A stretch of DNA of 64,000 nucleotides from Pseudomonadota bacterium. GTDB lineage: Bacteria; Desulfobacterota; Binatia; UBA9968. The notes below the pieces were generated by a model, which searched no databases, was not told the origin of the DNA, and was given only the letters and a program-made list of their open reading frames with translations. Positions 1 to 64,000 of the stretch are shown here, in pieces. Where the stretch lies: the NCBI GenBank assembly GCA_021324155.1, contig JAJPJQ010000049.1, forward strand, positions 62,001 to 126,000. Direction: 5' to 3'. The number at the start of each line of letters is the position of its first letter. Within the stretch, counting starts at the first letter, position 1. The translations under genes were made by a program, and so were the position numbers.

Positions 1-945
1 GCGGTCCAATTCGATGAGGATGGAGTTGTCGACGAAGTCCTGCGGCTTCGCCTTAATGTTGCTCATCGTGAAATAGGTCTCAATCTCCTCCGGATCCGCG
101 TTGTACTTCGGCTTGTAGACCGAGACCCAGAAATCGTAAGCCTCCGAGAGCAGCTTGGGGTCGGAGATGCGGAGATACTTCTCCATGACTTTCATCGTGA
201 ACGTCCGGTCGGCTTTGACCTTGGCCAATCCCGCGATCGCGGCCATCATGAATCTTTTCACGCTGTCGCGATTGCTCCGCAGGTAGCTGAGATTGGCGGT
301 GATCTGGTTGCCGGGAAATTTAACTCCGCTTTGCGCCAGGTTGAAAATGGGATTGAGCCCGAGCTCTCTCGCCTTTAACGATTCCGGCGGCTGCACGAGC
401 GTCGCCGAAATCGTGCCGCTCACCGCCGCCGCGAGGCGCGCGCCGGCGTCGCCGATGGTTGTCAACGTTACATCGGTATCAGGATTGAGGCCCAGCTTTC
501 TCAGCGCAAAGATCATCGCGAAGTGCGTCACGCCCCCGAGGCCGGCGATGCCCACGCGCTTGCCCTTCAAGTCCTCGGGTTTTTTGATCGCCGGATGCGC
601 GTAAAGAATATACGGGAACACGCCGACGTTGGTCGCGATGATGACGACGCCGCCGCCTTTCATCATCGCGTTGATCGCCGCCGGGCCGCCGGACGTGTTG
701 AGCTGTACGTCGCCGGAGATCAGCGCCATCAACGACTGCGTGCCGCCGGAGAACTGGACTGGAGCGACGTCGAGGCCGTGGCTCTTGAAGAGTCCCGCCT
801 CGGCCGCGACGTAGTAAGGCGTCTGGGTCGCGCTGCGGAGCATCGCGACGGTCAGCTTGTTCTCGCCGGCCCCGCGCGCCGGCGCCGGTGAAATCCAGAG
901 GCAAACGAACGCCAAAACTACAATCGGCTTTACATAACGCGCCAT
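1..945 (-). CDS. ABC transporter substrate-binding protein, NMT1/SsuA-like (3' end outside window)
   Basis: Reads from an ATG at 943-945 to the window edge with no stop (315 codons), so the C-terminus is missing. A signal peptide (residues 1-26, hydrophobic VVLAFVCLWISPAPA core) precedes a mature domain typical of NMT1/THI5 and SsuA binding proteins: TPYYVAAEAGLFKSHGLDV near residue 40, a glycine-rich ligand loop (FSGGTQSLMALISGDVQ), and KPEDLKGKRVGIAGLGG near 123. It should bind a small organic ligand in the periplasm. It begins 2 bases after the stop of the molybdenum hydroxylase gene, so the two are co-transcribed, which suggests the ligand is the enzyme's substrate or a relative. The ligand cannot be predicted. 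Confidence 0.88.
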   Translation of the reverse strand, partial: MARYVKPIVVLAFVCLWISPAPARGAGENKLTVAMLRSATQTPYYVAAEAGLFKSHGLDVAPVQFSGGTQSLMALISGDVQLNTSGGPAAINAMMKGGGVVIIATNVGVFPYILYAHPAIKKPEDLKGKRVGIAGLGGVTHFAMIFALRKLGLNPDTDVTLTTIGDAGARLAAAVSGTISATLVQPPESLKARELGLNPIFNLAQSGVKFPGNQITANLSYLRSNRDSVKRFMMAAIAGLAKVKADRTFTMKVMEKYLRISDPKLLSEAYDFWVSVYKPKYNADPEEIETYFTMSNIKAKPQDFVDNSILIELDR

Positions 946-947
946 GC

Positions 948-3221
948 TCAAGGCCTCGCCGCCGCCGCTTCCAGCGCGGCGAGCACCTTGTCGGGCCGCA
1001 TCGGCAGCTCCGTCATGCGAACGCCGGAGGCATTGTATAGCGCGTTGGCGATCGCCGGGGCGATTGCGAACAAGCCGATCTCGCCGATGCCTTTGGCGCC
1101 GAAGGGGCCGTCCGCGAGCGGCGACTCCAGAAGAATCGTTTTCATGGGCGGCACCTGCTCGGCGAAAGCTATCGCGTAATCGGAAAAATCGGTGTTGAGA
1201 ATGCGCCCGTCGTCGAGCGCGAGCTCTTCGGCGAGCGCGTAGCCGAGCCCCATGACAATGCCTCCCTCGAGCTGCCCGACGACGAGCGGCGGGTTCACCG
1301 CCTTGCCCACGTCGTGCACCGATATCACGCGAAGGACTTCGATCTGACCGGTCTCGCGGTCGAGCGCGATCTCCAGCGCCTGCGCGCCGAAGCGCCAGCC
1401 GCTCTTCTGCCCGTCGTCGACGAACGACGCCGTCGCGACGATGTTCTTCCGCTTGCAGCGGCGGTCGCGAAAAATCGCTTCGACGGTCGCGGCTTCGGCG
1501 CCGCTGCGGCGGTATATCTTCTTCTGCCTGAGCGTCAGCGACGACGGTTCTTCGTCGAGAATCTCCCCCGCGACCTCGAGCAGCTCCGCGCGCGCATCGG
1601 CGGCCGCGCGCAGCACGGCCATGCCGCTCGATACGAGCACGCGGCTCGAATAGGTGCCGTGATCGAACGGGACCGTGGCGGTGTCGGCGCTCGCGACGCC
1701 GACGTCGCCGACCTCGACACCGAGCTCTTCGGCGGCAATCTGCGCGACTGCCGTCTCCATGCCGCCGCCGACGTCCGAAGAGCCGACGAGCACCTGGATG
1801 CTGCCGTCGCGCTGGATTGAGACGACGGCGCTCGACGACCCGCCGGCGCCGGTCGGCGTTTTATAAACCATGCTGAGGCCGATCGCGCGGTCGCCGTGCC
1901 GCGCGCCGGCTTTGCGGTAGCCGATCTCGTCCACGGCGTGCCTGAGGCATTCTTTCGCCATGACGCCGTCGACCACGTCGCCGTTCGGCGAGACATCGCC
2001 TTCGTCGAGCAGGTTGCGCATGCGGAATTCCACCGGGTCCACTCCGAGGCGATGCGCGATCATGTCCATCTGCGACTCACCGGCCCAGGTCGCCTCGGGC
2101 ACGCCGAGTCCGCGAAACGGACAGCCGCGCATCGTGTTGGTGTAAACCAGATTGGAGGTGACGCGGAGATTGGGAATGCGATAGGGTCCGGCGGCGTCTT
2201 TCAGCGCGCGGTTGCTCGCCGGAAGGCCGTCGGTATAGGCGCCGCAGTCCCAGAAAAATTCCGCTTGGCGCGCCGTGATCGTCCCGTCGCGGCCTACGGC
2301 CGTCTTGAGCACGATCGCCGCAGGAACCGAGCCGGCGCTGGCGGTGAACTCTTCGCCGCGCCGCATAACGACCCGGACCGGCCGTCCGGTCTTGAGCGCC
2401 AGCGCGACGGCGTAGTGTTCCAGTCGGACGCCGTTTTTTCCGCCGAAGCCGCCGCCGATTTTCGTGCAGATGATGCGGATCGATCCTTCCGGAATGCCGA
2501 AGATATCGGCGAGCGTGGCGCGGACGATGAAAGCTTTCTGCGTGGAGGTCCAGACGGTAATCTTGTCGCTCTCCACCCTCGCGACGCAGGCGTGCGGCTC
2601 CATGTAGCCGTGGTGGACGCGCTTGGTGCGAAACGTGTCCTCGAAAACGTGCTCGGCTTCGCGAAACGCGAGCTCCGTGTCGCCGCGGGCGAACTCGTTG
2701 CGGTGCACGATGTTGGTGTTCGGCCGCGGTTTCCATTCGCGGGTGACCAGCCGGTTCGGCTCATAGCCGGCCATCTCCTCATGAACGAGAGGAGCGTCGG
2801 CGCGCATCGCGTCGAGCACATCGAAAGTGCCCGGATTCTCTTCGTAATCGATGTCGATGAGGCGTGCCGCCGACTCCGCGGCCTGTTCATCCATTGCCGC
2901 AACCGCGGCGATCGGCTCGCCCGCGTAGCGAATTTTTTCAGAAGCGAAGATCAGCTCGTCTTTGACGCCGTAGCCGAAGCGCTCCGACGGCACATCGGCG
3001 GCCGTGAGCACGGCCTTGACGCCCGGCGCCGCTCTCGCCCGCTCGACGTCGATGCGCGCTATTTTTCCGCTGGGAATGGCGCTCCGGACGATGAAGCCGT
3101 GGAGCAGGCCCGGCAGCGTCACGTCCGCGCCATAGAGGACATTTCCGGTGACAATGTCCCGGCCGTCCTTGCGGGGCACAGGCTGCCCGATGACGCGCAG
3201 CGCCTCTACCTTGCTGTCCAT
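948..3221 (-). CDS. Xanthine dehydrogenase family molybdopterin-binding subunit
   Basis: 757 aa, the usual length for the large subunit of molybdenum hydroxylases (CoxL / aldehyde oxidase / xanthine dehydrogenase). Visible features are an N-terminal a/b-hammerhead (VIGQPVPRKDGRDIVTGN), the Moco loop GGGFGGKNG near residue 255, RGCPFRGLGVPEA near 365, and the C-terminal GAKGIGEIG with the catalytic Glu at about residue 714. Enzymes of this family hydroxylate N-heterocycles, aldehydes or aromatics using water. No FeS or FAD subunit gene is next to it. The flanking genes are a VOC protein upstream and a binding protein directly downstream. The ATG start at 3221 is followed at once by the conserved N-terminus. 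The substrate cannot be assigned. Confidence 0.92.
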   Translation of the reverse strand: MDSKVEALRVIGQPVPRKDGRDIVTGNVLYGADVTLPGLLHGFIVRSAIPSGKIARIDVERARAAPGVKAVLTAADVPSERFGYGVKDELIFASEKIRYAGEPIAAVAAMDEQAAESAARLIDIDYEENPGTFDVLDAMRADAPLVHEEMAGYEPNRLVTREWKPRPNTNIVHRNEFARGDTELAFREAEHVFEDTFRTKRVHHGYMEPHACVARVESDKITVWTSTQKAFIVRATLADIFGIPEGSIRIICTKIGGGFGGKNGVRLEHYAVALALKTGRPVRVVMRRGEEFTASAGSVPAAIVLKTAVGRDGTITARQAEFFWDCGAYTDGLPASNRALKDAAGPYRIPNLRVTSNLVYTNTMRGCPFRGLGVPEATWAGESQMDMIAHRLGVDPVEFRMRNLLDEGDVSPNGDVVDGVMAKECLRHAVDEIGYRKAGARHGDRAIGLSMVYKTPTGAGGSSSAVVSIQRDGSIQVLVGSSDVGGGMETAVAQIAAEELGVEVGDVGVASADTATVPFDHGTYSSRVLVSSGMAVLRAAADARAELLEVAGEILDEEPSSLTLRQKKIYRRSGAEAATVEAIFRDRRCKRKNIVATASFVDDGQKSGWRFGAQALEIALDRETGQIEVLRVISVHDVGKAVNPPLVVGQLEGGIVMGLGYALAEELALDDGRILNTDFSDYAIAFAEQVPPMKTILLESPLADGPFGAKGIGEIGLFAIAPAIANALYNASGVRMTELPMRPDKVLAALEAAAARP

Positions 3222-3252
3222 CGAAGAAAGATCGGCAACGGCGCCGGATTTA

Positions 3253-3672
3253 TCATCCTACCGGCGCCGAGTGTCCTTTCGGCGGGGTGTAAAGCTGGAG
3301 GAGATTGCCGTCTGGATCGAAGAAGTAAAAGCCGCTGCCGCTCGGGCGGTCGACCGTCGGCGTGCTGTGAGTTCGGACGCCCCAATCCTTCATTTTGTTG
3401 ACCGCGAGATCGAAGTCCTCGCGGCTGACGACGAACGCGTGATGGGTGGCGCCGTCCTCGACGAACCCGTCGCGGTTGAGCGGCTTCGGCCGCTGGAAAA
3501 GCACGACCATGTCGTTGCCGGATCTCAAGTCCGCGCGGTTCAAGTGGTCGCCCATGTCGTCGCGGTTGAGCTTGGCGATCGTCATGCCGAGCACCTCGGT
3601 ATAAAACTTGACCGCCCGCTCCACGTCATCTACGGGGATGCCGATGTGGTAGAGTCCCTTCGTCTTGATCAT
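3253..3672 (-). CDS. VOC (glyoxalase/bleomycin-resistance/dioxygenase) family protein
   Basis: 139 aa single-domain vicinal-oxygen-chelate protein. The first beta strand carries HIGIPVDDVERAVKFYTEVLG near residue 9, with a metal-ligand His, and the second half has HHAFVV and FFDPDGNLLQLYTP. The last motif usually reads GNxxEL, so the fourth metal ligand would be Gln rather than Glu. The strong ribosome-binding site AGGAGG seven bases before the ATG fixes the start. It may be an extradiol-type dioxygenase, an isomerase or a lyase; the family alone cannot decide. It sits between two molybdenum-hydroxylase genes, which favours a role in the same catabolic route. Confidence 0.85.
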   Translation of the reverse strand: MIKTKGLYHIGIPVDDVERAVKFYTEVLGMTIAKLNRDDMGDHLNRADLRSGNDMVVLFQRPKPLNRDGFVEDGATHHAFVVSREDFDLAVNKMKDWGVRTHSTPTVDRPSGSGFYFFDPDGNLLQLYTPPKGHSAPVG

Positions 3673-3767
3673 GGCTGATCCTCCTTATTTGCGATCTTCA
3701 AAGCTGTCGTTCGAGCTTAAGTTTCCTCCGTTCGCCGCGCGGCTGTCAATAGCGGAGAGCGGGGGGC

Positions 3768-4760
3768 TTACGGCCTCCAACCCTCCGCTTCGAGCTCGCG
3801 GTTCGCCTCTCTCACCACGCGGAAGTCGAATACCGTGTCGGGCTTGATCGCTTCGCTGCGGCCGATCGCTTGCGCGGCAATCGCGATAATCGCCTGTTGC
3901 GCTTCCGTACCGATCATCCCGTCTTTCGTGAAAGACGGCACGCTGGAATCATACATCGCTGCGACCATTTCCCGGTTCTGTGTTTTCATGTGGCGCATCA
4001 TGATATCGATGGTTTCCGCGCGACGAGCGTGAACGAATCTCAGCCCCTTCAGCGCCGCTTTGACGAACCCCTTCACGACCGCCGGACGGTTGGCGAGCGC
4101 GTCGAGCTGGATGCCGATGCCGCCCATATAAGAGGGGAAGGCGTCGCCGAAATAGCCGAGCACCTTTAGCCCCGCTTTCTTCGCGAGATAGTCGTGCGGC
4201 GGCGACAACGGCGCGGCGGAAACGGCGCCGGACAACACCGCCGCCATCCGCGTGCCGCTGGTGCCCATGACGAGGAAAGTCACGTCTTTAGTATCGATGC
4301 CCTTCGATTCGAGAAATCTCCGCGCGCCCACATCCGCCAGCCCGCCGATTCCTCCCGTGGCGATTTTTTTGCCCTTTAGGTCCTCCAGCGAACGAATGTC
4401 GCTTGCTGCGATGAGATACATGTCCGTTCGGCTGCCATTGGCGAAGACCGAGCGGATCGGCATGCCGGCGATCGCCGCGTTGATCGTGGGCGAGCCGAGC
4501 GTGTTGAAATCGATGCCGTGACTGACTAGGGCCTTCGATGCCACGCCGCTGTTGAGATAAATGAAGCGCGGCTCGAGCCCCTCCTGGCGTAAGTAACCTT
4601 TGTCGCGCGCGGCGACGTATGGCGCTTGGACAAAGCTCAGCGAGCTGATTGAGACATCGACAAGAAGAGGTCTTTCCTGGGCAGGCAGCCGGTCGGCGCC
4701 GGAGAGCGCTAAACAGACGGCTCCCAACAACCATAAGGCGGCACGCGTGACGACAGGCAT
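3768..4760 (-). CDS. ABC transporter substrate-binding protein, NMT1/TAXI-like
   Basis: 330 aa from the ATG at 4760. A longer reading starts with TTG at 4832, overlapping the upstream stop, but it would put a charged stretch (CYDRKRRADFFF) before the signal peptide, so the shorter start is preferred: MPVVTRAALWLLGAVCLALS is a normal export signal. The mature part has SFVQAPYVAARDKGYLRQEGL, LNSGVASKALVSHGIDF and SLEDLKGKKIATGG, the layout of NMT1-family periplasmic binding proteins. It lies between molybdenum hydroxylase genes in the same transcription unit. No permease or ATPase is adjacent. Confidence 0.88.
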   Translation of the reverse strand: MPVVTRAALWLLGAVCLALSGADRLPAQERPLLVDVSISSLSFVQAPYVAARDKGYLRQEGLEPRFIYLNSGVASKALVSHGIDFNTLGSPTINAAIAGMPIRSVFANGSRTDMYLIAASDIRSLEDLKGKKIATGGIGGLADVGARRFLESKGIDTKDVTFLVMGTSGTRMAAVLSGAVSAAPLSPPHDYLAKKAGLKVLGYFGDAFPSYMGGIGIQLDALANRPAVVKGFVKAALKGLRFVHARRAETIDIMMRHMKTQNREMVAAMYDSSVPSFTKDGMIGTEAQQAIIAIAAQAIGRSEAIKPDTVFDFRVVREANRELEAEGWRP

Positions 4761-4828
4761 ATCGGTCGCTTCTCGGAAGAAAAAATCCGCCCTGCGTTTG
4801 CGGTCATAGCATGCGGCGAGAGGCGTCA

Positions 4829-7066
4829 TCAACAGCCGGAAGTCAGACCAGCTAGAATCGCTTCCGCGTTAATCGGAAGCTCGCGGACCCTAACTCCCGT
4901 CGCGTTGTAGACGGCGTTCGCGACGGCGGGCGCGACCAGACTGATGGCGACCTGGCCGACGGCCTTGGCTCCGAACGGACCGGGGCCCTCGTTGCAGCGC
5001 ACGAGCGAGGTGATTAAGCGCGGTATGTCGCAGATGCTCGGTATCTTGTATTCGCCAAGGCTCAGCGTGGTCACGCGGCCGTCATCGAGCCCCATCTTCT
5101 CGGTCAACGCATATCCCAGCCCTTGAATGAAGGCGCCTTCGATTTGGCCTTGATGAATGAGCGGATTGATGATTGTACCCACATCGAGGATGAAATGCGC
5201 TTTCGGCACCTCAATGTGACCGGTTTGCGTATCGATTCGGACCTCGGCGACTACCGCTTGAAACGAGTAGAGATTCGGCTTCGCGCCGGAATAGTGACCG
5301 AATCCACCGATCGGTTCGCTCGAAAGAGCCGCGAGCTCGCGCAGCGTGAGGCTCCGGCGCGATCTTCCTTTTAGAAAGACCTTGCCGCCGGCATAAATCA
5401 CATTCTCCAAACCCGTGCGCCAATGCGACGCCGCCGCTGCGCACAGATTTTGAATCAGCGCGTCGGTCGCGCGCATCACGGCCTGCCCTTCGATGTGGAC
5501 TCCGCGAGTGGCTTTGATGCCTTCGTCGAAAGGCGCGGTCGACGTCTCCTGCACTTCGATTTCAACGAGCCGCGATTCGACGCCCAGTCTTTCGGCCGCG
5601 ACTTGCTGGTGCATGGTGTAGGAGCCGACGCCCGTATCGCCTACGCCGCTGATCAGTTTGATGGTCCCGTCGGGTTGCAGCCGAGAGATGAAGCTCGATT
5701 CGCCGCGTCCGATATGCCGGTCGCCCAATGCGATGCCTCTGCCCGCGACGATGCGGCCGTGTGCCGGCTTCGGTCGGCTGCTCCGCCAGCGCGAGACGGC
5801 GCGCGCCCGCTTGAGGACGTCGAGGCCATGCGGATTCTTGATCGGCTCCCCGGTGGGCCTGGTGTCTGCCTGCTTCAGGACGTTGCGGCAGCGAAAGTCG
5901 ATCGGGTCCAAGCCCATCGCGAGGGCGATCGTATCGATATGGCTCTCGACGGCGAAAAGCGTCTGCGGCTCGCCGGGCGCGCGGAAGTAGCCGCAAGGCA
6001 GCTGATTCGTGTAGACGCAGGTGCCCGTCATTCGGGTATGGGGAATCGCGTAGCAGCCGGCGGCGGAAAAGGCGCCGCTCATCGACGCCTGCGGATTGGG
6101 CCGGAAAGCCGCGTAAGCGCCCGCGTTATAGAAGGTCTTGGCTTCCCACGCCCATAGAATTCCGCCTTTTTTGACGCCGGTCTTCAAGACCACGACCGCC
6201 GGATGCCGCGGGGCGCAAGCGAGAAATTCTTCGGCATAGCTCCGCACGAAGCGGACGGGCTTGCCGGTCAGCTTGGACAAATGATACGCCGCCGGCACGG
6301 CGTAGAGAAAATCCTTCGCGCCGAAGGAGCCGCCCATAATGCTCGGATGGACGACGATGTCGTCTTCGCCTGATTCGAGGTAGTGCGCGAGTTCGCGGCG
6401 CAGCTTGAAAAAACCCTGATCCGCGACCCAGATTTCCACCCGGTCCTCGGCGTCGACGTCGACCGTGCACGCGTAAGGTTCAATGTACGCTTGATGTACC
6501 ATCTGGGTGCGATAGACGTTTTCAAAGACATCGTCGCATTCGGCCAATCCCCGGTCGAAATCTCCCTTCGCGATTTGCACCACGCTTTGAACATTCTTCT
6601 GGCCGACCGCCTTCGGGCCTTCGTAGGTGTCGTAGTCGGGATGCAGCAGCGGTGCTTCCGGGGTCAGCGCTTCAAGCGGGTCGAAGACCGCGGGCAGCTC
6701 CTCGTATTCGATCTCGATCAGCTCGGCCGCCTCTTCGGCGGTGTCGCGATCGATCGCGGCGACCGCGGCGACGTCCTGCCCGAAGTAGAGAACCCGCTCA
6801 CGCGCCAGTACCGGCAGGTCTTTGAGCTTCGCTCCCACAAGATGCCGATTGGTATCCGCTCCGGTGATGACGGCCTTGACACCCGTCAAAGCCAGAGCCT
6901 TGGTTATATCGATATTGAGGATGCGCGCGTGCGGCAGCGTGCTGCGCACGATTTTTCCCCAGAGGCTCCCCGGGCGAACGATATCCGCGGTATAGCGGCG
7001 TGCGCCGGTGACTTTCTCCTCACTTTCGATGCGCGGCAGCGGTTTGCCGATGCTAGCGCGCGTCAT
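4829..7066 (-). CDS. Xanthine dehydrogenase family molybdopterin-binding subunit with Gln at the catalytic Glu position
   Basis: 745 aa from the ATG at 7066 (MTRASIGKPLPRIESEEKVTG is the usual N-terminus; a TTG 17 codons earlier is possible). It has the Moco-binding fold: SIMGGSFGAKDF near residue 245, CGYFRAPGEPQ near 355 and a C-terminal GPFGAKAVGQVAISLVAPA. In the family the last motif reads G-x-G-E, and its Glu is the base that activates the Mo-OH. Here the codon at 4952-4954 is CAG, giving Gln at residue 705. The rest of the domain is intact and undisrupted, so this is not a decayed gene. It may be inactive, regulatory, or use altered chemistry. It is about 68 bases upstream of a binding-protein gene. 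Confidence 0.9.
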   Translation of the reverse strand: MTRASIGKPLPRIESEEKVTGARRYTADIVRPGSLWGKIVRSTLPHARILNIDITKALALTGVKAVITGADTNRHLVGAKLKDLPVLARERVLYFGQDVAAVAAIDRDTAEEAAELIEIEYEELPAVFDPLEALTPEAPLLHPDYDTYEGPKAVGQKNVQSVVQIAKGDFDRGLAECDDVFENVYRTQMVHQAYIEPYACTVDVDAEDRVEIWVADQGFFKLRRELAHYLESGEDDIVVHPSIMGGSFGAKDFLYAVPAAYHLSKLTGKPVRFVRSYAEEFLACAPRHPAVVVLKTGVKKGGILWAWEAKTFYNAGAYAAFRPNPQASMSGAFSAAGCYAIPHTRMTGTCVYTNQLPCGYFRAPGEPQTLFAVESHIDTIALAMGLDPIDFRCRNVLKQADTRPTGEPIKNPHGLDVLKRARAVSRWRSSRPKPAHGRIVAGRGIALGDRHIGRGESSFISRLQPDGTIKLISGVGDTGVGSYTMHQQVAAERLGVESRLVEIEVQETSTAPFDEGIKATRGVHIEGQAVMRATDALIQNLCAAAASHWRTGLENVIYAGGKVFLKGRSRRSLTLRELAALSSEPIGGFGHYSGAKPNLYSFQAVVAEVRIDTQTGHIEVPKAHFILDVGTIINPLIHQGQIEGAFIQGLGYALTEKMGLDDGRVTTLSLGEYKIPSICDIPRLITSLVRCNEGPGPFGAKAVGQVAISLVAPAVANAVYNATGVRVRELPINAEAILAGLTSGC

Positions 7067-7150
7067 GTTTTTTGGGCGGCGATTATCGCGGAGATTCAGA
7101 GGATTACTCCGACGCAACGGATTAGCGATGGAGAGATCGGCTTAACAACT

Positions 7151-8590
7151 TCAGAGCAAGCTCTTCCATTTCTCGTAGACGCTGGCGCGTAGCTCTAGAG
7201 ACGGTCCCGTCGCCGACGGAAATTGTTGCCGCCACTCGTAAGGCTTGCACGCATCGAAAACGGCTTTCGAGGTAAAGCACGCCGCCGCGGGAGTGTTGGG
7301 CGGAATCATCGGGTCGATGGAAGAGCTCCAGCTTCGACGAATGATCTCGATGTCTTCGATCGGATTCATGCGCGTTCCCATCGCCCACAGCACCGCCTGG
7401 CTGTCGGAGGGATCGATGTCGTCGTCCACCACGATGGTAAAGCGGGCGCCGATCGAACCCGGTTTCGTCTGCGACGCGACGATTCCCGCCTGCCGCGCGT
7501 GGCCGGGATAGCGCTGGCAGATCGACACCACCGTCCAAAGCTGGCCGTACGCCCACACACCTTTAACATCGGGCACGCCGCACGCATCCAATCGGTTCCA
7601 AACCGCCGCGGCCCAGCGCCACGGCATGCCGACCGCTTCGGCCTTCAAATGCGGATGGCCGAAAATGATCGGATCGTTCCGGAACATTACGGACTTTACA
7701 TGAATCACTGATTCGGGCTTCGTGCCGGTAGAATAGTAACCGACCCACTCCCCGAACGGGCCTTCATCGCGGAGATCGTTGGGATGGACAAAGCCCTCGA
7801 TCACGATTTCCGCGCTGGCCGGAATCGGCAGGCCGGTGTGGGCGCCGATCACGACCTCGATCGGTTTTTGTCTGATGCCGCCCGCGTACTCGTATTCGGA
7901 CTCGGCGTGCGGATGTTTGTGCTCGGCCGCCCAATAGGTGATGAGGTCCTGGCCGAAAGTCACCGCGATCGGCATCGGCTTGCCCGCCGCGTGATACTTT
8001 TTCATGTTGGCCATGCCGTCCTTATTCGGCGACATGTAGAGGCCTAACGTTTTTTCGTCGTGAATCACGATGCGATAAATGCCGAGGTTTACGGTTCCTG
8101 AATCCGGATCCGCGGTGATGCAGACGCATCCGGTGCCGATGTAGCGGTTTTGGTCCTCGTTGCCGTCGCCTTGGTTCCATCTCGGCGCGGGGAATTTATA
8201 TAGATCGATATTTCCGGCTTCGTCGACGTTTTCGAAAAACGGGGCTTCCTTGACGGTCACCGGCGGGATGCGCGGCTGATCGTGGATCTTTTTCATGCGC
8301 GACTTCAAATTGCGGACGTATTCGAGAGGAGGGAGAAGGCTATCCTCCTCGCTCATGCCGCAAGCGAGCGCGGAGATGCGCTGCGAGTTTTGCGGATTGA
8401 CTAAGACAGCGAAGTTTTTCGGGTAGCCGGGAATTTCACTGAACAGGGCCGAGCAAGGATCGGGCTGGCTGCCAATAATATCCCACAGCGTGCCGATCTC
8501 CAGATCCCAGCTCGCGCCTTTGATTTTCTTGAGCTTGCCGATCGCGTCGAGCTTTTTCGCCCAGAGCCTTAAATCCATCAAGTATTCCAT
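7151..8590 (-). CDS. UbiD family decarboxylase
   Basis: 479 aa. UbiD enzymes use prenylated FMN for reversible decarboxylation of aromatic or alpha,beta-unsaturated acids. The sequence shows an N-terminal DLRLWAKKLDAIGKLKKI, an SRDI-like ligand region, and EGPFGEWVGYYS near residue 275, where E-G-P-F-G-E carries the two active-site glutamates of the family. KAEAVGMPWRW and the conserved VVDDDIDPSD follow in the C-terminal half. The ATG at 8590 has GGAG nine bases upstream; a TTG five codons earlier is less likely. UbiX, which makes the cofactor, is not in the window. Its place between an aromatic-type cupin and the molybdenum hydroxylases fits aromatic acid breakdown. Confidence 0.92.
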   Translation of the reverse strand: MEYLMDLRLWAKKLDAIGKLKKIKGASWDLEIGTLWDIIGSQPDPCSALFSEIPGYPKNFAVLVNPQNSQRISALACGMSEEDSLLPPLEYVRNLKSRMKKIHDQPRIPPVTVKEAPFFENVDEAGNIDLYKFPAPRWNQGDGNEDQNRYIGTGCVCITADPDSGTVNLGIYRIVIHDEKTLGLYMSPNKDGMANMKKYHAAGKPMPIAVTFGQDLITYWAAEHKHPHAESEYEYAGGIRQKPIEVVIGAHTGLPIPASAEIVIEGFVHPNDLRDEGPFGEWVGYYSTGTKPESVIHVKSVMFRNDPIIFGHPHLKAEAVGMPWRWAAAVWNRLDACGVPDVKGVWAYGQLWTVVSICQRYPGHARQAGIVASQTKPGSIGARFTIVVDDDIDPSDSQAVLWAMGTRMNPIEDIEIIRRSWSSSIDPMIPPNTPAAACFTSKAVFDACKPYEWRQQFPSATGPSLELRASVYEKWKSLL

Positions 8591-8647
8591 CGCATCATTC
8601 TCCAACGAACAATCGCCGGCGTTCGCCGCATCGTCCGCTTCGCCGTC

Positions 8648-9718
8648 TCAGCACGTGGCGAACGTCTTGCAAAACAGCTCGGCATAGCTCTTCGAATTGG
8701 CTCCCAAGCGGTCCGGAGTCTGAACCAAATAGCGCGGACGCACCAATTCGGGAAAGCGTTCCTTTAAACCAGGGCGCGTCCCCGTTCTTCCGAGGTTCTC
8801 CACGACGATCTTTTGCCCGTCCGTCAGCATCCAATCGATAAAGAGAATCGTGGCATAAGGACGCTGATTATTTTTCGCCACCATCACGTATTTTGGATCG
8901 GACAAAACGGGGTCTAAAAGGGAGATGCCGATGGGAGCGCCGCGCTGCTTCATGGTCAGCGGCCGAAACGCGAATATCCACGGCGCTATATGAGATTCTC
9001 CGGCAGCCAGCAAACTCGTCTGGAGGTTGTGCCCCTTACGCAGTGTGGGCTGGTTTTGGGCGAGCCTTTTGAAATAGCTCATGCCCTTTTCTTTGCCCCA
9101 ATAACCCATGAGCGAAGCAAAGATGTCGTCGTCTTCTTGATCCATGGATATCTTTCCTTTCCATTTTGGATCAAGCAGATCGTCGTAGCTTTTAGGAGCT
9201 TCATCGCTTCGGACTAATTTCGTGTTGTAGATCATCGCGACGACCTGCTGGAACCAGGCGGTCCAATAACCGTCGTTGTCCATGAAGTCCTTTCCGATGC
9301 CGGCGCGTTTAGGAGATATGTAGGGCTCGAGCAGATTGTTTTCCCTCAGCCGCAGCGCCGTCAAGCTCGTCGCTTCGACGACGTTGGCCTCGAAGCGGCC
9401 CGCGCGCGCTTCGGTTACCACCTGGTTGTAAACACCGAGAGCGCCGCTCCGGTAATGACCAACGTCGAGAAACGGATATTTCTTCTTAAAAGCGTCGAAG
9501 AGGACCTTCATATCGTCGACGCCCGTCGTGCCGTACAAAACGACTTTGCGTTCCTGTTTCGCGCCTTCGATAAGCTTCGCCTCTCGCTCGTCTTCCTGGA
9601 GGCCTCGCAGTTCTTTCAGGACTTCTGGCATATCTCGAGCCAAGGCTATGTCGCCGGAGGTGGCAATGGTCCCGAGCAAACAGAAGATCGATAACGTCCA
9701 CGCGGCGGATTTGAGCAT
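8648..9718 (-). CDS. Extracellular solute-binding protein, Fe(III)/AfuA-type fold
   Basis: 356 aa from the ATG at 9716-9718, which has GAGG nine bases upstream; GTG at 9733 is an alternative. The signal peptide is KSAAWTLSIFCLLGTIATS. The mature domain resembles periplasmic iron/polyamine binding proteins: KVVLYGTTGVDDMKVLFDAF near residue 65, VYNQVVTEARAGRFEANVVE, YDDLLDPKWKGKISMD near 185, and NNQRPYATILFIDWMLTDGQ near 290. The tyrosine pair that binds iron in FbpA is not evident, so an organic ligand is at least as likely. Downstream gene: UbiD; upstream gene: a double cupin. Confidence 0.85.
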   Translation of the reverse strand: MLKSAAWTLSIFCLLGTIATSGDIALARDMPEVLKELRGLQEDEREAKLIEGAKQERKVVLYGTTGVDDMKVLFDAFKKKYPFLDVGHYRSGALGVYNQVVTEARAGRFEANVVEATSLTALRLRENNLLEPYISPKRAGIGKDFMDNDGYWTAWFQQVVAMIYNTKLVRSDEAPKSYDDLLDPKWKGKISMDQEDDDIFASLMGYWGKEKGMSYFKRLAQNQPTLRKGHNLQTSLLAAGESHIAPWIFAFRPLTMKQRGAPIGISLLDPVLSDPKYVMVAKNNQRPYATILFIDWMLTDGQKIVVENLGRTGTRPGLKERFPELVRPRYLVQTPDRLGANSKSYAELFCKTFATC

Positions 9719-9736
9719 AACTTGCATCCTCACAGT

Positions 9737-10702
9737 TTAATTCGAAATGCGGCCTGAAATAATCGGATTTCCGGCTTTGTCGTAGATGCGCTGCGAGGTA
9801 TAGCCTTCCGGCCAAATATCGGTGAACCATGCGCGCATTCCGAATTTTATTTGCAGGAGTTTGTAGCTGTTGTTGCTGTTATTGAAATGCTCATGCTCGA
9901 ACATCGCGGGCGGAACGTGGAGGACGTCACCCGGCTCCCAGGTGACTTCGTGACCGTGAACTTCCGAGACGCCGGTCCCCTCGAGCGCGTAGAGCACCGC
10001 CTCCAGGTGTTTGTGGCGCCCCGTATGATATCCGGCCGGTTCTTCGAACATACGCGCGATGGCCACGCTCTTGGCTTTGAATCCGTTGCTCGGAATGATC
10101 AGGTATCTCCGGAAGTAATGCTGATTGGTATTTCCCGGTATCGTTTCCGCTGGGTCGAGACCGGAGGGCGCCTCGTCCATGTGAATCGATACGCGGCGAT
10201 CCTTTTCCAAATATTGCGAGCCGTGAGAGGGAATGTTCAACAGGCTGGGAGTATTTGGGCCGCATTTCTCGAACTGTTCCAATCTCGCGAGGCGGACAAA
10301 AGCCTCCAGAGGAAAACACATGACTGAAAGATATTGCGCCGGCTCATCTCCTAGGTTGACGTGCTGATGCACGGCGCGATACGGAATTTGCAGCGCGGTG
10401 CCTTCGCGCCAATCGAACCGCTTGTTGTCGATGATGGTGAAGCCTTTCCCCTTTAGGATAAAGATCGATTCCTCGCCGTGGGAGTGGCGGCCGGTGTGCC
10501 AGCCGACGGGGATTTCCGCCTTGAGCACGGCGCCGCCCATCGTCGGGAAGCCGAGTTCGTTGGAAAGCATGAGCTTCACCTTCGCGTCCTGCACGGTTTC
10601 CACCCACGGAATGTCGCGATCGCGCGCGATCACCGGGGAGCATTTGAACTCCTCTTGAATGCGGTCGCCGACTGCCAGCCACTCGTCGTAAAATGTCGTC
10701 AT
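9737..10702 (-). CDS. Double-cupin protein, gentisate-dioxygenase-like
   Basis: 321 aa with two cupin barrels. The first has GWHTGRHSHGEESIFILKG near residue 70 and the second GYHTGRHKHLEAVLYALEG near 225. Both carry the H-x-H pair and the later WEPGD/REGTA turn of metal-dependent cupins. This architecture is common in ring-cleaving dioxygenases of the gentisate/1-hydroxy-2-naphthoate type and in uncharacterised relatives. AGGAGG four bases before the ATG gives a very strong start signal. It lies between a CoA-transferase and a binding-protein gene. A metal-dependent oxygenase role is inferred, not shown. Confidence 0.85.
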   Translation of the reverse strand: MTTFYDEWLAVGDRIQEEFKCSPVIARDRDIPWVETVQDAKVKLMLSNELGFPTMGGAVLKAEIPVGWHTGRHSHGEESIFILKGKGFTIIDNKRFDWREGTALQIPYRAVHQHVNLGDEPAQYLSVMCFPLEAFVRLARLEQFEKCGPNTPSLLNIPSHGSQYLEKDRRVSIHMDEAPSGLDPAETIPGNTNQHYFRRYLIIPSNGFKAKSVAIARMFEEPAGYHTGRHKHLEAVLYALEGTGVSEVHGHEVTWEPGDVLHVPPAMFEHEHFNNSNNSYKLLQIKFGMRAWFTDIWPEGYTSQRIYDKAGNPIISGRISN

Positions 10703-10728
10703 TTTTCCTCCTGAATTAATGCTCTATT

Positions 10729-11901
10729 TCAGATGACGCCCTCGTCGCGCAAGCGCCGGATTCGGTCGCTGTCGTAACCTAATTCCGAAAGAACTCCTTC
10801 CGAATGTTCGCCGAGCGCGGGAGGCGGAGCGGCCTTTTCCAATTCCGTCCGGCTGAACGAAACCGCCGGACGAACCGACCGCGTGACGCCTTCGCTCGGA
10901 TGGCTGTACTCGATTTCGAGGCCGGCGTGCTTTACCTGCGGGTCGGCAAAGACTTCGCTCATGTCGTAAATCGGCGTGCACGGCACGTCGAAGCGCTCGA
11001 ATAGTTCGAGCCAATGAGCTCTCGGCTTTTGCTTCAGGACATCCACCAGAATCGCCGCGAGGCTTTCGTAATTGGCGATTCTTGTCTCGCGCGTGGCAAA
11101 GCGCGGATCCTGCCGTAAATCGGTCATGGCGATCGCCTCCGTCAGCGACTCCCAAAATTTCGGCGGCGAGGAGAGATGAATCGCCAGGAGCTTCCCGTCG
11201 GCGCACGCGGCGGCGTACACCTGCGAGATGCGCGGGCGGGTGAAGCAGTCGTTCACCTCGTCGGCAGACAAATACGCTACGGCCGGCTCGATCAAAAAAG
11301 ATAGTGTGGCCGACAGCATGCTGAGCTCGACCTTTTGCCCCAAGCCGGTCTTTTCCCGCGCCAATAACGCGCCGAGAATGCCGTAGCAGGCGAACACACC
11401 GGTGATGCAGTCTGAAAAGGCCGGCCCCAGCGGCCGCGGATTTTCAGTGTTCAGGAGGAGCCGGAGTAACCCGCTGTAACCCTGGCCGACGGTATCGTAC
11501 GACGGCCGCGAGCGATACGGTCCGGTTTTTCCGAAGCCGGTCACCGAGCAATAAATGAGCCTCGGATAGCGCTCGGCCAGCGCCTCGTAGCCGAAACCCA
11601 AGCGCTCGGCGGTTCCCGGCCGGAAATTTTCAATGAGAACGTCGGCCTTCGCGAGCAGATCGCGCAGGACTTCGATGCCGCGCGGCGACTTCAGATCGAG
11701 TGTTAGGCTTCGCTTGCCGCGATTGTAGGCGCGGTACTGCGGGCTGTAGCTGCCGCGACTCCAGGTGCGGAAGGGATCTCCGCCCTTGGGATGTTCGATC
11801 TTGACGACATCGGCGCCGAGATCGCCGAGCAGCATGGCGGCGTAAGGTCCGGTGATGAAGCTCGCGATCTCCAGTACGCGCACGCCGTGAATCGGAGTCA
11901 T
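10729..11901 (-). CDS. Class III CoA-transferase, CaiB/BaiF family
   Basis: 390 aa, normal for formyl-CoA:oxalate, carnitine or 2-methylacyl CoA-transferases. The N-terminus reads GVRVLEIASFITGPYAAMLLGDLGADVVKIE, followed by NRGKRSLTLDLKSPRG, ENFRPGTAERLG, and RPSYDTVGQGYSGLL, whose Asp matches the residue that forms the acyl-anhydride in this family. It moves CoA from an acyl-CoA donor to an organic acid, activating it for breakdown. Its ATG overlaps the stop of the 4,5-dihydroxyphthalate-decarboxylase-like gene by four bases (ATGA), indicating translational coupling and possibly a shared substrate. Confidence 0.93.
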   Translation of the reverse strand: MTPIHGVRVLEIASFITGPYAAMLLGDLGADVVKIEHPKGGDPFRTWSRGSYSPQYRAYNRGKRSLTLDLKSPRGIEVLRDLLAKADVLIENFRPGTAERLGFGYEALAERYPRLIYCSVTGFGKTGPYRSRPSYDTVGQGYSGLLRLLLNTENPRPLGPAFSDCITGVFACYGILGALLAREKTGLGQKVELSMLSATLSFLIEPAVAYLSADEVNDCFTRPRISQVYAAACADGKLLAIHLSSPPKFWESLTEAIAMTDLRQDPRFATRETRIANYESLAAILVDVLKQKPRAHWLELFERFDVPCTPIYDMSEVFADPQVKHAGLEIEYSHPSEGVTRSVRPAVSFSRTELEKAAPPPALGEHSEGVLSELGYDSDRIRRLRDEGVI

Positions 11902-12875
11902 GTTTTTGCCTCGGGCGCGCGACCGGCGGGCTCCGCATTGAGCGGCAGGAAAATATCGTCAGGCGCCGGCAGATTGCCGATAAGACCCTCGGCGTACAAT
12001 TCGTCGAGAAAAGTCGTCAGCACTTTTCGATTCGCGTCGAGCCCGTAAGGCCAATAATCCATGCCCAGCACCCGCCGCGCCTCCTCGACATCGCCGCTCA
12101 GCCACGGCAGCGTCACGCGCGGCGCGTCGGTGTCCAGCAATTGCTCGTAGCAGAGCTCTTTGGCCGCCGAAAACGCGGCAAACAGGCTATCCGCGATCCA
12201 TGGATTCTCTTCGTAAAGGGGGCGTCGCATGATCAGAGTGTGCATAATCGGAAAAATACCGTGTTTCTCCGCCGATGCGCGCTCCGCCGCGCGCGCGTCG
12301 ATCCACAAGCGGCGCAGCTTTCCCGCGGCGTAATCTTTGGGCGCGATCACGGATAGCAGAATATCGAGATCGCCGCGGAGCAGCATGCGCTCCAGCTCCG
12401 CGCGTCCTCCCACGACGATCGAAGCGCGCGGACTCGAATGCGTGGGCACCACGCTCGGCCCGATATACCAGGTCATATCCTCAGGCGAAATGCCGTATTC
12501 CGTGCGCAGAAGCCAGCGCACCCAAACCGCGGCCGTCATTGTGTAGCTGTTGACGCCGATTTTTTTTCCGCGTAGAGCCTCGGCGGTCAGCAGCGAATCA
12601 CTGCGCACATACAGAGCGGAATGGCGAAACATTCTCGAAGGGAAAATGGGAAGCCCGACAAAACGCCGGTCGCCGGCGGCGCGAACGATCGATAGATACG
12701 CGAGCGACATTTCTCCGACCGCGTACTTCTCCTTCAGCACCTCATTGAAAAGCTCTTGCGGCGGCGCCGAGGACCATTCGAGAGCGAGGCCCTTCGCGCG
12801 AATCGTGCCGTTCGCCAGCGGCAGCGTACGGTCGTACAACCCGCAGCCCACCGTCAATCGCGTCTCGGAGCCCAT
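11898..12875 (-). CDS. 4,5-dihydroxyphthalate decarboxylase-like / NMT1-fold protein
   Basis: 325 aa from the ATG at 12875. LTVGCGLYDRTLPLANGTIRAKGL and LFNEVLKEKYAVGEMSLAYLS are typical of the Pht5/4,5-dihydroxyphthalate decarboxylase family, which shares the periplasmic-binding-protein fold. Further matches are PIFPSRMFRHSALYVR, LRGKKIGVNSYTMTAAVWVR, and LRRLWIDARAAERA near 205. Unlike the other binding-protein-fold products in the window it has no signal peptide with this start, which favours a cytoplasmic enzyme. Family members are also annotated as transport binding proteins, so the role stays open. It is coupled to the CoA-transferase by a 4-base overlap. Confidence 0.8.
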   Translation of the reverse strand: MGSETRLTVGCGLYDRTLPLANGTIRAKGLALEWSSAPPQELFNEVLKEKYAVGEMSLAYLSIVRAAGDRRFVGLPIFPSRMFRHSALYVRSDSLLTAEALRGKKIGVNSYTMTAAVWVRWLLRTEYGISPEDMTWYIGPSVVPTHSSPRASIVVGGRAELERMLLRGDLDILLSVIAPKDYAAGKLRRLWIDARAAERASAEKHGIFPIMHTLIMRRPLYEENPWIADSLFAAFSAAKELCYEQLLDTDAPRVTLPWLSGDVEEARRVLGMDYWPYGLDANRKVLTTFLDELYAEGLIGNLPAPDDIFLPLNAEPAGRAPEAKT

Positions 12876-12885
12876 GTGTATACCG

Positions 12886-14259
12886 TCAGATGCCTTTTTC
12901 CTCGATGCGCCGGAGCAGATGGCCGTTTGACGCCTGCGCGGCGGCGACGATCCTATCCTCGTCAAGAAAAAGCATTTCGCGATTTTTCATCAGCAGGCAC
13001 CCGTCGACGATCGCCGTCGACACGTCTGTGCTTTTTGCGCAGTGGACGAGCTGGCTAAATAGATGATTGACCGGCTGGATGTGCGGCGCGTGAATATCGA
13101 CCAAAATCAGATCGGCTCGCTTCCCTTCTTCAATCGTGCCGCAAAGATCGCTTAGTCCAAGGGCTCGCGCTCCTCCGACTGTCGCCATCTTGAGCACGCT
13201 ATACGGGTCGATCACGCCGGGATCACGATGATGGACCTTTTGCAGCAGCGAGGCAGCTTTCATGGTCTCGAACATATCTTGCGAGTGATTGCTCGCCGCG
13301 CCGTCCGTGCCGAGCGCGACGTTGACCCCCTCGGCAAGCATCTCGCGAACAGGCGCGACGCCGTCGCCGAGCATCATGTTGCTCACGGGATTGTGCGACA
13401 CCGAAGTGCCAGTTTGCTTCAGCAATTGAATCTCTTCCAGCGAGATGTGCACCGAGTGCGCGAAGATCGTGTTATCGCCCGGAATATCGAACTGCCGCAG
13501 ATACGCCACGACGCCTGGCGCGCTGCAATGCTGCCGCACGTAATCGAGCACCGATGCCGATTCGGCGACGTGCGCGCTGATTCCGATCGCGTTGCTGTCG
13601 GCAAACGCCCGGAGCTGCCGCAAAAGCTCCGGCGATGCGTTGATGGGCGGCGTATTAGGGCCCGTCATAAACGATAGCTTTCGTGTCTGCGTCTCCGAAA
13701 ATGTCTTCCGTGCTCCGCCGACGATCGATTCGACGAGCTTGAAGGCGGCATCCGGCTTCTCTTTGACGCAGTTCGGAACGATCTCGCCCGTGTCCATGAT
13801 CGTACGCGCGAACACCGAGCGAACGCCGGATTCCCTGAGCGCGCGCACTGTTTCCGGCGCGCAGTCGGGATTTGGATTCAAAAAATTATGTTCGCAAATC
13901 GTCGTAACGCCGCCCTTCAACGACTCCAGGCAGCCCAATAGCGTCCCGGCGTAAAAATGCTCCGGCAGCAGCGCCTGCGCAGCGCCGTAGATTTTTCTCA
14001 GCCACGGGAACAGCGGAATGTCCTCCCAGATCGCCCGCAGCAGGACCTGGTACAAATGTGTATGGGCGTTCACCAGTCCCGGCATCAGCACCGTATCATG
14101 CGCGTCGATGAGCCAGCCCGGCTCAATGCGCGCCGGCGCACCGGCGCCCATGCCGGTGATGACGCCGTCTCGCACGGTGACATAACCGCCCCTGATGATA
14201 TGCGACTCTGCCGTCATCGGCAGGACAACGGCGTTAAGGATCGTTCCGCTTCCGGTCAA
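12886..14259 (-). CDS. Amidohydrolase, TrzA/MtaD-type deaminase or chlorohydrolase
   Basis: 457 aa metal-dependent hydrolase of the ATZ/TRZ, guanine-deaminase and S-adenosylhomocysteine-deaminase group. All expected metal-site motifs are visible: NAHTHLYQ near residue 68, HVAESAS near 225, FAHSVHI near 260 and GTDGAASN near 310. These enzymes remove amino or halogen groups from purines, triazines and similar rings. Translation probably starts at TTG (14257-14259): AAGGA lies six bases before it and the next in-frame ATG would cut into the first beta strand. The Rieske gene ends 24 bases upstream. Confidence 0.9.
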   Translation of the reverse strand: MTGSGTILNAVVLPMTAESHIIRGGYVTVRDGVITGMGAGAPARIEPGWLIDAHDTVLMPGLVNAHTHLYQVLLRAIWEDIPLFPWLRKIYGAAQALLPEHFYAGTLLGCLESLKGGVTTICEHNFLNPNPDCAPETVRALRESGVRSVFARTIMDTGEIVPNCVKEKPDAAFKLVESIVGGARKTFSETQTRKLSFMTGPNTPPINASPELLRQLRAFADSNAIGISAHVAESASVLDYVRQHCSAPGVVAYLRQFDIPGDNTIFAHSVHISLEEIQLLKQTGTSVSHNPVSNMMLGDGVAPVREMLAEGVNVALGTDGAASNHSQDMFETMKAASLLQKVHHRDPGVIDPYSVLKMATVGGARALGLSDLCGTIEEGKRADLILVDIHAPHIQPVNHLFSQLVHCAKSTDVSTAIVDGCLLMKNREMLFLDEDRIVAAAQASNGHLLRRIEEKGI

Positions 14260-14283
14260 TGTTATTCCTTCCCCGTGGCAGCC

Positions 14284-14604
14284 TCAGTCGATTTTGACGT
14301 AGACCACGCCGTTCTCAATTTTCGTCTGATACGTCGCGATGTGAAACGCCGGACAATTCAGGCCCTTTCCGGTGAAAAGATCGAAGATAAATCCGTGCAG
14401 GGGACATTTGATCGCCTTCGCGGCGAAAACCTGCCCGTCGTCGAGATTTGCGCCCTCGTGCGGGCAGCGCCGCTGAATCGCGACGATGCGCTCGCCCGCG
14501 GCGGCAACAGCGACTTCCCGGCCGTTGATCGTTCGTCCGACCAATCCCTTTTGTCTGACCTCCGATTCCGGCCCGAAAAGCGTCCATGGCGCTTCGTCTG
14601 GCAT
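14284..14604 (-). CDS. Rieske [2Fe-2S] ferredoxin-type protein
   Basis: 106 aa stand-alone Rieske protein. The cluster ligands are complete: C47-P-H49 and C67-P-L-H70, in the CxH-(17)-CxxH arrangement of ring-hydroxylating dioxygenase ferredoxins and the NirD/NDO families. It would carry electrons to a partner oxygenase. No oxygenase large subunit or ferredoxin reductase is in the window, so its partner is either a neighbouring hydrolase/oxidase of the same operon or encoded elsewhere. Gaps to both neighbours are 16-24 bases, consistent with one transcript. Confidence 0.93.
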   Translation of the reverse strand: MPDEAPWTLFGPESEVRQKGLVGRTINGREVAVAAAGERIVAIQRRCPHEGANLDDGQVFAAKAIKCPLHGFIFDLFTGKGLNCPAFHIATYQTKIENGVVYVKID

Positions 14605-14620
14605 GCGATTGATCGACGCC

Positions 14621-15568
14621 TCACATTACAAGGATCTTCCGGCTGTTGCCGGAAAATATTTTTTCGCGATCAGACGCGCTCAACTCCGAATGGTCGACAT
14701 TCCAGATCGCTTTCTCCATGTACTGCATGCCTTCCTGCCCGGTCCCGAAGGGATAGTCGGTGCCGAACAGGATGCGGTCGATGCCGTAAATTTTGACGGC
14801 GCAGTCGATGATCGCCGGATGCGTCGGCCCCGCCGTGTCGTACAGAATATTTCTACGGAAGTAGTAACTCGGCTTGTTTTTCGCGCGGCCTTCCTGAAAG
14901 CCGCGCTCCAGTCGCTCCGATAAGTATGGAATCGCGCCGCCGACGTGCGCAGCGATCAGCTGTAGATTCGGATAACGATCGAAGAAGCCGCCGAGCACGA
15001 GCCGCGAAATCGCGAACGTCGTGTCGAGAGGCCAGCCGATCAGGTGGTGCAGACGATAGGCTTTCCACGGCTCCGGCAGCTCGAATTCCTCGGCGCGGTA
15101 TCCCATCGGATGTATGAAGATGACAGCCTTCATCGCATCGGCCATTGTGAAAAACGCGCCGAAGGCCGGCTCGTCCAGCATTTTGCCTAGAATGTTCGAT
15201 CCCAAAGCGAGGCCGACGTAGCCGGGAAGCGTCTTCGCCCGCTCGAGCTCGCGACAAGAGACGTCGGCGTCGCCCATGGGGACGGAAGCGAACATCTTGA
15301 ACCGGTCGGGCCAGCGCGAGCAAATCTCGGCATAGGCATCGTTCGACAGGTGAGACATGTCGAGCGAAAAAGAGGGATCGTCGAAGTAAACGCTCGGCGC
15401 AGACATCGAAAGCACCTTGACGTCGACGGCCCACTGATCCATCTCGCCGAGAAAAACATCGGGATTCCATGTCCAGTGCGGCCTGAGCTCCGGCGGCGAT
15501 GGGAGCTTACGCTTGATCGCCGCGACGTACTGCTCCGGGAACGCATGCGTATGAATATCGATCTTCAT
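14621..15568 (-). CDS. Amidohydrolase 2 family protein, ACMSD-like
   Basis: 315 aa from the ATG at 15568 (MKIDIHTHAFPE); an earlier TTG would add an unsupported leader. The metal-site motifs of the ACMSD/gamma-resorcylate-decarboxylase group are in order: IDIHTHAFPE at the N-terminus, VIFIHPMG near 150, LIAAHVGGAIPYL near 205 and ILFGTDYPFG near 265. Members decarboxylate 2-amino-3-carboxymuconate semialdehyde or hydroxybenzoates, or hydrolyse lactones such as 2-pyrone-4,6-dicarboxylate. Next to a Rieske protein and a CoA-transferase, an aromatic ring-fission or decarboxylation step is likely. The substrate is unknown. Confidence 0.9.
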   Translation of the reverse strand: MKIDIHTHAFPEQYVAAIKRKLPSPPELRPHWTWNPDVFLGEMDQWAVDVKVLSMSAPSVYFDDPSFSLDMSHLSNDAYAEICSRWPDRFKMFASVPMGDADVSCRELERAKTLPGYVGLALGSNILGKMLDEPAFGAFFTMADAMKAVIFIHPMGYRAEEFELPEPWKAYRLHHLIGWPLDTTFAISRLVLGGFFDRYPNLQLIAAHVGGAIPYLSERLERGFQEGRAKNKPSYYFRRNILYDTAGPTHPAIIDCAVKIYGIDRILFGTDYPFGTGQEGMQYMEKAIWNVDHSELSASDREKIFSGNSRKILVM

Positions 15569-15593
15569 ATCCAGTATCGTGCGTCGAGCGGCT

Positions 15594-16595
15594 TCAGCGC
15601 GATCTGAAATATCCCGAGCGCTCAAGCTCCTCGATCAGGCCCGTATCGACGACGTCGGACATCGATAGCTCGCCCACCTTCGGATTGATCTGCGCCATGC
15701 CTTTGAACGCCATGCGAAACGCGGCGTCGGTCGGCTGCGGATTCTCCTGGTAAAGGTTGAACGCGACGTGCTTCCACTGTCGGTCGAGAATTGCCGGGTC
15801 GGGACTGCGCAGCCAGCGCGCCGCGATCTTCAACGACTGCTGCTTTTCCGTTCGGAGAAACCGGACGCCGCGAATAAACCCTTTCATGATGGCGAGAACG
15901 GTTTTTCTCTTTTCCGCCAGGTAGCGGCGGGTCACGAAAATCGTGTCGAACGGATATTCGACACCGGCCTCCGCCAGATCGAACACGGTGTGAAATTCCG
16001 AGGAGCCGGTGCCGAGGAATTCCGTTCCCGACAAAATCGCTGCGTCCACAGAGTTGGAGCGAAGTGCCGCGATTCGATCAGGCGACCCGCCGAACGACTG
16101 GAGCTTCACCGAGCCCGGATCGACCCCCATCTTTTCGAGCGACACACGGGTGGCGATCTCGTTCGAATCGCCGAGCCGGCCGATCGCGAACCGCTTGCCT
16201 CTGAGCTCGGCGGGAGATTTGACCGGCTGCCGGCTCACCAGAACGTAGTCCATGCGGTTGACAGGAACGGCGACGACGACGAGCTTCGCGCCCGAGGCGA
16301 TCGCCGCTGCCACCGGTGGCGCGCCGGCGTAGCCGGCCTGAATGCTCCCGCCCACCAGCGCCTGCACCATCGTCCCGGAGCCGCGGATGAACGTGATTTC
16401 GGCGTTGATCCCTTCCGATGCGAAGATGCCCGTATCGCGGGCGATCCACCACGGCGCCATCGAAAGCGTCAGGGTGGGAAAAGAGATCGTGACGTTCTCC
16501 AGCGGCTCCGCAGACCTCGCCGGCGCGGCCGCGCCGGCGAGGCAGAGGAGCCAAACGAGAGCCGCGATGAAGCGTTTCTCCAGGATGTCCGTCAT
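15594..16595 (-). CDS. ABC transporter substrate-binding protein, NMT1-like
   Basis: 333 aa with signal peptide FIAALVWLLCLAGAAAPARSA. The mature domain carries LSMAPWWIARDTGIFASEGI, GSGTMVQALVGGSIQAGYAG and SPAELRGKRFAIGRLGDSNE, all typical of the NMT1/SsuA/TAXI binding proteins. GGGAG eight bases before the ATG supports the start. It lies between the ACMSD-like hydrolase and two single-domain cupins. No cognate permease is adjacent. Confidence 0.9.
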   Translation of the reverse strand: MTDILEKRFIAALVWLLCLAGAAAPARSAEPLENVTISFPTLTLSMAPWWIARDTGIFASEGINAEITFIRGSGTMVQALVGGSIQAGYAGAPPVAAAIASGAKLVVVAVPVNRMDYVLVSRQPVKSPAELRGKRFAIGRLGDSNEIATRVSLEKMGVDPGSVKLQSFGGSPDRIAALRSNSVDAAILSGTEFLGTGSSEFHTVFDLAEAGVEYPFDTIFVTRRYLAEKRKTVLAIMKGFIRGVRFLRTEKQQSLKIAARWLRSPDPAILDRQWKHVAFNLYQENPQPTDAAFRMAFKGMAQINPKVGELSMSDVVDTGLIEELERSGYFRSR

Positions 16596-16622
16596 GATGA
16601 TCTCCCGTTTATACCTCCGGCG

Positions 16623-17093
16623 TTACTCGGGAGCGTCCTCGAGCTGTTCGAAGCCCGCACCACGGTCGACGCCGATGCAGTCCACCAGGTTCGGTTGAAC
16701 GGAGAGCAGCCGCGCCTTCTGGGTCGATGAGCTGTTGAAATACTGCACCGTCACGCCGTGGTCGCGCTGGGGAATATTGATCATGTCGCCCTGCTTCCAC
16801 TCGTGCTTGTCGTTGTCGAGCATCAGGTAGCCGGCGCCTTCCAGCACGTACTGAACGATGCCGCCCTGCACTTTCTGCTTGCCGGTTCTCTTCCCGGGGG
16901 GAATTTCCTGCGCGTAGACGATCAGCGCCTTGGACGCAGTGTCGTCGAGCAGGGGGTGCATGTACCATTTGACGAGCCCGTTGCGGTTTTTCTCCAGCGG
17001 ACGCTCCTTCGCGCGCACGACCCGGAGGCCTTTGGCGATACTGGCGCGCTGCTTGTCGCGCAGTTCAAATAGTTGATCTAAAAGCGTGGCCAT
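16623..17093 (-). CDS. Single-domain cupin, equivalent to the N-terminal half of a fused cupin
   Basis: 156 aa. The cupin core is around residues 65-120: EIPPGKRTGKQKVQGGIVQYVLEG, then KHEWKQGDMINIPQ. The usual first H-x-H is replaced by K-V-Q here, so the metal site looks incomplete. From MATLLDQLFELRDKQRA to the C-terminal DRGAGFEQLEDAPE it aligns along its whole length with residues 1-160 of the two-domain cupin at 44759-45799 (LIALRDRQRA, IDRGAGLFQLEAAPQ). It lies 10 bases downstream of the cupin that matches the other half. The pair probably forms one hetero-oligomeric enzyme or binding protein. Confidence 0.85.
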   Translation of the reverse strand: MATLLDQLFELRDKQRASIAKGLRVVRAKERPLEKNRNGLVKWYMHPLLDDTASKALIVYAQEIPPGKRTGKQKVQGGIVQYVLEGAGYLMLDNDKHEWKQGDMINIPQRDHGVTVQYFNSSSTQKARLLSVQPNLVDCIGVDRGAGFEQLEDAPE

Positions 17094-17103
17094 GACGATC
17101 TCC

Positions 17104-17622
17104 TTACTTTGCTTGTTTTTGTAGTTTGTCTTCGCCGGGCTTGCCGAGCAGCGTGTAGAAATTGCCCAACTCCATGAAATGGGGCTGGTAGAGGAACGCG
17201 AGCAGGCGGCACGGCTTGTTGGGATCGGTATTGAACTGCTGATGCTCGACGCCGCCGGCCTGGATCGGCAAAATGATCAGGTCGCCTTCTTCCCAGTCGT
17301 AGCGCTTCCCGTCCATGACGGTGTAGCCGCTTCCTTCGAGGGCGTAGAGCACCACGCCGCCCTGGTGAATGTGCTTCCCCGAGTGCGTGTGCTGCCGCTC
17401 CTCGAAAACGACCCAGGTTTGCACCGCAGTGTCGGGATACGCGTAAGGGCTCATATAAAACTTGATCTGCCCCATCTTGCCGCGCTCCCACGGACAGTCG
17501 TCGCCTTTAATGACGACGGTGCCGTTGAGCGCGCGCTGCCGCTGCTTCGCCCAGTAATGAATGCTCGCCTCGTCGGCTGTGTCGCCCGGCTCGACCTCGA
17601 TCTGAAAATCAGGCTTTCGCAT
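17104..17622 (-). CDS. Single-domain cupin, equivalent to the C-terminal half of a fused cupin
   Basis: 172 aa with a good metal motif, HSGKHIHQGGVVLYALEGSG near residue 95, followed by YDWEEGDLIILPIQAGGVEHQQF. The region from residue 20 to 160 matches residues 190-340 of the fused cupin at 44759-45799 (SGKHRHQGGLVIYVIEGKG, DWERGDLILLPIQPGGVEHQHF). GGAGG seven bases before the ATG defines the start, which lies inside the 3' end of the HyuB gene (14-base overlap), so translation is coupled. This subunit keeps the histidines that its partner at 16623-17093 lacks. Confidence 0.87.
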   Translation of the reverse strand: MRKPDFQIEVEPGDTADEASIHYWAKQRQRALNGTVVIKGDDCPWERGKMGQIKFYMSPYAYPDTAVQTWVVFEERQHTHSGKHIHQGGVVLYALEGSGYTVMDGKRYDWEEGDLIILPIQAGGVEHQQFNTDPNKPCRLLAFLYQPHFMELGNFYTLLGKPGEDKLQKQAK

Positions 17623-19456
17623 TATTTTCCTCCTCGGTAGTGATTTCCCTCTCTCGTTGATTAAATTCGGCCTTACGTTTTTCCGCTGATCCGTTGTTTT
17701 TAGCGCCGCTTCTCAATCTCGCTGTCTCCGCTCGATCGACGATGCGTGAAGTCGTCTCCACGGCCACGCCGTAGTCGCGGCGTGCGGATTCCGCGCTCAC
17801 GATGCCGTCGATTACGTCCTTTAAAACGGCTTCGGGATCGCGCGCCAGCGGGTCGCCGAAGCCGCCGCCGCCGTTGGCGAGAATTTCCACGACGTCGCCA
17901 TGGTTGAGCACATAGCGGCGATTCACGTCGAGGCGCTCGCTCGCGCCGCCGGTGCGCTCCAGCATCAGAATCGACAACGGCGCGGCGCAGCCACCGGCCG
18001 TGCCGAAGGTCGCGGTTTCCGGCCGCAGCCCGCCGCCGGCCGCCACGAACTGGACGTTGTCGGTGAGCACGCGGAACCGATATCTAACGCCGAGGCCGCC
18101 ACGCCACTTTCCCGGCCCGCCGCTGTCGCGGAGATATTCGTACGCTTCGAGAAAGTAAGGGCACGTCATCTCGTGCCGCTCCGGGTCCGGCGCGCGCGCC
18201 CCGCCCATCGAGCTGATCGGGCCGACGTGATTCCAGCCGTCGATGCCCTCGGTGGCGCCGCCGCCGCCCTTGCAGAAATGATGGATGCTGACGAAGCGCC
18301 GCCGCGTCCGCGGGTTGAAACCCTCGGTGTGCGGTCCGCACCATTTTCCCCAGCATGCCTGGATGCGGTCGGGAATCGCATCGGCGAGCGCGAGCCATGT
18401 CGCTTCGACGATCGCCGCGCATGTCACGACGGTGCAGGCGGTCGTCGGCGCCGGGTCGCGCGCGTTGACGAGCGTTCCTTCCGGGGCCGCAACGCTGATC
18501 GCTTCGTACGAGCCGTGATTCATCCGCACGTCTTTTCCGAGCGCGCCGAGCAGCGCCTGCCACGACGATGAGACGGTATTGGCATATGAGCTGTTGAGGA
18601 ACCCCGGGACTTCGGCGTCCGTACCAAAATAATCGAAGGCGGCGTGCTTATTCTTGACGGTGATTTTCAGACGGATGCGCGGCTGCGGCAGCGACGGATC
18701 GCGAAAGTCGAGCGGGCGCTCGGCGCTGTAGCTGCCGTCGGGAATCAGCGCGATCGCCTTTTCCATCTGCGTCCGCGTCGCTTCGAGCTCAAGCGCGATC
18801 GCGTGCTCCACCTCCCGGTGATCGTAGCGCTCGAGGAGCTGGTGCAGCGCCAGCTCGCCGAGGCGCGTCGCGCCGATCTGACACAGCAGGTCGCCCTGGA
18901 CCAGCTCGCGGTTGCGCACGTTCGAAAGTAGGAGATTCCACACCTCGTCGATCCGTTTGTCGCGGCTGAAAAGCCGCGTCGGCGGCAAACGCAGCCCTTC
19001 GTCGAAAACGGTCCGCGCGTCGGGGTTGTAACCGGCTATGCCGGCGCCGCCGAGATCGGCGTGATGGCCTTTATTGACGACCCAGAAGGTGAGTTTTCCG
19101 CTATTGAACACGGGCTTCAGCACCGTCAAATCGGGAATGTGCGTATTGCCGACGTAAGGATCGTTGAGCAAAAACAGATCGCCTTCGCAGGCATCCCTGT
19201 ACCGCGCAGTGACGGCATCCATCGCGCATGGCAGCGAGCCGAGCAGCACGGGAATATAGGTCGATTGCGCGATCAGCCGGTTTCGCGAGTCGAAGACCGC
19301 GGTGACGAAGTCGCGCGATTCGCTGAAGATCGGCGAGCGCGAAGTCCGAAGCATCGTCTCGCCCATCTCGCGGGTGATATTTGCGAGTTTCGCCGTGATC
19401 ACCGAAGCGACGATCGGGTCGAATTTGATTCGGGCTTTTCGCTTCGACGGCTTCAT
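17609..19456 (-). CDS. hyuB: Hydantoinase B / oxoprolinase beta-like subunit
   Basis: 615 aa from the ATG at 19456. Its first base is the last base of the HyuA stop (TAATG), the tight coupling usual for the pair. HyuB hallmarks are KFDPIVASVITAKLANITREMGETMLRTSRSPIFSE near the N-terminus, DLFLLNDPYVGNTHIPDLT, FWVVNKGHHADLGG and NGGGGFGDPLARDPE near the end. With HyuA it would open a cyclic amide or imide (hydantoin, 5-oxoproline, caprolactam, N-methylpyrrolidone type) in an ATP-dependent reaction, or carboxylate a ketone as in acetophenone and acetone carboxylases. The residue set visible here cannot tell these apart. Confidence 0.93.
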   Translation of the reverse strand: MKPSKRKARIKFDPIVASVITAKLANITREMGETMLRTSRSPIFSESRDFVTAVFDSRNRLIAQSTYIPVLLGSLPCAMDAVTARYRDACEGDLFLLNDPYVGNTHIPDLTVLKPVFNSGKLTFWVVNKGHHADLGGAGIAGYNPDARTVFDEGLRLPPTRLFSRDKRIDEVWNLLLSNVRNRELVQGDLLCQIGATRLGELALHQLLERYDHREVEHAIALELEATRTQMEKAIALIPDGSYSAERPLDFRDPSLPQPRIRLKITVKNKHAAFDYFGTDAEVPGFLNSSYANTVSSSWQALLGALGKDVRMNHGSYEAISVAAPEGTLVNARDPAPTTACTVVTCAAIVEATWLALADAIPDRIQACWGKWCGPHTEGFNPRTRRRFVSIHHFCKGGGGATEGIDGWNHVGPISSMGGARAPDPERHEMTCPYFLEAYEYLRDSGGPGKWRGGLGVRYRFRVLTDNVQFVAAGGGLRPETATFGTAGGCAAPLSILMLERTGGASERLDVNRRYVLNHGDVVEILANGGGGFGDPLARDPEAVLKDVIDGIVSAESARRDYGVAVETTSRIVDRAETARLRSGAKNNGSAEKRKAEFNQREREITTEEENNAKA

Positions 19457-21513
19457 TATAGACCCAGCGCCAATCTGAAATTGCCGCCGCCGTCGAGCTG
19501 CGCGCGGCAGTACGGCTGGACGACGACGGCTGTATCGGGGTACTCGACGACGCACGGTCCCTGGAGACGGGCGCCCGCGCCGAGCGTCGCGCCGTCGTAT
19601 ACCGGAGCGGCGGCAAACTTTCCGGCAAAGAATACTTTTCGCGTTTCTTTGAAAGATTTTTTTACGCCGCCGTCCTTACCTATCCGGATCCGCGCCGGCT
19701 TCTTCGTGCCCGCGGTGGAATGCAGACGGACGTTGACCAGCTCTACTTCTCCGGCGGGATCGGCGTAGCCGTAGAGGCTTTCGTGCCGGGCGTGAAAGGC
19801 GGCGGTGATTTTTTTCGCGTCTAGATCGGCAAGCGGGATTTCGACCTCGTGAAATTGTCCCGTGTAGCGCACGTCGAGCGTGGGTCTGAGAGAAAGGGCG
19901 CCCGCGTCGCTCCGATTTCTCGCCTCTTTGGTCATTTCATCCAGCGCGCGCCGGATCTCCGCTTCGACGCCGTTGCGAAGCGGGCGGATCAGCGAGCGAA
20001 TATAATGATGATGAAAATCCGCCATGAGCATGCCGTAGGCGCACATAACGGCGCCGACGCGCGGTATCAATACATCGCGAATGCCCAGCTCCGCGGCGAT
20101 CTCCGCGGCGTGGATCGGCCCGGCTCCTCCGCCCATGACGAGCAAATGATCTCTCGGGTCGATGCCCTCCTGAATCGTGACGACGCGGATCGCGCCGGCC
20201 ATGTTGGCGTTGACGATACGGTAAATTCCCGCGGCGGTTTCCTCGACGCTGAGACCGAGCGGCGCTCCGACGGCACTCACCGCACTCGCGGCAAGATCGG
20301 GATTCAATCGGAACCGCCCTCCCAGGAAAGCTCCCGGGTTCAAATAGCCAAGAACGAGCTGGGCGTCGGTGACAGTCGCCTTATTCCCGCCTTTGCCGTA
20401 ACATGCCGGGCCGGGAAGCGCGCCGGCACTCGCGGGCCCGACGCGCAGGATTTTTCCCTCCTCCGCCCACGCGATGCTGCCGCCGCCCGCGCCGATCGAA
20501 TGAATCCGCAGCCCCGGCGTCGCCACGCGGTAGCCGCCGACTTCGCGCTCGTTGGTGAGCGATACGACGCCGCGCTGGATGAGACTCACCTCGAAGCTGG
20601 TCCCGCCCATGTCGCCGACGAGGACTCCGGGATGTTTGCCCGCGAAAACTCCGGCGGCCGTCGGCCCGGCGGCCGGACCCGACAACAGTGTGTTCACCGG
20701 CGTGCGGCGGATCGACGCCAGCGAGCCGACGCCGCCGTTCGACTGCATGATGTAAAGCTCCCCCGCGAAACCCTCGCGCGCGAGCGCGGTCGAGAGTTTT
20801 TCGAGATAGCCGTCGATCACCGGACCTACCTTCGCGTTAATGATTGTCGTACAGTGGCGCTCGTAGGCGCCGATCTGCGGCAGCACTTCGTGCGAGGTGG
20901 AAAGATATGCTTTCTTCGCCGCATCGCGCACGACTTCGGCGACGATCTGCTCGTGCGCCGGATTGAGGAACGAGAACAAGAGACTGACGGCGAGCGATTC
21001 GACGCCCTCCGCGAGCAATCTTTCGACCGCGGCTTTGACCGATTCGCGGTCGAGCTCGCGGACAACCGCCCCTTCGCAATCGACGCGCTCGTCCACCTCG
21101 GCGATCAAATGGCGCGGCACCAGCGGCGCCGGCGGGCGCAGCTTGCCGTCGAACGGCGACGGCCTCAGCCCGCGCCGCATGTTGGCGATGTCGCGAAACC
21201 CCGCCGTGGTGAGAAATCCCGTCTTCGCCGTCCTGCCGGTGATCAAAGCGTTGGTCGCGATGGTTGTCCCGTGGACGATTCTCGCGATGCGCCGGATGAA
21301 ATCATGCTCGGCGAAGCCCAGGCTCGCGCCCATCGCGCGCAGGCCTTCGAGAACTCCCTGCGAAGGATCGTCGGGCGTGCTGAAATGCTTGAACGTCGAG
21401 GACCGGCCGCCTCTTTCCACCAGGAAAAAGTCGCTGAACGTGCCGCCGACGTCGACGCCGAGGTAAAGCGGCTCGCGCCAGTTCGCAGCTCCGATTGCCG
21501 GTCTATTCGCCAT
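19456..21513 (-). CDS. hyuA: Hydantoinase A / oxoprolinase alpha-like subunit
   Basis: 685 aa from the ATG at 21513; longer readings lack family similarity. An actin-like ATPase fold is indicated by LGVDVGGTFSDFFLVE at the N-terminus, ATNALITGRTAKTGFLTT near 85, LSGPAAGPTAAGVFAG near 280, DMGGTSFEVSLI near 300 and GGAGPIHAAEIAAELG near 460. HyuA supplies ATP-dependent activation for the HyuB half. The acyl-CoA dehydrogenase gene ends 14 bases upstream. Confidence 0.93.
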   Translation of the reverse strand: MANRPAIGAANWREPLYLGVDVGGTFSDFFLVERGGRSSTFKHFSTPDDPSQGVLEGLRAMGASLGFAEHDFIRRIARIVHGTTIATNALITGRTAKTGFLTTAGFRDIANMRRGLRPSPFDGKLRPPAPLVPRHLIAEVDERVDCEGAVVRELDRESVKAAVERLLAEGVESLAVSLLFSFLNPAHEQIVAEVVRDAAKKAYLSTSHEVLPQIGAYERHCTTIINAKVGPVIDGYLEKLSTALAREGFAGELYIMQSNGGVGSLASIRRTPVNTLLSGPAAGPTAAGVFAGKHPGVLVGDMGGTSFEVSLIQRGVVSLTNEREVGGYRVATPGLRIHSIGAGGGSIAWAEEGKILRVGPASAGALPGPACYGKGGNKATVTDAQLVLGYLNPGAFLGGRFRLNPDLAASAVSAVGAPLGLSVEETAAGIYRIVNANMAGAIRVVTIQEGIDPRDHLLVMGGGAGPIHAAEIAAELGIRDVLIPRVGAVMCAYGMLMADFHHHYIRSLIRPLRNGVEAEIRRALDEMTKEARNRSDAGALSLRPTLDVRYTGQFHEVEIPLADLDAKKITAAFHARHESLYGYADPAGEVELVNVRLHSTAGTKKPARIRIGKDGGVKKSFKETRKVFFAGKFAAAPVYDGATLGAGARLQGPCVVEYPDTAVVVQPYCRAQLDGGGNFRLALGL

Positions 21514-21527
21514 GAAGTCTCTTGCGT

Positions 21528-22667
21528 TTACGAGAGGATTTCCCGCGCGATGATCTCGCGGTGGATCTCGGAAGTGCCGCCGCCGATCGTGGCGGCGCGC
21601 GAATCGCGGAAATGGATCTCCATCTCGCAGTCTTGTGTGTAGCCGAAGCCGCCCATCATGTGGACGCCGTCGCTCGCGATTTTCACGTAGGTCTCGGACG
21701 CCATCAGCTTCGCCATCGAGGCCTGCATTCGGCACGGCAGTCCCCGATCGACCATCCAGGCGGCGCGGTAGACCATCAATCGGGCGCTATCGACGGCGGT
21801 CTGCATGTCGGCGAGCCGGTGGCGCAGCACCTGAAAGGCCGACAGCGGCTTGCCGAACTGCTCCCTCTCGTTCAGATATTTAACCAGCATACCGATGACG
21901 GACTGTGAGTTGCCGACGTACTGCGCGCCGACGCAGGAGCGGTCGCCTTCCAGGGTCTTGCCGAGGTTTTGCCAGCCGCGATTGATGCCGCCGACGACGG
22001 AGTCTTGGCCGACGTGCGCGTCGAGGATCACCTCATTCAGCGGGATCGACCGCCGGCCGAGCGTCTTCAAGCGGCGCGTCTCGACTCCCGGCGTGCCTTT
22101 TTCCACGGCAAAGACCGTCAGCCCCTGCTCCTTCTTTTTCTCCGTCGAGGTGCGGGCGACGACGAGCAGAAGATCGGAAAGCTCGGCCGCACTGATGAAC
22201 ATCTTGCTGCCGTAGAGATGAAATCCGCCGTTATCCTTGACCGCCCGCGTCCGCAGGGACGCCGCGTCGGAGCCGGAATCCGACTCCGTCAGCGCGAGCC
22301 CGACGAACATCGCCCCCGAGGCGATGGCGGGCAAATATTTTCGCTTCTGCTCCTCGCTGCCGTAAAGCAGCAGCGAGCGGCTGCCGAAAACGCAGCTGCT
22401 GAAGTAGAGGCTCGCGAGCGCCGGCATCGCCTGCGCAAGCTGCTCGATCACGAGCACGACCGCGACGAAGTTCCCTCCGGCGCCGCCGTATTCTTTCGGC
22501 ACCGGCAGACCGAGCCAACCCGCCGCGCCGAGTTTGCGGTAGAGATCGAGCGGGCATTCTCCCGCCTCGTCGTAGCGCCGGACGACTCCGGCCGGGCACT
22601 CCTGCTTGACGAACTCGCGGATGCCGGCGATCATCATCTGCTGCTCTTCGTCGAGTTCAAAATCCAT
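21528..22667 (-). CDS. Acyl-CoA dehydrogenase family protein with displaced catalytic residue
   Basis: 379 aa FAD-dependent acyl-CoA dehydrogenase: FELDEEQQMMIAGIREFV, LALTESDSGSDAASLRTRA near 128, GSKMFISAAELSDLLLV near 155, FGKPLSAFQVLRHRLADM near 280 and GGFGYTQDCEMEIHFRDSR near 345. The usual C-terminal catalytic Glu motif (IYEGT) reads TIGGGTSEIHRE, so that Glu is Gly, as in isovaleryl-CoA and long-chain enzymes. Those keep a Glu in helix G, but the matching segment here is TLEGDRSCVG, placing Asp at that spot. It likely oxidises a branched or cyclic acyl-CoA. The LLM oxidoreductase gene ends three bases upstream. Confidence 0.9.
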   Translation of the reverse strand: MDFELDEEQQMMIAGIREFVKQECPAGVVRRYDEAGECPLDLYRKLGAAGWLGLPVPKEYGGAGGNFVAVVLVIEQLAQAMPALASLYFSSCVFGSRSLLLYGSEEQKRKYLPAIASGAMFVGLALTESDSGSDAASLRTRAVKDNGGFHLYGSKMFISAAELSDLLLVVARTSTEKKKEQGLTVFAVEKGTPGVETRRLKTLGRRSIPLNEVILDAHVGQDSVVGGINRGWQNLGKTLEGDRSCVGAQYVGNSQSVIGMLVKYLNEREQFGKPLSAFQVLRHRLADMQTAVDSARLMVYRAAWMVDRGLPCRMQASMAKLMASETYVKIASDGVHMMGGFGYTQDCEMEIHFRDSRAATIGGGTSEIHREIIAREILS

Positions 22668-22670
22668 TGT

Positions 22671-23678
22671 TTATAAACGATCCATGACTTTGTCGGACCA
22701 CTGTTTCATGAACTGGAGTTTGTCCGGGAAATAGGTGCTCAGCCAGATATTCTCCACCCCGCGGCCGACGAGCGTCTTGATGCGCTCGCGGCATTCCTCC
22801 GGAGTGCCGACTACCGCGTAACGGTCGACGAGATATTCCTCCAGCCCCAGCTCCTGAACCAGCCGCGTGTTCGTCGTCTCGGTCTCGCCTTTCAAATGGA
22901 CGCGAAAATCGTAGCTCGCGTTCAGCTTGCGGATCGCGTCGGCGTATTTGGGCGGAATGTGCTTGTTCTCCATAGTGAACCGGGCGAGCTGATTGGCGGG
23001 CGCGGCGAGCGACATCCGGATTCCCGCGGTGGCTTCTTCCTTCGATTTGCCGAAATTGCAGATAACCAGCCACCAGACGTCCATGTCCTTGAGCGTCTTG
23101 CCGGCGATCTCAGCGCCCGCCGCGATATCGGTGAGCGCGTCGGCGGCGACTTCCTCCTGAACGCCCGTCCCGACGATCGCGCCGTCGGCGATCTCGCCGG
23201 CGCAGCGCAGTGTCTTCGGCCCGTGCGCGGAGATGTAAATGGGGATTTTCGGCCGCGTCCAGGTGAGGCGGATGTTTTTTTCCTGATACGTCGCTTCGCC
23301 GTTTTTGTAGAGCGATTTGATCGCCTGGATGTACTCGCGCATGGCTTTGATCGGCGCCGCTTTGAGTCCGAGGTTGTAGACGGCGCTGTCGCCGGAGCCG
23401 AGCCCGAGAAAGACGCGGCCGGGGGCGATCTCGTCGAGTGAAGCGATCGCGCTCGCCGTCACCGCCGGATGGCGCGTGAGCGCATTGGTGACGCGCGGAC
23501 CGAATTTGGCCTTGCGCGTCACGCCGGCCGCCAACGTGCACGCGACGTATAATTCGCGGTAGACGCTCTGCGAGTCGACGACTCCGATCTGCTCGAAGCC
23601 GGCACCCTCGGCGGCGGCGCAGCACTGCTTGAACTCTTCCAGGTTGTTGGGAGTGAAACTGATTCCGAATCGGGGCAT
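22671..23678 (-). CDS. LLM class flavin/F420-dependent oxidoreductase
   Basis: 335 aa from the ATG at 23678 (MPRFGISFTPNNLEEF). Luciferase-like TIM barrel with LAAGVTRKAKFGPRVTNALTRHPAVTASAIASLDEIAPGR near residues 60-95 and GLGSGDSAVYNLGLKAAPI after it, the signature of the Mer/F420-dependent subgroup, followed by PIYISAHGPKTLRCAGEIADGAI near 145. It may act as a coenzyme-F420-dependent reductase or a flavin monooxygenase; the sequence alone leaves both open. It is 14 bases downstream of the TetR gene and 3 bases upstream of the acyl-CoA dehydrogenase. Confidence 0.9.
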   Translation of the reverse strand: MPRFGISFTPNNLEEFKQCCAAAEGAGFEQIGVVDSQSVYRELYVACTLAAGVTRKAKFGPRVTNALTRHPAVTASAIASLDEIAPGRVFLGLGSGDSAVYNLGLKAAPIKAMREYIQAIKSLYKNGEATYQEKNIRLTWTRPKIPIYISAHGPKTLRCAGEIADGAIVGTGVQEEVAADALTDIAAGAEIAGKTLKDMDVWWLVICNFGKSKEEATAGIRMSLAAPANQLARFTMENKHIPPKYADAIRKLNASYDFRVHLKGETETTNTRLVQELGLEEYLVDRYAVVGTPEECRERIKTLVGRGVENIWLSTYFPDKLQFMKQWSDKVMDRL

Positions 23679-23692
23679 ATATCCGTGCCTGC

Positions 23693-24313
23693 TTAGCGCG
23701 TTTTCGGCTTCGTCTTGACGAGCCCGTTTTCGACGAAGTCGGTGTACTGGAGCGCGATGTCGTGGGAGCTGAGCGGTCCTTCGGGGTTGTACCAGCGAAT
23801 GATCCAGTTGCACATGCCGAGAATCGCGAAGCCGCACACCTTGGGATCGACCTTGCGGAACTCGCCGCGCGCCATGCCTTCCTTCAGGATGGCGCGGAGC
23901 AACTTTTCATACTCGTCGCGCATCTGGACATATTTTTCCCGATACTGCCGCTGCAGGAAGCGTCCCTCCTCGATGAAAACCGAGACGGGCTCCAAGTTGA
24001 GTACGATGCTGTCGATGTGATCGATCAAAAAGAGCCGGAGCTTTTCGCGCGAGCTAAGATCGGACTTGACGATCTTTTCCACGCGCGCGAGCGCGCCGCC
24101 GACGGCCTCGACGAGGGTCTCGTACAGCAGCTCCTGCTTGCTGGAAAAGTAGTAGTAGAGCGTCGCTTTTCGAATGCGCAGCTTTCTCGCCAACGTCTCC
24201 ATCGACGAGCCGTTGAAGCCTCTTTGCTTGATGAGCGTCGCCGCCGCTCGTGAGATTTCGGAGCGGCGCGCGTCCCAGGCGGGCTTCGCTGCTGCGGTTT
24301 TTAGCGTGGCCAT
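23693..24313 (-). CDS. TetR/AcrR family transcriptional regulator
   Basis: 206 aa. The TetR helix-turn-helix spans about residues 15-62 (EISRAAATLIKQRGFNGSSMETLARKL, then RKATLYYYFSSKQELLYETL). The rest is a helical ligand-binding and dimer domain of the type found in fatty-acid/acyl-CoA-responsive repressors. AAGGA precedes the ATG. It lies within the array it probably controls: a perfect 14-bp palindrome of TetR-operator type is at 27718-27731 beside the promoter of the first gene. A CoA-linked intermediate is a plausible inducer, given the crotonase, CoA-transferase and acyl-CoA dehydrogenase in the array. Confidence 0.93.
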   Translation of the reverse strand: MATLKTAAAKPAWDARRSEISRAAATLIKQRGFNGSSMETLARKLRIRKATLYYYFSSKQELLYETLVEAVGGALARVEKIVKSDLSSREKLRLFLIDHIDSIVLNLEPVSVFIEEGRFLQRQYREKYVQMRDEYEKLLRAILKEGMARGEFRKVDPKVCGFAILGMCNWIIRWYNPEGPLSSHDIALQYTDFVENGLVKTKPKTR

Positions 24314-24352
24314 GCTTTTCCTTTTCTCTGCGTGTCCGCGGAGCCGGCGCGG

Positions 24353-25804
24353 CTATGCCGCGAGCATCGATTCGATATATTTGCCCGTCCGGTCTTGTCC
24401 CAAATCCCGCAGCAGGGTCGCCGTGCACATGGGAAACGGCTTCGTCAGACACATCGACTGAACGAGCGCGATCGCGCGCCGCAGCGGAATTTCCGAATCT
24501 GCCATACTCTGCTCCAGCGTCTCGTGAATATTCTGGAGCTTCCACGGAATCTTGCGCGCGCGCTTATCGAGCAGACGAAGAAATTCCCGGTCGACGCCGT
24601 CCAGCTCCACGCGTAGCGGACCGTCCTCGTTTTTTTCTACCATCCAGTTCTCCAGCTCCTCGACGGCTTCGGGACGGCAATCGATTTTCTTGCCCGCCTT
24701 CCAGACTTTGAGCGGAACCAGCCGCTGCCTGCCGGAGATCTCCTGGCCGTCGCAGTCGCGGAAGCGAAAATCGCCCTCTTCCAACTTCAACACCGTGATA
24801 TCCGCCCTCCCGCCGAGAGTGATGCGCCCGCGCCACGGCTCGGCGTAGATCGCCTTCGCGGCGTTGCTGGTGACACATGCGAGCACTTCCGGGACGGACA
24901 TTCCCATAGCGAGGAATAGCGACATCACGTGACAAAGGGACTTCGCCGGTCCGGTGACGTTGCGATTCTGCAGGTCGCTGCTGATCGTGTCGGGAAAGAT
25001 GCCTTGCTCGAAGCCGATCCGCGCCATCGTGAAATTGAAGTTGAAGCTGCCGAAGCCAACGTCGAGAATGACGCCGCGATCGCGGGCGGCCTTGAGCTCC
25101 TTGGCAGCGAGTCCGCCTTCGGTGTACGGGCCGCCGTAAACGCCCGTGTAGACGTGCGTCGCCATATCGCCCTGCTCAAGCAGGTTGAGCACGGCGGGCG
25201 TCGTGATCAGCTGCGGCCGCACCATGAAATCGCCGATGTGGATGTAAAGCGGAATGCCGAGCATCCGCGCGACCGATTTGGCGAGATGCACGGGCTCGAT
25301 GCCGATCGGCCCGAATGCCGGTATCTTGAGACCGCGGACGCGGCCTTCCGGCCCGACCCACTCGGACATCTGCGCGAGCGGAATCCCCGACATGCTGCGG
25401 ACAAACTTGTAGTGTTCGCCGGTGCCGCCGGTGACGCCGAGCGGCTGCAAATGGAGAAAGGCGAACCAGTCGGTCTCGCAGGCCTCGTCGAGAAGGACCT
25501 GCATCTCGGGGTAGTTGTAGGCGCCACAGCTGCCGGCGTCGACCATCGCCGTGACGCCCGACAGAATGCCGAGAGTATCCGGGTTGAGGCAACTCAACGC
25601 GCCGTAGGCATGCAGATGCGTATCGATCAAACCCGGACAGACGATGCAACCGGCGAGGTCCGCGACTTCGCGCGCGCTCGCAGTGTCGTCAATAGTTCCG
25701 ATGTAAGCGACTTCGCCGTCAGCGATCCCTATGTTGGCAACACGATCGGTCCCGCTTGCGGGGTCGATCACACGGCCGTTTTTCAGGAGCCAATCGTAGA
25801 ACAT
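24353..25804 (-). CDS. Amidohydrolase family protein (deacetylase/dihydroorotase-like)
   Basis: 483 aa. The N-terminal beta-sandwich and barrel entry read LKNGRVIDPASGTDRVANIGI and CPGLIDTHLHAYG (H-x-H metal pair). LGIPLYIHIGDF near 190 supplies another His, and the segment GRITLGGRADITVLKLEEGDF closes the fold. This layout fits D-aminoacylases, dihydroorotases and N-acetylglucosamine-type deacetylases. About 80 residues follow the normal end (from VDREFLRLLDKRARKIPW onward) and match no domain I recognise. It lies 15 bases downstream of the binding-protein gene. The substrate is unknown. Confidence 0.87.
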   Translation of the reverse strand: MFYDWLLKNGRVIDPASGTDRVANIGIADGEVAYIGTIDDTASAREVADLAGCIVCPGLIDTHLHAYGALSCLNPDTLGILSGVTAMVDAGSCGAYNYPEMQVLLDEACETDWFAFLHLQPLGVTGGTGEHYKFVRSMSGIPLAQMSEWVGPEGRVRGLKIPAFGPIGIEPVHLAKSVARMLGIPLYIHIGDFMVRPQLITTPAVLNLLEQGDMATHVYTGVYGGPYTEGGLAAKELKAARDRGVILDVGFGSFNFNFTMARIGFEQGIFPDTISSDLQNRNVTGPAKSLCHVMSLFLAMGMSVPEVLACVTSNAAKAIYAEPWRGRITLGGRADITVLKLEEGDFRFRDCDGQEISGRQRLVPLKVWKAGKKIDCRPEAVEELENWMVEKNEDGPLRVELDGVDREFLRLLDKRARKIPWKLQNIHETLEQSMADSEIPLRRAIALVQSMCLTKPFPMCTATLLRDLGQDRTGKYIESMLAA

Positions 25805-25819
25805 AAAACGCCTGCTTAC

Positions 25820-26809
25820 CTACTGCGCGGCTCCCGGCTTCATCGCCGCCGCTACTTCGCGCGCGTATAGGTCGAAGATGAATCGCCCCGGCTGGACGTT
25901 GGCGTACTTGGGATTTTTCTCGGCGATGTCGTTGAGGATCAATGTAAGATGCTCCGGGCTGACGGTCGGAATGGGCGGGAGATATTTCCGTATGAGGAGA
26001 TCGTAGGCGGTGTTGAGCGCGTCGCGATCGTCGATCTTGGTGTACTTGGCGATGATGTTGACCGCTTCCGGCTGATGAGTTTTGACGTAATCGATCGACG
26101 CGATGAGCGAGGCGATGAAGCGCTTGATCGGCTCTTTGTTTTTCTCGAGATAGCCCTTCTTCGCGCCGAAGGCTTCCTTCTGGTACTTGACGCCCATCGC
26201 GGCGAGATCGCCGAGCTCGCGGAATCCCGCCTTTTTCGCGACCAGCGAAGACGGAAACGAGAGCACGCCGGCGGCGATCGAATCGGCTTTGAGTGCGCCG
26301 ACAATCCCCGGGACACTGCCCACCTGAATCAAGGCGACGTCCTTCCGCGGATCCATGCCGGCGTGCATCAGAAGCCACTGGGCGGCGAAGTCGATCGTGC
26401 TGCCGAATCGCGTGACGCCGATCTTCATGCCTTTGAGCTGTTGGATCGACGTGATCGTCGGCTTCGCGTACATCGCAAACGGCAGCGTGCGCGTCATTCC
26501 GGCGAACAGAACCAGATCGGACGCCCCGGCGAGATTCGCCGCGATGATGCCGCCGGCGGCCCCGCTGATGACGTCGATTTCACCCGACATGAGCGCGGCC
26601 ATGCCTATCGGCGTACTGGCGATATAGACGAGCTCGACCTTTACGCCGTGCTTATCGAAAATCCCAAGGTCTTTGGCGGCCCACAGCGCCGCGTAGCCGG
26701 CGTCCGGGGCGGGATAGGCGACCCGGATGACGTCCTCGGCGAAAGCCGATGCCCTATGCATCAGCACGATCGACATGAAGACGAGCAAGCCGCGCAACAT
26801 GCGCTTCAT
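25820..26809 (-). CDS. ABC transporter substrate-binding protein, NMT1-like
   Basis: 329 aa with signal peptide MLRGLLVFMSIVLMHRASA. The mature part has AYPAPDAGYAALWAAKDLGIF, STPIGMAALMSGEIDVISG and SIQQLKGMKIGVTRFGSTID, typical of NMT1-family binding proteins. Its ATG overlaps the stop of the crotonase gene by four bases (ATGA). It is therefore the second gene of the TetR-controlled array, coupled to a CoA-ester enzyme. Confidence 0.9.
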   Translation of the reverse strand: MKRMLRGLLVFMSIVLMHRASAFAEDVIRVAYPAPDAGYAALWAAKDLGIFDKHGVKVELVYIASTPIGMAALMSGEIDVISGAAGGIIAANLAGASDLVLFAGMTRTLPFAMYAKPTITSIQQLKGMKIGVTRFGSTIDFAAQWLLMHAGMDPRKDVALIQVGSVPGIVGALKADSIAAGVLSFPSSLVAKKAGFRELGDLAAMGVKYQKEAFGAKKGYLEKNKEPIKRFIASLIASIDYVKTHQPEAVNIIAKYTKIDDRDALNTAYDLLIRKYLPPIPTVSPEHLTLILNDIAEKNPKYANVQPGRFIFDLYAREVAAAMKPGAAQ

Positions 26810-27699
26810 TTCGACCCCCGGCCGTTCACTTTAGTTGCATGCGACGCTTTGGCACGCGCGGAACCGCGGGATTTTTTCGCCACCGGCGCGCTCGCGCCGC
26901 TTGCCGCATAGCTGCCGTAAGCGGGCTTGTAATCGCCGTCGACAAACTTCTGGATTCCCTGCCGCACCCACTCGCCTTTTTGCAGGTACGACAGCTCGGC
27001 TTGCTTGGCCAGCTCCCATTCAACGGCGGCCGAATAGCTCATCTGCTTGTCGCGCCAGAAAACTTCCTTTGCGATCATCATCGCGACGGGATTTTTTTTC
27101 GATAGCTTTTCTGCAAGCAAAGACACGTCTTTCATCAATCTGTCATGCGCGACGACACGGTTGATAAGCCGAACTCGTTCGGCCGTAGCGGCATCGATCG
27201 ATTCGCCGGTGAGCGCCATGTAAAGGGCATCGCGATGCGACAGGAGTTCCATGGTGATTTTCATCGATCCGCCGGCGGGGAAATTGCCGAAGTTGACTTC
27301 CGATAGGCCGAACTGCGCGCGGTCCGAAGCGACGGCGATGTCGCAAAGCCCCATGACCCGCAGCCCGCCTCCGATACACCAACCATTAACCGCAGCGATG
27401 GTCGGTTTGGGAAATGTCCGTAGAACCTCCGCCCAATCCATAGCTACGTCCGTAATCCGACGGGCTCGGAGAGGATCGTCGAAGTTCTCGGCGAAAAATG
27501 CCTTGAGGTCCTGGCCGGCGCAGAAACTGTCGCCGGACCCCGTAAGAATTAAAACGCGCACGCTATCGTCCGCTTTCAACGTCGCCAGCGCCGTAGCCAT
27601 CTCGCGGTGCATCGCAGGGTCCATCGCGTTCTTTTTCTCAGGACGATTTAACTGGATCGTGACTACAGGTCCGTGATGAGACACAATGATACGCGACAA
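26806..27699 (-). CDS. Enoyl-CoA hydratase/isomerase family protein, hydroxycinnamoyl-CoA hydratase-lyase-like
   Basis: 297 aa crotonase. VTIQLNRPEKKNAMDPAMHREM near residue 12, CAGQDLKAFF near 60, AVNGWCIGGGLRVMGLCDIAVA near 105 and FGLSEVNFGNFPAGGS near 130 resemble the HCHL (vanillin-forming) branch, including the single acid in LSEVN and the C-terminal GIQKFVDGDYKP. The first crotonase Glu is Arg here, as expected for that one-acid branch. The last 35 residues are a basic Ala/Lys/Arg tail not usual in the family. Start is TTG (27697-27699), five bases after a GGAGG site. It is the first gene of the array. Confidence 0.88.
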   Translation of the reverse strand: MSRIIVSHHGPVVTIQLNRPEKKNAMDPAMHREMATALATLKADDSVRVLILTGSGDSFCAGQDLKAFFAENFDDPLRARRITDVAMDWAEVLRTFPKPTIAAVNGWCIGGGLRVMGLCDIAVASDRAQFGLSEVNFGNFPAGGSMKITMELLSHRDALYMALTGESIDAATAERVRLINRVVAHDRLMKDVSLLAEKLSKKNPVAMMIAKEVFWRDKQMSYSAAVEWELAKQAELSYLQKGEWVRQGIQKFVDGDYKPAYGSYAASGASAPVAKKSRGSARAKASHATKVNGRGSK

Positions 27700-27717
27700 A
27701 GATACCTCCGCTGTTCT

Positions 27718-27731
27718 ACCGACCGGTCGGT
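27718..27731. promoter_or_regulatory. Perfect 14-bp palindrome, probable TetR operator
   Basis: ACCGACCGGTCGGT reads identically on both strands. It lies between the -10 box and the ribosome-binding site of the crotonase gene, where a bound repressor would block transcription. Base composition and symmetry match operators of TetR-family repressors. The regulator at 23693-24313 in the same array is the obvious candidate. Confidence 0.7.
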
Positions 27732-27736
27732 CGACT

Positions 27737-27763
27737 CCTATAACACAGGTATGAGGTTGTCAA
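27737..27763 (-). promoter_or_regulatory. Sigma-70-type promoter of the minus-strand array
   Basis: On the minus strand TTGACA (27758-27763) is followed after 15 bases by TATAGG (27737-27742). The spacer is short, but both boxes are good matches. The palindrome at 27718-27731 starts six bases downstream, covering the expected start of transcription. Confidence 0.5.
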
Positions 27764-27874
27764 CCGCCAGATACGGAAAAAGGCGCTTCGGTTGCCGCGC
27801 TCAACGGTTCCGGGACAACGTGTCACTTAGGGGGGTCTTTACTTTAGCGCACGCCGGAGGAGAATATAAAAGGT

Positions 27875-30018
<2,144 letters not shown>

Positions 30019-30022
<4 letters not shown>

Positions 30023-30114
30023 CCACGCTTCGCCAGTCCGCAGCGTTGATCGTCGATCTTCTCGATGGCCTGACGGATCTCTTCGTCGACGAGCCGTTTT
30101 ACGTTCTCTTTCAT
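30019..30114 (-). pseudogene. Possible C-terminal gene remnant
   Basis: On the minus strand an open stretch (31 codons from an ATG, about 15 more before it back to an in-frame stop) reads DVFCLTADDTMKENVKRLVDEEIRQAIEKIDD and ends just inside the ppk1 stop. It looks like the tail of a longer cytoplasmic protein, but no family can be named and there is no ribosome-binding site. It may be a decayed gene end or chance coding potential in the gap between ppk1 and the aldolase gene. Confidence 0.2.
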
Positions 30115-30168
30115 CGTATCGTCGGCGGTCAAGCAAAAGACATCGTACGACTTCTTTGCCAGCGCTTA

Positions 30169-30195
30169 CAAAACCGAAAAGCGGTTCCAGTTTTG
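30169..30195. terminator. Inverted repeat between convergent genes, possible terminator
   Basis: CAAAAC (30169-30174) pairs with GTTTTG (30190-30195), and an inner AACCG/CGGTT stem sits between them. It lies between the convergent ppk1 and aldolase genes. The T-run is short, so terminator function is uncertain. Confidence 0.25.
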
Positions 30196-30213
30196 GAATA
30201 ACTTCTTCCGCTC

Positions 30214-31182
30214 TTAGCGCACTAGCGCGGAATATTTTTCCCTCAGCTGACCGTAGCGCTTTCCGGCTTCTGTCGCACCCTTGCGAATGTCGTCCGAGAC
30301 GACGTCGTAGGGGGGGCGGATCGGACCGGTCTTGCAGTATCCCGACGCGGCCATAAGAATTTTTTCGAGCTGGATGTTGTTCGAGGCGAATATCTCGGCG
30401 GAGCCGACGATGTGGTGGTCCGGCTCGTTCGCCCACGCGATGTCGTCGGCGATCGCTTTCGCCTGCTTGGCGTTGCCGTCGGCCAGCGCCTTCATCAGCG
30501 CGACCGCGGGCTGCGGACCCACAGACGGAATCCAGCAGGTCGTCTGGGTCTCGGGCGAGATCTGCGCGAACTCGTAGGCGAGGCCGACGGGTGGAATGAA
30601 ATTGATGCGCCCCTTCGTCGCCTCGACGACCTGTTTGAGAATCGCGCGGTTGGCGAACTTGGCCGACATGACCGTCGGCGCCTTGGCGGCGACGGGGCCC
30701 CAGAAGTTGGCCCCGAAGTCGAAGCGGAAGGCGCGCGGGTTGGCGTAGATCATAATGGGAAAATCGGGAAACGTCTCGGCGACGTCGGCGTAGAATTTCA
30801 CGGCCATGTCGAGCGTGACGGGCTGCCACATAGGAATGCCGAGCAGCGTTCCCGTCGCGCCGAGCCCTTTGACGAACTTGATACGCCGCGCGACTTCGTG
30901 GCCGCCGAGCGCGGTCGTGCCGATGAAGGTCGGAATGCGCCCGCGCACCGTCTTCAGGATGCAATCGACGTATTTCTCGTAATCGTCTTGCGCGGTCGTC
31001 GCGCACTCGCCCATCGTGCCGAGCGCCATGATGCCGGCGGCGCCGTCGCGCACGAGATTTTCGCTGATGCGCGCGGTCTCGTCGAGATCGACCGTGTTCG
31101 TCGCGTCGAGGCGCTCCGCGCCTTCTTTGGCCGGCGTCGGCATAATGGCGAGCGCGCCTTTGAGGTCTTTGGCGGTAATCAT
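30214..31182 (-). CDS. DapA-superfamily hydratase-aldolase, trans-o-hydroxybenzylidenepyruvate (NahE/PhdJ)-like
   Basis: 322 aa. The run TNTVDLDETARI near residue 28, GTMGECATT near 57, GRIPTFIGTTALGG near 80, LLGIPMWQPVTLDMAVKFYADVAE near 112 and IMIYANPRAFRFDF near 145 closely matches the hydratase-aldolases that cleave ring-opened naphthalene and polyaromatic intermediates to an aldehyde and pyruvate. The Schiff-base lysine is in VMSAKFAN. These features set it apart from true dihydrodipicolinate synthases. GGAGGG precedes the ATG. It follows a UbiD gene and dioxygenase-like cupins, a coherent aromatic pathway; the exact aldehyde product is unknown. Confidence 0.85.
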   Translation of the reverse strand: MITAKDLKGALAIMPTPAKEGAERLDATNTVDLDETARISENLVRDGAAGIMALGTMGECATTAQDDYEKYVDCILKTVRGRIPTFIGTTALGGHEVARRIKFVKGLGATGTLLGIPMWQPVTLDMAVKFYADVAETFPDFPIMIYANPRAFRFDFGANFWGPVAAKAPTVMSAKFANRAILKQVVEATKGRINFIPPVGLAYEFAQISPETQTTCWIPSVGPQPAVALMKALADGNAKQAKAIADDIAWANEPDHHIVGSAEIFASNNIQLEKILMAASGYCKTGPIRPPYDVVSDDIRKGATEAGKRYGQLREKYSALVR

Positions 31183-31239
31183 AGTAGGTCCCTCCTTAAA
31201 AATCGAATTTGCCGTGCGATGCGCGTTGATTCTGCTATA

Positions 31240-32862
31240 TCAGCTTTTTTTCGATTCGTCTTTCGGCGCGGGAACGCGCTCGCGCTCCATCTTTTTTCCG
31301 GTTTCGTAGTGCTTACCTTCGATCGCGAGCTTTCCCGCCGCGTTTTCGTCTTCGGTCCACCAGCCGAGATCATAGCCGTACCAAGGGCGGCGCAATTCGA
31401 GGCGCGGCAGGCCTAATTCTTCCCAGATCGGAATGACACGCTCCATAATACGTTTCGGCGGCAGCGAGACCGGCGGGTACGGCCACTTGCGCGTCGCGTC
31501 CATGAGCATGACGGAGACGCTCGAATCGCCTCCACTCGCCTGAAACCCGCCCGGGTCGCCGGTTCCGGGCGGAAAGGCCGACCAGTCGGCCGAGATGAGC
31601 GGCATCATCTTCACTTTCATGTCGCGGTGCGGCTGCAAGCGGTAGGTGATCGCCCACACGATCGCGTCGACATTTCGCGGATCGATATCGTCGTCGACCA
31701 CCACGATCATTTTGGCGCGAATGCTCGGCGAAGCGGTGCACGCTTCTAGAATGCCGCTCACTTCGCCGTCCTTCGGCTCAGCTATCTGAATGCAGCATAG
31801 TCCCCAGCCGCCGCTCGCTTCGTGATAGCCCACGTCCTTCACGCAAGCGAAGCCGCGGCCGCGCAAGTACGAGATCGCGTTGCCTTCGCTGCCGACGGTG
31901 CGGATCATGCTCGATTCGGACGGCGGAAACTGGCTAAGCATCGTTATCCAGAGCGGATTCTTACGATGCGTCACGCAGGTGATCTCGAAAAACGGATTAA
32001 GCTGCTGCGGGTCCATGTAGCCGGTGAACTCGCCGAACGGGGCCTCCGGCTCCAGGACGTCGGTGCGGATATAACCTTCCAAGGCTATTTCCGCACTTGC
32101 GGGTACCTCGATATCGACGGTTTTCGCCTTGACGACCGCCACCGGCTCACCGGCGAGCCCGCCCGCGACTGCATATTCGTCGACGCCATAAGGAATTTTT
32201 ATCACCGAGGCATATGCCACATTGGGCGGCGCGCCGACGACGGCCACGGCGGGCATCGGCTTGCCGAGCTTCTGCCATTTGCGCCAGTGCTGCGTAATGT
32301 GCTGGCCGCCGCCCGCGTTCATGCCGAGCCGCGTGCGCGATTTCATCATGCCGCGGTAAGTGCCGATATTGCGCACGCCGGTCTCCGGGTCTTTCGTGAT
32401 CCACTGGCTGCAGCTCGTGAACGGCGCCGCGTCGAAGCCGGGCGTCGAGATCGGGATCGGAAACTCCTCCAAACCCATCCCCGGGCGGTCCAGCTCGTCC
32501 TGGAGATGCACCTCTTCATGCACCGGCCCGCTGGCGACGAGCGCCGGGTCGATCGGATTCTCGCGCGCCTTGGTCCAGCGCTCGGCGATCTTAGCCGGAT
32601 CGCACTGCAATCCCGCGCCGTAAATCCGCCGCGAGCCCGCGAGGCAGGCCACTACGACGGGAATGGAAAAGCGACGCCCGGCGAGATCGGTCACGTGCTC
32701 GAACAAAAACGCCTTGCGTTCGGCTTCGGGCAGCCCGCGAAACTGCAAACGCACGAGCGGATTCAGCTCGGTATCCTTGTTGATCGGGCGATTCACCCGC
32801 ACGAGCAGGCCCGCCTGCTCCAGCGCCACAAGATGCTCGCGCATGTCTTTGAAATACGCCAA
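31240..32862 (-). CDS. UbiD family decarboxylase
   Basis: 540 aa, somewhat longer than the copy at 7151-8590. The N-terminus has FKDMREHLVALEQAGLLVRVNRP. The prenyl-FMN and active-site segments include GTYRGMMKSRTRLGMNAGGGQH near 170 and PEAPFGEFTGYMDP near 275, in which E-A-P-F-G-E holds the two glutamates. VVDDDIDPRNVDAIVWA is near 405. Start is TTG at 32862 with AGGGAG upstream; the next ATG (six codons later) lacks a site. It is 57 bases upstream of the NahE-like aldolase gene. Confidence 0.92.
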   Translation of the reverse strand: MAYFKDMREHLVALEQAGLLVRVNRPINKDTELNPLVRLQFRGLPEAERKAFLFEHVTDLAGRRFSIPVVVACLAGSRRIYGAGLQCDPAKIAERWTKARENPIDPALVASGPVHEEVHLQDELDRPGMGLEEFPIPISTPGFDAAPFTSCSQWITKDPETGVRNIGTYRGMMKSRTRLGMNAGGGQHITQHWRKWQKLGKPMPAVAVVGAPPNVAYASVIKIPYGVDEYAVAGGLAGEPVAVVKAKTVDIEVPASAEIALEGYIRTDVLEPEAPFGEFTGYMDPQQLNPFFEITCVTHRKNPLWITMLSQFPPSESSMIRTVGSEGNAISYLRGRGFACVKDVGYHEASGGWGLCCIQIAEPKDGEVSGILEACTASPSIRAKMIVVVDDDIDPRNVDAIVWAITYRLQPHRDMKVKMMPLISADWSAFPPGTGDPGGFQASGGDSSVSVMLMDATRKWPYPPVSLPPKRIMERVIPIWEELGLPRLELRRPWYGYDLGWWTEDENAAGKLAIEGKHYETGKKMERERVPAPKDESKKS

Positions 32863-32910
32863 CGCCGACTCCCTTCTAGAACGCCTTCAACGGATTATCC
32901 CAATCGCGGC

Positions 32911-34629
32911 TTATCGTCCACCGGGCTGAAGCCGGAAGCCGAGCGCGCGGCCGAACGCTAAGAGACACAGCAGCAGGAATACGATGAAGAAGCCGATCAC
33001 CGCGGCGCGCTCCAGGTTCGCGTCGGCGATCGAGTCCAGCATCAGCAGCGAGATCGTGCGCGTGCGGTTGGTCGACAGAAAGATCACCGCCGGGATCTCG
33101 CGCACCGCCTGAATGAACATGATGATACCGACCGACAGCAGCGTCGGCTTGAGCAGTGGGATCATGATGCGCCGAAACGTCGACAGCCACGATGCACCGG
33201 CGGTCGCCGATGCTTCCTCCAGCTCCATACTGATTTGCATCACCGCCGACTTGATCATCTGCGTGCCGAAAGGCATCTCCTTGATGATGATCGCGGTCAC
33301 GAGAAGCGACACGGTTCCGTAGAGCATTTTCACCCAGCTGCCCGAGCCGAGCACCGCCCAGAGCAGCGCGAGGCTGATCAGTATGCCCGGCAGCGACCAC
33401 GGCAGCCACGAAAGCAAATTCACCACGCCGCGCCCCGGCAGCTTCGTATGCACGATGAAGTAGGCGACCAGTGCGTAGAAGAGCGTGCCGGCGATGCTCG
33501 CGCCGAGTCCGAGAATCAGCGTGTTGCCGAGCGAGCGGAGAAAAATCGGATCGTGAAAAACCGTGGTCCAGTGGCGCGTTGTCCATGACACCGCGAGATT
33601 GAAGAAGCCGAATACCTCCATGAACGTGCCCATGACGAGCGTGGCTAGCGGCAGCGCGATCATGACGAAGATGAAAAGCGCCGAGAGAGCGAATGTGAGC
33701 CAGCGCCAGCGGCCGAGCGCGGTCGGCCGGACCGTATAGCTCCGCCCCGTAACGACGGTGTACTCGCGCCGGCCGAGGATAATTTTTTGCAGCCACACGA
33801 GCGCGAAGATAACCAACAGCAGGATGCTCGACAGCGCCGTTGCCTGGCCGAACAGCGGCGGCTCCCAATGGATAAAATCGTAGATGCGCGTCGGCAGCAC
33901 GTAGATGCCCGCGGGAATGCCGAGTACTAATTCGATTTCGAATGATTCGAGACTGCGGATAAAACCGAGCGCCGTCGCCGTCAGCAGCGCCGGCGCGAGG
34001 ACCGGCACGGTGATACGCAGCAGCGTGCCGATAGTGTTGCTGCCGGAGGTCTGCGCGGCTTCCTCTAGCGCCGCGTCCATCGCGCGGAACGCCGGCGTGA
34101 TCAGCAGGAAGCGGACCGACGTGCTGAAGGCCAGATGGCACCAGATGATGCCCCAATAGGAAAAGATGTTGAAAGGCGCGGCGGCGAGATTGAACGCCCC
34201 CATCAGCGCCCTATTGACCAACCCGCTGTGCGGGTCGAGCAGCAGAATCCAGCCCATCGTCATCGGCAGCAGCGGCAGGAAAAAACCGAGCCACAAGGCG
34301 AACTCGATCGTCCGCTTGCACGGCGTGTCGGTGCGCGCGACCACCCAGGCGAAGAAGATCGCGAGCACCGTCGTGATGACGATGCGCACGGTCGCCAGGC
34401 TGAAGGTGTTGAGCAGAACCGTTAAGAGCGTGCGATCGTTGAACGCCGCGATCCAGCCCTGAAGCCCCCATACCGCCGGCTGGCCGGGGCGGCTGACCGC
34501 GAAGCTCTTGAGGAAGATGAGGCCGACAGGATAGGCCGTGACGAGAAAGACGAGCGCGATCAGCGGCAGCAGCGCCAACCACGTCCACGGCGTCGGCAGC
34601 GCGCTCGCTTTGGGGAAAAACAAGCCCAT
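32911..34629 (-). CDS. ABC transporter permease, Fe(III)/FbpB-type, two fused permease domains
   Basis: 572 aa from the ATG at 34629, with about twelve membrane segments in two homologous halves, each carrying an EAA-type loop for the ATPase (DAALEEAAQTSGSNTIGTLLRITVP near 200; EEASATAGASWLSTFRRIMIP near 475). This is the FbpB/PotB-PotC-like arrangement of iron and 2-aminoethylphosphonate importers. It is the only permease in the window. The matching binding protein is the upstream gene (34662-35804). No ATPase gene follows; the next gene is UbiD, so the ATPase must come from elsewhere. Confidence 0.92.
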   Translation of the reverse strand: MGLFFPKASALPTPWTWLALLPLIALVFLVTAYPVGLIFLKSFAVSRPGQPAVWGLQGWIAAFNDRTLLTVLLNTFSLATVRIVITTVLAIFFAWVVARTDTPCKRTIEFALWLGFFLPLLPMTMGWILLLDPHSGLVNRALMGAFNLAAAPFNIFSYWGIIWCHLAFSTSVRFLLITPAFRAMDAALEEAAQTSGSNTIGTLLRITVPVLAPALLTATALGFIRSLESFEIELVLGIPAGIYVLPTRIYDFIHWEPPLFGQATALSSILLLVIFALVWLQKIILGRREYTVVTGRSYTVRPTALGRWRWLTFALSALFIFVMIALPLATLVMGTFMEVFGFFNLAVSWTTRHWTTVFHDPIFLRSLGNTLILGLGASIAGTLFYALVAYFIVHTKLPGRGVVNLLSWLPWSLPGILISLALLWAVLGSGSWVKMLYGTVSLLVTAIIIKEMPFGTQMIKSAVMQISMELEEASATAGASWLSTFRRIMIPLLKPTLLSVGIIMFIQAVREIPAVIFLSTNRTRTISLLMLDSIADANLERAAVIGFFIVFLLLCLLAFGRALGFRLQPGGR

Positions 34630-34661
34630 GCCCCGAGAGATCGTCGAACGCGCGAAAATCG

Positions 34662-35804
34662 CTACCTCCCGAACAGCTCCTTCAAAATCTTCTCTTCCTC
34701 GGGAGTCCGCGTCTGCGCCTTCTCGCTGTACCCGGCCCAATATTTCACGCCGGGCTTGGGAACCATGTAGGTAAACAGGTGGTCCGTGGGCACGTCGAGC
34801 CGGCGGCTCACGTGATTCATCGCCTTGCTCCAGAGCGTCTGCGCGTCTTTCGTGAGCAGCCAATTGAGAAAGACCGTCGCGGCATTCGGGTGCGGCGCCT
34901 TGTTGATGAGCATCGCGGTGCCGAAGCTCGCGCCGATGTAAGTGCCGATGTCCTTGAAATCCTCCAGCACGTCGAACTTGACGCCGCGGTGCAGCAGCTG
35001 CGCCATCACGCCGTCGCTCGGCGCGACGAGGATCGCATACTTGCCCTGCGCGACCCACTCGATCTGCCGGCGCTGATCGCGATCGACGACGGCCGCGTTC
35101 TCGCGCAGCCTCTTGTAATAGTCGGTCGCCTTTTGCGGCCCGAGCATCTCCCAGATGAAGCGGAAGACCGGCACGGCCGCGCCGGATACCATCGGATCGT
35201 TGACAACGATCCTGCCCTTGAACTTCGGGTTGAGGAGATCGTTTACCTTCTCGACATCTTCGCGCTTGACCTGCCGGCTGTCATAGATGATCGGCGAAGA
35301 GGCCTGGCCGACGAAGACGAGGTCGTAGAGGCCGTCGCTGTCGGAGAACTCGTGCTTGTTGTCGCGCCAGTATTTCGTGTCGACGGCTTCGGGCAGGATA
35401 AGCGCGGGCCGGACCGGATCGAGCGCCTTCATCGGCTTGAGCTGAAAATTCGCCGTCGTCGGGCCGCCCAGAAAAACATCCGCGCTGTAGATGCCGCCGT
35501 CCCTTTCGGTGCTCAGCTTGACCGCCTGCTCGCCGCTCCGGCCGCCCGAGTATTCGATACTGATCCCGGGGTACGCCTTCTTGAACCCGTCGATCATGGC
35601 GTTGCGGATCACGTCGCCGGGCGGGCCGAGCACGACGACCGTTCCCTCTTTCTTGGCGGCGGCTAGGACCTTGTCCCAGCGCTCCTGCCAGGCGGGCTTT
35701 GTCTGCGCCAACGCGAAAGATGTGTAAACGAGCGACGCGGCGACGATACAAAATACCGCGGCAACGACGCCGTACCGCGACGCGCTGCTACGAGACGTTT
35801 TCAT
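34662..35804 (-). CDS. Extracellular solute-binding protein, Fe(III)-type
   Basis: 380 aa with a signal peptide ending near FALAQ (residue 34). WDKVLAAAKKEGTVVVLGPPGD, GFKKAYPGISIEYSGGRSGEQA and DVFLGGPTTANFQLKPM are typical of the iron/organophosphonate binding-protein family. It is close to the protein at 38127-39248 along its whole length (GGPTTANFQLKPM, RRQIEWVAQGKY, INKAPHPNAA, EEEKILKELF), a clear duplication. It lies 32 bases before the permease gene and is its most likely partner. Confidence 0.92.
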   Translation of the reverse strand: MKTSRSSASRYGVVAAVFCIVAASLVYTSFALAQTKPAWQERWDKVLAAAKKEGTVVVLGPPGDVIRNAMIDGFKKAYPGISIEYSGGRSGEQAVKLSTERDGGIYSADVFLGGPTTANFQLKPMKALDPVRPALILPEAVDTKYWRDNKHEFSDSDGLYDLVFVGQASSPIIYDSRQVKREDVEKVNDLLNPKFKGRIVVNDPMVSGAAVPVFRFIWEMLGPQKATDYYKRLRENAAVVDRDQRRQIEWVAQGKYAILVAPSDGVMAQLLHRGVKFDVLEDFKDIGTYIGASFGTAMLINKAPHPNAATVFLNWLLTKDAQTLWSKAMNHVSRRLDVPTDHLFTYMVPKPGVKYWAGYSEKAQTRTPEEEKILKELFGR

Positions 35805-35929
35805 GCAAATGCCTTTCTGGTTCAGCTTGAGAACGTGGACGGAAGAATCGCACCGTCACATATCAAATTCCGCGAATGCCCCGCAACTGCCGGTTCTTCT
35901 TTTCGAGTAGAACCGTGCTGCGAAGGCTG

Positions 35930-36985
35930 CTACGCTCCTTCACCCGGCTCCTCGCGATAAAGCTTCAACGCCTCGAGCATCGGCTGGTCGTTCATCGAAA
36001 ACAGTATCGCTTCCTCGCTTTTCGATGCGTTCTGATGGCTGTGCCAGCTCCAGAGCGGCACGACGAAGCAATCGCCCTGCTCCCATTCGTACTTCTTGCC
36101 GTTGATGACGGTTACGCCGCTGCCGCGAAACGCGTGATACACCGTGCTGCTGTTGTGGCGGTGCGTGCGCGTCGTCTCGCCTTTACGCAGGAGCTGAACG
36201 CAGCACGACATCGTCGGGAACGTGTGGCCGCCGTTAACCGGATTGACGTATTCGAGCGCGACGCCGTCGAACGGGCTGCCTTCGCTGGCTTCGAGATTTT
36301 TCAGCGTGCGATACGTATCGTCCCATTTATACTGGAGCGGCCCGGCGGCCTTTTCCCAGGTCGGACGCGCCATACCGATGCGATGCGCCGTAAGCTTGGT
36401 CGAATCCTTGATCGTCTGGAAATCCCCGGGGAACGGCTCCCACGTGATCACCTGGAGCGCGTTCAGCAAAGGATAATCGAGTCCGTCCAGCCAGACGATC
36501 GGCTCCGCCTCATTGACATGGCCGTGCCAAGTCATCGGCGGATTGAGGATCAGATCGCCGGGCTCCATGACGAACTTCTCGCCCTCGACCACGGTGTAGG
36601 CGCCGCGCCCCTCGACGATGAAACGGAACGCGCCGAAGTTATGGCGGTGGCTGCTCGCGAGCTCGCCCGGCTTCAGGAGCTGCACGGACATTTGGATGGT
36701 GTGCGTGGTCGCGCGCCGGCGACGGCTCGGTAGATTCTGATAGGCGGGGTTGATCAGACGCAGCGTGCGCCGGTCGGCCATGCCTTCGAGGCCGTGGATG
36801 TCGCCCGCGCGCATCAGATGCTTATAGATGATGCTCCATTTCCACACGTGGGCCTGCACGGAAGTATGCGGGTCCTTCTCGTACGCTACCTTGTCCTCTT
36901 CGGACGAGCCGCCCATCCAATGCCCTTCGAGACCGTTGCCGGCCAGCTCACGGTCGAAACTATCGAGCAATTCCTTGTCCGCCAT
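35930..36985 (-). CDS. Gentisate 1,2-dioxygenase-like bicupin
   Basis: 351 aa from the ATG at 36985, which has AAGGAGGA ten bases upstream. Two cupin domains: SSHRHNFGAFRFIVEGRGAY near residue 105 with GDLILNPPMTWHGHVNE after it, and RTHRHNSSTVYHAFRGSG near 275 with WHSHQN. This closely follows gentisate and salicylate 1,2-dioxygenases, which use Fe(II) held by three histidines to cleave the ring between carboxyl and hydroxyl carbons. Its paralogue is at 39245-40294. A ring-cleavage role is likely; which hydroxybenzoate is used is unknown. Confidence 0.88.
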   Translation of the reverse strand: MADKELLDSFDRELAGNGLEGHWMGGSSEEDKVAYEKDPHTSVQAHVWKWSIIYKHLMRAGDIHGLEGMADRRTLRLINPAYQNLPSRRRRATTHTIQMSVQLLKPGELASSHRHNFGAFRFIVEGRGAYTVVEGEKFVMEPGDLILNPPMTWHGHVNEAEPIVWLDGLDYPLLNALQVITWEPFPGDFQTIKDSTKLTAHRIGMARPTWEKAAGPLQYKWDDTYRTLKNLEASEGSPFDGVALEYVNPVNGGHTFPTMSCCVQLLRKGETTRTHRHNSSTVYHAFRGSGVTVINGKKYEWEQGDCFVVPLWSWHSHQNASKSEEAILFSMNDQPMLEALKLYREEPGEGA

Positions 36986-37050
36986 TCGACTATCCTCCTT
37001 GATTTCTCTTGACGACTTTATTGGGCTCGTCGCGCGTTTACTCGCATTTA

Positions 37051-38079
37051 CTAATGATCCGCGTGCTCTCCCTGATGCGTGAGAACGAGGCCCAGATTTT
37101 CCAGCATCGGGCGCGTGCTGTGCGCCAGGATGCGCAGCGGCGCGTCGCCGGTGTTGAAGTATTGATGCCATGCGAAGACCGGAATCGCCAGCGTATCGCC
37201 TTTCTTGATCTCGAAGGACTGGTCGTCGACGATGCAGCGCCCGCTGCCCGCGAGGACGTAATCGATCTCGTCGTAGAGATGGCGGTGCGCGCCGGAGCGC
37301 TTGCCCGGTGGAATCTCCGCGACGACCGTCGCGAGCGCCTTGGCGTGAAAGCCCAGCCGGCTGTCGACGACGTAGGCCAAATTCCCCATCGCGGTCGATT
37401 CGAATTTGAGCTCGCTACCCTTGACCAGTACGCGGCCGGCGCGACGGCGATGCTCTTCATTGTATGCGAACGCCACCTGCTCGGCGTAGAGCCGGCTCGC
37501 TTCGCTGTGGCCGTCGTCCTCGGCCTCCATGACGGCGCCGCCGGGAATTAGCGTGCGCAGCGCGTCTTCACCCTGCTGCGCGTAAATCCAATATTCGGGG
37601 TACCTCTCGTCCTCGTACACGGCCTGTCCGATGCCCATGTAGAGCGGACCCGTCGTCGACGCGACGTGCAGCGCCGGCTCTTTCGAGAGCGCGACGTGGC
37701 GATGCCACGCGAACACCGGCACATTGATGAAGTCGCCGGCTTCCCAATCGTAGCGCACGCCGTCGACTATGCTGTAGCCTTTGCCCGCCAGCCAGTGGAT
37801 CACCGCTTCGACCGTGTGGCGATGACCAAGCGTCTTCCACTGTAATTGATCCTGGGTCTCGGTCGGGACGTGCTTGCTCACGAACAAACGATGCGTCCGG
37901 TTGTTGAATCCCAGGCGCGGATCGACCATGTAAACGCCGCGGTTCGTCTCGAGCAGCTTCGCGACCTCGTCGCCGGACACGAAGATCGGCGATTCCTTGC
38001 GGCGCTGCTGCTCGTCCTTCCCGTACTTTACTTGTTCGAGATAGAGCTTATCGTTGGGAACCGGATGGGAAATTGACAT
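37051..38079 (-). CDS. Double-cupin protein
   Basis: 342 aa with two cupin domains: LGHRHTVEAVIHWLAGKGYS near residue 87 followed by DWEAGDFINVPVFAWHRH, and SGAHRHLYDEIDYVLAGSGR near 265 followed by KKGDTLAIPVFAWHQYF. Each half keeps H-x-H and a later His. It is more diverged than the two gentisate-dioxygenase-like genes on either side. GGAGG is 11 bases before the ATG. It may be a second ring-cleavage enzyme or a subunit of one. Confidence 0.83.
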   Translation of the reverse strand: MSISHPVPNDKLYLEQVKYGKDEQQRRKESPIFVSGDEVAKLLETNRGVYMVDPRLGFNNRTHRLFVSKHVPTETQDQLQWKTLGHRHTVEAVIHWLAGKGYSIVDGVRYDWEAGDFINVPVFAWHRHVALSKEPALHVASTTGPLYMGIGQAVYEDERYPEYWIYAQQGEDALRTLIPGGAVMEAEDDGHSEASRLYAEQVAFAYNEEHRRRAGRVLVKGSELKFESTAMGNLAYVVDSRLGFHAKALATVVAEIPPGKRSGAHRHLYDEIDYVLAGSGRCIVDDQSFEIKKGDTLAIPVFAWHQYFNTGDAPLRILAHSTRPMLENLGLVLTHQGEHADH

Positions 38080-38126
38080 TCGACGTTCGGCCTCCTAAAC
38101 GCGAGACTCGCCGCGCGCACAATAGC

Positions 38127-39248
38127 TCAGCGCGCGAAAAGCTCCTTCAAAATCTTTTCCTCTTCCGCGGTCCGTTTCTGTGCTTCTTCCGTGTACGACT
38201 TCCAGTATTTTCCATTCGGCGCGGGCGTCAGGTACGGCGGCACGTGATCTTTGGGAACGTCGACGCGCAGACTCATCTGATCCGTTGCCCGGCTCCACAA
38301 AGTCTGACCGTCTTTGGTCAAGAGCCAGTTGATGAAAACCGCCGCGGCATTGGGATGCGGCGCCTTGTTGATTCTCACCACAGTGGCGGAGCTCGAGCCG
38401 GTGACCCCGCCGAGATCTTTGAACTCCGGCAGGAATTCGAATTTCAGCCCGCGCTTTTGCATCTGGCCCGCCGTCCGCGCGCTCGGCCCTACCAGGATCG
38501 GATATTTCCCCTGCGCGACCCATTCGATCTGCCGTCTGAGATCGCGGTCGACCGCGCCGACCTGCGCGCGGAGCTTGCGATAATAGTCCGCGGCCTTCTC
38601 GGGCCCGAGCGTCACCCAGATGAAGCGCAGCAGCGGCACGGTGGTGCCGGTAACTTGAGGATCGTTGAGAACGATCCTGCTTTTCCATTTGGCATTCAAC
38701 AAATCGCTCAGCCGCTCGATCTCTTCGCGTTTGACCTGCTTCGGATCGTAAAGCACCGGCGGCGAAAGCTCGATGCCGAAGACGAGATTGAACTGCCCCT
38801 CTTTGTCCGAAAACTCGATGCGGTTGTCGCGCCAGTTCTTCGAGTCGGCCGCTTCCGGCAGCATCAGTATGGGCGGGATCGGATCGAGCGCGCCCATCGG
38901 CTTCAGCTGAAAATTCGCCGTCGTCGGTCCGCCGACCAAGACGTCCACGCTGTAGACGCCGGCGTCGCGCTCCGACTGAATCTTGACCGCCTGCTCGCCG
39001 GTACGCGCGGCGAAGAACTCCATCTCGATCTCGGGATACGCTTTTTTAAAGCCGTCGACGAAGGCGCCGCGGATGAACTCACCCGGCGGCGCGAACACGA
39101 CCACCTGCCCTTCCTTTTTCGCGTCGGCGACCGTTTTGGCCCAGCGCTCTTTCGCATCCGGCTTCGCCTGCGCGCGCGCCGGCGCCGCATCCAAGACCAA
39201 ACAGCCGGCGAGGAGCGCGGCGCAAAAGACGCGGCTTCTTTGCTTCAT
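38127..39248 (-). CDS. Extracellular solute-binding protein, Fe(III)-type, paralogue of 34662-35804
   Basis: 373 aa with signal peptide FCAALLAGCLVLDAAPARA. The same family and layout as the protein at 34662-35804: KKEGQVVVFAPPGEFIRGAF, GGPTTANFQLKPMGALDPI, EEEKILKELFAR at the end. The ATG at 39248 overlaps the stop of the gentisate-dioxygenase-like gene by four bases, so the pair is translated together. No permease follows this copy; the permease at 32911-34629 could serve both. Confidence 0.92.
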   Translation of the reverse strand: MKQRSRVFCAALLAGCLVLDAAPARAQAKPDAKERWAKTVADAKKEGQVVVFAPPGEFIRGAFVDGFKKAYPEIEMEFFAARTGEQAVKIQSERDAGVYSVDVLVGGPTTANFQLKPMGALDPIPPILMLPEAADSKNWRDNRIEFSDKEGQFNLVFGIELSPPVLYDPKQVKREEIERLSDLLNAKWKSRIVLNDPQVTGTTVPLLRFIWVTLGPEKAADYYRKLRAQVGAVDRDLRRQIEWVAQGKYPILVGPSARTAGQMQKRGLKFEFLPEFKDLGGVTGSSSATVVRINKAPHPNAAAVFINWLLTKDGQTLWSRATDQMSLRVDVPKDHVPPYLTPAPNGKYWKSYTEEAQKRTAEEEKILKELFAR

Positions 39249-40294
39249 TTGCCCGCCTCGCCCGGTTCCTCACGGTAGAGCTTCAATGCTTCCAGCGTCG
39301 GCTGATCGTTGACGGAAAAAAGAATCGCCTCTTCCTTCTTTGAGGCGTTCTGATGACTGTGCCAGCTCCACAGCGGCACGACGAAGCAGTCGCCTTCGCT
39401 CCATTCGTATTTTTTGCCGTCGATCGTCGTAACGCCGCCGCCGCGGAACGCGTGATAGATCGTGCTGCTGTTGTGGCGGTGCGTCCGCGTAATCTCGCCG
39501 GGACGCAGCATCTGCGCGCCGCACGCCATGGTTGTGAATGTATGCCCGCCGTCGGCGGGATTGACGAATTCGAGCGCGACGCCGTCGAACGGACTGCCGT
39601 CGCTGGCTTCGAGATTTTTGAGCGTGCGGTACGTATCGCTCCATTTATACGCGAGCGGCCCCGCGGCCTTCTCCCACAGCGGCCGGACCATGCCGAGGCG
39701 ATGGACCGTGGACTTGTACGATTCCTTGACCGGCTGGAAGTCGCCGGGAAACGGCTCCCACGTCAAGACCTGAAGCGAGAGCACCAGCGGATAATCCAGG
39801 CCGTCGAGCCACATAATCGGCTCGCTCTCGTTGCCGTGGCCGTGCCAGGTCATCGGCGGGTTGAGAATCAAATCGCCGGGCTCCATGAAAAATTGCTCGC
39901 CGTCGACGACCGTGTAGGCGCCGCGGCCCCTGACGACGAAGCGGAACGCGCCAAAATTGTGCCGGTGACTGCTCGCAAGCTCGCCCGGCTTCAGCAGCTG
40001 CACCGACATATGAATGGTGTGCGTGGTGGCGTGCTTCTGTCCCTTGAGCTGCTTGAGGCCGGGATTCTGCAGTCGTACGGTACGCCGCTCGACTTTCCCG
40101 CCTAAGCCGACGAGGTCTCCGGCTTCGCGCAGCGAGCTCTCGATATCGGCCCATTTCCAGACGCAGGGCTGAACCATCGTCTTGGGATCCTTCGTAAAGA
40201 GCCTGGCGTCGGAATTCCACAGTTCCTCGTTCCAAAGGCCTTGGAGATTTTTCTGTTCGAGCTCCTGATCGAGCTGCTGGATCGATTTGCTCAT
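39245..40294 (-). CDS. Gentisate 1,2-dioxygenase-like bicupin, paralogue of 35930-36985
   Basis: 349 aa. It shares with 35930-36985 the blocks HTIHMSVQLLKPGELASSHRHN, GDLILNPPMTWHGHGNE, SEPIMWLDGLDYPL, TYRTLKNLEASDGSPFDGVA and WHSHQNASKKEEAILFS, so the two genes are recent duplicates. All cupin histidines are present. It is the first gene of this block, 40 bases downstream of the GntR regulator, and is translationally coupled to the binding protein at 38127-39248. Confidence 0.9.
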   Translation of the reverse strand: MSKSIQQLDQELEQKNLQGLWNEELWNSDARLFTKDPKTMVQPCVWKWADIESSLREAGDLVGLGGKVERRTVRLQNPGLKQLKGQKHATTHTIHMSVQLLKPGELASSHRHNFGAFRFVVRGRGAYTVVDGEQFFMEPGDLILNPPMTWHGHGNESEPIMWLDGLDYPLVLSLQVLTWEPFPGDFQPVKESYKSTVHRLGMVRPLWEKAAGPLAYKWSDTYRTLKNLEASDGSPFDGVALEFVNPADGGHTFTTMACGAQMLRPGEITRTHRHNSSTIYHAFRGGGVTTIDGKKYEWSEGDCFVVPLWSWHSHQNASKKEEAILFSVNDQPTLEALKLYREEPGEAGK

Positions 40295-40334
40295 GCCTGC
40301 TCCCGCGCTGGGATCCTGCGGGCGTCCGCTCGCG

Positions 40335-40997
40335 CTATTTACCGTGGGACAAAAAATACTCGTCGATTAATTGTCTGCCCTTTTCGCTGATTTCCCGCCT
40401 CAAGCTTTCGGCTCTGTCGGGATCGTTCTGCTCGATCGCCGCGGCTATGCCGGCGTGCATCGCCGCCACTTGCGCCATGTAGCCGGGCACCGACGTCAAA
40501 AACGCGCGGTAGCGGAGACACGGATTGCCGAGCATCTCGATGAAGCGCGTGAGCCGCGGCGAGCCGCAGTGGCGGGTGAAGAATCTCTCGACCGCGGAAG
40601 CGATCTCCAAAAATTTGCCCGCGTCGCGCTCCGCCGCGGCGACCCGCAGTTGCTTGACCCAATTCTTGTACTTCGACAGCTCCTTCGCCGTCAGTCCACT
40701 GCTGGCGAGCCGGACGGCAAGCCCGATCAAATACGAGCGCAGGAGAAAAATCTCGCACGCGTCCTCCGGCGTCACTTCGGTGACGTGGGCGCCTTTGCCG
40801 GGGACCAGCTTTATGAGCCCGTCGCGCTCGAGAATGCGAAATGCTTCCCGAACCGGCGAGCGGCTAATGCCCAGTTGTGCGGCGATCGGAATCTCGCTGA
40901 TCTTTTCGTTCGCGCGCAGGCGGTTTTGCGCGATTTCGGTCTGAATATGCCGCACGACCTGATCGACGAGAGTTTCTGTCCCGGTGCCGTCTTTCAT
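40335..40997 (-). CDS. GntR family transcriptional regulator with FCD domain
   Basis: 220 aa. The winged helix spans about residues 8-75 (VRHIQTEIAQNRLRANEKISEIPIAAQLG, then SRSPVREAFRILERDGLIKLVPGKGAHV). The helical FCD effector domain follows (residues 85-212), with HAGIAAAIEQNDPDRA near the end. FCD regulators sense organic acids and bind TnGT-like operators. Two such sites lie directly upstream of its ATG (41003-41026), so it is probably autoregulated. It precedes the gentisate-dioxygenase/binding-protein block and is a likely regulator of it. Confidence 0.94.
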   Translation of the reverse strand: MKDGTGTETLVDQVVRHIQTEIAQNRLRANEKISEIPIAAQLGISRSPVREAFRILERDGLIKLVPGKGAHVTEVTPEDACEIFLLRSYLIGLAVRLASSGLTAKELSKYKNWVKQLRVAAAERDAGKFLEIASAVERFFTRHCGSPRLTRFIEMLGNPCLRYRAFLTSVPGYMAQVAAMHAGIAAAIEQNDPDRAESLRREISEKGRQLIDEYFLSHGK

Positions 40998-41002
40998 ATA
41001 AG

Positions 41003-41026
41003 CTGTCTACAGAGCTGTCGACAGCT
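41003..41026. promoter_or_regulatory. Two tandem GntR/FCD-type operators
   Basis: CTGTCTACAG (41003-41012) and CTGTCGACAG (41015-41024) have centres 12 bp apart. The second lies in a perfect 14-bp palindrome, AGCTGTCGACAGCT (41013-41026). The TGT-N2-ACA core is the classic FadR-subfamily GntR site. They lie between the -10 box and the gntR start codon, ideal for autorepression. Confidence 0.7.
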
Positions 41027-41027
41027 T

Positions 41028-41054
41028 TCTATAAAGTCGGTCGCGTGTTGTCAA
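41028..41054 (-). promoter_or_regulatory. Sigma-70-type promoter of the GntR gene
   Basis: Minus strand TTGACA (41049-41054), a 15-base spacer, then TATAGA (41028-41033). The tandem operators begin two bases downstream. The local text around the -35 (CGGTTGACAAC) is the same as in the promoter at 27737-27763. Confidence 0.5.
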
Positions 41055-41086
41055 CCGTGCAGATTAGTGGATTTAAGATTCTTGGA

Positions 41087-41950
41087 TCATTCCGGCAGGC
41101 CGTTCAAGAGATACATCGCCTGGATCGCCGCACTCGGCTTGCCCAAGCCGCCGAACCAATGATCGTAAATGGAGAGCACCTCGCCCGAGCGATAGAGCGC
41201 GGCGAGGGCGCGGTTGACCGCCAGCCGAAACGCGCCGTCGTTGCGCCGCACCATAAAGCCGTAAGGCTCATAGGAGAAAAGGACGCCGGCCAGAGCGAAG
41301 CGCGACGGATCTTTCGAGGTCGCCGCGAGTCCGATGAGAATGCCGCGGTCGGACGCGAACGCGTCGGCGGCGCCTTTGTCGAGCGCCGCGAGGCCTTCGA
41401 GATGGTCTTTGACGTGAACCATCTCCGCCGTGACGAAGTCTTTTTTCAAAAAAGCCGCCAGTGCCTTCTCTGTCGTGCTCCCGGGGATGACCGCGATGCG
41501 CTTACCGGCGAGATCGCCGACGGTGTGCAGATTCGAGTCCGAGGTTGTCAGCAGGCCGCCGCCGTCGACGAATGTCATCAAGCTGAAATCCACGCGCTCC
41601 TGGCGCGAGAGAGTGGCGGTCGTCGTGCTGCATTCGATGTCCACTTTGCCGCCGGCCACCATGTCGATTCGGTTATCGACGGTCACCGGAATCCACTCAA
41701 TTTTGAGTGTCTCGATACCCAATTGTTTTTCGATGCCGCTCGCGACACGGAGGCACAATTCGATCGAGTAGCCGACGGGCCGCTTGTTCGGTCCGGGAAA
41801 AGAAAATGGCGGCGCCGACTCGACATAGCCGATCGTCAAAACTCCGCTGGTCTTTATTTTTTTAAGTGTTCCGTCGAGCTCCTGAGCCGTCGCCGGACGA
41901 ACCAGGAGAAGCGCGAATAAAACACCCGCCATGAAGCTGGCTCTGATCAT
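41087..41950 (-). CDS. Family 3 (amino-acid-type) ABC transporter substrate-binding protein
   Basis: 287 aa with signal peptide MAGVLFALLLVRPATA. The SBP_bac_3 fold is shown by LKKIKTSGVLTIGYVESAPPF, GYSIELCLRVASGIEKQLG, MVAGGKVDIECSTTTATLSRQERVDFS and LAGKRIAVIPGSTTEKAL. It resembles the glutamate/aspartate-binding GltI group and probably binds an acidic amino acid or dicarboxylate. GGAGG lies 10 bases before the ATG. Neither permease nor ATPase is adjacent; the next genes up and down belong to other units. Confidence 0.92.
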   Translation of the reverse strand: MIRASFMAGVLFALLLVRPATAQELDGTLKKIKTSGVLTIGYVESAPPFSFPGPNKRPVGYSIELCLRVASGIEKQLGIETLKIEWIPVTVDNRIDMVAGGKVDIECSTTTATLSRQERVDFSLMTFVDGGGLLTTSDSNLHTVGDLAGKRIAVIPGSTTEKALAAFLKKDFVTAEMVHVKDHLEGLAALDKGAADAFASDRGILIGLAATSKDPSRFALAGVLFSYEPYGFMVRRNDGAFRLAVNRALAALYRSGEVLSIYDHWFGGLGKPSAAIQAMYLLNGLPE

Positions 41951-42050
41951 GCCGTGGTTACCTCCGCGGTTAAAGAATCACAGGATGCCATTGCACCCTA
42001 TACTAGGCCGATATGGAGATTACTGAAAGCTTTACAGCGAGCGAACGGAG

Positions 42051-43724
42051 CTATCTGTATGCCTGCGGATACTCTTCCGCGGCTTTTTCCGGCGAGACGT
42101 AGCCCAAAGCGACATCGCGTTTGACCGCCGAGGCGTCCCGCTCCGACGGCGCGCCGTAGCCGCCGCCTCCGGCGGTGAGAAATGTCACGGTCTCGCCGGG
42201 ACGAGCGAGCATGTGGCTGAATTTCCCGGCGAGCTTTTCCGACTTCCCATTGCGTTGAATGAACGTCGCGTTGGTTTGCCCCTCGGCGCCGCCGAAGAGC
42301 CCCCAGGGCGGGCATTTGATGCGGTCGGTGTTGCGGCTGACGAGCATATCGTGCAGCGGCCGCACGCGGACTTCGACGCCGATGCCGCCGCGAAATTTTC
42401 CCGCGCCGCCGCTGTCCGGCCGGAACGCGTGGCATTCGTAAAGCAGCGGGTAATAGAGCTCCTGCAGCTCGACCGGCGTGTTCTTAACGTCGCCCTGGCA
42501 CATCGACACCGCCGACGACGCGCCGTCCTCGAAGGGACGGCCGCCCCAGCCGCCGCCGATGATGTTCTGGCAGACGTAGCGCCGTCCGGTTTTCGGATGC
42601 GTGCCGAAGATCGCGTAACCGCCCATGTCGCCCTTGTGCGCCGCGGGGATGCGCTCCGGCAGAACGGGCGCGAGCGCGCGGATGATCGTATCCAGCACGG
42701 TCGGGAGCGAAAGACTCCAGCCGCCGATCGGCGCGGGCCGTTTGGCGCTGAGCAATTTTCCCGGCGGCAGCACGACCTTGAGCGCGCGAAACGATCCTTC
42801 GTTCACTTCCGAGCGCGGCGACGTGAGCGCCTTGAACGCGACGCGCGCGGCGGCCATGCCGCCCGACGAGCCGCAGTTGATGAATCCCGCCACCTGATCC
42901 GCGACCTCGGAGAAATCGACCGTGAGCTCGTCGCCGCGGACCTCCACGGCGACTTTGATCGGAATCGTCTTGGTGAAATCCCGCCCGTCGTCGTCGAGAA
43001 AAGACGCCGCGCGATAAACGCCGTCGGGAATCGCGCGCACCGACTGGCGCACGAGCCTGTCGGTCTGGTCCCAGATCGTCCGCACGGCTTCCTCAAAAAC
43101 CGCGGCGCCGTATTTCCGGCAGATCTCCGCCAGGCGCTCCTCGCCGGTGCGACAGCACGCGATCTGCGCGCGCAGATCGCCCATCGACGACTCGGGGAAG
43201 CGGATGTTGTCCTCGATGAGCCGGAGCACTTCCGCGTTCGGCTTGCCGCCGTCGTAAATTTTGACCGAGCGGATCTGGAGCCCCTCTTCGTAGACGTCGC
43301 GCGTCATGCTCGAGCCGAAGCCGGTGCTGCCGCCGCCGACATCGATCCAGTGCGCGCGCACGGCGAGAAAACAGGTCAGCCGGCCGTCCCAGAAAAACGG
43401 CGTGTAGACCGCCATGTTGTTCAGATGCTGGCCGCAGATCTCGGGATGGTTGACGAGAAAGACGTCGTCGGGACGGATATTCTCCTTGCCGTAGACTTCG
43501 ATGCCGTCCTCGACGGCGACGCCCAAGTCGGCGAGAAAGATCGGCAGCGCGCCCTCGTTCTGCGCCATCGTGCGCCCTTCGTCGTCGAGGATGCTGACGC
43601 AGTAGTCCTGCACCTCGTAGATCATCATGTTGTACGCGGTCTTTTTTAAGACCGCCGACATTTCGTTCGCCGCGGCTTTGAGCGCGCAGCGGATGATCTC
43701 GACGGTGATCGGATCGATGGGCAC
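42051..43724 (-). CDS. hyuB: Hydantoinase B / oxoprolinase beta-like subunit
   Basis: 557 aa starting at GTG (43722-43724). PIDPITVEIIRCALKAAANEMSAVLKKTAYNMMIYE, FLVNHPEICGQHLNNMAVYTPFF and AGGGGYGAPSERDASAVKRDV are typical HyuB regions. It is much closer to the copy at 53326-54978 than to that at 17609-19456. It is the last gene of a four-gene operon that has no HyuA; the HyuA at 48990-51035 in the neighbouring operon is the nearest partner. Confidence 0.92.
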   Translation of the reverse strand: MPIDPITVEIIRCALKAAANEMSAVLKKTAYNMMIYEVQDYCVSILDDEGRTMAQNEGALPIFLADLGVAVEDGIEVYGKENIRPDDVFLVNHPEICGQHLNNMAVYTPFFWDGRLTCFLAVRAHWIDVGGGSTGFGSSMTRDVYEEGLQIRSVKIYDGGKPNAEVLRLIEDNIRFPESSMGDLRAQIACCRTGEERLAEICRKYGAAVFEEAVRTIWDQTDRLVRQSVRAIPDGVYRAASFLDDDGRDFTKTIPIKVAVEVRGDELTVDFSEVADQVAGFINCGSSGGMAAARVAFKALTSPRSEVNEGSFRALKVVLPPGKLLSAKRPAPIGGWSLSLPTVLDTIIRALAPVLPERIPAAHKGDMGGYAIFGTHPKTGRRYVCQNIIGGGWGGRPFEDGASSAVSMCQGDVKNTPVELQELYYPLLYECHAFRPDSGGAGKFRGGIGVEVRVRPLHDMLVSRNTDRIKCPPWGLFGGAEGQTNATFIQRNGKSEKLAGKFSHMLARPGETVTFLTAGGGGYGAPSERDASAVKRDVALGYVSPEKAAEEYPQAYR

Positions 43725-43745
43725 GGCAATGTCTCGGAAGACCGT

Positions 43746-44756
43746 TTATTTGAAGCGCGCGAGGTACCCTTCGCGCTGGAGCTCGGCGATGACGCCGTTG
43801 TCGAAGAAATCCGCCGCCTTCGCGCTCTTCGCGTTGGCAAACTCGGACTGCGTGGCGAGGAATTTGAGCACCGTCGCGATGCCCTTCTCTTCCGTCAGCG
43901 GCGGCTGGGAGAAGAGCTTCGAATAATAGTCGAAGCTGCGCTTCGCGATCGCGTCGTCGGTGATGCGCATGTATTTTTTCACGATCGGCGTGCTCCTCGC
44001 GGCGTCGTTTTTCAGGATGTGGATCGCCTCGATGTATGCCATGAGGATTTTTTTGACGGCGTCGCGGTTGTTGCGGAGATATTCTTTCCGCACCACGAGG
44101 CCCGACTGCGGGAACGGATCGGACGAGGTCGAGAAATCGGCCAGTGTAGCCAATTGCAGCTTTTCGGCTTCGAAGGTAAACGGCGGCGCGAGAATCGTCG
44201 CGTCGAGATTGCCGTTGGCGACGGCGACGAGGCGCGGCTGCGATCCGGGAATCGCCAGGAACGTGATCGATTTCGGATCGATGCCCCAGCGGTCGAGCGC
44301 ATTCAGGAAAAAATACTCGTTCATGTCGCCGCGGCCCACCAGGCCGACGGATTTGCCCGCGAGGTCCTGCGGCTTTTTGACCGTTTTAGGCTGAGCGACG
44401 ATGGCGACCGTGGCGCGGTTCGTCGAAGTCGCGACGATGACGACATCGCCGCCGACCAAATCCGCCTGCACCGTCGAGACGCCGGCACTCTGTGCGACCT
44501 GGATCGAATTCGACATCAGCGTCGCGATGCTGCGCGATCCGCCGGCGATGCGGATGAGCTCCGACTCGATGCCCTGCTTCGCGAATAGTTTCAGTTCGTG
44601 CGCGATCCAGATCGGCGCTTGATATCCCAGCTCACCGCCGTAACTCGCCTTGATCCTGATCGGCGCGCTCGCGGCATAGGACGCGGGGCGACCGCAATCG
44701 TGAATCGCGATGGAAGCCAGAACCAACAGCAATGCGCGAGCCATCCACTTAGCCAC
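43746..44756 (-). CDS. ABC transporter substrate-binding protein, NMT1-like
   Basis: 336 aa. The GTG at 44754-44756 has GGGAG seven bases upstream and lies two bases after the cupin stop; ATG at 44744 is the alternative. Signal peptide MARALLLVLASIAIHDCG has a Cys near its end, so a lipoprotein is conceivable. The mature region has YGGELGYQAPIWIAHELKLFAKQGI, AGGSRSIATLMSNSIQVAQ and KPQDLAGKSVGLVGRGD, which match the NMT1 family. It is placed between the fused cupin and HyuB. Confidence 0.88.
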   Translation of the reverse strand: MAKWMARALLLVLASIAIHDCGRPASYAASAPIRIKASYGGELGYQAPIWIAHELKLFAKQGIESELIRIAGGSRSIATLMSNSIQVAQSAGVSTVQADLVGGDVVIVATSTNRATVAIVAQPKTVKKPQDLAGKSVGLVGRGDMNEYFFLNALDRWGIDPKSITFLAIPGSQPRLVAVANGNLDATILAPPFTFEAEKLQLATLADFSTSSDPFPQSGLVVRKEYLRNNRDAVKKILMAYIEAIHILKNDAARSTPIVKKYMRITDDAIAKRSFDYYSKLFSQPPLTEEKGIATVLKFLATQSEFANAKSAKAADFFDNGVIAELQREGYLARFK

Positions 44757-44758
44757 TG

Positions 44759-45799
44759 TCACTCTCCCTTGAATTCGGGCGCGTCCTCGCGCTGCTCCAT
44801 GCCGTGCGCGACCTCGTCGTGGAACGGCTTGTAGATGTACGCCATCCAGAACGACGGCGTGTCGCCGTTGAGGTTGAAGTGCTGGTGCTCGACGCCGCCG
44901 GGCTGGATCGGCAGGAGAATCAAATCGCCGCGCTCCCAGTCGAGGCGCTGGCCGTCGCAGACGGTATAGCCCTTGCCTTCGATAACGTAGATCACGAGGC
45001 CGCCCTGATGGCGGTGCTTGCCGGAGCGCGTGCGCAGCTCGTGCGTGAAGACGTTCCAGTCCTTCAGCACGGTGTCGTGCAGCACCGTGCGATTGAGGTA
45101 ATAGCGCAAGCGCCCCTGGCGCGTCATCTCCTCCTTGCGGTCCGCGCGCCGGACGACCACCTTCCCGGTGCGCGAGCGCTGCTGGATTTCCTGGGTGCGC
45201 GCGTAGTTGCGGTCGTACGTCGTCTGCGGCGCGTCGACTTTGACCTCGATCGCTTTGCCGGATTCCGCCGCGAGCCTGGCGCGCAGCGCGGCGAGATCGT
45301 CGGCCTCGGACTCGAACGCGCCGGAAAACTGCGGCGCGGCTTCGAGCTGGAACAATCCCGCGCCGCGGTCGATGCCGAGCGGCTCGCTGAAATTCGGCAG
45401 GCAGGCGGTGAGAACCGCGTCGCGCGATGGGTCGTCGTTGAAATGCTGGTAGGTCACGCCTTCGGGCAGCAGCGGCAGCTGGACGACGTCGCCGGCTTCC
45501 CATTCATAGGCGGCGTCGTTGATGATCGTCCGGCCCTTGCCTTCCATGACGTAATGGACGACGCCGCCCTGGCAATGCTGCTTGCCGCTCTGGCTGCGCG
45601 GGGGGATTTTCTGCACCGAGAAAATCAGCGCCTTATGGCAGCTGCGCTCGGTCGCAGGATGCAGATACCATTTCATGACGCCCTGGGGATTGGTTTCCCA
45701 GGGGAGGTCCGCGCCGCGCACGACGAATGGGCTCTCGGCGCGGAGCGCCCGCTGCCGATCTCTCAGCGCGATCAATTGTTGCCAGACGGTATCCGCCAT
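44759..45799 (-). CDS. Fused two-domain cupin
   Basis: 346 aa. The N-terminal domain (1-160) matches the single-domain cupin at 16623-17093 and the C-terminal domain (190-340) matches that at 17104-17622. The C-terminal half keeps the metal motif SGKHRHQGGLVIYVIEGKG and GGVEHQHF. The N-terminal half has SGKQHCQGGVVHYVMEGKG, with Gln/Cys in place of H-x-H, so the first site is degenerate as in its separate counterpart. The two halves evidently act as one unit. The nitroreductase stop lies one base upstream, so the genes are co-translated. Confidence 0.88.
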   Translation of the reverse strand: MADTVWQQLIALRDRQRALRAESPFVVRGADLPWETNPQGVMKWYLHPATERSCHKALIFSVQKIPPRSQSGKQHCQGGVVHYVMEGKGRTIINDAAYEWEAGDVVQLPLLPEGVTYQHFNDDPSRDAVLTACLPNFSEPLGIDRGAGLFQLEAAPQFSGAFESEADDLAALRARLAAESGKAIEVKVDAPQTTYDRNYARTQEIQQRSRTGKVVVRRADRKEEMTRQGRLRYYLNRTVLHDTVLKDWNVFTHELRTRSGKHRHQGGLVIYVIEGKGYTVCDGQRLDWERGDLILLPIQPGGVEHQHFNLNGDTPSFWMAYIYKPFHDEVAHGMEQREDAPEFKGE

Positions 45800-45800
45800 A

Positions 45801-46583
45801 TCAATTCTTCTTGGGCTCTTCTTTGCCGATGTACGACTGCCGGTAGCTCTGCATCGTCTTGCCGCGCAGCTCGTAGAGGTACTGGACGACGCGCTCGTTG
45901 CTCATGAACTTCGACTCGTCGTAATGGTCGTGATGCACGATCTCTTCGAGCGGCCGCCGGACGCCTTCCGACGGCTCGACCGCGGGATAGCCGATCGGAA
46001 TGATGAGATAGAGCATCATGAGATCCGGCACGCCCAGAACTTTCTTGAACGGCTCTTGAATGTGGATCGTCACCCACTGCGTGCCGAGGCCGAGCGACGC
46101 CGCCGCGAGATGCATCAACGTGCAGGTGTTCGCGAGACCGTCGGTGAGATGCGACTGATCGCGGCCGAAGGTGTGCGCGCCCTGGACCGTGCCCCATTGC
46201 CGCCGCCCGTCGCCGACGACGACGATCAGCGCCGGCGCCTCGGACCAACCGGCGCCGCGGCGCTGCTGCTCGACGGCTTTTTCCGCAGTCATCTGATACG
46301 CGGGATGGCGCAGCTCGAAAACGCGCTGCTGCTCCATCCAGTAGATGAATTCCGCGTTCACTTCCGTGTAGGCGCGGAAGAGGTCTTTTTTGACTTGCGG
46401 GTCTTTGACCACGATGTACTCCCACGGCTGGGAGTTGGCGCCGGACATCGCCCAGCGGCCGGCCTCGAGGATTTTATCGATATATTCCTCGGGTATCGGG
46501 TCGGATTTCAGTTTGCGAATACTGGATCGCCGCCGGATGATGTCGTAGAGAAGCTCGTAGCCGGGAGTCGTGTTCGCGCCCAT
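45801..46583 (-). CDS. Nitroreductase family protein
   Basis: 260 aa from the ATG at 46583, which has GGAGG eight bases upstream. FMN-dependent nitroreductase fold: IIRRRSSIRKLKSDPIPEE, ILEAGRWAMSGANSQPWEYIVV near 45, SLGLGTQWVTIHIQEPFKKVLGVPD near 175 and LIIPIGYPAVEPSEGVRRPLEEIV near 205. Close paralogue of 54979-55761, with the same length. Such enzymes reduce nitro, quinone or enone groups, or release iodide. It is the first gene of a four-gene operon that also encodes a fused cupin, a binding protein and HyuB. Confidence 0.92.
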   Translation of the reverse strand: MGANTTPGYELLYDIIRRRSSIRKLKSDPIPEEYIDKILEAGRWAMSGANSQPWEYIVVKDPQVKKDLFRAYTEVNAEFIYWMEQQRVFELRHPAYQMTAEKAVEQQRRGAGWSEAPALIVVVGDGRRQWGTVQGAHTFGRDQSHLTDGLANTCTLMHLAAASLGLGTQWVTIHIQEPFKKVLGVPDLMMLYLIIPIGYPAVEPSEGVRRPLEEIVHHDHYDESKFMSNERVVQYLYELRGKTMQSYRQSYIGKEEPKKN

Positions 46584-46608
46584 TTTTGCCGCCTCCACCG
46601 GGAAATTT

Positions 46609-46638
46609 CTTATAGCTTACGCTCTCGTTGCAATTCAA
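46609..46638 (-). promoter_or_regulatory. Sigma-70-type promoter of the nitroreductase operon
   Basis: Minus strand TTGAAT (46633-46638), an 18-base spacer, TATAAG (46609-46614). It lies in the 89-base gap between the nitroreductase gene and the divergent binding-protein gene. Confidence 0.45.
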
Positions 46639-46672
46639 GGATGCGCTTGTTAAGCCTAACGCGGCCGCGCCA

Positions 46673-47629
46673 ATGAAAAAAGCCCTGCTTCCCGCCGTTA
46701 TTGCACTCGCGCTCGCGGCCGCGCCGGCCGCTGCCGCCGAGCGCGTGCGCATCACGTACGCGAGCCGCTCCATCTCTTCTATTCTCGCTTTCATCGCAGA
46801 GGACAAGGGCTTTTTCAAAGAGGAGGACCTCGAGCCGCAGCTGATTCTGACGCGCGGCACGACGGCGATCGCCGCCGCGACGACCGGCGACGTCGAGGCG
46901 ATCCACATCATGGGCAGCGCGATCCGCAGCATCATGCAGGGTCTGCCGCTGAAAGTTCTCGCCGTGAATCAAAAGCTGCCGCTTTTCTATCTCGTCGCGC
47001 GCCCGGAGCTGAAAACCTTCGTCGATCTCAAGGGCAAGACGATGGCGGTCACGACCTTCGGCGGCAGCCAGCAGCTCGCCGGCTATCACATGCTGCGCAA
47101 GGGCGGCATCGATCCCGTCAAGGATATTACGACGATACTCTCCGGCGACGTCCCGGCGCAGCTCCAGGCGCAGGTGTCCGGGCCCGTGCAGATCACGGTG
47201 TTGTCGCCGCCGACGGTCTTCGTCGCGCGCGACAAATACAAACTCAACCTGCTCGCGTCGATCGGCGACGACTACGTCAACTTCATCTCGGGCCTGATCG
47301 TCTCCGAAAGAACACTGCGCGAGAAAGCCGGGCTCATCCGGCGGGCGCTGCGCGCGCTCGCGAAGGCGAATCGCTACTTCCGCACGAACGAGAGCGGATC
47401 GGCCGACATCCTCGTGAAATATCTGAGCGTGAGCCGCCCGATCGCCGTAGAGACGTATCGCTACGGATTGCCGGCCTACACGCCGAACGGCATCCCCACG
47501 CCGAAGGAAATCGAGGAGCACCTCAAAGCCGACGCCGAAGTTTTGAAGCTGAAGGAGCCCGTGAAAAGCGCGGCCATATTCGACTTCGCGCTCGAGCGCG
47601 AAGTCAACGCCGAGCTCGGCGTGAAATAG
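46673..47629 (+). CDS. ABC transporter substrate-binding protein, NMT1-like (lone plus-strand gene)
   Basis: 318 aa from the ATG at 46673, with signal peptide ALLPAVIALALAAAPAAAA. Mature domain: YASRSISSILAFIAEDKGFFKEEDL, TRGTTAIAAATTGDVEAIHIMG and TFVDLKGKTMAVTTFGGSQQ. An upstream TTG would only add residues before the signal peptide. It is divergent from the nitroreductase operon and its stop is one base from the stop of the MmgE/PrpD gene on the other strand, so it is inserted between two minus-strand operons. Confidence 0.9.
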   Translation: MKKALLPAVIALALAAAPAAAAERVRITYASRSISSILAFIAEDKGFFKEEDLEPQLILTRGTTAIAAATTGDVEAIHIMGSAIRSIMQGLPLKVLAVNQKLPLFYLVARPELKTFVDLKGKTMAVTTFGGSQQLAGYHMLRKGGIDPVKDITTILSGDVPAQLQAQVSGPVQITVLSPPTVFVARDKYKLNLLASIGDDYVNFISGLIVSERTLREKAGLIRRALRALAKANRYFRTNESGSADILVKYLSVSRPIAVETYRYGLPAYTPNGIPTPKEIEEHLKADAEVLKLKEPVKSAAIFDFALEREVNAELGVK

Positions 47630-47630
47630 T

Positions 47631-48989
47631 TCAGCCGCCGAGCGCGGCAAAGAGATCGCGTAACGATTCCCGCCGGTCCAAAGACGTAACGACGTCAATC
47701 GCAGATTGCGCGCGCTCGCCGAGAATCGGCGCCGCCAGCGAAAGGAATTTGTCCTCGATTTCGCGCTCCGACATCGGATTCGCGCTCTCGCCTTTCGGCA
47801 CGACGGTCTCATGCGTATAGGACGAGCCGTTTTTCAATCCGACGCGCACGCGCCCCGGCCACGATTGCGGGAAATAGCGGTCGAGCTCGCTCTCGCCTTG
47901 CACGGCGACGCGACGTAGCAAATCCCGCACATGGACGTCGCTGAGCATCGCGTCCTCGAAGCAGGACAGATCCATTTTTCCGCCGATCGCCGTCGCCGCC
48001 ATGACGTACTGGCCGCTGCCGAGCGCAGCGGCGCGGTTCTGCGGCGGCGCCGGCCGATTCACCATGCCGGCGTTCGCCGTCGGCACCCTCAGCGTGATTT
48101 CTTTTATCGACGAAGCATTCACCGAATGCTCACGAAGCAACGTGAGCAGCGCTTCCACGCCGGCGTGCAGCTGGCGCGCGCACGGATACGGTTTGAACGC
48201 GACCTCGGGTAAAAAATAGCCGTCGAGATTTTTCAAATACTCCCACTTCGGCAACGCGGAGAGCGTCAGGCAAAATCCGCGCGGGTCTTCGAACGCCTTC
48301 CTGGGGCCGGTGAATCCGGCCTCGGCGGCGTTGAGCGCGAGCAGGCCGTTTCGCGCCGCGCTACCAAAGATCAGGTGGCGCGCGGTCGCGCCCTCGGCGC
48401 CGCCGGTGATCATGCCGCCGGTATATAGGGACGCGATGCCGAGCGCGTTCGCCGTCCTATCGGGCGGCCACTGCAAAAACTTGGCAGCCGCGACGGCGAC
48501 GCCGAAACCGCCGCAGACCGTGCTCGGCCACCAGCCTCGCGCGAATAATGCCGGCGCATCGACGGCGAGCCCCACGCGCGCGGTCGTCTCATACCCTGCG
48601 ATCACGGCTTCCAAAAAGCCCGTACCGCTGCCGCCGTTTTTTTGCGCGAGCGCGAGCAACGCCGGAACGGTTAGCGCGCCGATGCAGGTCCCCGCGCCGC
48701 CGTGGATGTCGTCCATCTCGCCGCAGTGCGCCGCGACGGCCATCGCCTGCGCCGCATCGAGATAGGATGCGCGCGCGCCGCTGCCGACGAGCGTCGCGTC
48801 GTTGCCGCGGGCCGCGGCGGCGAGATCGTAAGCGCGCTTTCCGGGATCGAGGCGCGAGCCGGCGAGCAGGCAGCCGAGCGTATCGAGAATGTGGAGCTTC
48901 GCGGCGCGAACGACCGCTTCGGGAATATTATTAATGCGCAGCGAAGCGTAGTGACCGGCCAGCCGCTCGCTTAAGCTTTCTTCCACCAT
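47631..48989 (-). CDS. MmgE/PrpD family protein
   Basis: 452 aa, typical for the 2-methylcitrate dehydratase / cis-aconitate decarboxylase / iminodisuccinate epimerase family. AAKLHILDTLGCLLAGS near residue 28, AAHCGEMDDIHGGAGTC near 85, AVIAGYETTARVGLAVD near 130 and EVAFKPYPCARQLHAGVEAL near 260 are family blocks. In this operon the substrate is unlikely to be methylcitrate; a related hydroxy- or amino-dicarboxylate is plausible. It follows the HyuA stop with no gap, as the last gene of the six-gene operon. Confidence 0.92.
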   Translation of the reverse strand: MVEESLSERLAGHYASLRINNIPEAVVRAAKLHILDTLGCLLAGSRLDPGKRAYDLAAAARGNDATLVGSGARASYLDAAQAMAVAAHCGEMDDIHGGAGTCIGALTVPALLALAQKNGGSGTGFLEAVIAGYETTARVGLAVDAPALFARGWWPSTVCGGFGVAVAAAKFLQWPPDRTANALGIASLYTGGMITGGAEGATARHLIFGSAARNGLLALNAAEAGFTGPRKAFEDPRGFCLTLSALPKWEYLKNLDGYFLPEVAFKPYPCARQLHAGVEALLTLLREHSVNASSIKEITLRVPTANAGMVNRPAPPQNRAAALGSGQYVMAATAIGGKMDLSCFEDAMLSDVHVRDLLRRVAVQGESELDRYFPQSWPGRVRVGLKNGSSYTHETVVPKGESANPMSEREIEDKFLSLAAPILGERAQSAIDVVTSLDRRESLRDLFAALGG

Positions 48990-51035
48990 TTAGGAACCGA
49001 CATCGATCGCTAGATGGCCGTGCGGCTCGACCTGCATTTTGTCGCCGGGATAGAGGAGGATCGTCGCGCCCATTTCTTCGATGACCGCGGGGCCGACCAG
49101 GCGATCGCCGGGCTTGAGGCCGCTGCGGAGATAAATGGGGCAAACGACGCCGCGATGCGCGTCGTCGAAAGTCACCTTGCGCTTGCCGCGCTCGCCCTTG
49201 TCGTCGTCGCGAAACGCGGCGGAAAGCGCCAGCCGATCGCCGGAGCGCCCGAGCGCCGTCAGGCGCAGGTTGACCATCATCACCGGCTCGTTCGGCGCCG
49301 AATGGCCGTAATGCTGCTGATGGAGTTGGTCGAAGCGCGCGCGAATCGCGCCGAAGTCCTTGAGTGTGCGCAGATCTTCGGTGACCGGCACCGGCACGGT
49401 ATACTCCTGGCCGCGGTAGCGCATATCGAGAAAACGCCTGAGCGCTATCTGACGCGGCGCCGCGCCTTCCTCGCCGAGCGTTTCGCTAGCGGATTTTTCC
49501 AGCGCGGCGAACGCGGCGGCGATCTCCGCGCCATTGGTCTCGCTAAGCTCGCGAATGAATGTCTGCACGTAATCGTGCTTCAAATCGGCGAGCAGCATGC
49601 CGAGCGCCGAGAAGTGCGCGGGCATCGGCGGAATGACGATGCGCGGCACCGACAGCTCGCGCGCGATCGCGCCGGCGTGCAGCGGCCCGCCTCCGCCGCT
49701 CGGCACGAGCACGCAGTCGCGCGGATCGTAGCCCTTCTCGACCGATACGGCGCGCACGGCCAGCGACATGTTGAAGTTGGCGATCGTGAGAATGCCGAGC
49801 GCGGCTTCCTCGAGCCCGAGACCGAGCGGCTTGCCGATCTTATCGACGATCGCCTGCGCCGCTTTCTCCGGCTGCAACCGAATGCCGCTGCCGAGAAAAT
49901 ATTCCGGATCGATGCGGCCGAGGATCAGATTCGCGTCAGTCACTGTCGGCTCGCTGCCGCCGCGTCCGTAGCAGGCGGGACCCGGCGCGGCGCCGGCGCT
50001 CTGCGGCCCGACTTTGACGCCGCCCGCCGCGTCGATCCACGCGATGCTGCCGCCGCCGTTACCGACTTCCACGATGTCGACGACCGGGAGCATCATCGGA
50101 TGGCCGGACACATAGCCGCCGACGTAGTAGCTGCTCGTCACCTCCGGGTGAAAATCTTTGATGAGGCTCGCCTTCGCCGTCGTCCCGCCCATGTCGAAGG
50201 AAATGATCTGACGGCAATCGAGCGATTCGCCGATCTGGGCCGCCGCGATGACGCCCGCGACCGGGCCGGACTCCATCATCGTCACCGGCATCTTCTTCGC
50301 CGTCTCGGCCGACATCACGCCGCCGTTCGACTGCATCACGCGGAACGTGCCGCGAAAGCCCGCGGCGGCGAGCATCTTTTCGAGCGCCGCGAGATAGCGG
50401 CTCACGAGCGGCCCGACGTAGGCGTTCAGCACCGTCGTTGAGGTGCGCTCGTACTCGCGGAACTCGCGCAGGATCTCGTGCGACAATGAAACGTAGGCTT
50501 CCGGAAATTGCTCGTGCAGCAGCTCGCCGAGCCGCCGCTCGTGCGCGGGATTGGCATACGAGTGCAGCAGGCACACCGCGACGCTCTCGACGCCGGCCGC
50601 TTTCAGCGCGGCGATCGTCGCCGCCGCCGATTTTTCCTCGAGCGGCGTCAGCACTTCGCCGGTCGCGTAAAGCCTTTCAACCACTTCCAGGCGCAAGTCG
50701 CGCGAGACCAGCGGCACCGGCCGCTTGAAAAATAAATTGTAGCCCTCGGGCCGGTTGCCGCGGCCGATCTCGTACACGTCGCGGAAGCCCTTGGTCGTGA
50801 TGAGCCCGGTGCGCGCGCCTTTGCGCTCGAGCACCGCGTTGATCGTGACCGTCGAGCCGTGGACGAAAAACTCCGCGCCGGCGACGTCGATGCCGGCGAT
50901 GCCGAGGCAATCCTGAATCGCGCGTGACAAATCGTCCGGCGTCGTGAGCGACTTGCTGCGATAGACCTGCCGCCCGTCGTCGATCGCGACGAGGTCGGTA
51001 AACGTTCCACCGATATCTACGGCGATTCTTAGCAT
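48990..51035 (-). CDS. hyuA: Hydantoinase A / oxoprolinase alpha-like subunit
   Basis: 681 aa. ATPase-fold motifs: RIAVDIGGTFTDLVAIDDG at the N-terminus, FVHGSTVTINAVLERKGART near 58, ESGPVAGVIAAAQIGE near 255, SFDMGGTTAKASLI near 278 and PSGGGGPLHAGAIARELS near 445. It is the only HyuA in the 42-56 kb block, which contains two HyuB genes (42051-43724 and 53326-54978). The M24-fold gene ends six bases upstream. Confidence 0.93.
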   Translation of the reverse strand: MLRIAVDIGGTFTDLVAIDDGRQVYRSKSLTTPDDLSRAIQDCLGIAGIDVAGAEFFVHGSTVTINAVLERKGARTGLITTKGFRDVYEIGRGNRPEGYNLFFKRPVPLVSRDLRLEVVERLYATGEVLTPLEEKSAAATIAALKAAGVESVAVCLLHSYANPAHERRLGELLHEQFPEAYVSLSHEILREFREYERTSTTVLNAYVGPLVSRYLAALEKMLAAAGFRGTFRVMQSNGGVMSAETAKKMPVTMMESGPVAGVIAAAQIGESLDCRQIISFDMGGTTAKASLIKDFHPEVTSSYYVGGYVSGHPMMLPVVDIVEVGNGGGSIAWIDAAGGVKVGPQSAGAAPGPACYGRGGSEPTVTDANLILGRIDPEYFLGSGIRLQPEKAAQAIVDKIGKPLGLGLEEAALGILTIANFNMSLAVRAVSVEKGYDPRDCVLVPSGGGGPLHAGAIARELSVPRIVIPPMPAHFSALGMLLADLKHDYVQTFIRELSETNGAEIAAAFAALEKSASETLGEEGAAPRQIALRRFLDMRYRGQEYTVPVPVTEDLRTLKDFGAIRARFDQLHQQHYGHSAPNEPVMMVNLRLTALGRSGDRLALSAAFRDDDKGERGKRKVTFDDAHRGVVCPIYLRSGLKPGDRLVGPAVIEEMGATILLYPGDKMQVEPHGHLAIDVGS

Positions 51036-51041
51036 GCGTTG

Positions 51042-52202
51042 TTATTTGCCGAGCAGCGAGGTCGGCCCGCTGGCCGTCACCAGAAAACTATCGCCGAATA
51101 AGATCAGCTTGCCTTCGCTCTCGAACGCGACGCGCAGCGCGACCGCCATATTTTCCGCGAGTTCCTTTGCGCCAACGGAGCGCGCGCCGGCCTCGCGCGC
51201 GTCGCTCTCATTCAGAAACGGCGCTTCCCATTGATTGAGACCGAGTCCGTTGCCGAGACCGTAAACCGTCGCAGCGGCGTAGAATTCGCCGAGCTGCCTC
51301 TGCGCGATTTTATCGATAGCCGCGACCGCATTTCCCGGCCTGAGCTGCGCCGCCATGCCGGCGACAATATCCTGCGCTTTGCGATACGCGGCTTGCAGCT
51401 TCGCGTCGGAAGATAATATGTAGGTGCGGCCCGCTTCCGCCCAATAGCGCTCGTGCTGCACGGCCAGATGCAGCGCCCAATGATCGCCAACCGCGGCGGT
51501 TTGCTTGAAGCTCGGCGGCTGCAAGCGCTTCTCGCCGGCGAGAATGCGAATGTCCTCGGCGCCGGCGTCGCGCGCGAGCCGGTCGATGTCGGCGACGATC
51601 TCGTATTCCTTCCGTCCGGGCTTGATAAATTTTTTTGCGCCTTCAGCTACGGCATGAAGCACGCGGCCGGCCTCGCGCAGCGCGTTTACTTCCAGCGCGG
51701 TTTTCTTGAGCCGCATCGGCTCGAGCAGCGCGTCCGCCTCGATCCATTGAACCTCGGGCAGACCGCGCTTCATCTCTTCGAGCTGCGGCAGCGGAAAACC
51801 GCGGCCGGAGTCGACGAGTCCGATGCGCGCTTTCGCGAGTCCTTTTTCTTTGATTAATTCCGCGCCGGCGCCGCCGACCTGGTTCGACGCGCGGATGTCG
51901 TCGACCCAAGTGAGCGTCTTGGCGAACGGGATGTCGCGGCTGCCGATGTTAAGCAGGAGCGCGAGCGCGCCGTCGCGCGGCACGACGACGATGCCGCCGC
52001 GGACTTTGGGAAAATAATTCGTCAGATAGCAAAGATCGGCGAAGGAATAGTTGTCGCCGTAGATGACCAGCGCGTCGAGCTGCCGCTCGGCCATCGCTTT
52101 CCGCGTCGCCGCGAGCCGCGACTCGAATTCCCCCCGCGGCACCGCGTTCGGATCCCACGTGGAGCAGCCTCGTTTGAGCACGGAGTGGCGTCCGAAGATC
52201 AT
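51042..52202 (-). CDS. M24 (creatinase/Xaa-Pro peptidase) fold protein lacking metal ligands
   Basis: 386 aa with the N-terminal creatinase domain (RKAMAERQLDALVIYGDNYSF) and a pita-bread M24 domain. The five metal ligands of metallopeptidases (Asp, Asp, His, Glu, Glu) are all replaced or unrecognisable: ALHLAVQHERYWAEAGRTY where DxG...D..RT is expected, YGLGNGLGLNQWEAP where GHGIG..HE.P is expected, and LILFGDSFLVT where the last Glu would be. Creatinase has the same fold without metals, so a metal-free C-N hydrolase is the best guess. Its neighbour at 52207-53316 is a distant paralogue with similar losses. Confidence 0.88.
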   Translation of the reverse strand: MIFGRHSVLKRGCSTWDPNAVPRGEFESRLAATRKAMAERQLDALVIYGDNYSFADLCYLTNYFPKVRGGIVVVPRDGALALLLNIGSRDIPFAKTLTWVDDIRASNQVGGAGAELIKEKGLAKARIGLVDSGRGFPLPQLEEMKRGLPEVQWIEADALLEPMRLKKTALEVNALREAGRVLHAVAEGAKKFIKPGRKEYEIVADIDRLARDAGAEDIRILAGEKRLQPPSFKQTAAVGDHWALHLAVQHERYWAEAGRTYILSSDAKLQAAYRKAQDIVAGMAAQLRPGNAVAAIDKIAQRQLGEFYAAATVYGLGNGLGLNQWEAPFLNESDAREAGARSVGAKELAENMAVALRVAFESEGKLILFGDSFLVTASGPTSLLGK

Positions 52203-52206
52203 CGCT

Positions 52207-53316
52207 TCACTCCTTTATATAGAGGTCCCAGGACGAGCGCGTCATGGGTTCGGCTTTGGACGCGGTCATGACGACGGTGTCGCCGAGCGTCATGTAGCCG
52301 GTCTCCGGCAGATACTGGTTCGGGTGCACGATGAAGGTCATGCCTTCTTCCAGCCGCGTATCGTTCCCGTCCTCCAGATTTCCCGGCGCCGACGAGCCGC
52401 AGCCGAGCCCATGGCCGCGCACGCGCATGAAAGGCGGACGGCAATATTTTTCGTAGCCCGCATCGGTGAGCACGGCGTTGATCGCCGCCGCGACGCCGCT
52501 CGCCGGCGCGCCGGTGTTCGCGGCGTTCATGCCGAGCTGCATCGCGTTCTTCAGCAGCGCGTATTTTTCCTGCACCACCGGCTGCGGCTGGCCGAGTACC
52601 ACGGTGCGGCAGATTTGCACGAACAGCCCGCCGACGCACGGCGTGATCTCGCCGATGATAATGTCGCCCTTCTGCACAATGCGGTCGGTCGGCGGATGGA
52701 GCGCGTTGTTGTGATGGTGCGCGACGACCATGCCGAAATTGTCTTCGGCGCCGAGCGCGCGCATGCGGTATTCGACGATCGCCGCTAGCTCGTATTCTTT
52801 CAAACCCGGCCGCGCCTCCTCGTGCAGCGACTGGACGCCGGCGTCCGCGATCGCGGCGGCTTTGCGCAGCCTTTCGAGCTCGAATTCAGTCTTCCGGCGC
52901 GCCATGTTTTCGACGATATCCTTCGCGTTGACCGGTTTTTGCGGAAGCGCTTTGACGATGTCGTCGTTTAACGCGGCGTGCATCCATTCGCGGCCGACCA
53001 CACCGACCTGGCCGGAAAGCTTTGGGAGCACATTCCAAAATTCTTTGAACGGCTTCACGTCCTGCACCCACGACTCGTCTTTCGCGCGCGGAATGTCCCA
53101 GGCGGGCGTGACGAAAAGAACCGCATCGCCTTCCAATGGGAAGACCAGCATCGCCTCCGGCCCGACGCCGATGAAATCCGTCAGGTAGGCGACATAATTC
53201 ATGCGCAAAAAGTTGTGCCGCCCGGCGTCGAAGACGAGCAGCGTGTCGATGCCCTGCTCGCGCATCGCCTGCCGGATCTTCGCGGCACGGCTCTTATATT
53301 CCTGTTCGCCGTTCAT
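52207..53316 (-). CDS. M24 (creatinase/Xaa-Pro peptidase) fold protein, metal site degenerate
   Basis: 369 aa. N-terminal KIRQAMREQGIDTLLVFDAGRHNFLRM and a pita-bread C-terminal domain. The glycine-rich RGHGLGCGS keeps the His of the family. The other ligands are changed: IIIGEITPCVGGLFVQICRT has Glu and Gln where two Asp are expected, GMTFIVHPNQYLP has His for Glu, and GYMTLGDTVVMT has Gly for Glu. A catalytic His with no metal is how creatinase works, so a creatinase-like amidine or amide hydrolase is plausible. It sits four bases upstream of the other M24-fold gene and nine bases after HyuB. Confidence 0.88.
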   Translation of the reverse strand: MNGEQEYKSRAAKIRQAMREQGIDTLLVFDAGRHNFLRMNYVAYLTDFIGVGPEAMLVFPLEGDAVLFVTPAWDIPRAKDESWVQDVKPFKEFWNVLPKLSGQVGVVGREWMHAALNDDIVKALPQKPVNAKDIVENMARRKTEFELERLRKAAAIADAGVQSLHEEARPGLKEYELAAIVEYRMRALGAEDNFGMVVAHHHNNALHPPTDRIVQKGDIIIGEITPCVGGLFVQICRTVVLGQPQPVVQEKYALLKNAMQLGMNAANTGAPASGVAAAINAVLTDAGYEKYCRPPFMRVRGHGLGCGSSAPGNLEDGNDTRLEEGMTFIVHPNQYLPETGYMTLGDTVVMTASKAEPMTRSSWDLYIKE

Positions 53317-53325
53317 CGCTCCTCC

Positions 53326-54978
53326 CTAATCGGCCGGCATGTAGCCGAACGCGCGGTCGCGCTCGATCAGCTCGCGCGGCCGCTGCGTCGCGCAGCCGTA
53401 GCCGCCGCCTCCGGCGGTGAAGAAAGTCACGCTGCCGCCTTTTTTCAGCGCCAGGTTGGGACGCTTGGTCATCCATGCGCCGGCGTCTTCCGGCGATTGC
53501 TTGACCAACGCCTTCGCGGCGGCGCCGCCGTCGCCGCCGAAAAGCCCCCACGGCGGCGTGCGCGTCCGCTCGATGTTGATATTCACGAGACAGTCGCACA
53601 GGGTCTTCACGGTGATTTCGATACCGAGGCCGCCGCGGAATTTTCCCGCCCCGCCGCTGCCTTCGCGCAGCCGGTGCCGCTCGACGAGCACGGGATAATA
53701 GAGCTCCTGCAGCTCGATGGGCGCATTCTGCACGTCGCCCTGGCACATCGAGACCGTGGCGTTTTGGCCGTCCTCGCCGGCGCGCCCGCCCCAGCCGCCG
53801 CCCATGATCGTCTGGCACAAGTAGCGCCTGCCGGTACGCGGGTTGCTGCCGAAGAATGCGTAGCCGCCCATGTCGCCCTTGTGGCCTGCGGCGATTTTAT
53901 CCGGCAGCGCCGGCGCGAGCGCCTTGAAAATGAGATCGATCACCGTCGGCAGCGTGCGGCTCCAGTTGCCCACCGGCGCGGGCGGCGTCGCGCTCAAGAT
54001 TTTTCCCGGCGGTATGATGACTTTTAGGGCGCGAAAGCAGCCTTCGTCGATCGGCGAGAATGGACTCACGAGGCACTTGAAGGCGACGCGTGCCGCCGCG
54101 ACCGCACCCGACTCGCCGGAATTGATCGAGCCGGGCACCTGATTGCTGATCTCCGAGAAATCGATGGTCATCTCGCCGCCGTCGACGATCACTTTCACCT
54201 TCAGCGGCACGGGCCGGTTGAGATCGACGCCGTCGCTGTCGAAAAGCGCTTCGGCTTCGTACGTGCCGGGCTTGATGCGCGCGACCTGCTGCCGCGCGAG
54301 CGCCTCGGACTGATCGCCGATCGCGCGCACCGAGCGCAGGAAAACCTCGAGGCCGTAGCGGCCGACGAGTTCGGCCAGGCCGCGCTCGCCGATGCGGCAG
54401 GCGGCGATCTGCGCGCGCAGGTCGCCGAGACAGCTCTCGGCGAAACGCACGTTGTCGGAGATCAATTGAAAGAGATCGCGATTGGGCTCCTCGCCGCGAT
54501 AGAGCTTGAGCGAGCGGAACTGCAGCCCCTCCTCGTAAATTTCCCGCGTGCCGCTGTAGCCGAAGCCGACGCGCGTGCCGCCGATGTCGATCCAATGCGC
54601 GCGCACGGCGAGAAACGCGACCAGCTCGCCGTGGTGAAAAAACGGCGTGTAGATGACGACATTGTTCAAATGCTGCCCGCAGACGTAGGGATGATTCATG
54701 ATGACGACGTCGCCGGGCCGAAAACCGTCGCGGCCGTGCGTGCGCACGCCGTCGACGATCGCCGGACCCAGGTCGGCGAGGAAGATCGGCAGCGCGCCGA
54801 AGTTCTGCGACAGAATATTGCCGTCGGGATCGACGATGCCCACGCAATAGTCGCGGACCTCGTAGATCATCATGTTGTAGGAGGTCTTGCGCAGCACGGT
54901 CGCCATCTCGTTGGCGATGTGCGCGAGGCCGCTGCGCACGACCTCGACGGTGATCGGATTGAATTCCGATGCGGGCAT
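53326..54978 (-). CDS. hyuB: Hydantoinase B / oxoprolinase beta-like subunit
   Basis: 550 aa. FNPITVEVVRSGLAHIANEMATVLRKTSYNMMIYEVRDYC, VIMNHPYVCGQHLNNVVIYTPFF, GHKGDMGGYAFFGSNPRTGRRY and TAGGGGYGCATQRPRELIERD are close to the copy at 42051-43724. Its ATG follows the nitroreductase stop directly. It most likely pairs with the HyuA at 48990-51035 in the same operon. Confidence 0.93.
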   Translation of the reverse strand: MPASEFNPITVEVVRSGLAHIANEMATVLRKTSYNMMIYEVRDYCVGIVDPDGNILSQNFGALPIFLADLGPAIVDGVRTHGRDGFRPGDVVIMNHPYVCGQHLNNVVIYTPFFHHGELVAFLAVRAHWIDIGGTRVGFGYSGTREIYEEGLQFRSLKLYRGEEPNRDLFQLISDNVRFAESCLGDLRAQIAACRIGERGLAELVGRYGLEVFLRSVRAIGDQSEALARQQVARIKPGTYEAEALFDSDGVDLNRPVPLKVKVIVDGGEMTIDFSEISNQVPGSINSGESGAVAAARVAFKCLVSPFSPIDEGCFRALKVIIPPGKILSATPPAPVGNWSRTLPTVIDLIFKALAPALPDKIAAGHKGDMGGYAFFGSNPRTGRRYLCQTIMGGGWGGRAGEDGQNATVSMCQGDVQNAPIELQELYYPVLVERHRLREGSGGAGKFRGGLGIEITVKTLCDCLVNINIERTRTPPWGLFGGDGGAAAKALVKQSPEDAGAWMTKRPNLALKKGGSVTFFTAGGGGYGCATQRPRELIERDRAFGYMPAD

Positions 54979-55761
54979 TTATTTCTTTTCGTCCGCGGTC
55001 ACCGCGCGCGACGCGGAATGGATCGGCACGGTCGCTTCGCGGAGCGAATAGAGATATTTGATCACGTCTTCATTCGACATGTACTTGCTCATGTCGTAGC
55101 GGTCGCGGTGCACGATGTTTTCGAGCGGACGGCGCACGCCTTCGTGCGCGGGCACGTCGGGATAGCCGATGGGAATAATGAGATAGAGCTTCAACAGGTC
55201 GGGAACGCCGAGCACGCGCTTGTGCGGCTCCTCGACGTGGATCGACACCCATTCGGAAGTAAGGCCGAGCGACGCGACGGCGAGATGGATCAAGAACGAC
55301 GCGTTGGCGAGGCCGTCGGTCAAATGCGACTGGTCGCGGCCGAAGGTGTGCGCGCCCATGACGGTGCCCCACTGCCGCCGGCCGTCTCCGAGCACGACGA
55401 TGACGGCCGGCGCCTGATGCCAGTTCGCCTTCGCCTTGTTGAAGCGCAAAGATTCGTGCGGGTCGTTCTTCACCTGATAGGACGGATGGCGCAGGTTGTA
55501 CTCGCGCTGCTGCTCCATCCAGAAGATGAAGTCCGTGTTGTATTCGGAATAGGCGTCGCGCAGCTCTTTCTTGATCTTGGGATCGGTGACGATGACGAAC
55601 TCCCACGGCTGGGAATTCGCGCCCGACATCGCCCAGCGGGCGACCTCGAGAATCTTGTTGATGGTGTCTTCCGGAATCGGATCGGGCCGGAATTTGCGCA
55701 CGCTCATGCGCGTCTTCACGAGCTTGAGCAGCATGTCGTACGTTTGATTTTTGTCGCCCAT
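54979..55761 (-). CDS. Nitroreductase family protein, paralogue of 45801-46583
   Basis: 260 aa from the ATG at 55761, which has GGAGG five bases upstream; the ATG six codons earlier lies before that site and is unlikely. The shared blocks RWAMSGANSQPWEFVIV, QWGTVMGAHTFGRDQSHLTDGLAN, KRVLGVPDLLKLYLIIPIGYP and EGVRRPLENIV show descent from a common gene with 45801-46583. It is the first gene of a six-gene operon with HyuB, two M24-fold proteins, HyuA and MmgE/PrpD. The presumed flavin enzyme may prepare a ring for the hydantoinase-like step. Confidence 0.92.
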   Translation of the reverse strand: MGDKNQTYDMLLKLVKTRMSVRKFRPDPIPEDTINKILEVARWAMSGANSQPWEFVIVTDPKIKKELRDAYSEYNTDFIFWMEQQREYNLRHPSYQVKNDPHESLRFNKAKANWHQAPAVIVVLGDGRRQWGTVMGAHTFGRDQSHLTDGLANASFLIHLAVASLGLTSEWVSIHVEEPHKRVLGVPDLLKLYLIIPIGYPDVPAHEGVRRPLENIVHRDRYDMSKYMSNEDVIKYLYSLREATVPIHSASRAVTADEKK

Positions 55762-55795
55762 AAACTCCTCCACGCTCATTGCCCCGGAGTCGTTA

Positions 55796-55808
55796 AGAGA
55801 TTGTCTCT
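55796..55808. promoter_or_regulatory. Short inverted repeat downstream of the operon promoter
   Basis: AGAGA-TTG-TCTCT, a perfect 5-bp inverted repeat with a 3-base centre, lies 12 bases downstream of the -10 box. It could be an operator half-site pair or a small leader hairpin. Confidence 0.3.
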
Positions 55809-55820
55809 CAGCGCGCGCTT

Positions 55821-55849
55821 ACCATATCGGCGCGGCGACAAGCGGTCAA
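55821..55849 (-). promoter_or_regulatory. Sigma-70-type promoter of the six-gene nitroreductase/HyuAB operon
   Basis: Minus strand TTGACC (55844-55849), a 17-base spacer, TATGGT (55821-55826). This is the best-spaced sigma-70 promoter seen in the window. It lies about 60 bases before the nitroreductase start. Confidence 0.6.
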
Positions 55850-55984
55850 GTTTGAAACGGGCTATGGGAAGCAGCGAATGCGCAGGAAACTGGCTGAGAA
55901 ATAGATGACGGCCGAGCGGCTAAAGATGGAAGCGGCGGCGAAGAAATACGACGGCGGAATCGAAGAAACGGCAGCGATTGTGTG

Positions 55985-56380
55985 TCAAAAGCTCCATTCT
56001 CGCGATAGCCAGTCCAAGGCGGTGTTGAAATCGTAAAACGCGCGGGTCTTCACGCCTTGATTAGAGGCGGCGGAGGCGACGACCATCAGCTGGCCGTACT
56101 GCTCGATTTCGCGGCCGCAGACGAGCGCGACTTTTTGCTCGACGCCGAGGCGACTTTCGAGCAGGCCCTTGAGGATTGCTCCCGTTCCGGAAGCGTCCGC
56201 ATTCCAAGTCGCTTCACGCAGGTCAAGGAGCGCGGGCTCCCTAACGGCCGGGAACGCGCCGGCGAGCCGGCAGAAAATTCCATGAAAATCCGCAACCTCC
56301 AGTTGTCCGCGCGCCGTCGCGCGTACATATAGTTTTTCATGATCCGACCAGACAGGCCGGATCTCCAGGTCCAATGCCAT
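55985..56380 (-). CDS. STAS/SpoIIAA-like domain protein
   Basis: 131 aa. LYVRATARGQLEVADFHGIFCRLAGAF, PALLDLREATWNADASGTGAILKGL, QKVALVCGREIEQYGQLMVVAS and KTRAFYDFNTALDWLSREW follow the strand-helix pattern of the STAS/SEC14-like (SpoIIAA-like) proteins that end in a short AxxWL helix. Such proteins bind small ligands or act in stress signalling; no phosphorylated Ser of anti-anti-sigma type can be pointed out. GAGGG precedes the ATG. It is divergent from the sigma-54 activator gene, 330 bases away. Confidence 0.72.
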   Translation of the reverse strand: MALDLEIRPVWSDHEKLYVRATARGQLEVADFHGIFCRLAGAFPAVREPALLDLREATWNADASGTGAILKGLLESRLGVEQKVALVCGREIEQYGQLMVVASAASNQGVKTRAFYDFNTALDWLSREWSF

Positions 56381-56710
56381 GAAGCCCTCTTAGCCTTGAT
56401 TACGATCTCCTTGCGGTTGCCTCCTTGGTGCACCGCAGCAACATTCAACGCGGAATGGTGATTTAATGGAGCGTATTATCGGGGCGGGTTCGATGTCGCA
56501 GCGCGCTGAGATCAGCCATCCACAGTGTCATGCAAGCAACATATAACCATGGCGGGCTGGCCGTGTCTTGACATTCAACGCCAATCGATTGACAGTTTGT
56601 ATCTTAGCCTGTTTAGCCCTGCACTGCGCACCTGATCGCCTGCCTCGACGAACAACCCTGGCGCGTTTCGGTATTGCGGCGGTTTTGATATAGTCGGGGC
56701 TTATTTCGTT
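56381..56710. other. 330-base divergent intergenic region
   Basis: No gene is seen. TTGACA occurs twice on the plus strand (56568-56573 and 56589-56594), 21 bp apart, without a good -10 box at the proper distance. An extended -10-like TGATATAGT ends at 56694, 16 bases before the activator's ATG. Neither the GCCGANATCTCGGC element nor a -24/-12 box is present, so the activator is probably made from an ordinary promoter. Confidence 0.5.
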
Positions 56711-58819
56711 ATGGCGGAGTGGATCGAAAATCAGCCGTGCGCCGAGGAAAGCGCGGAAGCGACGGCGGCGCGCTACAAGGCGCTCTTGGACGTGTCGGAA
56801 GCGATCGCGCTCCACGGCGATCTGCACGCGCTCTTCCACGATATCGCCGTGCGCCTGCCCAATGTCTTGAATTTCGACTCGATCGGACTCGTTTTGCACA
56901 ATCCGGCCACGGATACCGTTCGCCTCCACCTACTGGAAACGCGCGGCGACTCGAAATGGCAGCGAGAGATTCCCATCGTCGATCTGCCGGTCGATCAGGC
57001 GCTTAGCGGGCTCGCGTGGCGCGAGCAGCAGTCGATCGTGGTCTTCGATACGGATAAAGACACGCGCGCGCCGCAAGGCGCCGCGGTCCTGAGCCGCAAC
57101 AATATCAAGTCGTGCTCGGTCGTGCCGCTGACCACGCCCTACCGGCGTCTCGGCGCGATCATTTTCGGCAGCCAGCGCTACAACGACTACAACTGCGCCG
57201 ACCTGCAGTTTCTCGAACAAGTGGCGAAACAGATCGCCGTCGCCGTCGACAACGCGCTGCGCCGGCAGGATGCGCAGCGGCTTCAGGCGGAGCTCCAGCA
57301 CGAACGCGATCGCCTGCGTCTCCTGCTCGATCTCAACAACAACATGGTCTCGAACCTGGACCTGCGCGCCGTCCTGCGCGCGGTTTCGGCGAGCATCCGC
57401 CGCGTGATGGAATGCGACATGGTCGGCGTGACGCTGCCCGATAGCGCGAACGATGGCATGCGCATCTTCGCGCTCGATTCGCCGACCGACGGCCACGGTA
57501 TGCTGCGCGAGGAATTCACGGTTCCGATGCACCAATCGATCTCCGGCAAGGTCTTCCGCGAAGGAAAACCCTGGCACGGAAGAATCGCCGACGGCGTCGA
57601 GCCCTATCGCACATTGAAGTCGCCGCTGCTCGCTGACGGTTTTCAATTCGCCTGCATGGTGCCGCTCATCAGCCGCGGCCGGACGCTCGGCGTTCTCGCC
57701 ATGGGCCGCAAGCAGCCGCCGCCGTTCGCCCAGGAGGATGTCGATTTCCTCATGCAGCTCTCGACGCAGGTCGGGATCGCGGTCGAGAACGCGCTCGAGC
57801 ACCGCGAGGTGACGGAAGTCAAGGAGCGGCTCGCGAACCAGACGCTGTATCTCCAGGAGGAGATCCGCACCGAGCACAATTTCGAGGAAATCATCGGCGA
57901 AAGCCCGTCGCTGAAGGAGACCCTGCGCCAGGTCGAGACCGTCGCTCCGACCGATTCGACCGTTCTCATCCTCGGCGAGACCGGCACCGGCAAAGAGGTG
58001 ATCGCGCGCGCGATCCACAATCTCAGCGCGCGCCGCGACCAAACTTTCGTCAAGGTCAATTGCGCGGCGATCCCGCTCGGGCTGCTCGAAAGCGAGCTGT
58101 TCGGCCACGAGCGTGGGGCTTTTACCGGGGCGATCGCGCAAAAGATCGGCCGTTTCGAGCTCGCCAACCGCGGCACGCTGTTCCTCGACGAGGTCGGCGA
58201 TATTCCGCTCGAACTTCAGCCCAAACTCCTGCGCGTCCTTCAGGAGCAGGAATTCGAGCGTCTCGGAAGCCCCAAAACCGTGAAGGTCGACGTCCGTCTG
58301 ATCGCGGCGACGAACGCCGATCTCGTGCAGATGGTTGAAGATCGGCGCTTTCGCGCGGATCTTTATTATCGCCTCAACGTCTTTCCGATCCGCGTGCCGC
58401 CGCTGCGCGACCGCGGCGGCGATATCCCGCTGCTGGTGCGATATTTTACGCAGAAATACGCGCGGCTGATGAAGAAAAATGTATCGACGGTGCCCGCCGA
58501 AGCGATGGCGACGCTGGCGCGCTATGCCTGGCCCGGCAATATCCGCGAGCTGGAAAACCTCGTCGAGCGCGCGGTTATTCTATCGCCGGGCCCCGAGCTG
58601 CGGATTCCGCTCCGCGAGCTCAAAGCCCAGGCGGCGGCTGCGGTTTCGTCCAATCACGTAACGACGCTGGAAGCCGCCGAGCGCGAGCACATCCTCCGCG
58701 CGCTCGCCGAGACGAAATGGCTGATCGGCGGGCCGACCGGCGCCGCCGCGCGTCTCGGCATGAAGCGCACCACGCTGCAATCGCGCATGAAGAATTTGGG
58801 GATCACGCGCCCGAAGTAG
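56711..58819 (+). CDS. Sigma-54-dependent transcriptional activator, GAF-GAF-AAA+-Fis (FhlA-like)
   Basis: 702 aa. Two GAF sensor domains (about residues 30-180 and 205-370) are followed by a sigma-54 AAA+ domain (395-625) with Walker A GETGTGKE near 422, the sigma-54-contacting loop GAFTGA near 469, Walker [10 protein letters not shown] near 493 and the arginine-finger region [19 protein letters not shown]-terminal Fis helix-turn-helix ends in [21 protein letters not shown]. There is no receiver domain, so it senses a small molecule through the GAF domains like FhlA or NorR. It should bind upstream palindromes and activate -24/-12 promoters. Three such element pairs lie 1-5 kb downstream. 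Confidence 0.96.
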
Positions 58820-58839
58820 CGCGCCCATCCCGCCGCAGT

Positions 58840-59508
58840 TCACGCTTTTAAGATCGCTGCGAAGTCGATGCCGGGCAGATCGCCGATGCGCTCGATCGTC
58901 ATATCCGGCGCGGGGCAGCTTTCGACGAGGTTTTTATCCAGCGCATAATGTCCCTGGCGCGGGAAGACGGTGGTAACGCGGCGGCCGAAGATTCTCTTCA
59001 CGGCGGTGAGGATGCGGATCTTGTCGTCGATCAGGACGTAATGGTCCGCGGGGTAGCGCCGCTCCACATCGTCCAATTCGGTTTCCTTGTGAATGTAGAT
59101 GAGCACGTGGCCCTCGAAAGCTTCGTGCAATCCCGAGCGCCACACCTTGAGCGGCTGGAAAACGACGTCGCCGTCGGAAAGAATCACGGGCTTGCCGAAT
59201 TTCTTCGCGTGCTCGACGGCGTCGAGCGAGCCGGGGAACAGGCGGTTGGCGAACGGATATTCCACAAAGAAGTGCGAGACGGTCAGCAGGTGCGGATCGC
59301 GCGGGTAATTGTCGCGGTAGAGCTGCAGGGCGCCGAGATAGTCGGCGTACCCCACCCTGGCGCGCAGCTCCTCGAATAACGCCCAATAGCGCTCCTGGCG
59401 CTCGTGGCCGACTTCGCGCTCCAGATGGTTCTTGAGGTCCAGCGCGATATGGTCGTTGTCGAGCAGCGTGTTATCGACGTCGAAGAGAAAAACGATTTGC
59501 GCGCTCAT
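58840..59508 (-). CDS. HAD superfamily hydrolase
   Basis: 222 aa from the ATG at 59508. HAD motifs in order: FLFDVDNTLLDND near residue 5 (nucleophile Asp and acid Asp), KPVILSDGD near 110 (motif II), and DHYVLIDDKIRIL near 155 (motif IV acids). The phosphatase-type cap helices lie between. It is likely a phosphomonoesterase or related hydrolase of unknown substrate. It is convergent with the sigma-54 activator gene, with 20 bases between stops. Confidence 0.9.
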   Translation of the reverse strand: MSAQIVFLFDVDNTLLDNDHIALDLKNHLEREVGHERQERYWALFEELRARVGYADYLGALQLYRDNYPRDPHLLTVSHFFVEYPFANRLFPGSLDAVEHAKKFGKPVILSDGDVVFQPLKVWRSGLHEAFEGHVLIYIHKETELDDVERRYPADHYVLIDDKIRILTAVKRIFGRRVTTVFPRQGHYALDKNLVESCPAPDMTIERIGDLPGIDFAAILKA

Positions 59509-59643
59509 GCGTCGCCCTGATGATTGTTGAACGGCCGTTTTCACCAGCCATATCAGATGCGCAGCAAAGTCCAAACAACTCCGGCAAGCTTTATTACGAT
59601 TCATCTTTCCGAAATGTTGACGGTGTCCGCCAACGCGTCACTA

Positions 59644-59663
59644 AATGCCGAGATGTCGGCATT
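59644..59663. promoter_or_regulatory. Upstream activator element 1 (GCCGANATCTCGGC family)
   Basis: AATGCCGA-GATG-TCGGCATT, an 8-bp perfect inverted repeat with a 4-base centre. Its minus-strand core GCCGACATCTCGGC differs from the elements at 61835 and 63485 at one base only. It lies 114 bases before the -24/-12 promoter of the SDR gene. Confidence 0.7.
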
Positions 59664-59774
59664 CCGACGATAAATCGGCAGAGGACGCCCTTCATATTTT
59701 TTTTATTCCAGCCTGCGCTCTTCCAAGTGCCCGGATCATCGCGGTTTGCACAAAGGCTGCGCGTTTGTCGGGTG

Positions 59775-59789
59775 AGGCATGACCTTTGC
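59775..59789 (+). promoter_or_regulatory. Sigma-54 (-24/-12) promoter of the SDR gene
   Basis: AGGCATGACCTTTGC: GG and GC are separated by exactly 10 bases, and it matches TGGCAYR-N4-TTGC at all but the first position. Expected transcription start near 59801, leaving a 41-base leader with GGAGGAGG before the ATG at 59842. Confidence 0.72.
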
Positions 59790-59841
59790 CTCTTCACACG
59801 CGTATTATTTCCGGTAGAACGATTCGGAGGAGGAACACCAC

Positions 59842-60600
59842 ATGAGCGCGGAAAAGAAATTATCGGGTAAGGTCGCGATCGTAACCGGCGCGGCGAAGGG
59901 CATCGGCGCAGGTATCGCCAAGGAAATGGCGGCCGAAGGCGCGGCGGTCGTCGTCAACTATTCGTCGAGCAAGAAGGGCGCGGATGAAGTCGTCGCCGCG
60001 ATCAAAAAGAACGGCGGTCAGGCGCTCGCGCTGCAGGCCGACATGGCGAAGAAATCCGACATCGAGCGCCTGTTTTCCGAATCGATGCGGGCGTTCGGGA
60101 GGATCGACATCCTGGTGAACAATGCCGGCATTTTCGAATTCGTGCCGCTCGAAGAGATCACCGAAGAGCACTTTCACAAACATTTCAATCTCAACGTGCT
60201 CGGTCTTATCCTCGCTTCGCAGCAGGCGGCCAAATATTTCGGCCGCGACGGCGGCGTCATCATCAACATCAGCTCGCTCGCGAGCACCAAGGCGCCCCCG
60301 ACAACATCCGTCTACAGCGCCACGAAAGGAGCGGTCGATACCTTGACGAAGGCGCTCGCCAACGAGCTCGGGCCGCGCAAGATCCGCGTGAATGCAATCA
60401 ATCCCGGCGTGGTGATAACCGAAGGCGTGCAGGCGGCGGGAATCGCCGGCAGCGACTTCGAGAAGCAGGCGGTGGCGCAGACGCCGCTCGGCCGCACCGG
60501 TCTGCCGGCGGACATCGGGCCGGCCGCCGTTTTCCTCGCCTCTTCCGATTCGTCCTGGATCACGGGCACGACGTTGGTCATCTCGGGCGGCCTGAGCTGA
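59842..60600 (+). CDS. SDR family oxidoreductase
   Basis: 252 aa classical short-chain dehydrogenase. Cofactor motif TGAAKGIGAGIA near residue 14, NNAGIFEF near 92, catalytic Ser in NISSLAS near 142 and YSATKGA near 157 with the Tyr-Lys pair; PGVVITEGV follows. It is similar in outline to glucose 1-dehydrogenase and 3-oxoacyl-ACP reductases. GGAGGAGG lies about nine bases before the ATG. It is preceded by the first sigma-54 module, so expression is probably conditional. Substrate unknown. Confidence 0.93.
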   Translation: MSAEKKLSGKVAIVTGAAKGIGAGIAKEMAAEGAAVVVNYSSSKKGADEVVAAIKKNGGQALALQADMAKKSDIERLFSESMRAFGRIDILVNNAGIFEFVPLEEITEEHFHKHFNLNVLGLILASQQAAKYFGRDGGVIINISSLASTKAPPTTSVYSATKGAVDTLTKALANELGPRKIRVNAINPGVVITEGVQAAGIAGSDFEKQAVAQTPLGRTGLPADIGPAAVFLASSDSSWITGTTLVISGGLS

Positions 60601-60728
60601 GACCGGCCGCTCATTTTTCGACGAGCGGGTAGCAGGGGCGGTGGAATCGTGCAAGGTAATTTATAAGACGCTGCACGGCCGCGAATGGAGCATCTGCGGG
60701 AGCCGCGGCGTACAGAAGGAGCATTCGT

Positions 60729-61790
60729 ATGAAATTTACCACTCTCGGCGACACGGGCCTCCTCGTGTCGCGCCTGTGCTTCGGGGCGATGACATTCGGC
60801 GGCGGCGAAGGCCTTTACAGAGTCATCGGCGCGAGCGGCCAGAAGGAAGCCGACGAGCTCATCAAGACTTCGATCGACGCAGGAGTCAATTTCTTCGATA
60901 CCGCGGATGCGTACTCCCAAGGCGAAAGCGAGACGATCCTCGGACAGTCGTTCAAGAACCTCAAGCTCGCGCGCAAGGATGTCGTCATCGCGACGAAGGT
61001 ATACGGCCGCGTCGGACCCGGGCGAAATGACGTCGGCGCTTCGCGCGGCCATATCATGGACGCCGTCGAAGCTAGCCTGCGCCGCCTGCAAACCGACCAT
61101 ATAGACCTGTACCAGATCCACGCGAACGATCGCGTCACTCCCGTCGAAGAGACGCTCGGCGCCCTCGATACGCTCGTGCGCAGCGGCAAGGTGCGCTACA
61201 TCGGTGTCTCTAACTGGCAGGCATGGAAGATCGCCAAGGCGCGCGGCGTATCGAAGCTCAACAATTTTGCGCGCTTCGATACGCTGCAGGCGTATTACTC
61301 CATCGCCGGCCGGGACCTGGAGCGAGACATCGTTCCTTATCTCGAAGAAGAAAAACTGGGGCTCCTCGTCTGGAGTCCACTCGCCGGCGGCCTGCTCTCC
61401 GGAAAATTCAGCCGCAACAATCAAAAGCCCGAAGGCTCGCGCCGCTCCGATTTCGACTTTCCCATCGTCGACAAGGAGCGCGCCTGGAAGATTCTGGACG
61501 TCATGGCCCCGGTCGCGAAGGCGCACAACTGCAGCGCCGCGCGCATCGCACTCGCGTGGCTCCTGGCGCGTCCGGTGGTCACTTCGGTCATTATCGGGGC
61601 ACGGAGAATCGGCCAGCTTCAGGACAATCTCGCCGCCATCGATCTGGAACTCACCAACGACGAAATCCGAAGATTGGATGAAGTCAGCGCACTCCCACCG
61701 GAGTATCCCGGCTGGATGCTCCCATTCCAGGGCGCCGACCGCCTCGGCGCGATGGAAAGTCCGGTTTGGGAGCAGCGGCGCCAAGCATGA
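60729..61790 (+). CDS. Aldo/keto reductase
   Basis: 353 aa NADPH-dependent reductase. The catalytic tetrad is visible: Asp and Tyr in FFDTADAYSQGESE near residue 58, Lys in VVIATKVYGR near 90, His in LYQIHAND near 135. GVSNWQAWKIAKA near 165 and VTSVIIGARRIGQLQDNL near 285 are family blocks. AGAAGGAG precedes the ATG. The 128-base gap after the SDR gene has neither the element nor a -24/-12 box, so it may be read through from the SDR promoter. Likely substrates are aldehydes or ketones. Confidence 0.94.
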   Translation: MKFTTLGDTGLLVSRLCFGAMTFGGGEGLYRVIGASGQKEADELIKTSIDAGVNFFDTADAYSQGESETILGQSFKNLKLARKDVVIATKVYGRVGPGRNDVGASRGHIMDAVEASLRRLQTDHIDLYQIHANDRVTPVEETLGALDTLVRSGKVRYIGVSNWQAWKIAKARGVSKLNNFARFDTLQAYYSIAGRDLERDIVPYLEEEKLGLLVWSPLAGGLLSGKFSRNNQKPEGSRRSDFDFPIVDKERAWKILDVMAPVAKAHNCSAARIALAWLLARPVVTSVIIGARRIGQLQDNLAAIDLELTNDEIRRLDEVSALPPEYPGWMLPFQGADRLGAMESPVWEQRRQA

Positions 61791-61834
61791 GCGGCGAATC
61801 GACCGATTCTGATCGGCGTGATCTTGTCACTTCA

Positions 61835-61848
61835 GCCGATATCTCGGC
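61835..61848. promoter_or_regulatory. Upstream activator element 2 (GCCGANATCTCGGC family)
   Basis: GCCGATATCTCGGC. It lies 101 bases before the -24/-12 promoter at 61950. A weaker related dyad, CCGAT-TCTG-ATCGG (61803-61816), has its centre 32 bp away, about three helical turns, and could be a second site. Confidence 0.7.
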
Positions 61849-61949
61849 GCCTGCCACTACTTCGGCAGCGTTTGTCATCACAGAGCGAGACGCGCAGCGG
61901 CAATTTGTTATCTATCGAGTGAAATCAGCAGCGATTCCTGCCTGATGCT

Positions 61950-61964
61950 TGGCATCCAGCTTGC
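61950..61964 (+). promoter_or_regulatory. Sigma-54 (-24/-12) promoter of the small exported protein genes
   Basis: TGGCATCCAGCTTGC followed by T: matches the sigma-54 consensus except for one position, with GG and GC 10 bases apart. Expected start of transcription near 61976, before the AGGAGG and GTG start at 62009. Confidence 0.75.
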
Positions 61965-62008
61965 TCAAAGCTTTATCGTAGATCACGAATGCAGGAGGTC
62001 ACGCTAAA

Positions 62009-62320
62009 GTGAAGACTGGAAAATTATTTCTTTCGGCTGCGATCCTGGCCGCCGGCCTCGCCGCCGGCGGCGCAGCGTTGGGCGCCGACGGCGTCGTCCT
62101 GAGAGAGCCGTTGTCGCCGGGCTCCGATTACTGCCATTTGCAATTTCCCCCGATCCGCGAAAATACGCTGGGGACGGATAAACCGGTGCTCAAGGATCCG
62201 GATTCGGGCGACCTCATCGATTTTTACGGCCCGTGCGACGAGAATCCCGTGGGGCCGAATCAGGTGAGATTGCAAAAGCAAGAAGCACAACGGCGACACG
62301 ACATCGAGCGCGAGGATTAA
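62009..62320 (+). CDS. Small exported protein of unknown function (copy 1)
   Basis: 103 aa starting at GTG, 12 bases after AGGAGG. Signal peptide LFLSAAILAAGLAAGGAALGA, then a short mature part with two cysteines in SDYCHLQFPPIREN and FYGPCDENPVGPNQV, which could form a disulfide or bind a ligand. The C-terminus is charged (KQEAQRRHDIERED). I do not recognise the family. Its tandem copy follows 32 bases later, and it is the first gene after the second sigma-54 module. Confidence 0.8.
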   Translation: MKTGKLFLSAAILAAGLAAGGAALGADGVVLREPLSPGSDYCHLQFPPIRENTLGTDKPVLKDPDSGDLIDFYGPCDENPVGPNQVRLQKQEAQRRHDIERED

Positions 62321-62352
62321 TGTCGCTCGATTCGCGAAAGTGAGGTTGAAGC

Positions 62353-62661
62353 GTGAAGATCGGACAAGTATTTCTCTGCACCTATATTCTCGCCGACACC
62401 TTGACGGCAGCCCGCGTTTCTTTGGGCGCGGACGGCGTCTTGTTGAGAGAGCGCTTGCCGGGCTCCAACTACTGCCGACTACAGTTTCCAGCGATCCGCG
62501 AAGATACTCTCGCGACGGCGCATCCTGTGCTCAAGAGCCCGGATGCCGGCGACCTCATCGATTTTTACGGCCCGTGCGATGAGAACCCGCTCGGGCCGCG
62601 CCAAGTGCTCTTGCAAAAGCAAGCCATACAGCGGCTCCGCCGTATGGAGCGCGGAAACTAA
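62353..62661 (+). CDS. Small exported protein of unknown function (copy 2)
   Basis: 102 aa starting at GTG. It shares with copy 1 the blocks CRLQFPAIREDTL, PVLKSPDAGDLIDFYGPCDENP and QVLLQKQAIQR, including both cysteines. The N-terminal hydrophobic region (VFLCTYILADTLTAARVSLGA) is a weaker signal peptide than in copy 1, so export is less certain. Tandem duplication within one transcript, upstream of an SDR gene. Confidence 0.77.
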   Translation: MKIGQVFLCTYILADTLTAARVSLGADGVLLRERLPGSNYCRLQFPAIREDTLATAHPVLKSPDAGDLIDFYGPCDENPLGPRQVLLQKQAIQRLRRMERGN

Positions 62662-62712
62662 CAACCGCCGCTATTCGCTGTGGCGTCACCAGTTCTCGCA
62701 AGTGAGGAGACG

Positions 62713-63462
62713 ATGGGAAAACTGGACAGCAAGGTCGCGCTCATCACGGGCGGCAACAGCGGCATCGGTCTGGCGACCGCGAAGCGGTTCGTCAGCGAAG
62801 GCGCGTACGTCTTCATCACCGGACGACGCGAGTCCGAGCTCGCCGTCGCATCGAATGAAATCGGCCGCCACGTAACCGCGGTCCAAAGCGATGTGTCGAA
62901 CCTCGGCGATCTCGACCGCCTCTTCGAGCAAATCAAAACAGAGAAAAGTCGCCTCGACATCGTCTTCGCCAACGCCGGCGTGGTGACGTACGCGGCGCTC
63001 GGCAGTATCACCGAGGAATATTACGACACGATGTTCGACATTAACGTCAAAGGGCTGCTCTTCACCGTCCAGAAGGCGCTGCCGCTGATGCCCGACGGCT
63101 CGTCCATCGTTCTGAACGCGTCGATCGTCGCGAGCAAGGGATTCGCGTCGAACAGCGTCTATAGCGCGACGAAGGCCGCCGTCCGCTCTTTCGCGCGGAC
63201 CTGGACGACCGATTTGAAGCAGCGTCGCATCCGCGTAAACGCCGTCAGCCCCGGCTCGATCGATACCCCGGGGCTTAAGGATCTGCTCGCGTCCGCCGAC
63301 GTCGGCCGCGAGCGCGCGAAAACGCTGGCGAGCACCGTTCCGATGGGAAGATTCGGGACGCCCGACGAAGTCGCGAAAGCGGTCGTCTTTCTAGCTTCCG
63401 ACGACAGCAGCTATATCAGCGGCGTGGAACTATTCGTTGACGGCGGCCTCGCGCAGATTTAG
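62713..63462 (+). CDS. SDR family oxidoreductase
   Basis: 249 aa from the ATG at 62713, with GAGGAG upstream. TGGNSGIGLATAKRF near residue 12 (cofactor), FANAGVVTYAALG near 88, NASIVASKGF near 140 (Ser), YSATKAAVRSF near 153 (Tyr-Lys), and YISGVELFVDGGLAQI at the end. It follows the two small exported proteins within 52 bases and is probably in the same sigma-54-driven transcript. Confidence 0.93.
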   Translation: MGKLDSKVALITGGNSGIGLATAKRFVSEGAYVFITGRRESELAVASNEIGRHVTAVQSDVSNLGDLDRLFEQIKTEKSRLDIVFANAGVVTYAALGSITEEYYDTMFDINVKGLLFTVQKALPLMPDGSSIVLNASIVASKGFASNSVYSATKAAVRSFARTWTTDLKQRRIRVNAVSPGSIDTPGLKDLLASADVGRERAKTLASTVPMGRFGTPDEVAKAVVFLASDDSSYISGVELFVDGGLAQI

Positions 63463-63484
63463 GAAAGAACCGCCCAACCTGACC

Positions 63485-63498
63485 GCCGAAATCTCGGC
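63485..63498. promoter_or_regulatory. Upstream activator element 3 (GCCGANATCTCGGC family)
   Basis: GCCGAAATCTCGGC, 23 bases after the SDR stop and 114 bases before the -24/-12 promoter at 63613. It is identical to elements 1 and 2 except for the variable sixth base. Confidence 0.7.
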
Positions 63499-63612
63499 AC
63501 TGACGAACCTTCGGCTCGTCTTAAACGCGGCTTCAGCGCGTCAAACCCGCCGCACCGCTCCAAGCTTCTCGATTCTTAACGCTTTTCTCATTTCATCGCA
63601 TCTTTCCCGTTC

Positions 63613-63627
63613 TGGCATTGCGATTGC
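63613..63627 (+). promoter_or_regulatory. Sigma-54 (-24/-12) promoter of the last gene
   Basis: TGGCATTGCGATTGC: full -24 TGGCA and -12 TTGC boxes with the exact 10-base GG-GC spacing; one consensus position differs. Expected start near 63639, giving a 16-base leader containing GAAGGAA before the ATG at 63655. Confidence 0.75.
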
Positions 63628-63654
63628 CTAAGCATGCTATTGAGGACGAAGGAA

Positions 63655-64000
63655 ATGAAAACTTTAGTCGGGGCGTTTGGTTTGATGGGCGCTTTGTTAT
63701 TTTCACCGGTCGCGGCCGACGAGCTGACGAAGCAAGACCTGCTTCATAACGTTCGGCCGCCCGCTGAGAAGCTGTCGGTCGTCTGGGCGGCCCGAATCGT
63801 CGAAGACGACAAAGCCCTCGGCATCGTCACGATGTACGACGATCCAGCGACGAACCGGCCCGTCGATTACATGGAAATTTACGACACGACCGGCAATCTC
63901 CTGGCTTTCGCCTGGTTCGACCGGTTCGGCATCGAGCGCATCGCCGTCGACCGGAGCTTCGTGGAGCCGTCGCAGGAGCCCGTGGGAAGGTTTCTGATCT
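63655..64000 (+). CDS. Exported protein of unknown function (cut by window end)
   Basis: Open from the ATG at 63655 to the window edge (115 codons), with GAAGGAA directly before the start. Signal peptide KTLVGAFGLMGALLFSPVAA, then mature sequence ADELTKQDLLHNVRPPAEKL, RIVEDDKALGIVTMYDDP and YMEIYDTTGNLLAFAWFDRFG. The pattern suggests a small beta-rich secreted domain. No family is recognised. It is preceded by the third sigma-54 module, like the small exported proteins. Confidence 0.8.
   Translation, partial: MKTLVGAFGLMGALLFSPVAADELTKQDLLHNVRPPAEKLSVVWAARIVEDDKALGIVTMYDDPATNRPVDYMEIYDTTGNLLAFAWFDRFGIERIAVDRSFVEPSQEPVGRFLI

Follow-up and report, generated by a model that had tools for sequence, protein, structure and literature searches.

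A conserved pair of creatinase-fold proteins lacking the M24 dinuclear metal ligands, encoded between hydantoinase-like genes in Candidatus Binatia

The locus described here raises the question of what two adjacent proteins of the M24 (creatinase/prolidase) fold do when the metal ligands of their family are gone and their genes lie between those for the two subunits of a hydantoinase-like enzyme. The window, meaning the whole 64,000-nucleotide stretch that was analyzed, comes from the draft genome (4.8 Mb, 98% complete) of a soil bacterium of the Candidatus Binatia. Six genes follow one another on its minus strand with gaps of a few bases, in the order nitroreductase-like, HyuB, M24B, M24A, HyuA and MmgE/PrpD (Table 1); M24B and M24A are 4 bp apart. 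As the original prediction stated, two M24 proteins are encoded between HyuB and HyuA. Both are full-length open reading frames, and both match PF01321 (Creatinase_N) and PF00557 (Peptidase_M24) above cut-off with near-full coverage of the profiles.

Table 1. Genes of the operon in the window, in operon order.
Product	Coordinates	Strand	Length (aa)	Profile matches	Remark
Nitroreductase-family (BluB-like) protein	54979..55779	minus		PF00881	First gene of run
HyuB, hydantoinase B / caprolactamase beta-like subunit	53326..54978	minus		PF02538, 522 bits	
M24B, creatinase-fold subunit	52207..53316	minus	369	PF00557, 121 bits; PF01321, 36 bits	
M24A, creatinase-fold subunit	51042..52202	minus	386	PF00557, 64 bits; PF01321, 46 bits	
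HyuA, ATP-dependent hydantoinase A / caprolactamase alpha-like subunit	48990..51035	minus		PF01968, PF05378, PF19278	
MmgE/PrpD family protein	47631..48989	minus		PF03972/PF19305	Conserved next operon gene

The product of the first gene scores 78 bits against the NCBIfam BluB model, below its cut-off, and a copy 90% identical to it adjoins HyuB at locus L055. Orthologues of the operon genes were found in MAGs that bear the label Candidatus Binatia or Deltaproteobacteria, and a MmgE/PrpD gene comes after HyuA in those orthologous operons with sufficient contig. No sigma-54 promoter site was found in the gap between the operon and a regulator gene at 56711, and sigma-54 matches across the window were no more frequent than expected by chance. 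Elsewhere the window (948-8605, 17609-21735 and 31240-32862) holds many degradation genes, including two molybdenum-hydroxylase large subunits, two UbiD decarboxylases, amidohydrolases and a second HyuA/HyuB set, and it is also rich in solute-binding proteins.

The dinuclear metal centre of M24 enzymes is formed by the ligand set D-D-H-E-E. Ligand columns were read from an alignment with prolidases of known structure and with the intact M24 proteins encoded in the same genome. These columns hold E223, Q234, H302, H331 and G345 in M24B and H245, E256, N318, R357 and G370 in M24A; the set found in M24 metallopeptidases is missing from both. The letters originally assigned by inspection (H-E-N and a Gly for M24A, E-Q-H-H-G for M24B) proved correct in this alignment, which also supplied the missing letter for the fourth column of M24A (Arg, R357), and the predicted loss of the dinuclear ligands was thereby confirmed for both proteins. 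Ligand loss suggests that neither protein carries metal, although E223, H302 and H331 of M24B could hold one ion.

Residue conservation in M24B was examined over a wide set of 16 sequences. They span several subfamilies and come from Binatia, from MAGs of Rhizobiales, from plasmids of Neorhizobium galegae and from a different family within the phylum. All five replacement residues (E, Q, H, H and G) are invariant in 16 of 16. They belong to 27 invariant positions, which also include C236, R237, R298, R300, N333 and Y341. Nearly all of the 27 lie in the half of the protein that holds the pocket, 24 of them within residues 218-345. For M24A, E256, N318 and R357 are invariant in a closer set of 18 sequences, and only four positions (G12, R29, P65 and W254) are invariant across 17 sequences. 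The difference between 27 and four invariant positions indicates that M24B keeps one common pocket and that M24A keeps none. Identity among Binatia orthologues is 70-75% for M24B and 70-73% for M24A. Values of dN/dS against five orthologues were ∼0.13-0.21 for M24B and ∼0.15-0.23 for M24A, and should be considered rough because dS is near saturation; both genes are under purifying selection. Since E-Q-H-H-G is invariant in the M24B relatives examined and selection acts on both genes, loss of the ligands does not amount to decay. Two points weigh against the enzyme proposed below. His202 of M24B, which comes closest to being the creatinase base, is conserved in closer relatives only, and the loop bearing H302 is poorly predicted, with pLDDT under 50 at residues 299-316.

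Genes of the M24B and M24A types occur in the identical 17 of 25 genomes of the family, and neither occurs in the other eight. The chance of two identical sets is ∼9e-7 assuming independent genomes, which genomes of one family are not fully. Wherever both genes could be read (24 loci), M24A comes immediately after M24B, and mostly the two are close together or overlap. In a tree of 49 M24 proteins, all M24A sequences form one clade (support 100/99) and all M24B sequences another (99/98), and the branching order inside one clade is mirrored in the other. The mirror-tree correlation between the two proteins was r = 0.955 for 16 pairs and r = 0.824 for nine representatives (one row per subfamily), a value reached in 2 of 5000 permutations. 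M24A diverges ∼1.2-1.3 times as fast as M24B. The two proteins are an obligate, co-evolving pair, and this pairing is a novel element that goes beyond the original prediction. It makes one enzyme of two different subunits likelier than two enzymes; counting against a heterodimer, co-divergence can also arise when two genes are inherited or transferred together as a cassette, even if their products never touch. Across the whole order Rhizobiales few genomes have the paired type, the threshold being passed by 1 of 297 (the starting genome itself). Relatives of the pair were absent from the viral contigs searched.

Gene neighbourhoods of the pair are of four types. Eight Binatia genomes, that of the window among them, have the order hyuB-M24B-M24A-hyuA, which may be followed by mmgE. 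In ten Binatia genomes M24B and M24A lie with genes for ABC transporters, UbiD decarboxylases, molybdenum hydroxylases or flavin oxidoreductases; these pairs are close relatives of the window pair and are not beside hyuAB. Rhizobiales MAGs and Neorhizobium galegae plasmids have the order HyuA-HyuB-M24B-M24A, also with genes for NMT1-type or other ABC transporters and, in Neorhizobium galegae, with a distant MmgE-like gene after the pair. The fourth type, from another family of the phylum, combines M24B and M24A with ornithine-cyclodeaminase-like, aconitase-like, isochorismatase-like and UbiD genes. The link to HyuA and HyuB that was read from this one operon recurs across phyla. What these neighbourhoods share is a theme of taking up and degrading small compounds that often contain nitrogen, and no single substrate fits them all. 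Because copies are carried on Neorhizobium galegae plasmids (L084 and L085), the pair can be tested in a culturable species. On plasmid pNgVX of strain VafX2 (L085, 8267-12613), the annotation splits HyuB and the pair into several fragments; the same genes are open frames in strain HAMBI 1141 (L084), and the fragments reflect sequencing errors or recent decay. Another M24-MmgE neighbourhood was seen on a plasmid of Rhodococcus sp. BH4 (L096, 4908-9913), where a DoeA-like M24 protein is encoded beside two C45 peptidases and a MmgE/PrpD protein.

HyuA of the window operon has the ATP motifs DIGGTFTD, DMGGT and GAAPGP, and its best PDB match is the N-methylhydantoinase 7hk5. When HyuB was aligned to CapB (6yra_B), D41, H99 and H124 were found to be kept and D102 to be replaced by Asn, giving a metal site of D-H-N-H. 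The same replacement (motif GQHLNN) is present in the HyuB encoded at window positions 42051-43724 and in several other modules, including those of Rhizobiales. In caprolactamase, D102A abolishes activity (PMC8453981).

It had been proposed that the pair might belong to a pathway for a creatinine- or hydantoin-like compound. A creatinine pathway is not supported: no creatininase was detected in the 98%-complete genome, and the ten Binatia pairs found with UbiD, ABC transporter and molybdenum-hydroxylase genes are away from hyuAB. Our search of the open-licence literature returned no paired metal-free M24 system and no M24-hydantoinase link besides creatine/creatinine catabolism.

AlphaFold2 single-chain models of M24B (pLDDT 84) and M24A (pLDDT 81) were compared by VIA-align with Foldseek's top 1000 chains, rows with Z within 1 being treated as tied. 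Both models carry the creatinase fold and match M24 structures at Z above 30. For M24B the best match is EutD/DoeA (Z 34.8, 2.8 Å over 351 residues), followed by creatinase (1chm, 33.7) and by prolidases at 32.6 and lower. For M24A (Z 35 for the M24 fold), Pyrococcus furiosus prolidase and EutD are tied, and creatinase scores 32.6. Foldseek orders the matches differently, with prolidases first for both proteins, and by sequence both score best against prolidases rather than EutD or creatinase. With a VIA margin of ∼2 Z over prolidases, EutD/DoeA and creatinase are the nearest structural neighbours of M24B by a small margin only; to this extent the suspected kinship with C-N hydrolases that are not peptidases was borne out.

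Taking these results together, we propose with moderate confidence that M24B and M24A constitute one enzyme with two different creatinase-fold subunits. The pair would act without a dinuclear metal centre and hydrolyse a C-N bond in a small nitrogen-containing molecule, as part of a catabolic route that would also use HyuAB (for ATP-dependent ring opening) and the MmgE/PrpD protein. Given 27 invariant positions in one protein and four in the other, M24B is probably the catalytic subunit and M24A its diverged, faster-evolving partner, most simply in a heterodimer. In the M24B pocket, the two-metal centre of the peptidase ancestors would have been replaced by the fixed residue set E223-Q234-(C236,R237)-R300-H302-H331-N333-Y341-G345. 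Here E223, at the position of the EutD/DoeA Glu, may act as nucleophile or base, and the positive charge that formerly came from metal may now be provided by H331, a position held by Lys in paralogues. Creatinase-type dimers are built so that one subunit places its N-terminal domain over the active site of the other, and M24A could shape or complete the M24B pocket as such a second subunit. Loops of M24A that complete this pocket would explain how M24A has lost its own and yet stayed required. DddP dimerizes in the same embracing mode (PMC4108388).

Three other explanations were weighed. M24B might still be a metalloenzyme in which E223, H302 and H331, with Q234, form a mononuclear site like that of two-His-one-carboxylate enzymes, the pair then being a metal-dependent hydrolase or lyase. 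All three potential ligands are invariant in the M24B relatives examined, and H302 and H331 stand in columns whose residues share one metal ion in the ancestral dinuclear centre, as known from MetAP and prolidase. DddP is a precedent for an M24 relative turned non-peptidase metalloenzyme (PMC4108388). However, paralogues in the genome with an otherwise similar E-Q-x-x-G set have Lys at the position of H331, which argues for positive charge there and not for metal, and the fourth and fifth ligands would be Q and G; we regard a mononuclear enzyme as rather unlikely.

M24 proteins are normally homodimers, and M24B and M24A could accordingly be two independent, co-transcribed homodimeric enzymes that attack C-N bonds in succession, ahead of or following HyuAB. 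Each protein does have a complete fold and is under purifying selection, but their perfect co-occurrence, their mirrored trees and the lack in M24A of a pocket conserved across subfamilies, where M24B keeps one, make this arrangement quite improbable. It is more doubtful still that both are pseudoenzymes, serving as ligand-binding or scaffold subunits of a HyuAB complex or as regulators in the manner of Spt16 or of EBP1, a known non-catalytic M24 protein (PMC11266112). Such a role would fit the loss of all peptidase ligands but one and the way in which window-type and Rhizobiales operons keep the pair beside HyuAB. It does not fit the pairs that occur without HyuAB, beside UbiD and molybdenum-hydroxylase genes, nor the fact that the most conserved residues of M24B are polar pocket residues, and we give it very little weight.

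The pair does not stand alone in its genome. Among 17 M24 proteins, D-D-H-E-E is kept only in L001 (methionine-aminopeptidase-like), L003 and L006, and about ten further paralogues (loci L007-L013 and L015-L017) lack the peptidase ligands. In most of these the ligand columns resemble those of M24B and are best written E-Q-x-[HK]-G, since the third column is alignment-dependent (Arg, or the neighbouring His of HGRG). Their genes are spread over contigs C7, C19, C20, C32, C38 and C44, with C32 holding three within a short distance and C38 two. With ligand loss common to so many paralogues, the pair probably represents a single branch within a larger group of proteins that left dinuclear metal catalysis. 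More tentatively, and with considerable doubt, the pair may represent a new enzyme type, an obligate metal-free heterodimer with a catalytic E-Q-H-H-G subunit and a degenerate one that works with HyuAB to open and degrade N-heterocycles and belongs to a large metal-free M24 clade expanded in Binatia.

To our knowledge, creatinase and EutD/DoeA are the well-studied M24-fold enzymes that work without a dinuclear metal centre. If our proposal is true, the pair, conserved and equipped with a replacement set of its own, would add another metal-free solution, and a heterodimer in which one subunit keeps the active site as its twin decays would be unusual for the creatinase fold. Automatic annotation of distant relatives as Xaa-Pro peptidases is probably wrong for the clade of the pair.

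Four known systems invite comparison. Caprolactamase (CapAB) and the ATP-dependent N-methylhydantoinase share a superfamily with the flanking HyuA and HyuB, and three of the four CapB metal ligands are kept; the window proteins, however, score far below the NCBIfam caprolactamase cut-offs, and the described systems have no M24 subunits, unlike the window operon. Prolidase and aminopeptidase P have the same fold and the top sequence scores (1pv9, E 2e-31 for M24B) and differ from the pair in having D-D-H-E-E. Creatinase (creatine amidinohydrolase; 1chm, 1kp0 and 7yto) has lost the dinuclear metal centre and hydrolyses a C-N bond; it shares its fold and ∼20% identity with M24B and is encoded by a single gene. 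The ectoine hydrolase EutD/DoeA (6twj, 6twk and 6yo9) opens a nitrogen ring, belongs to a catabolic operon and, like M24B, has the M24 fold without the peptidase ligand set and with Glu where the first Asp ligand would stand (E255 by counting on 6twk; E223 in M24B), a Glu that M24A lacks. Identity to M24B is only ∼20-22%, NCBIfam equivalog scores are far below cut-off (53-68 bits against 575 and 38-62 against 613), and the PH[LA]TW-type motif of DoeA-like proteins, with its His, is missing from M24B relatives. The other ligand columns read P-Y-M-T in EutD/DoeA and Q-H-H-G in M24B, and EutD/DoeA is encoded alone, whereas M24B is always accompanied by M24A.
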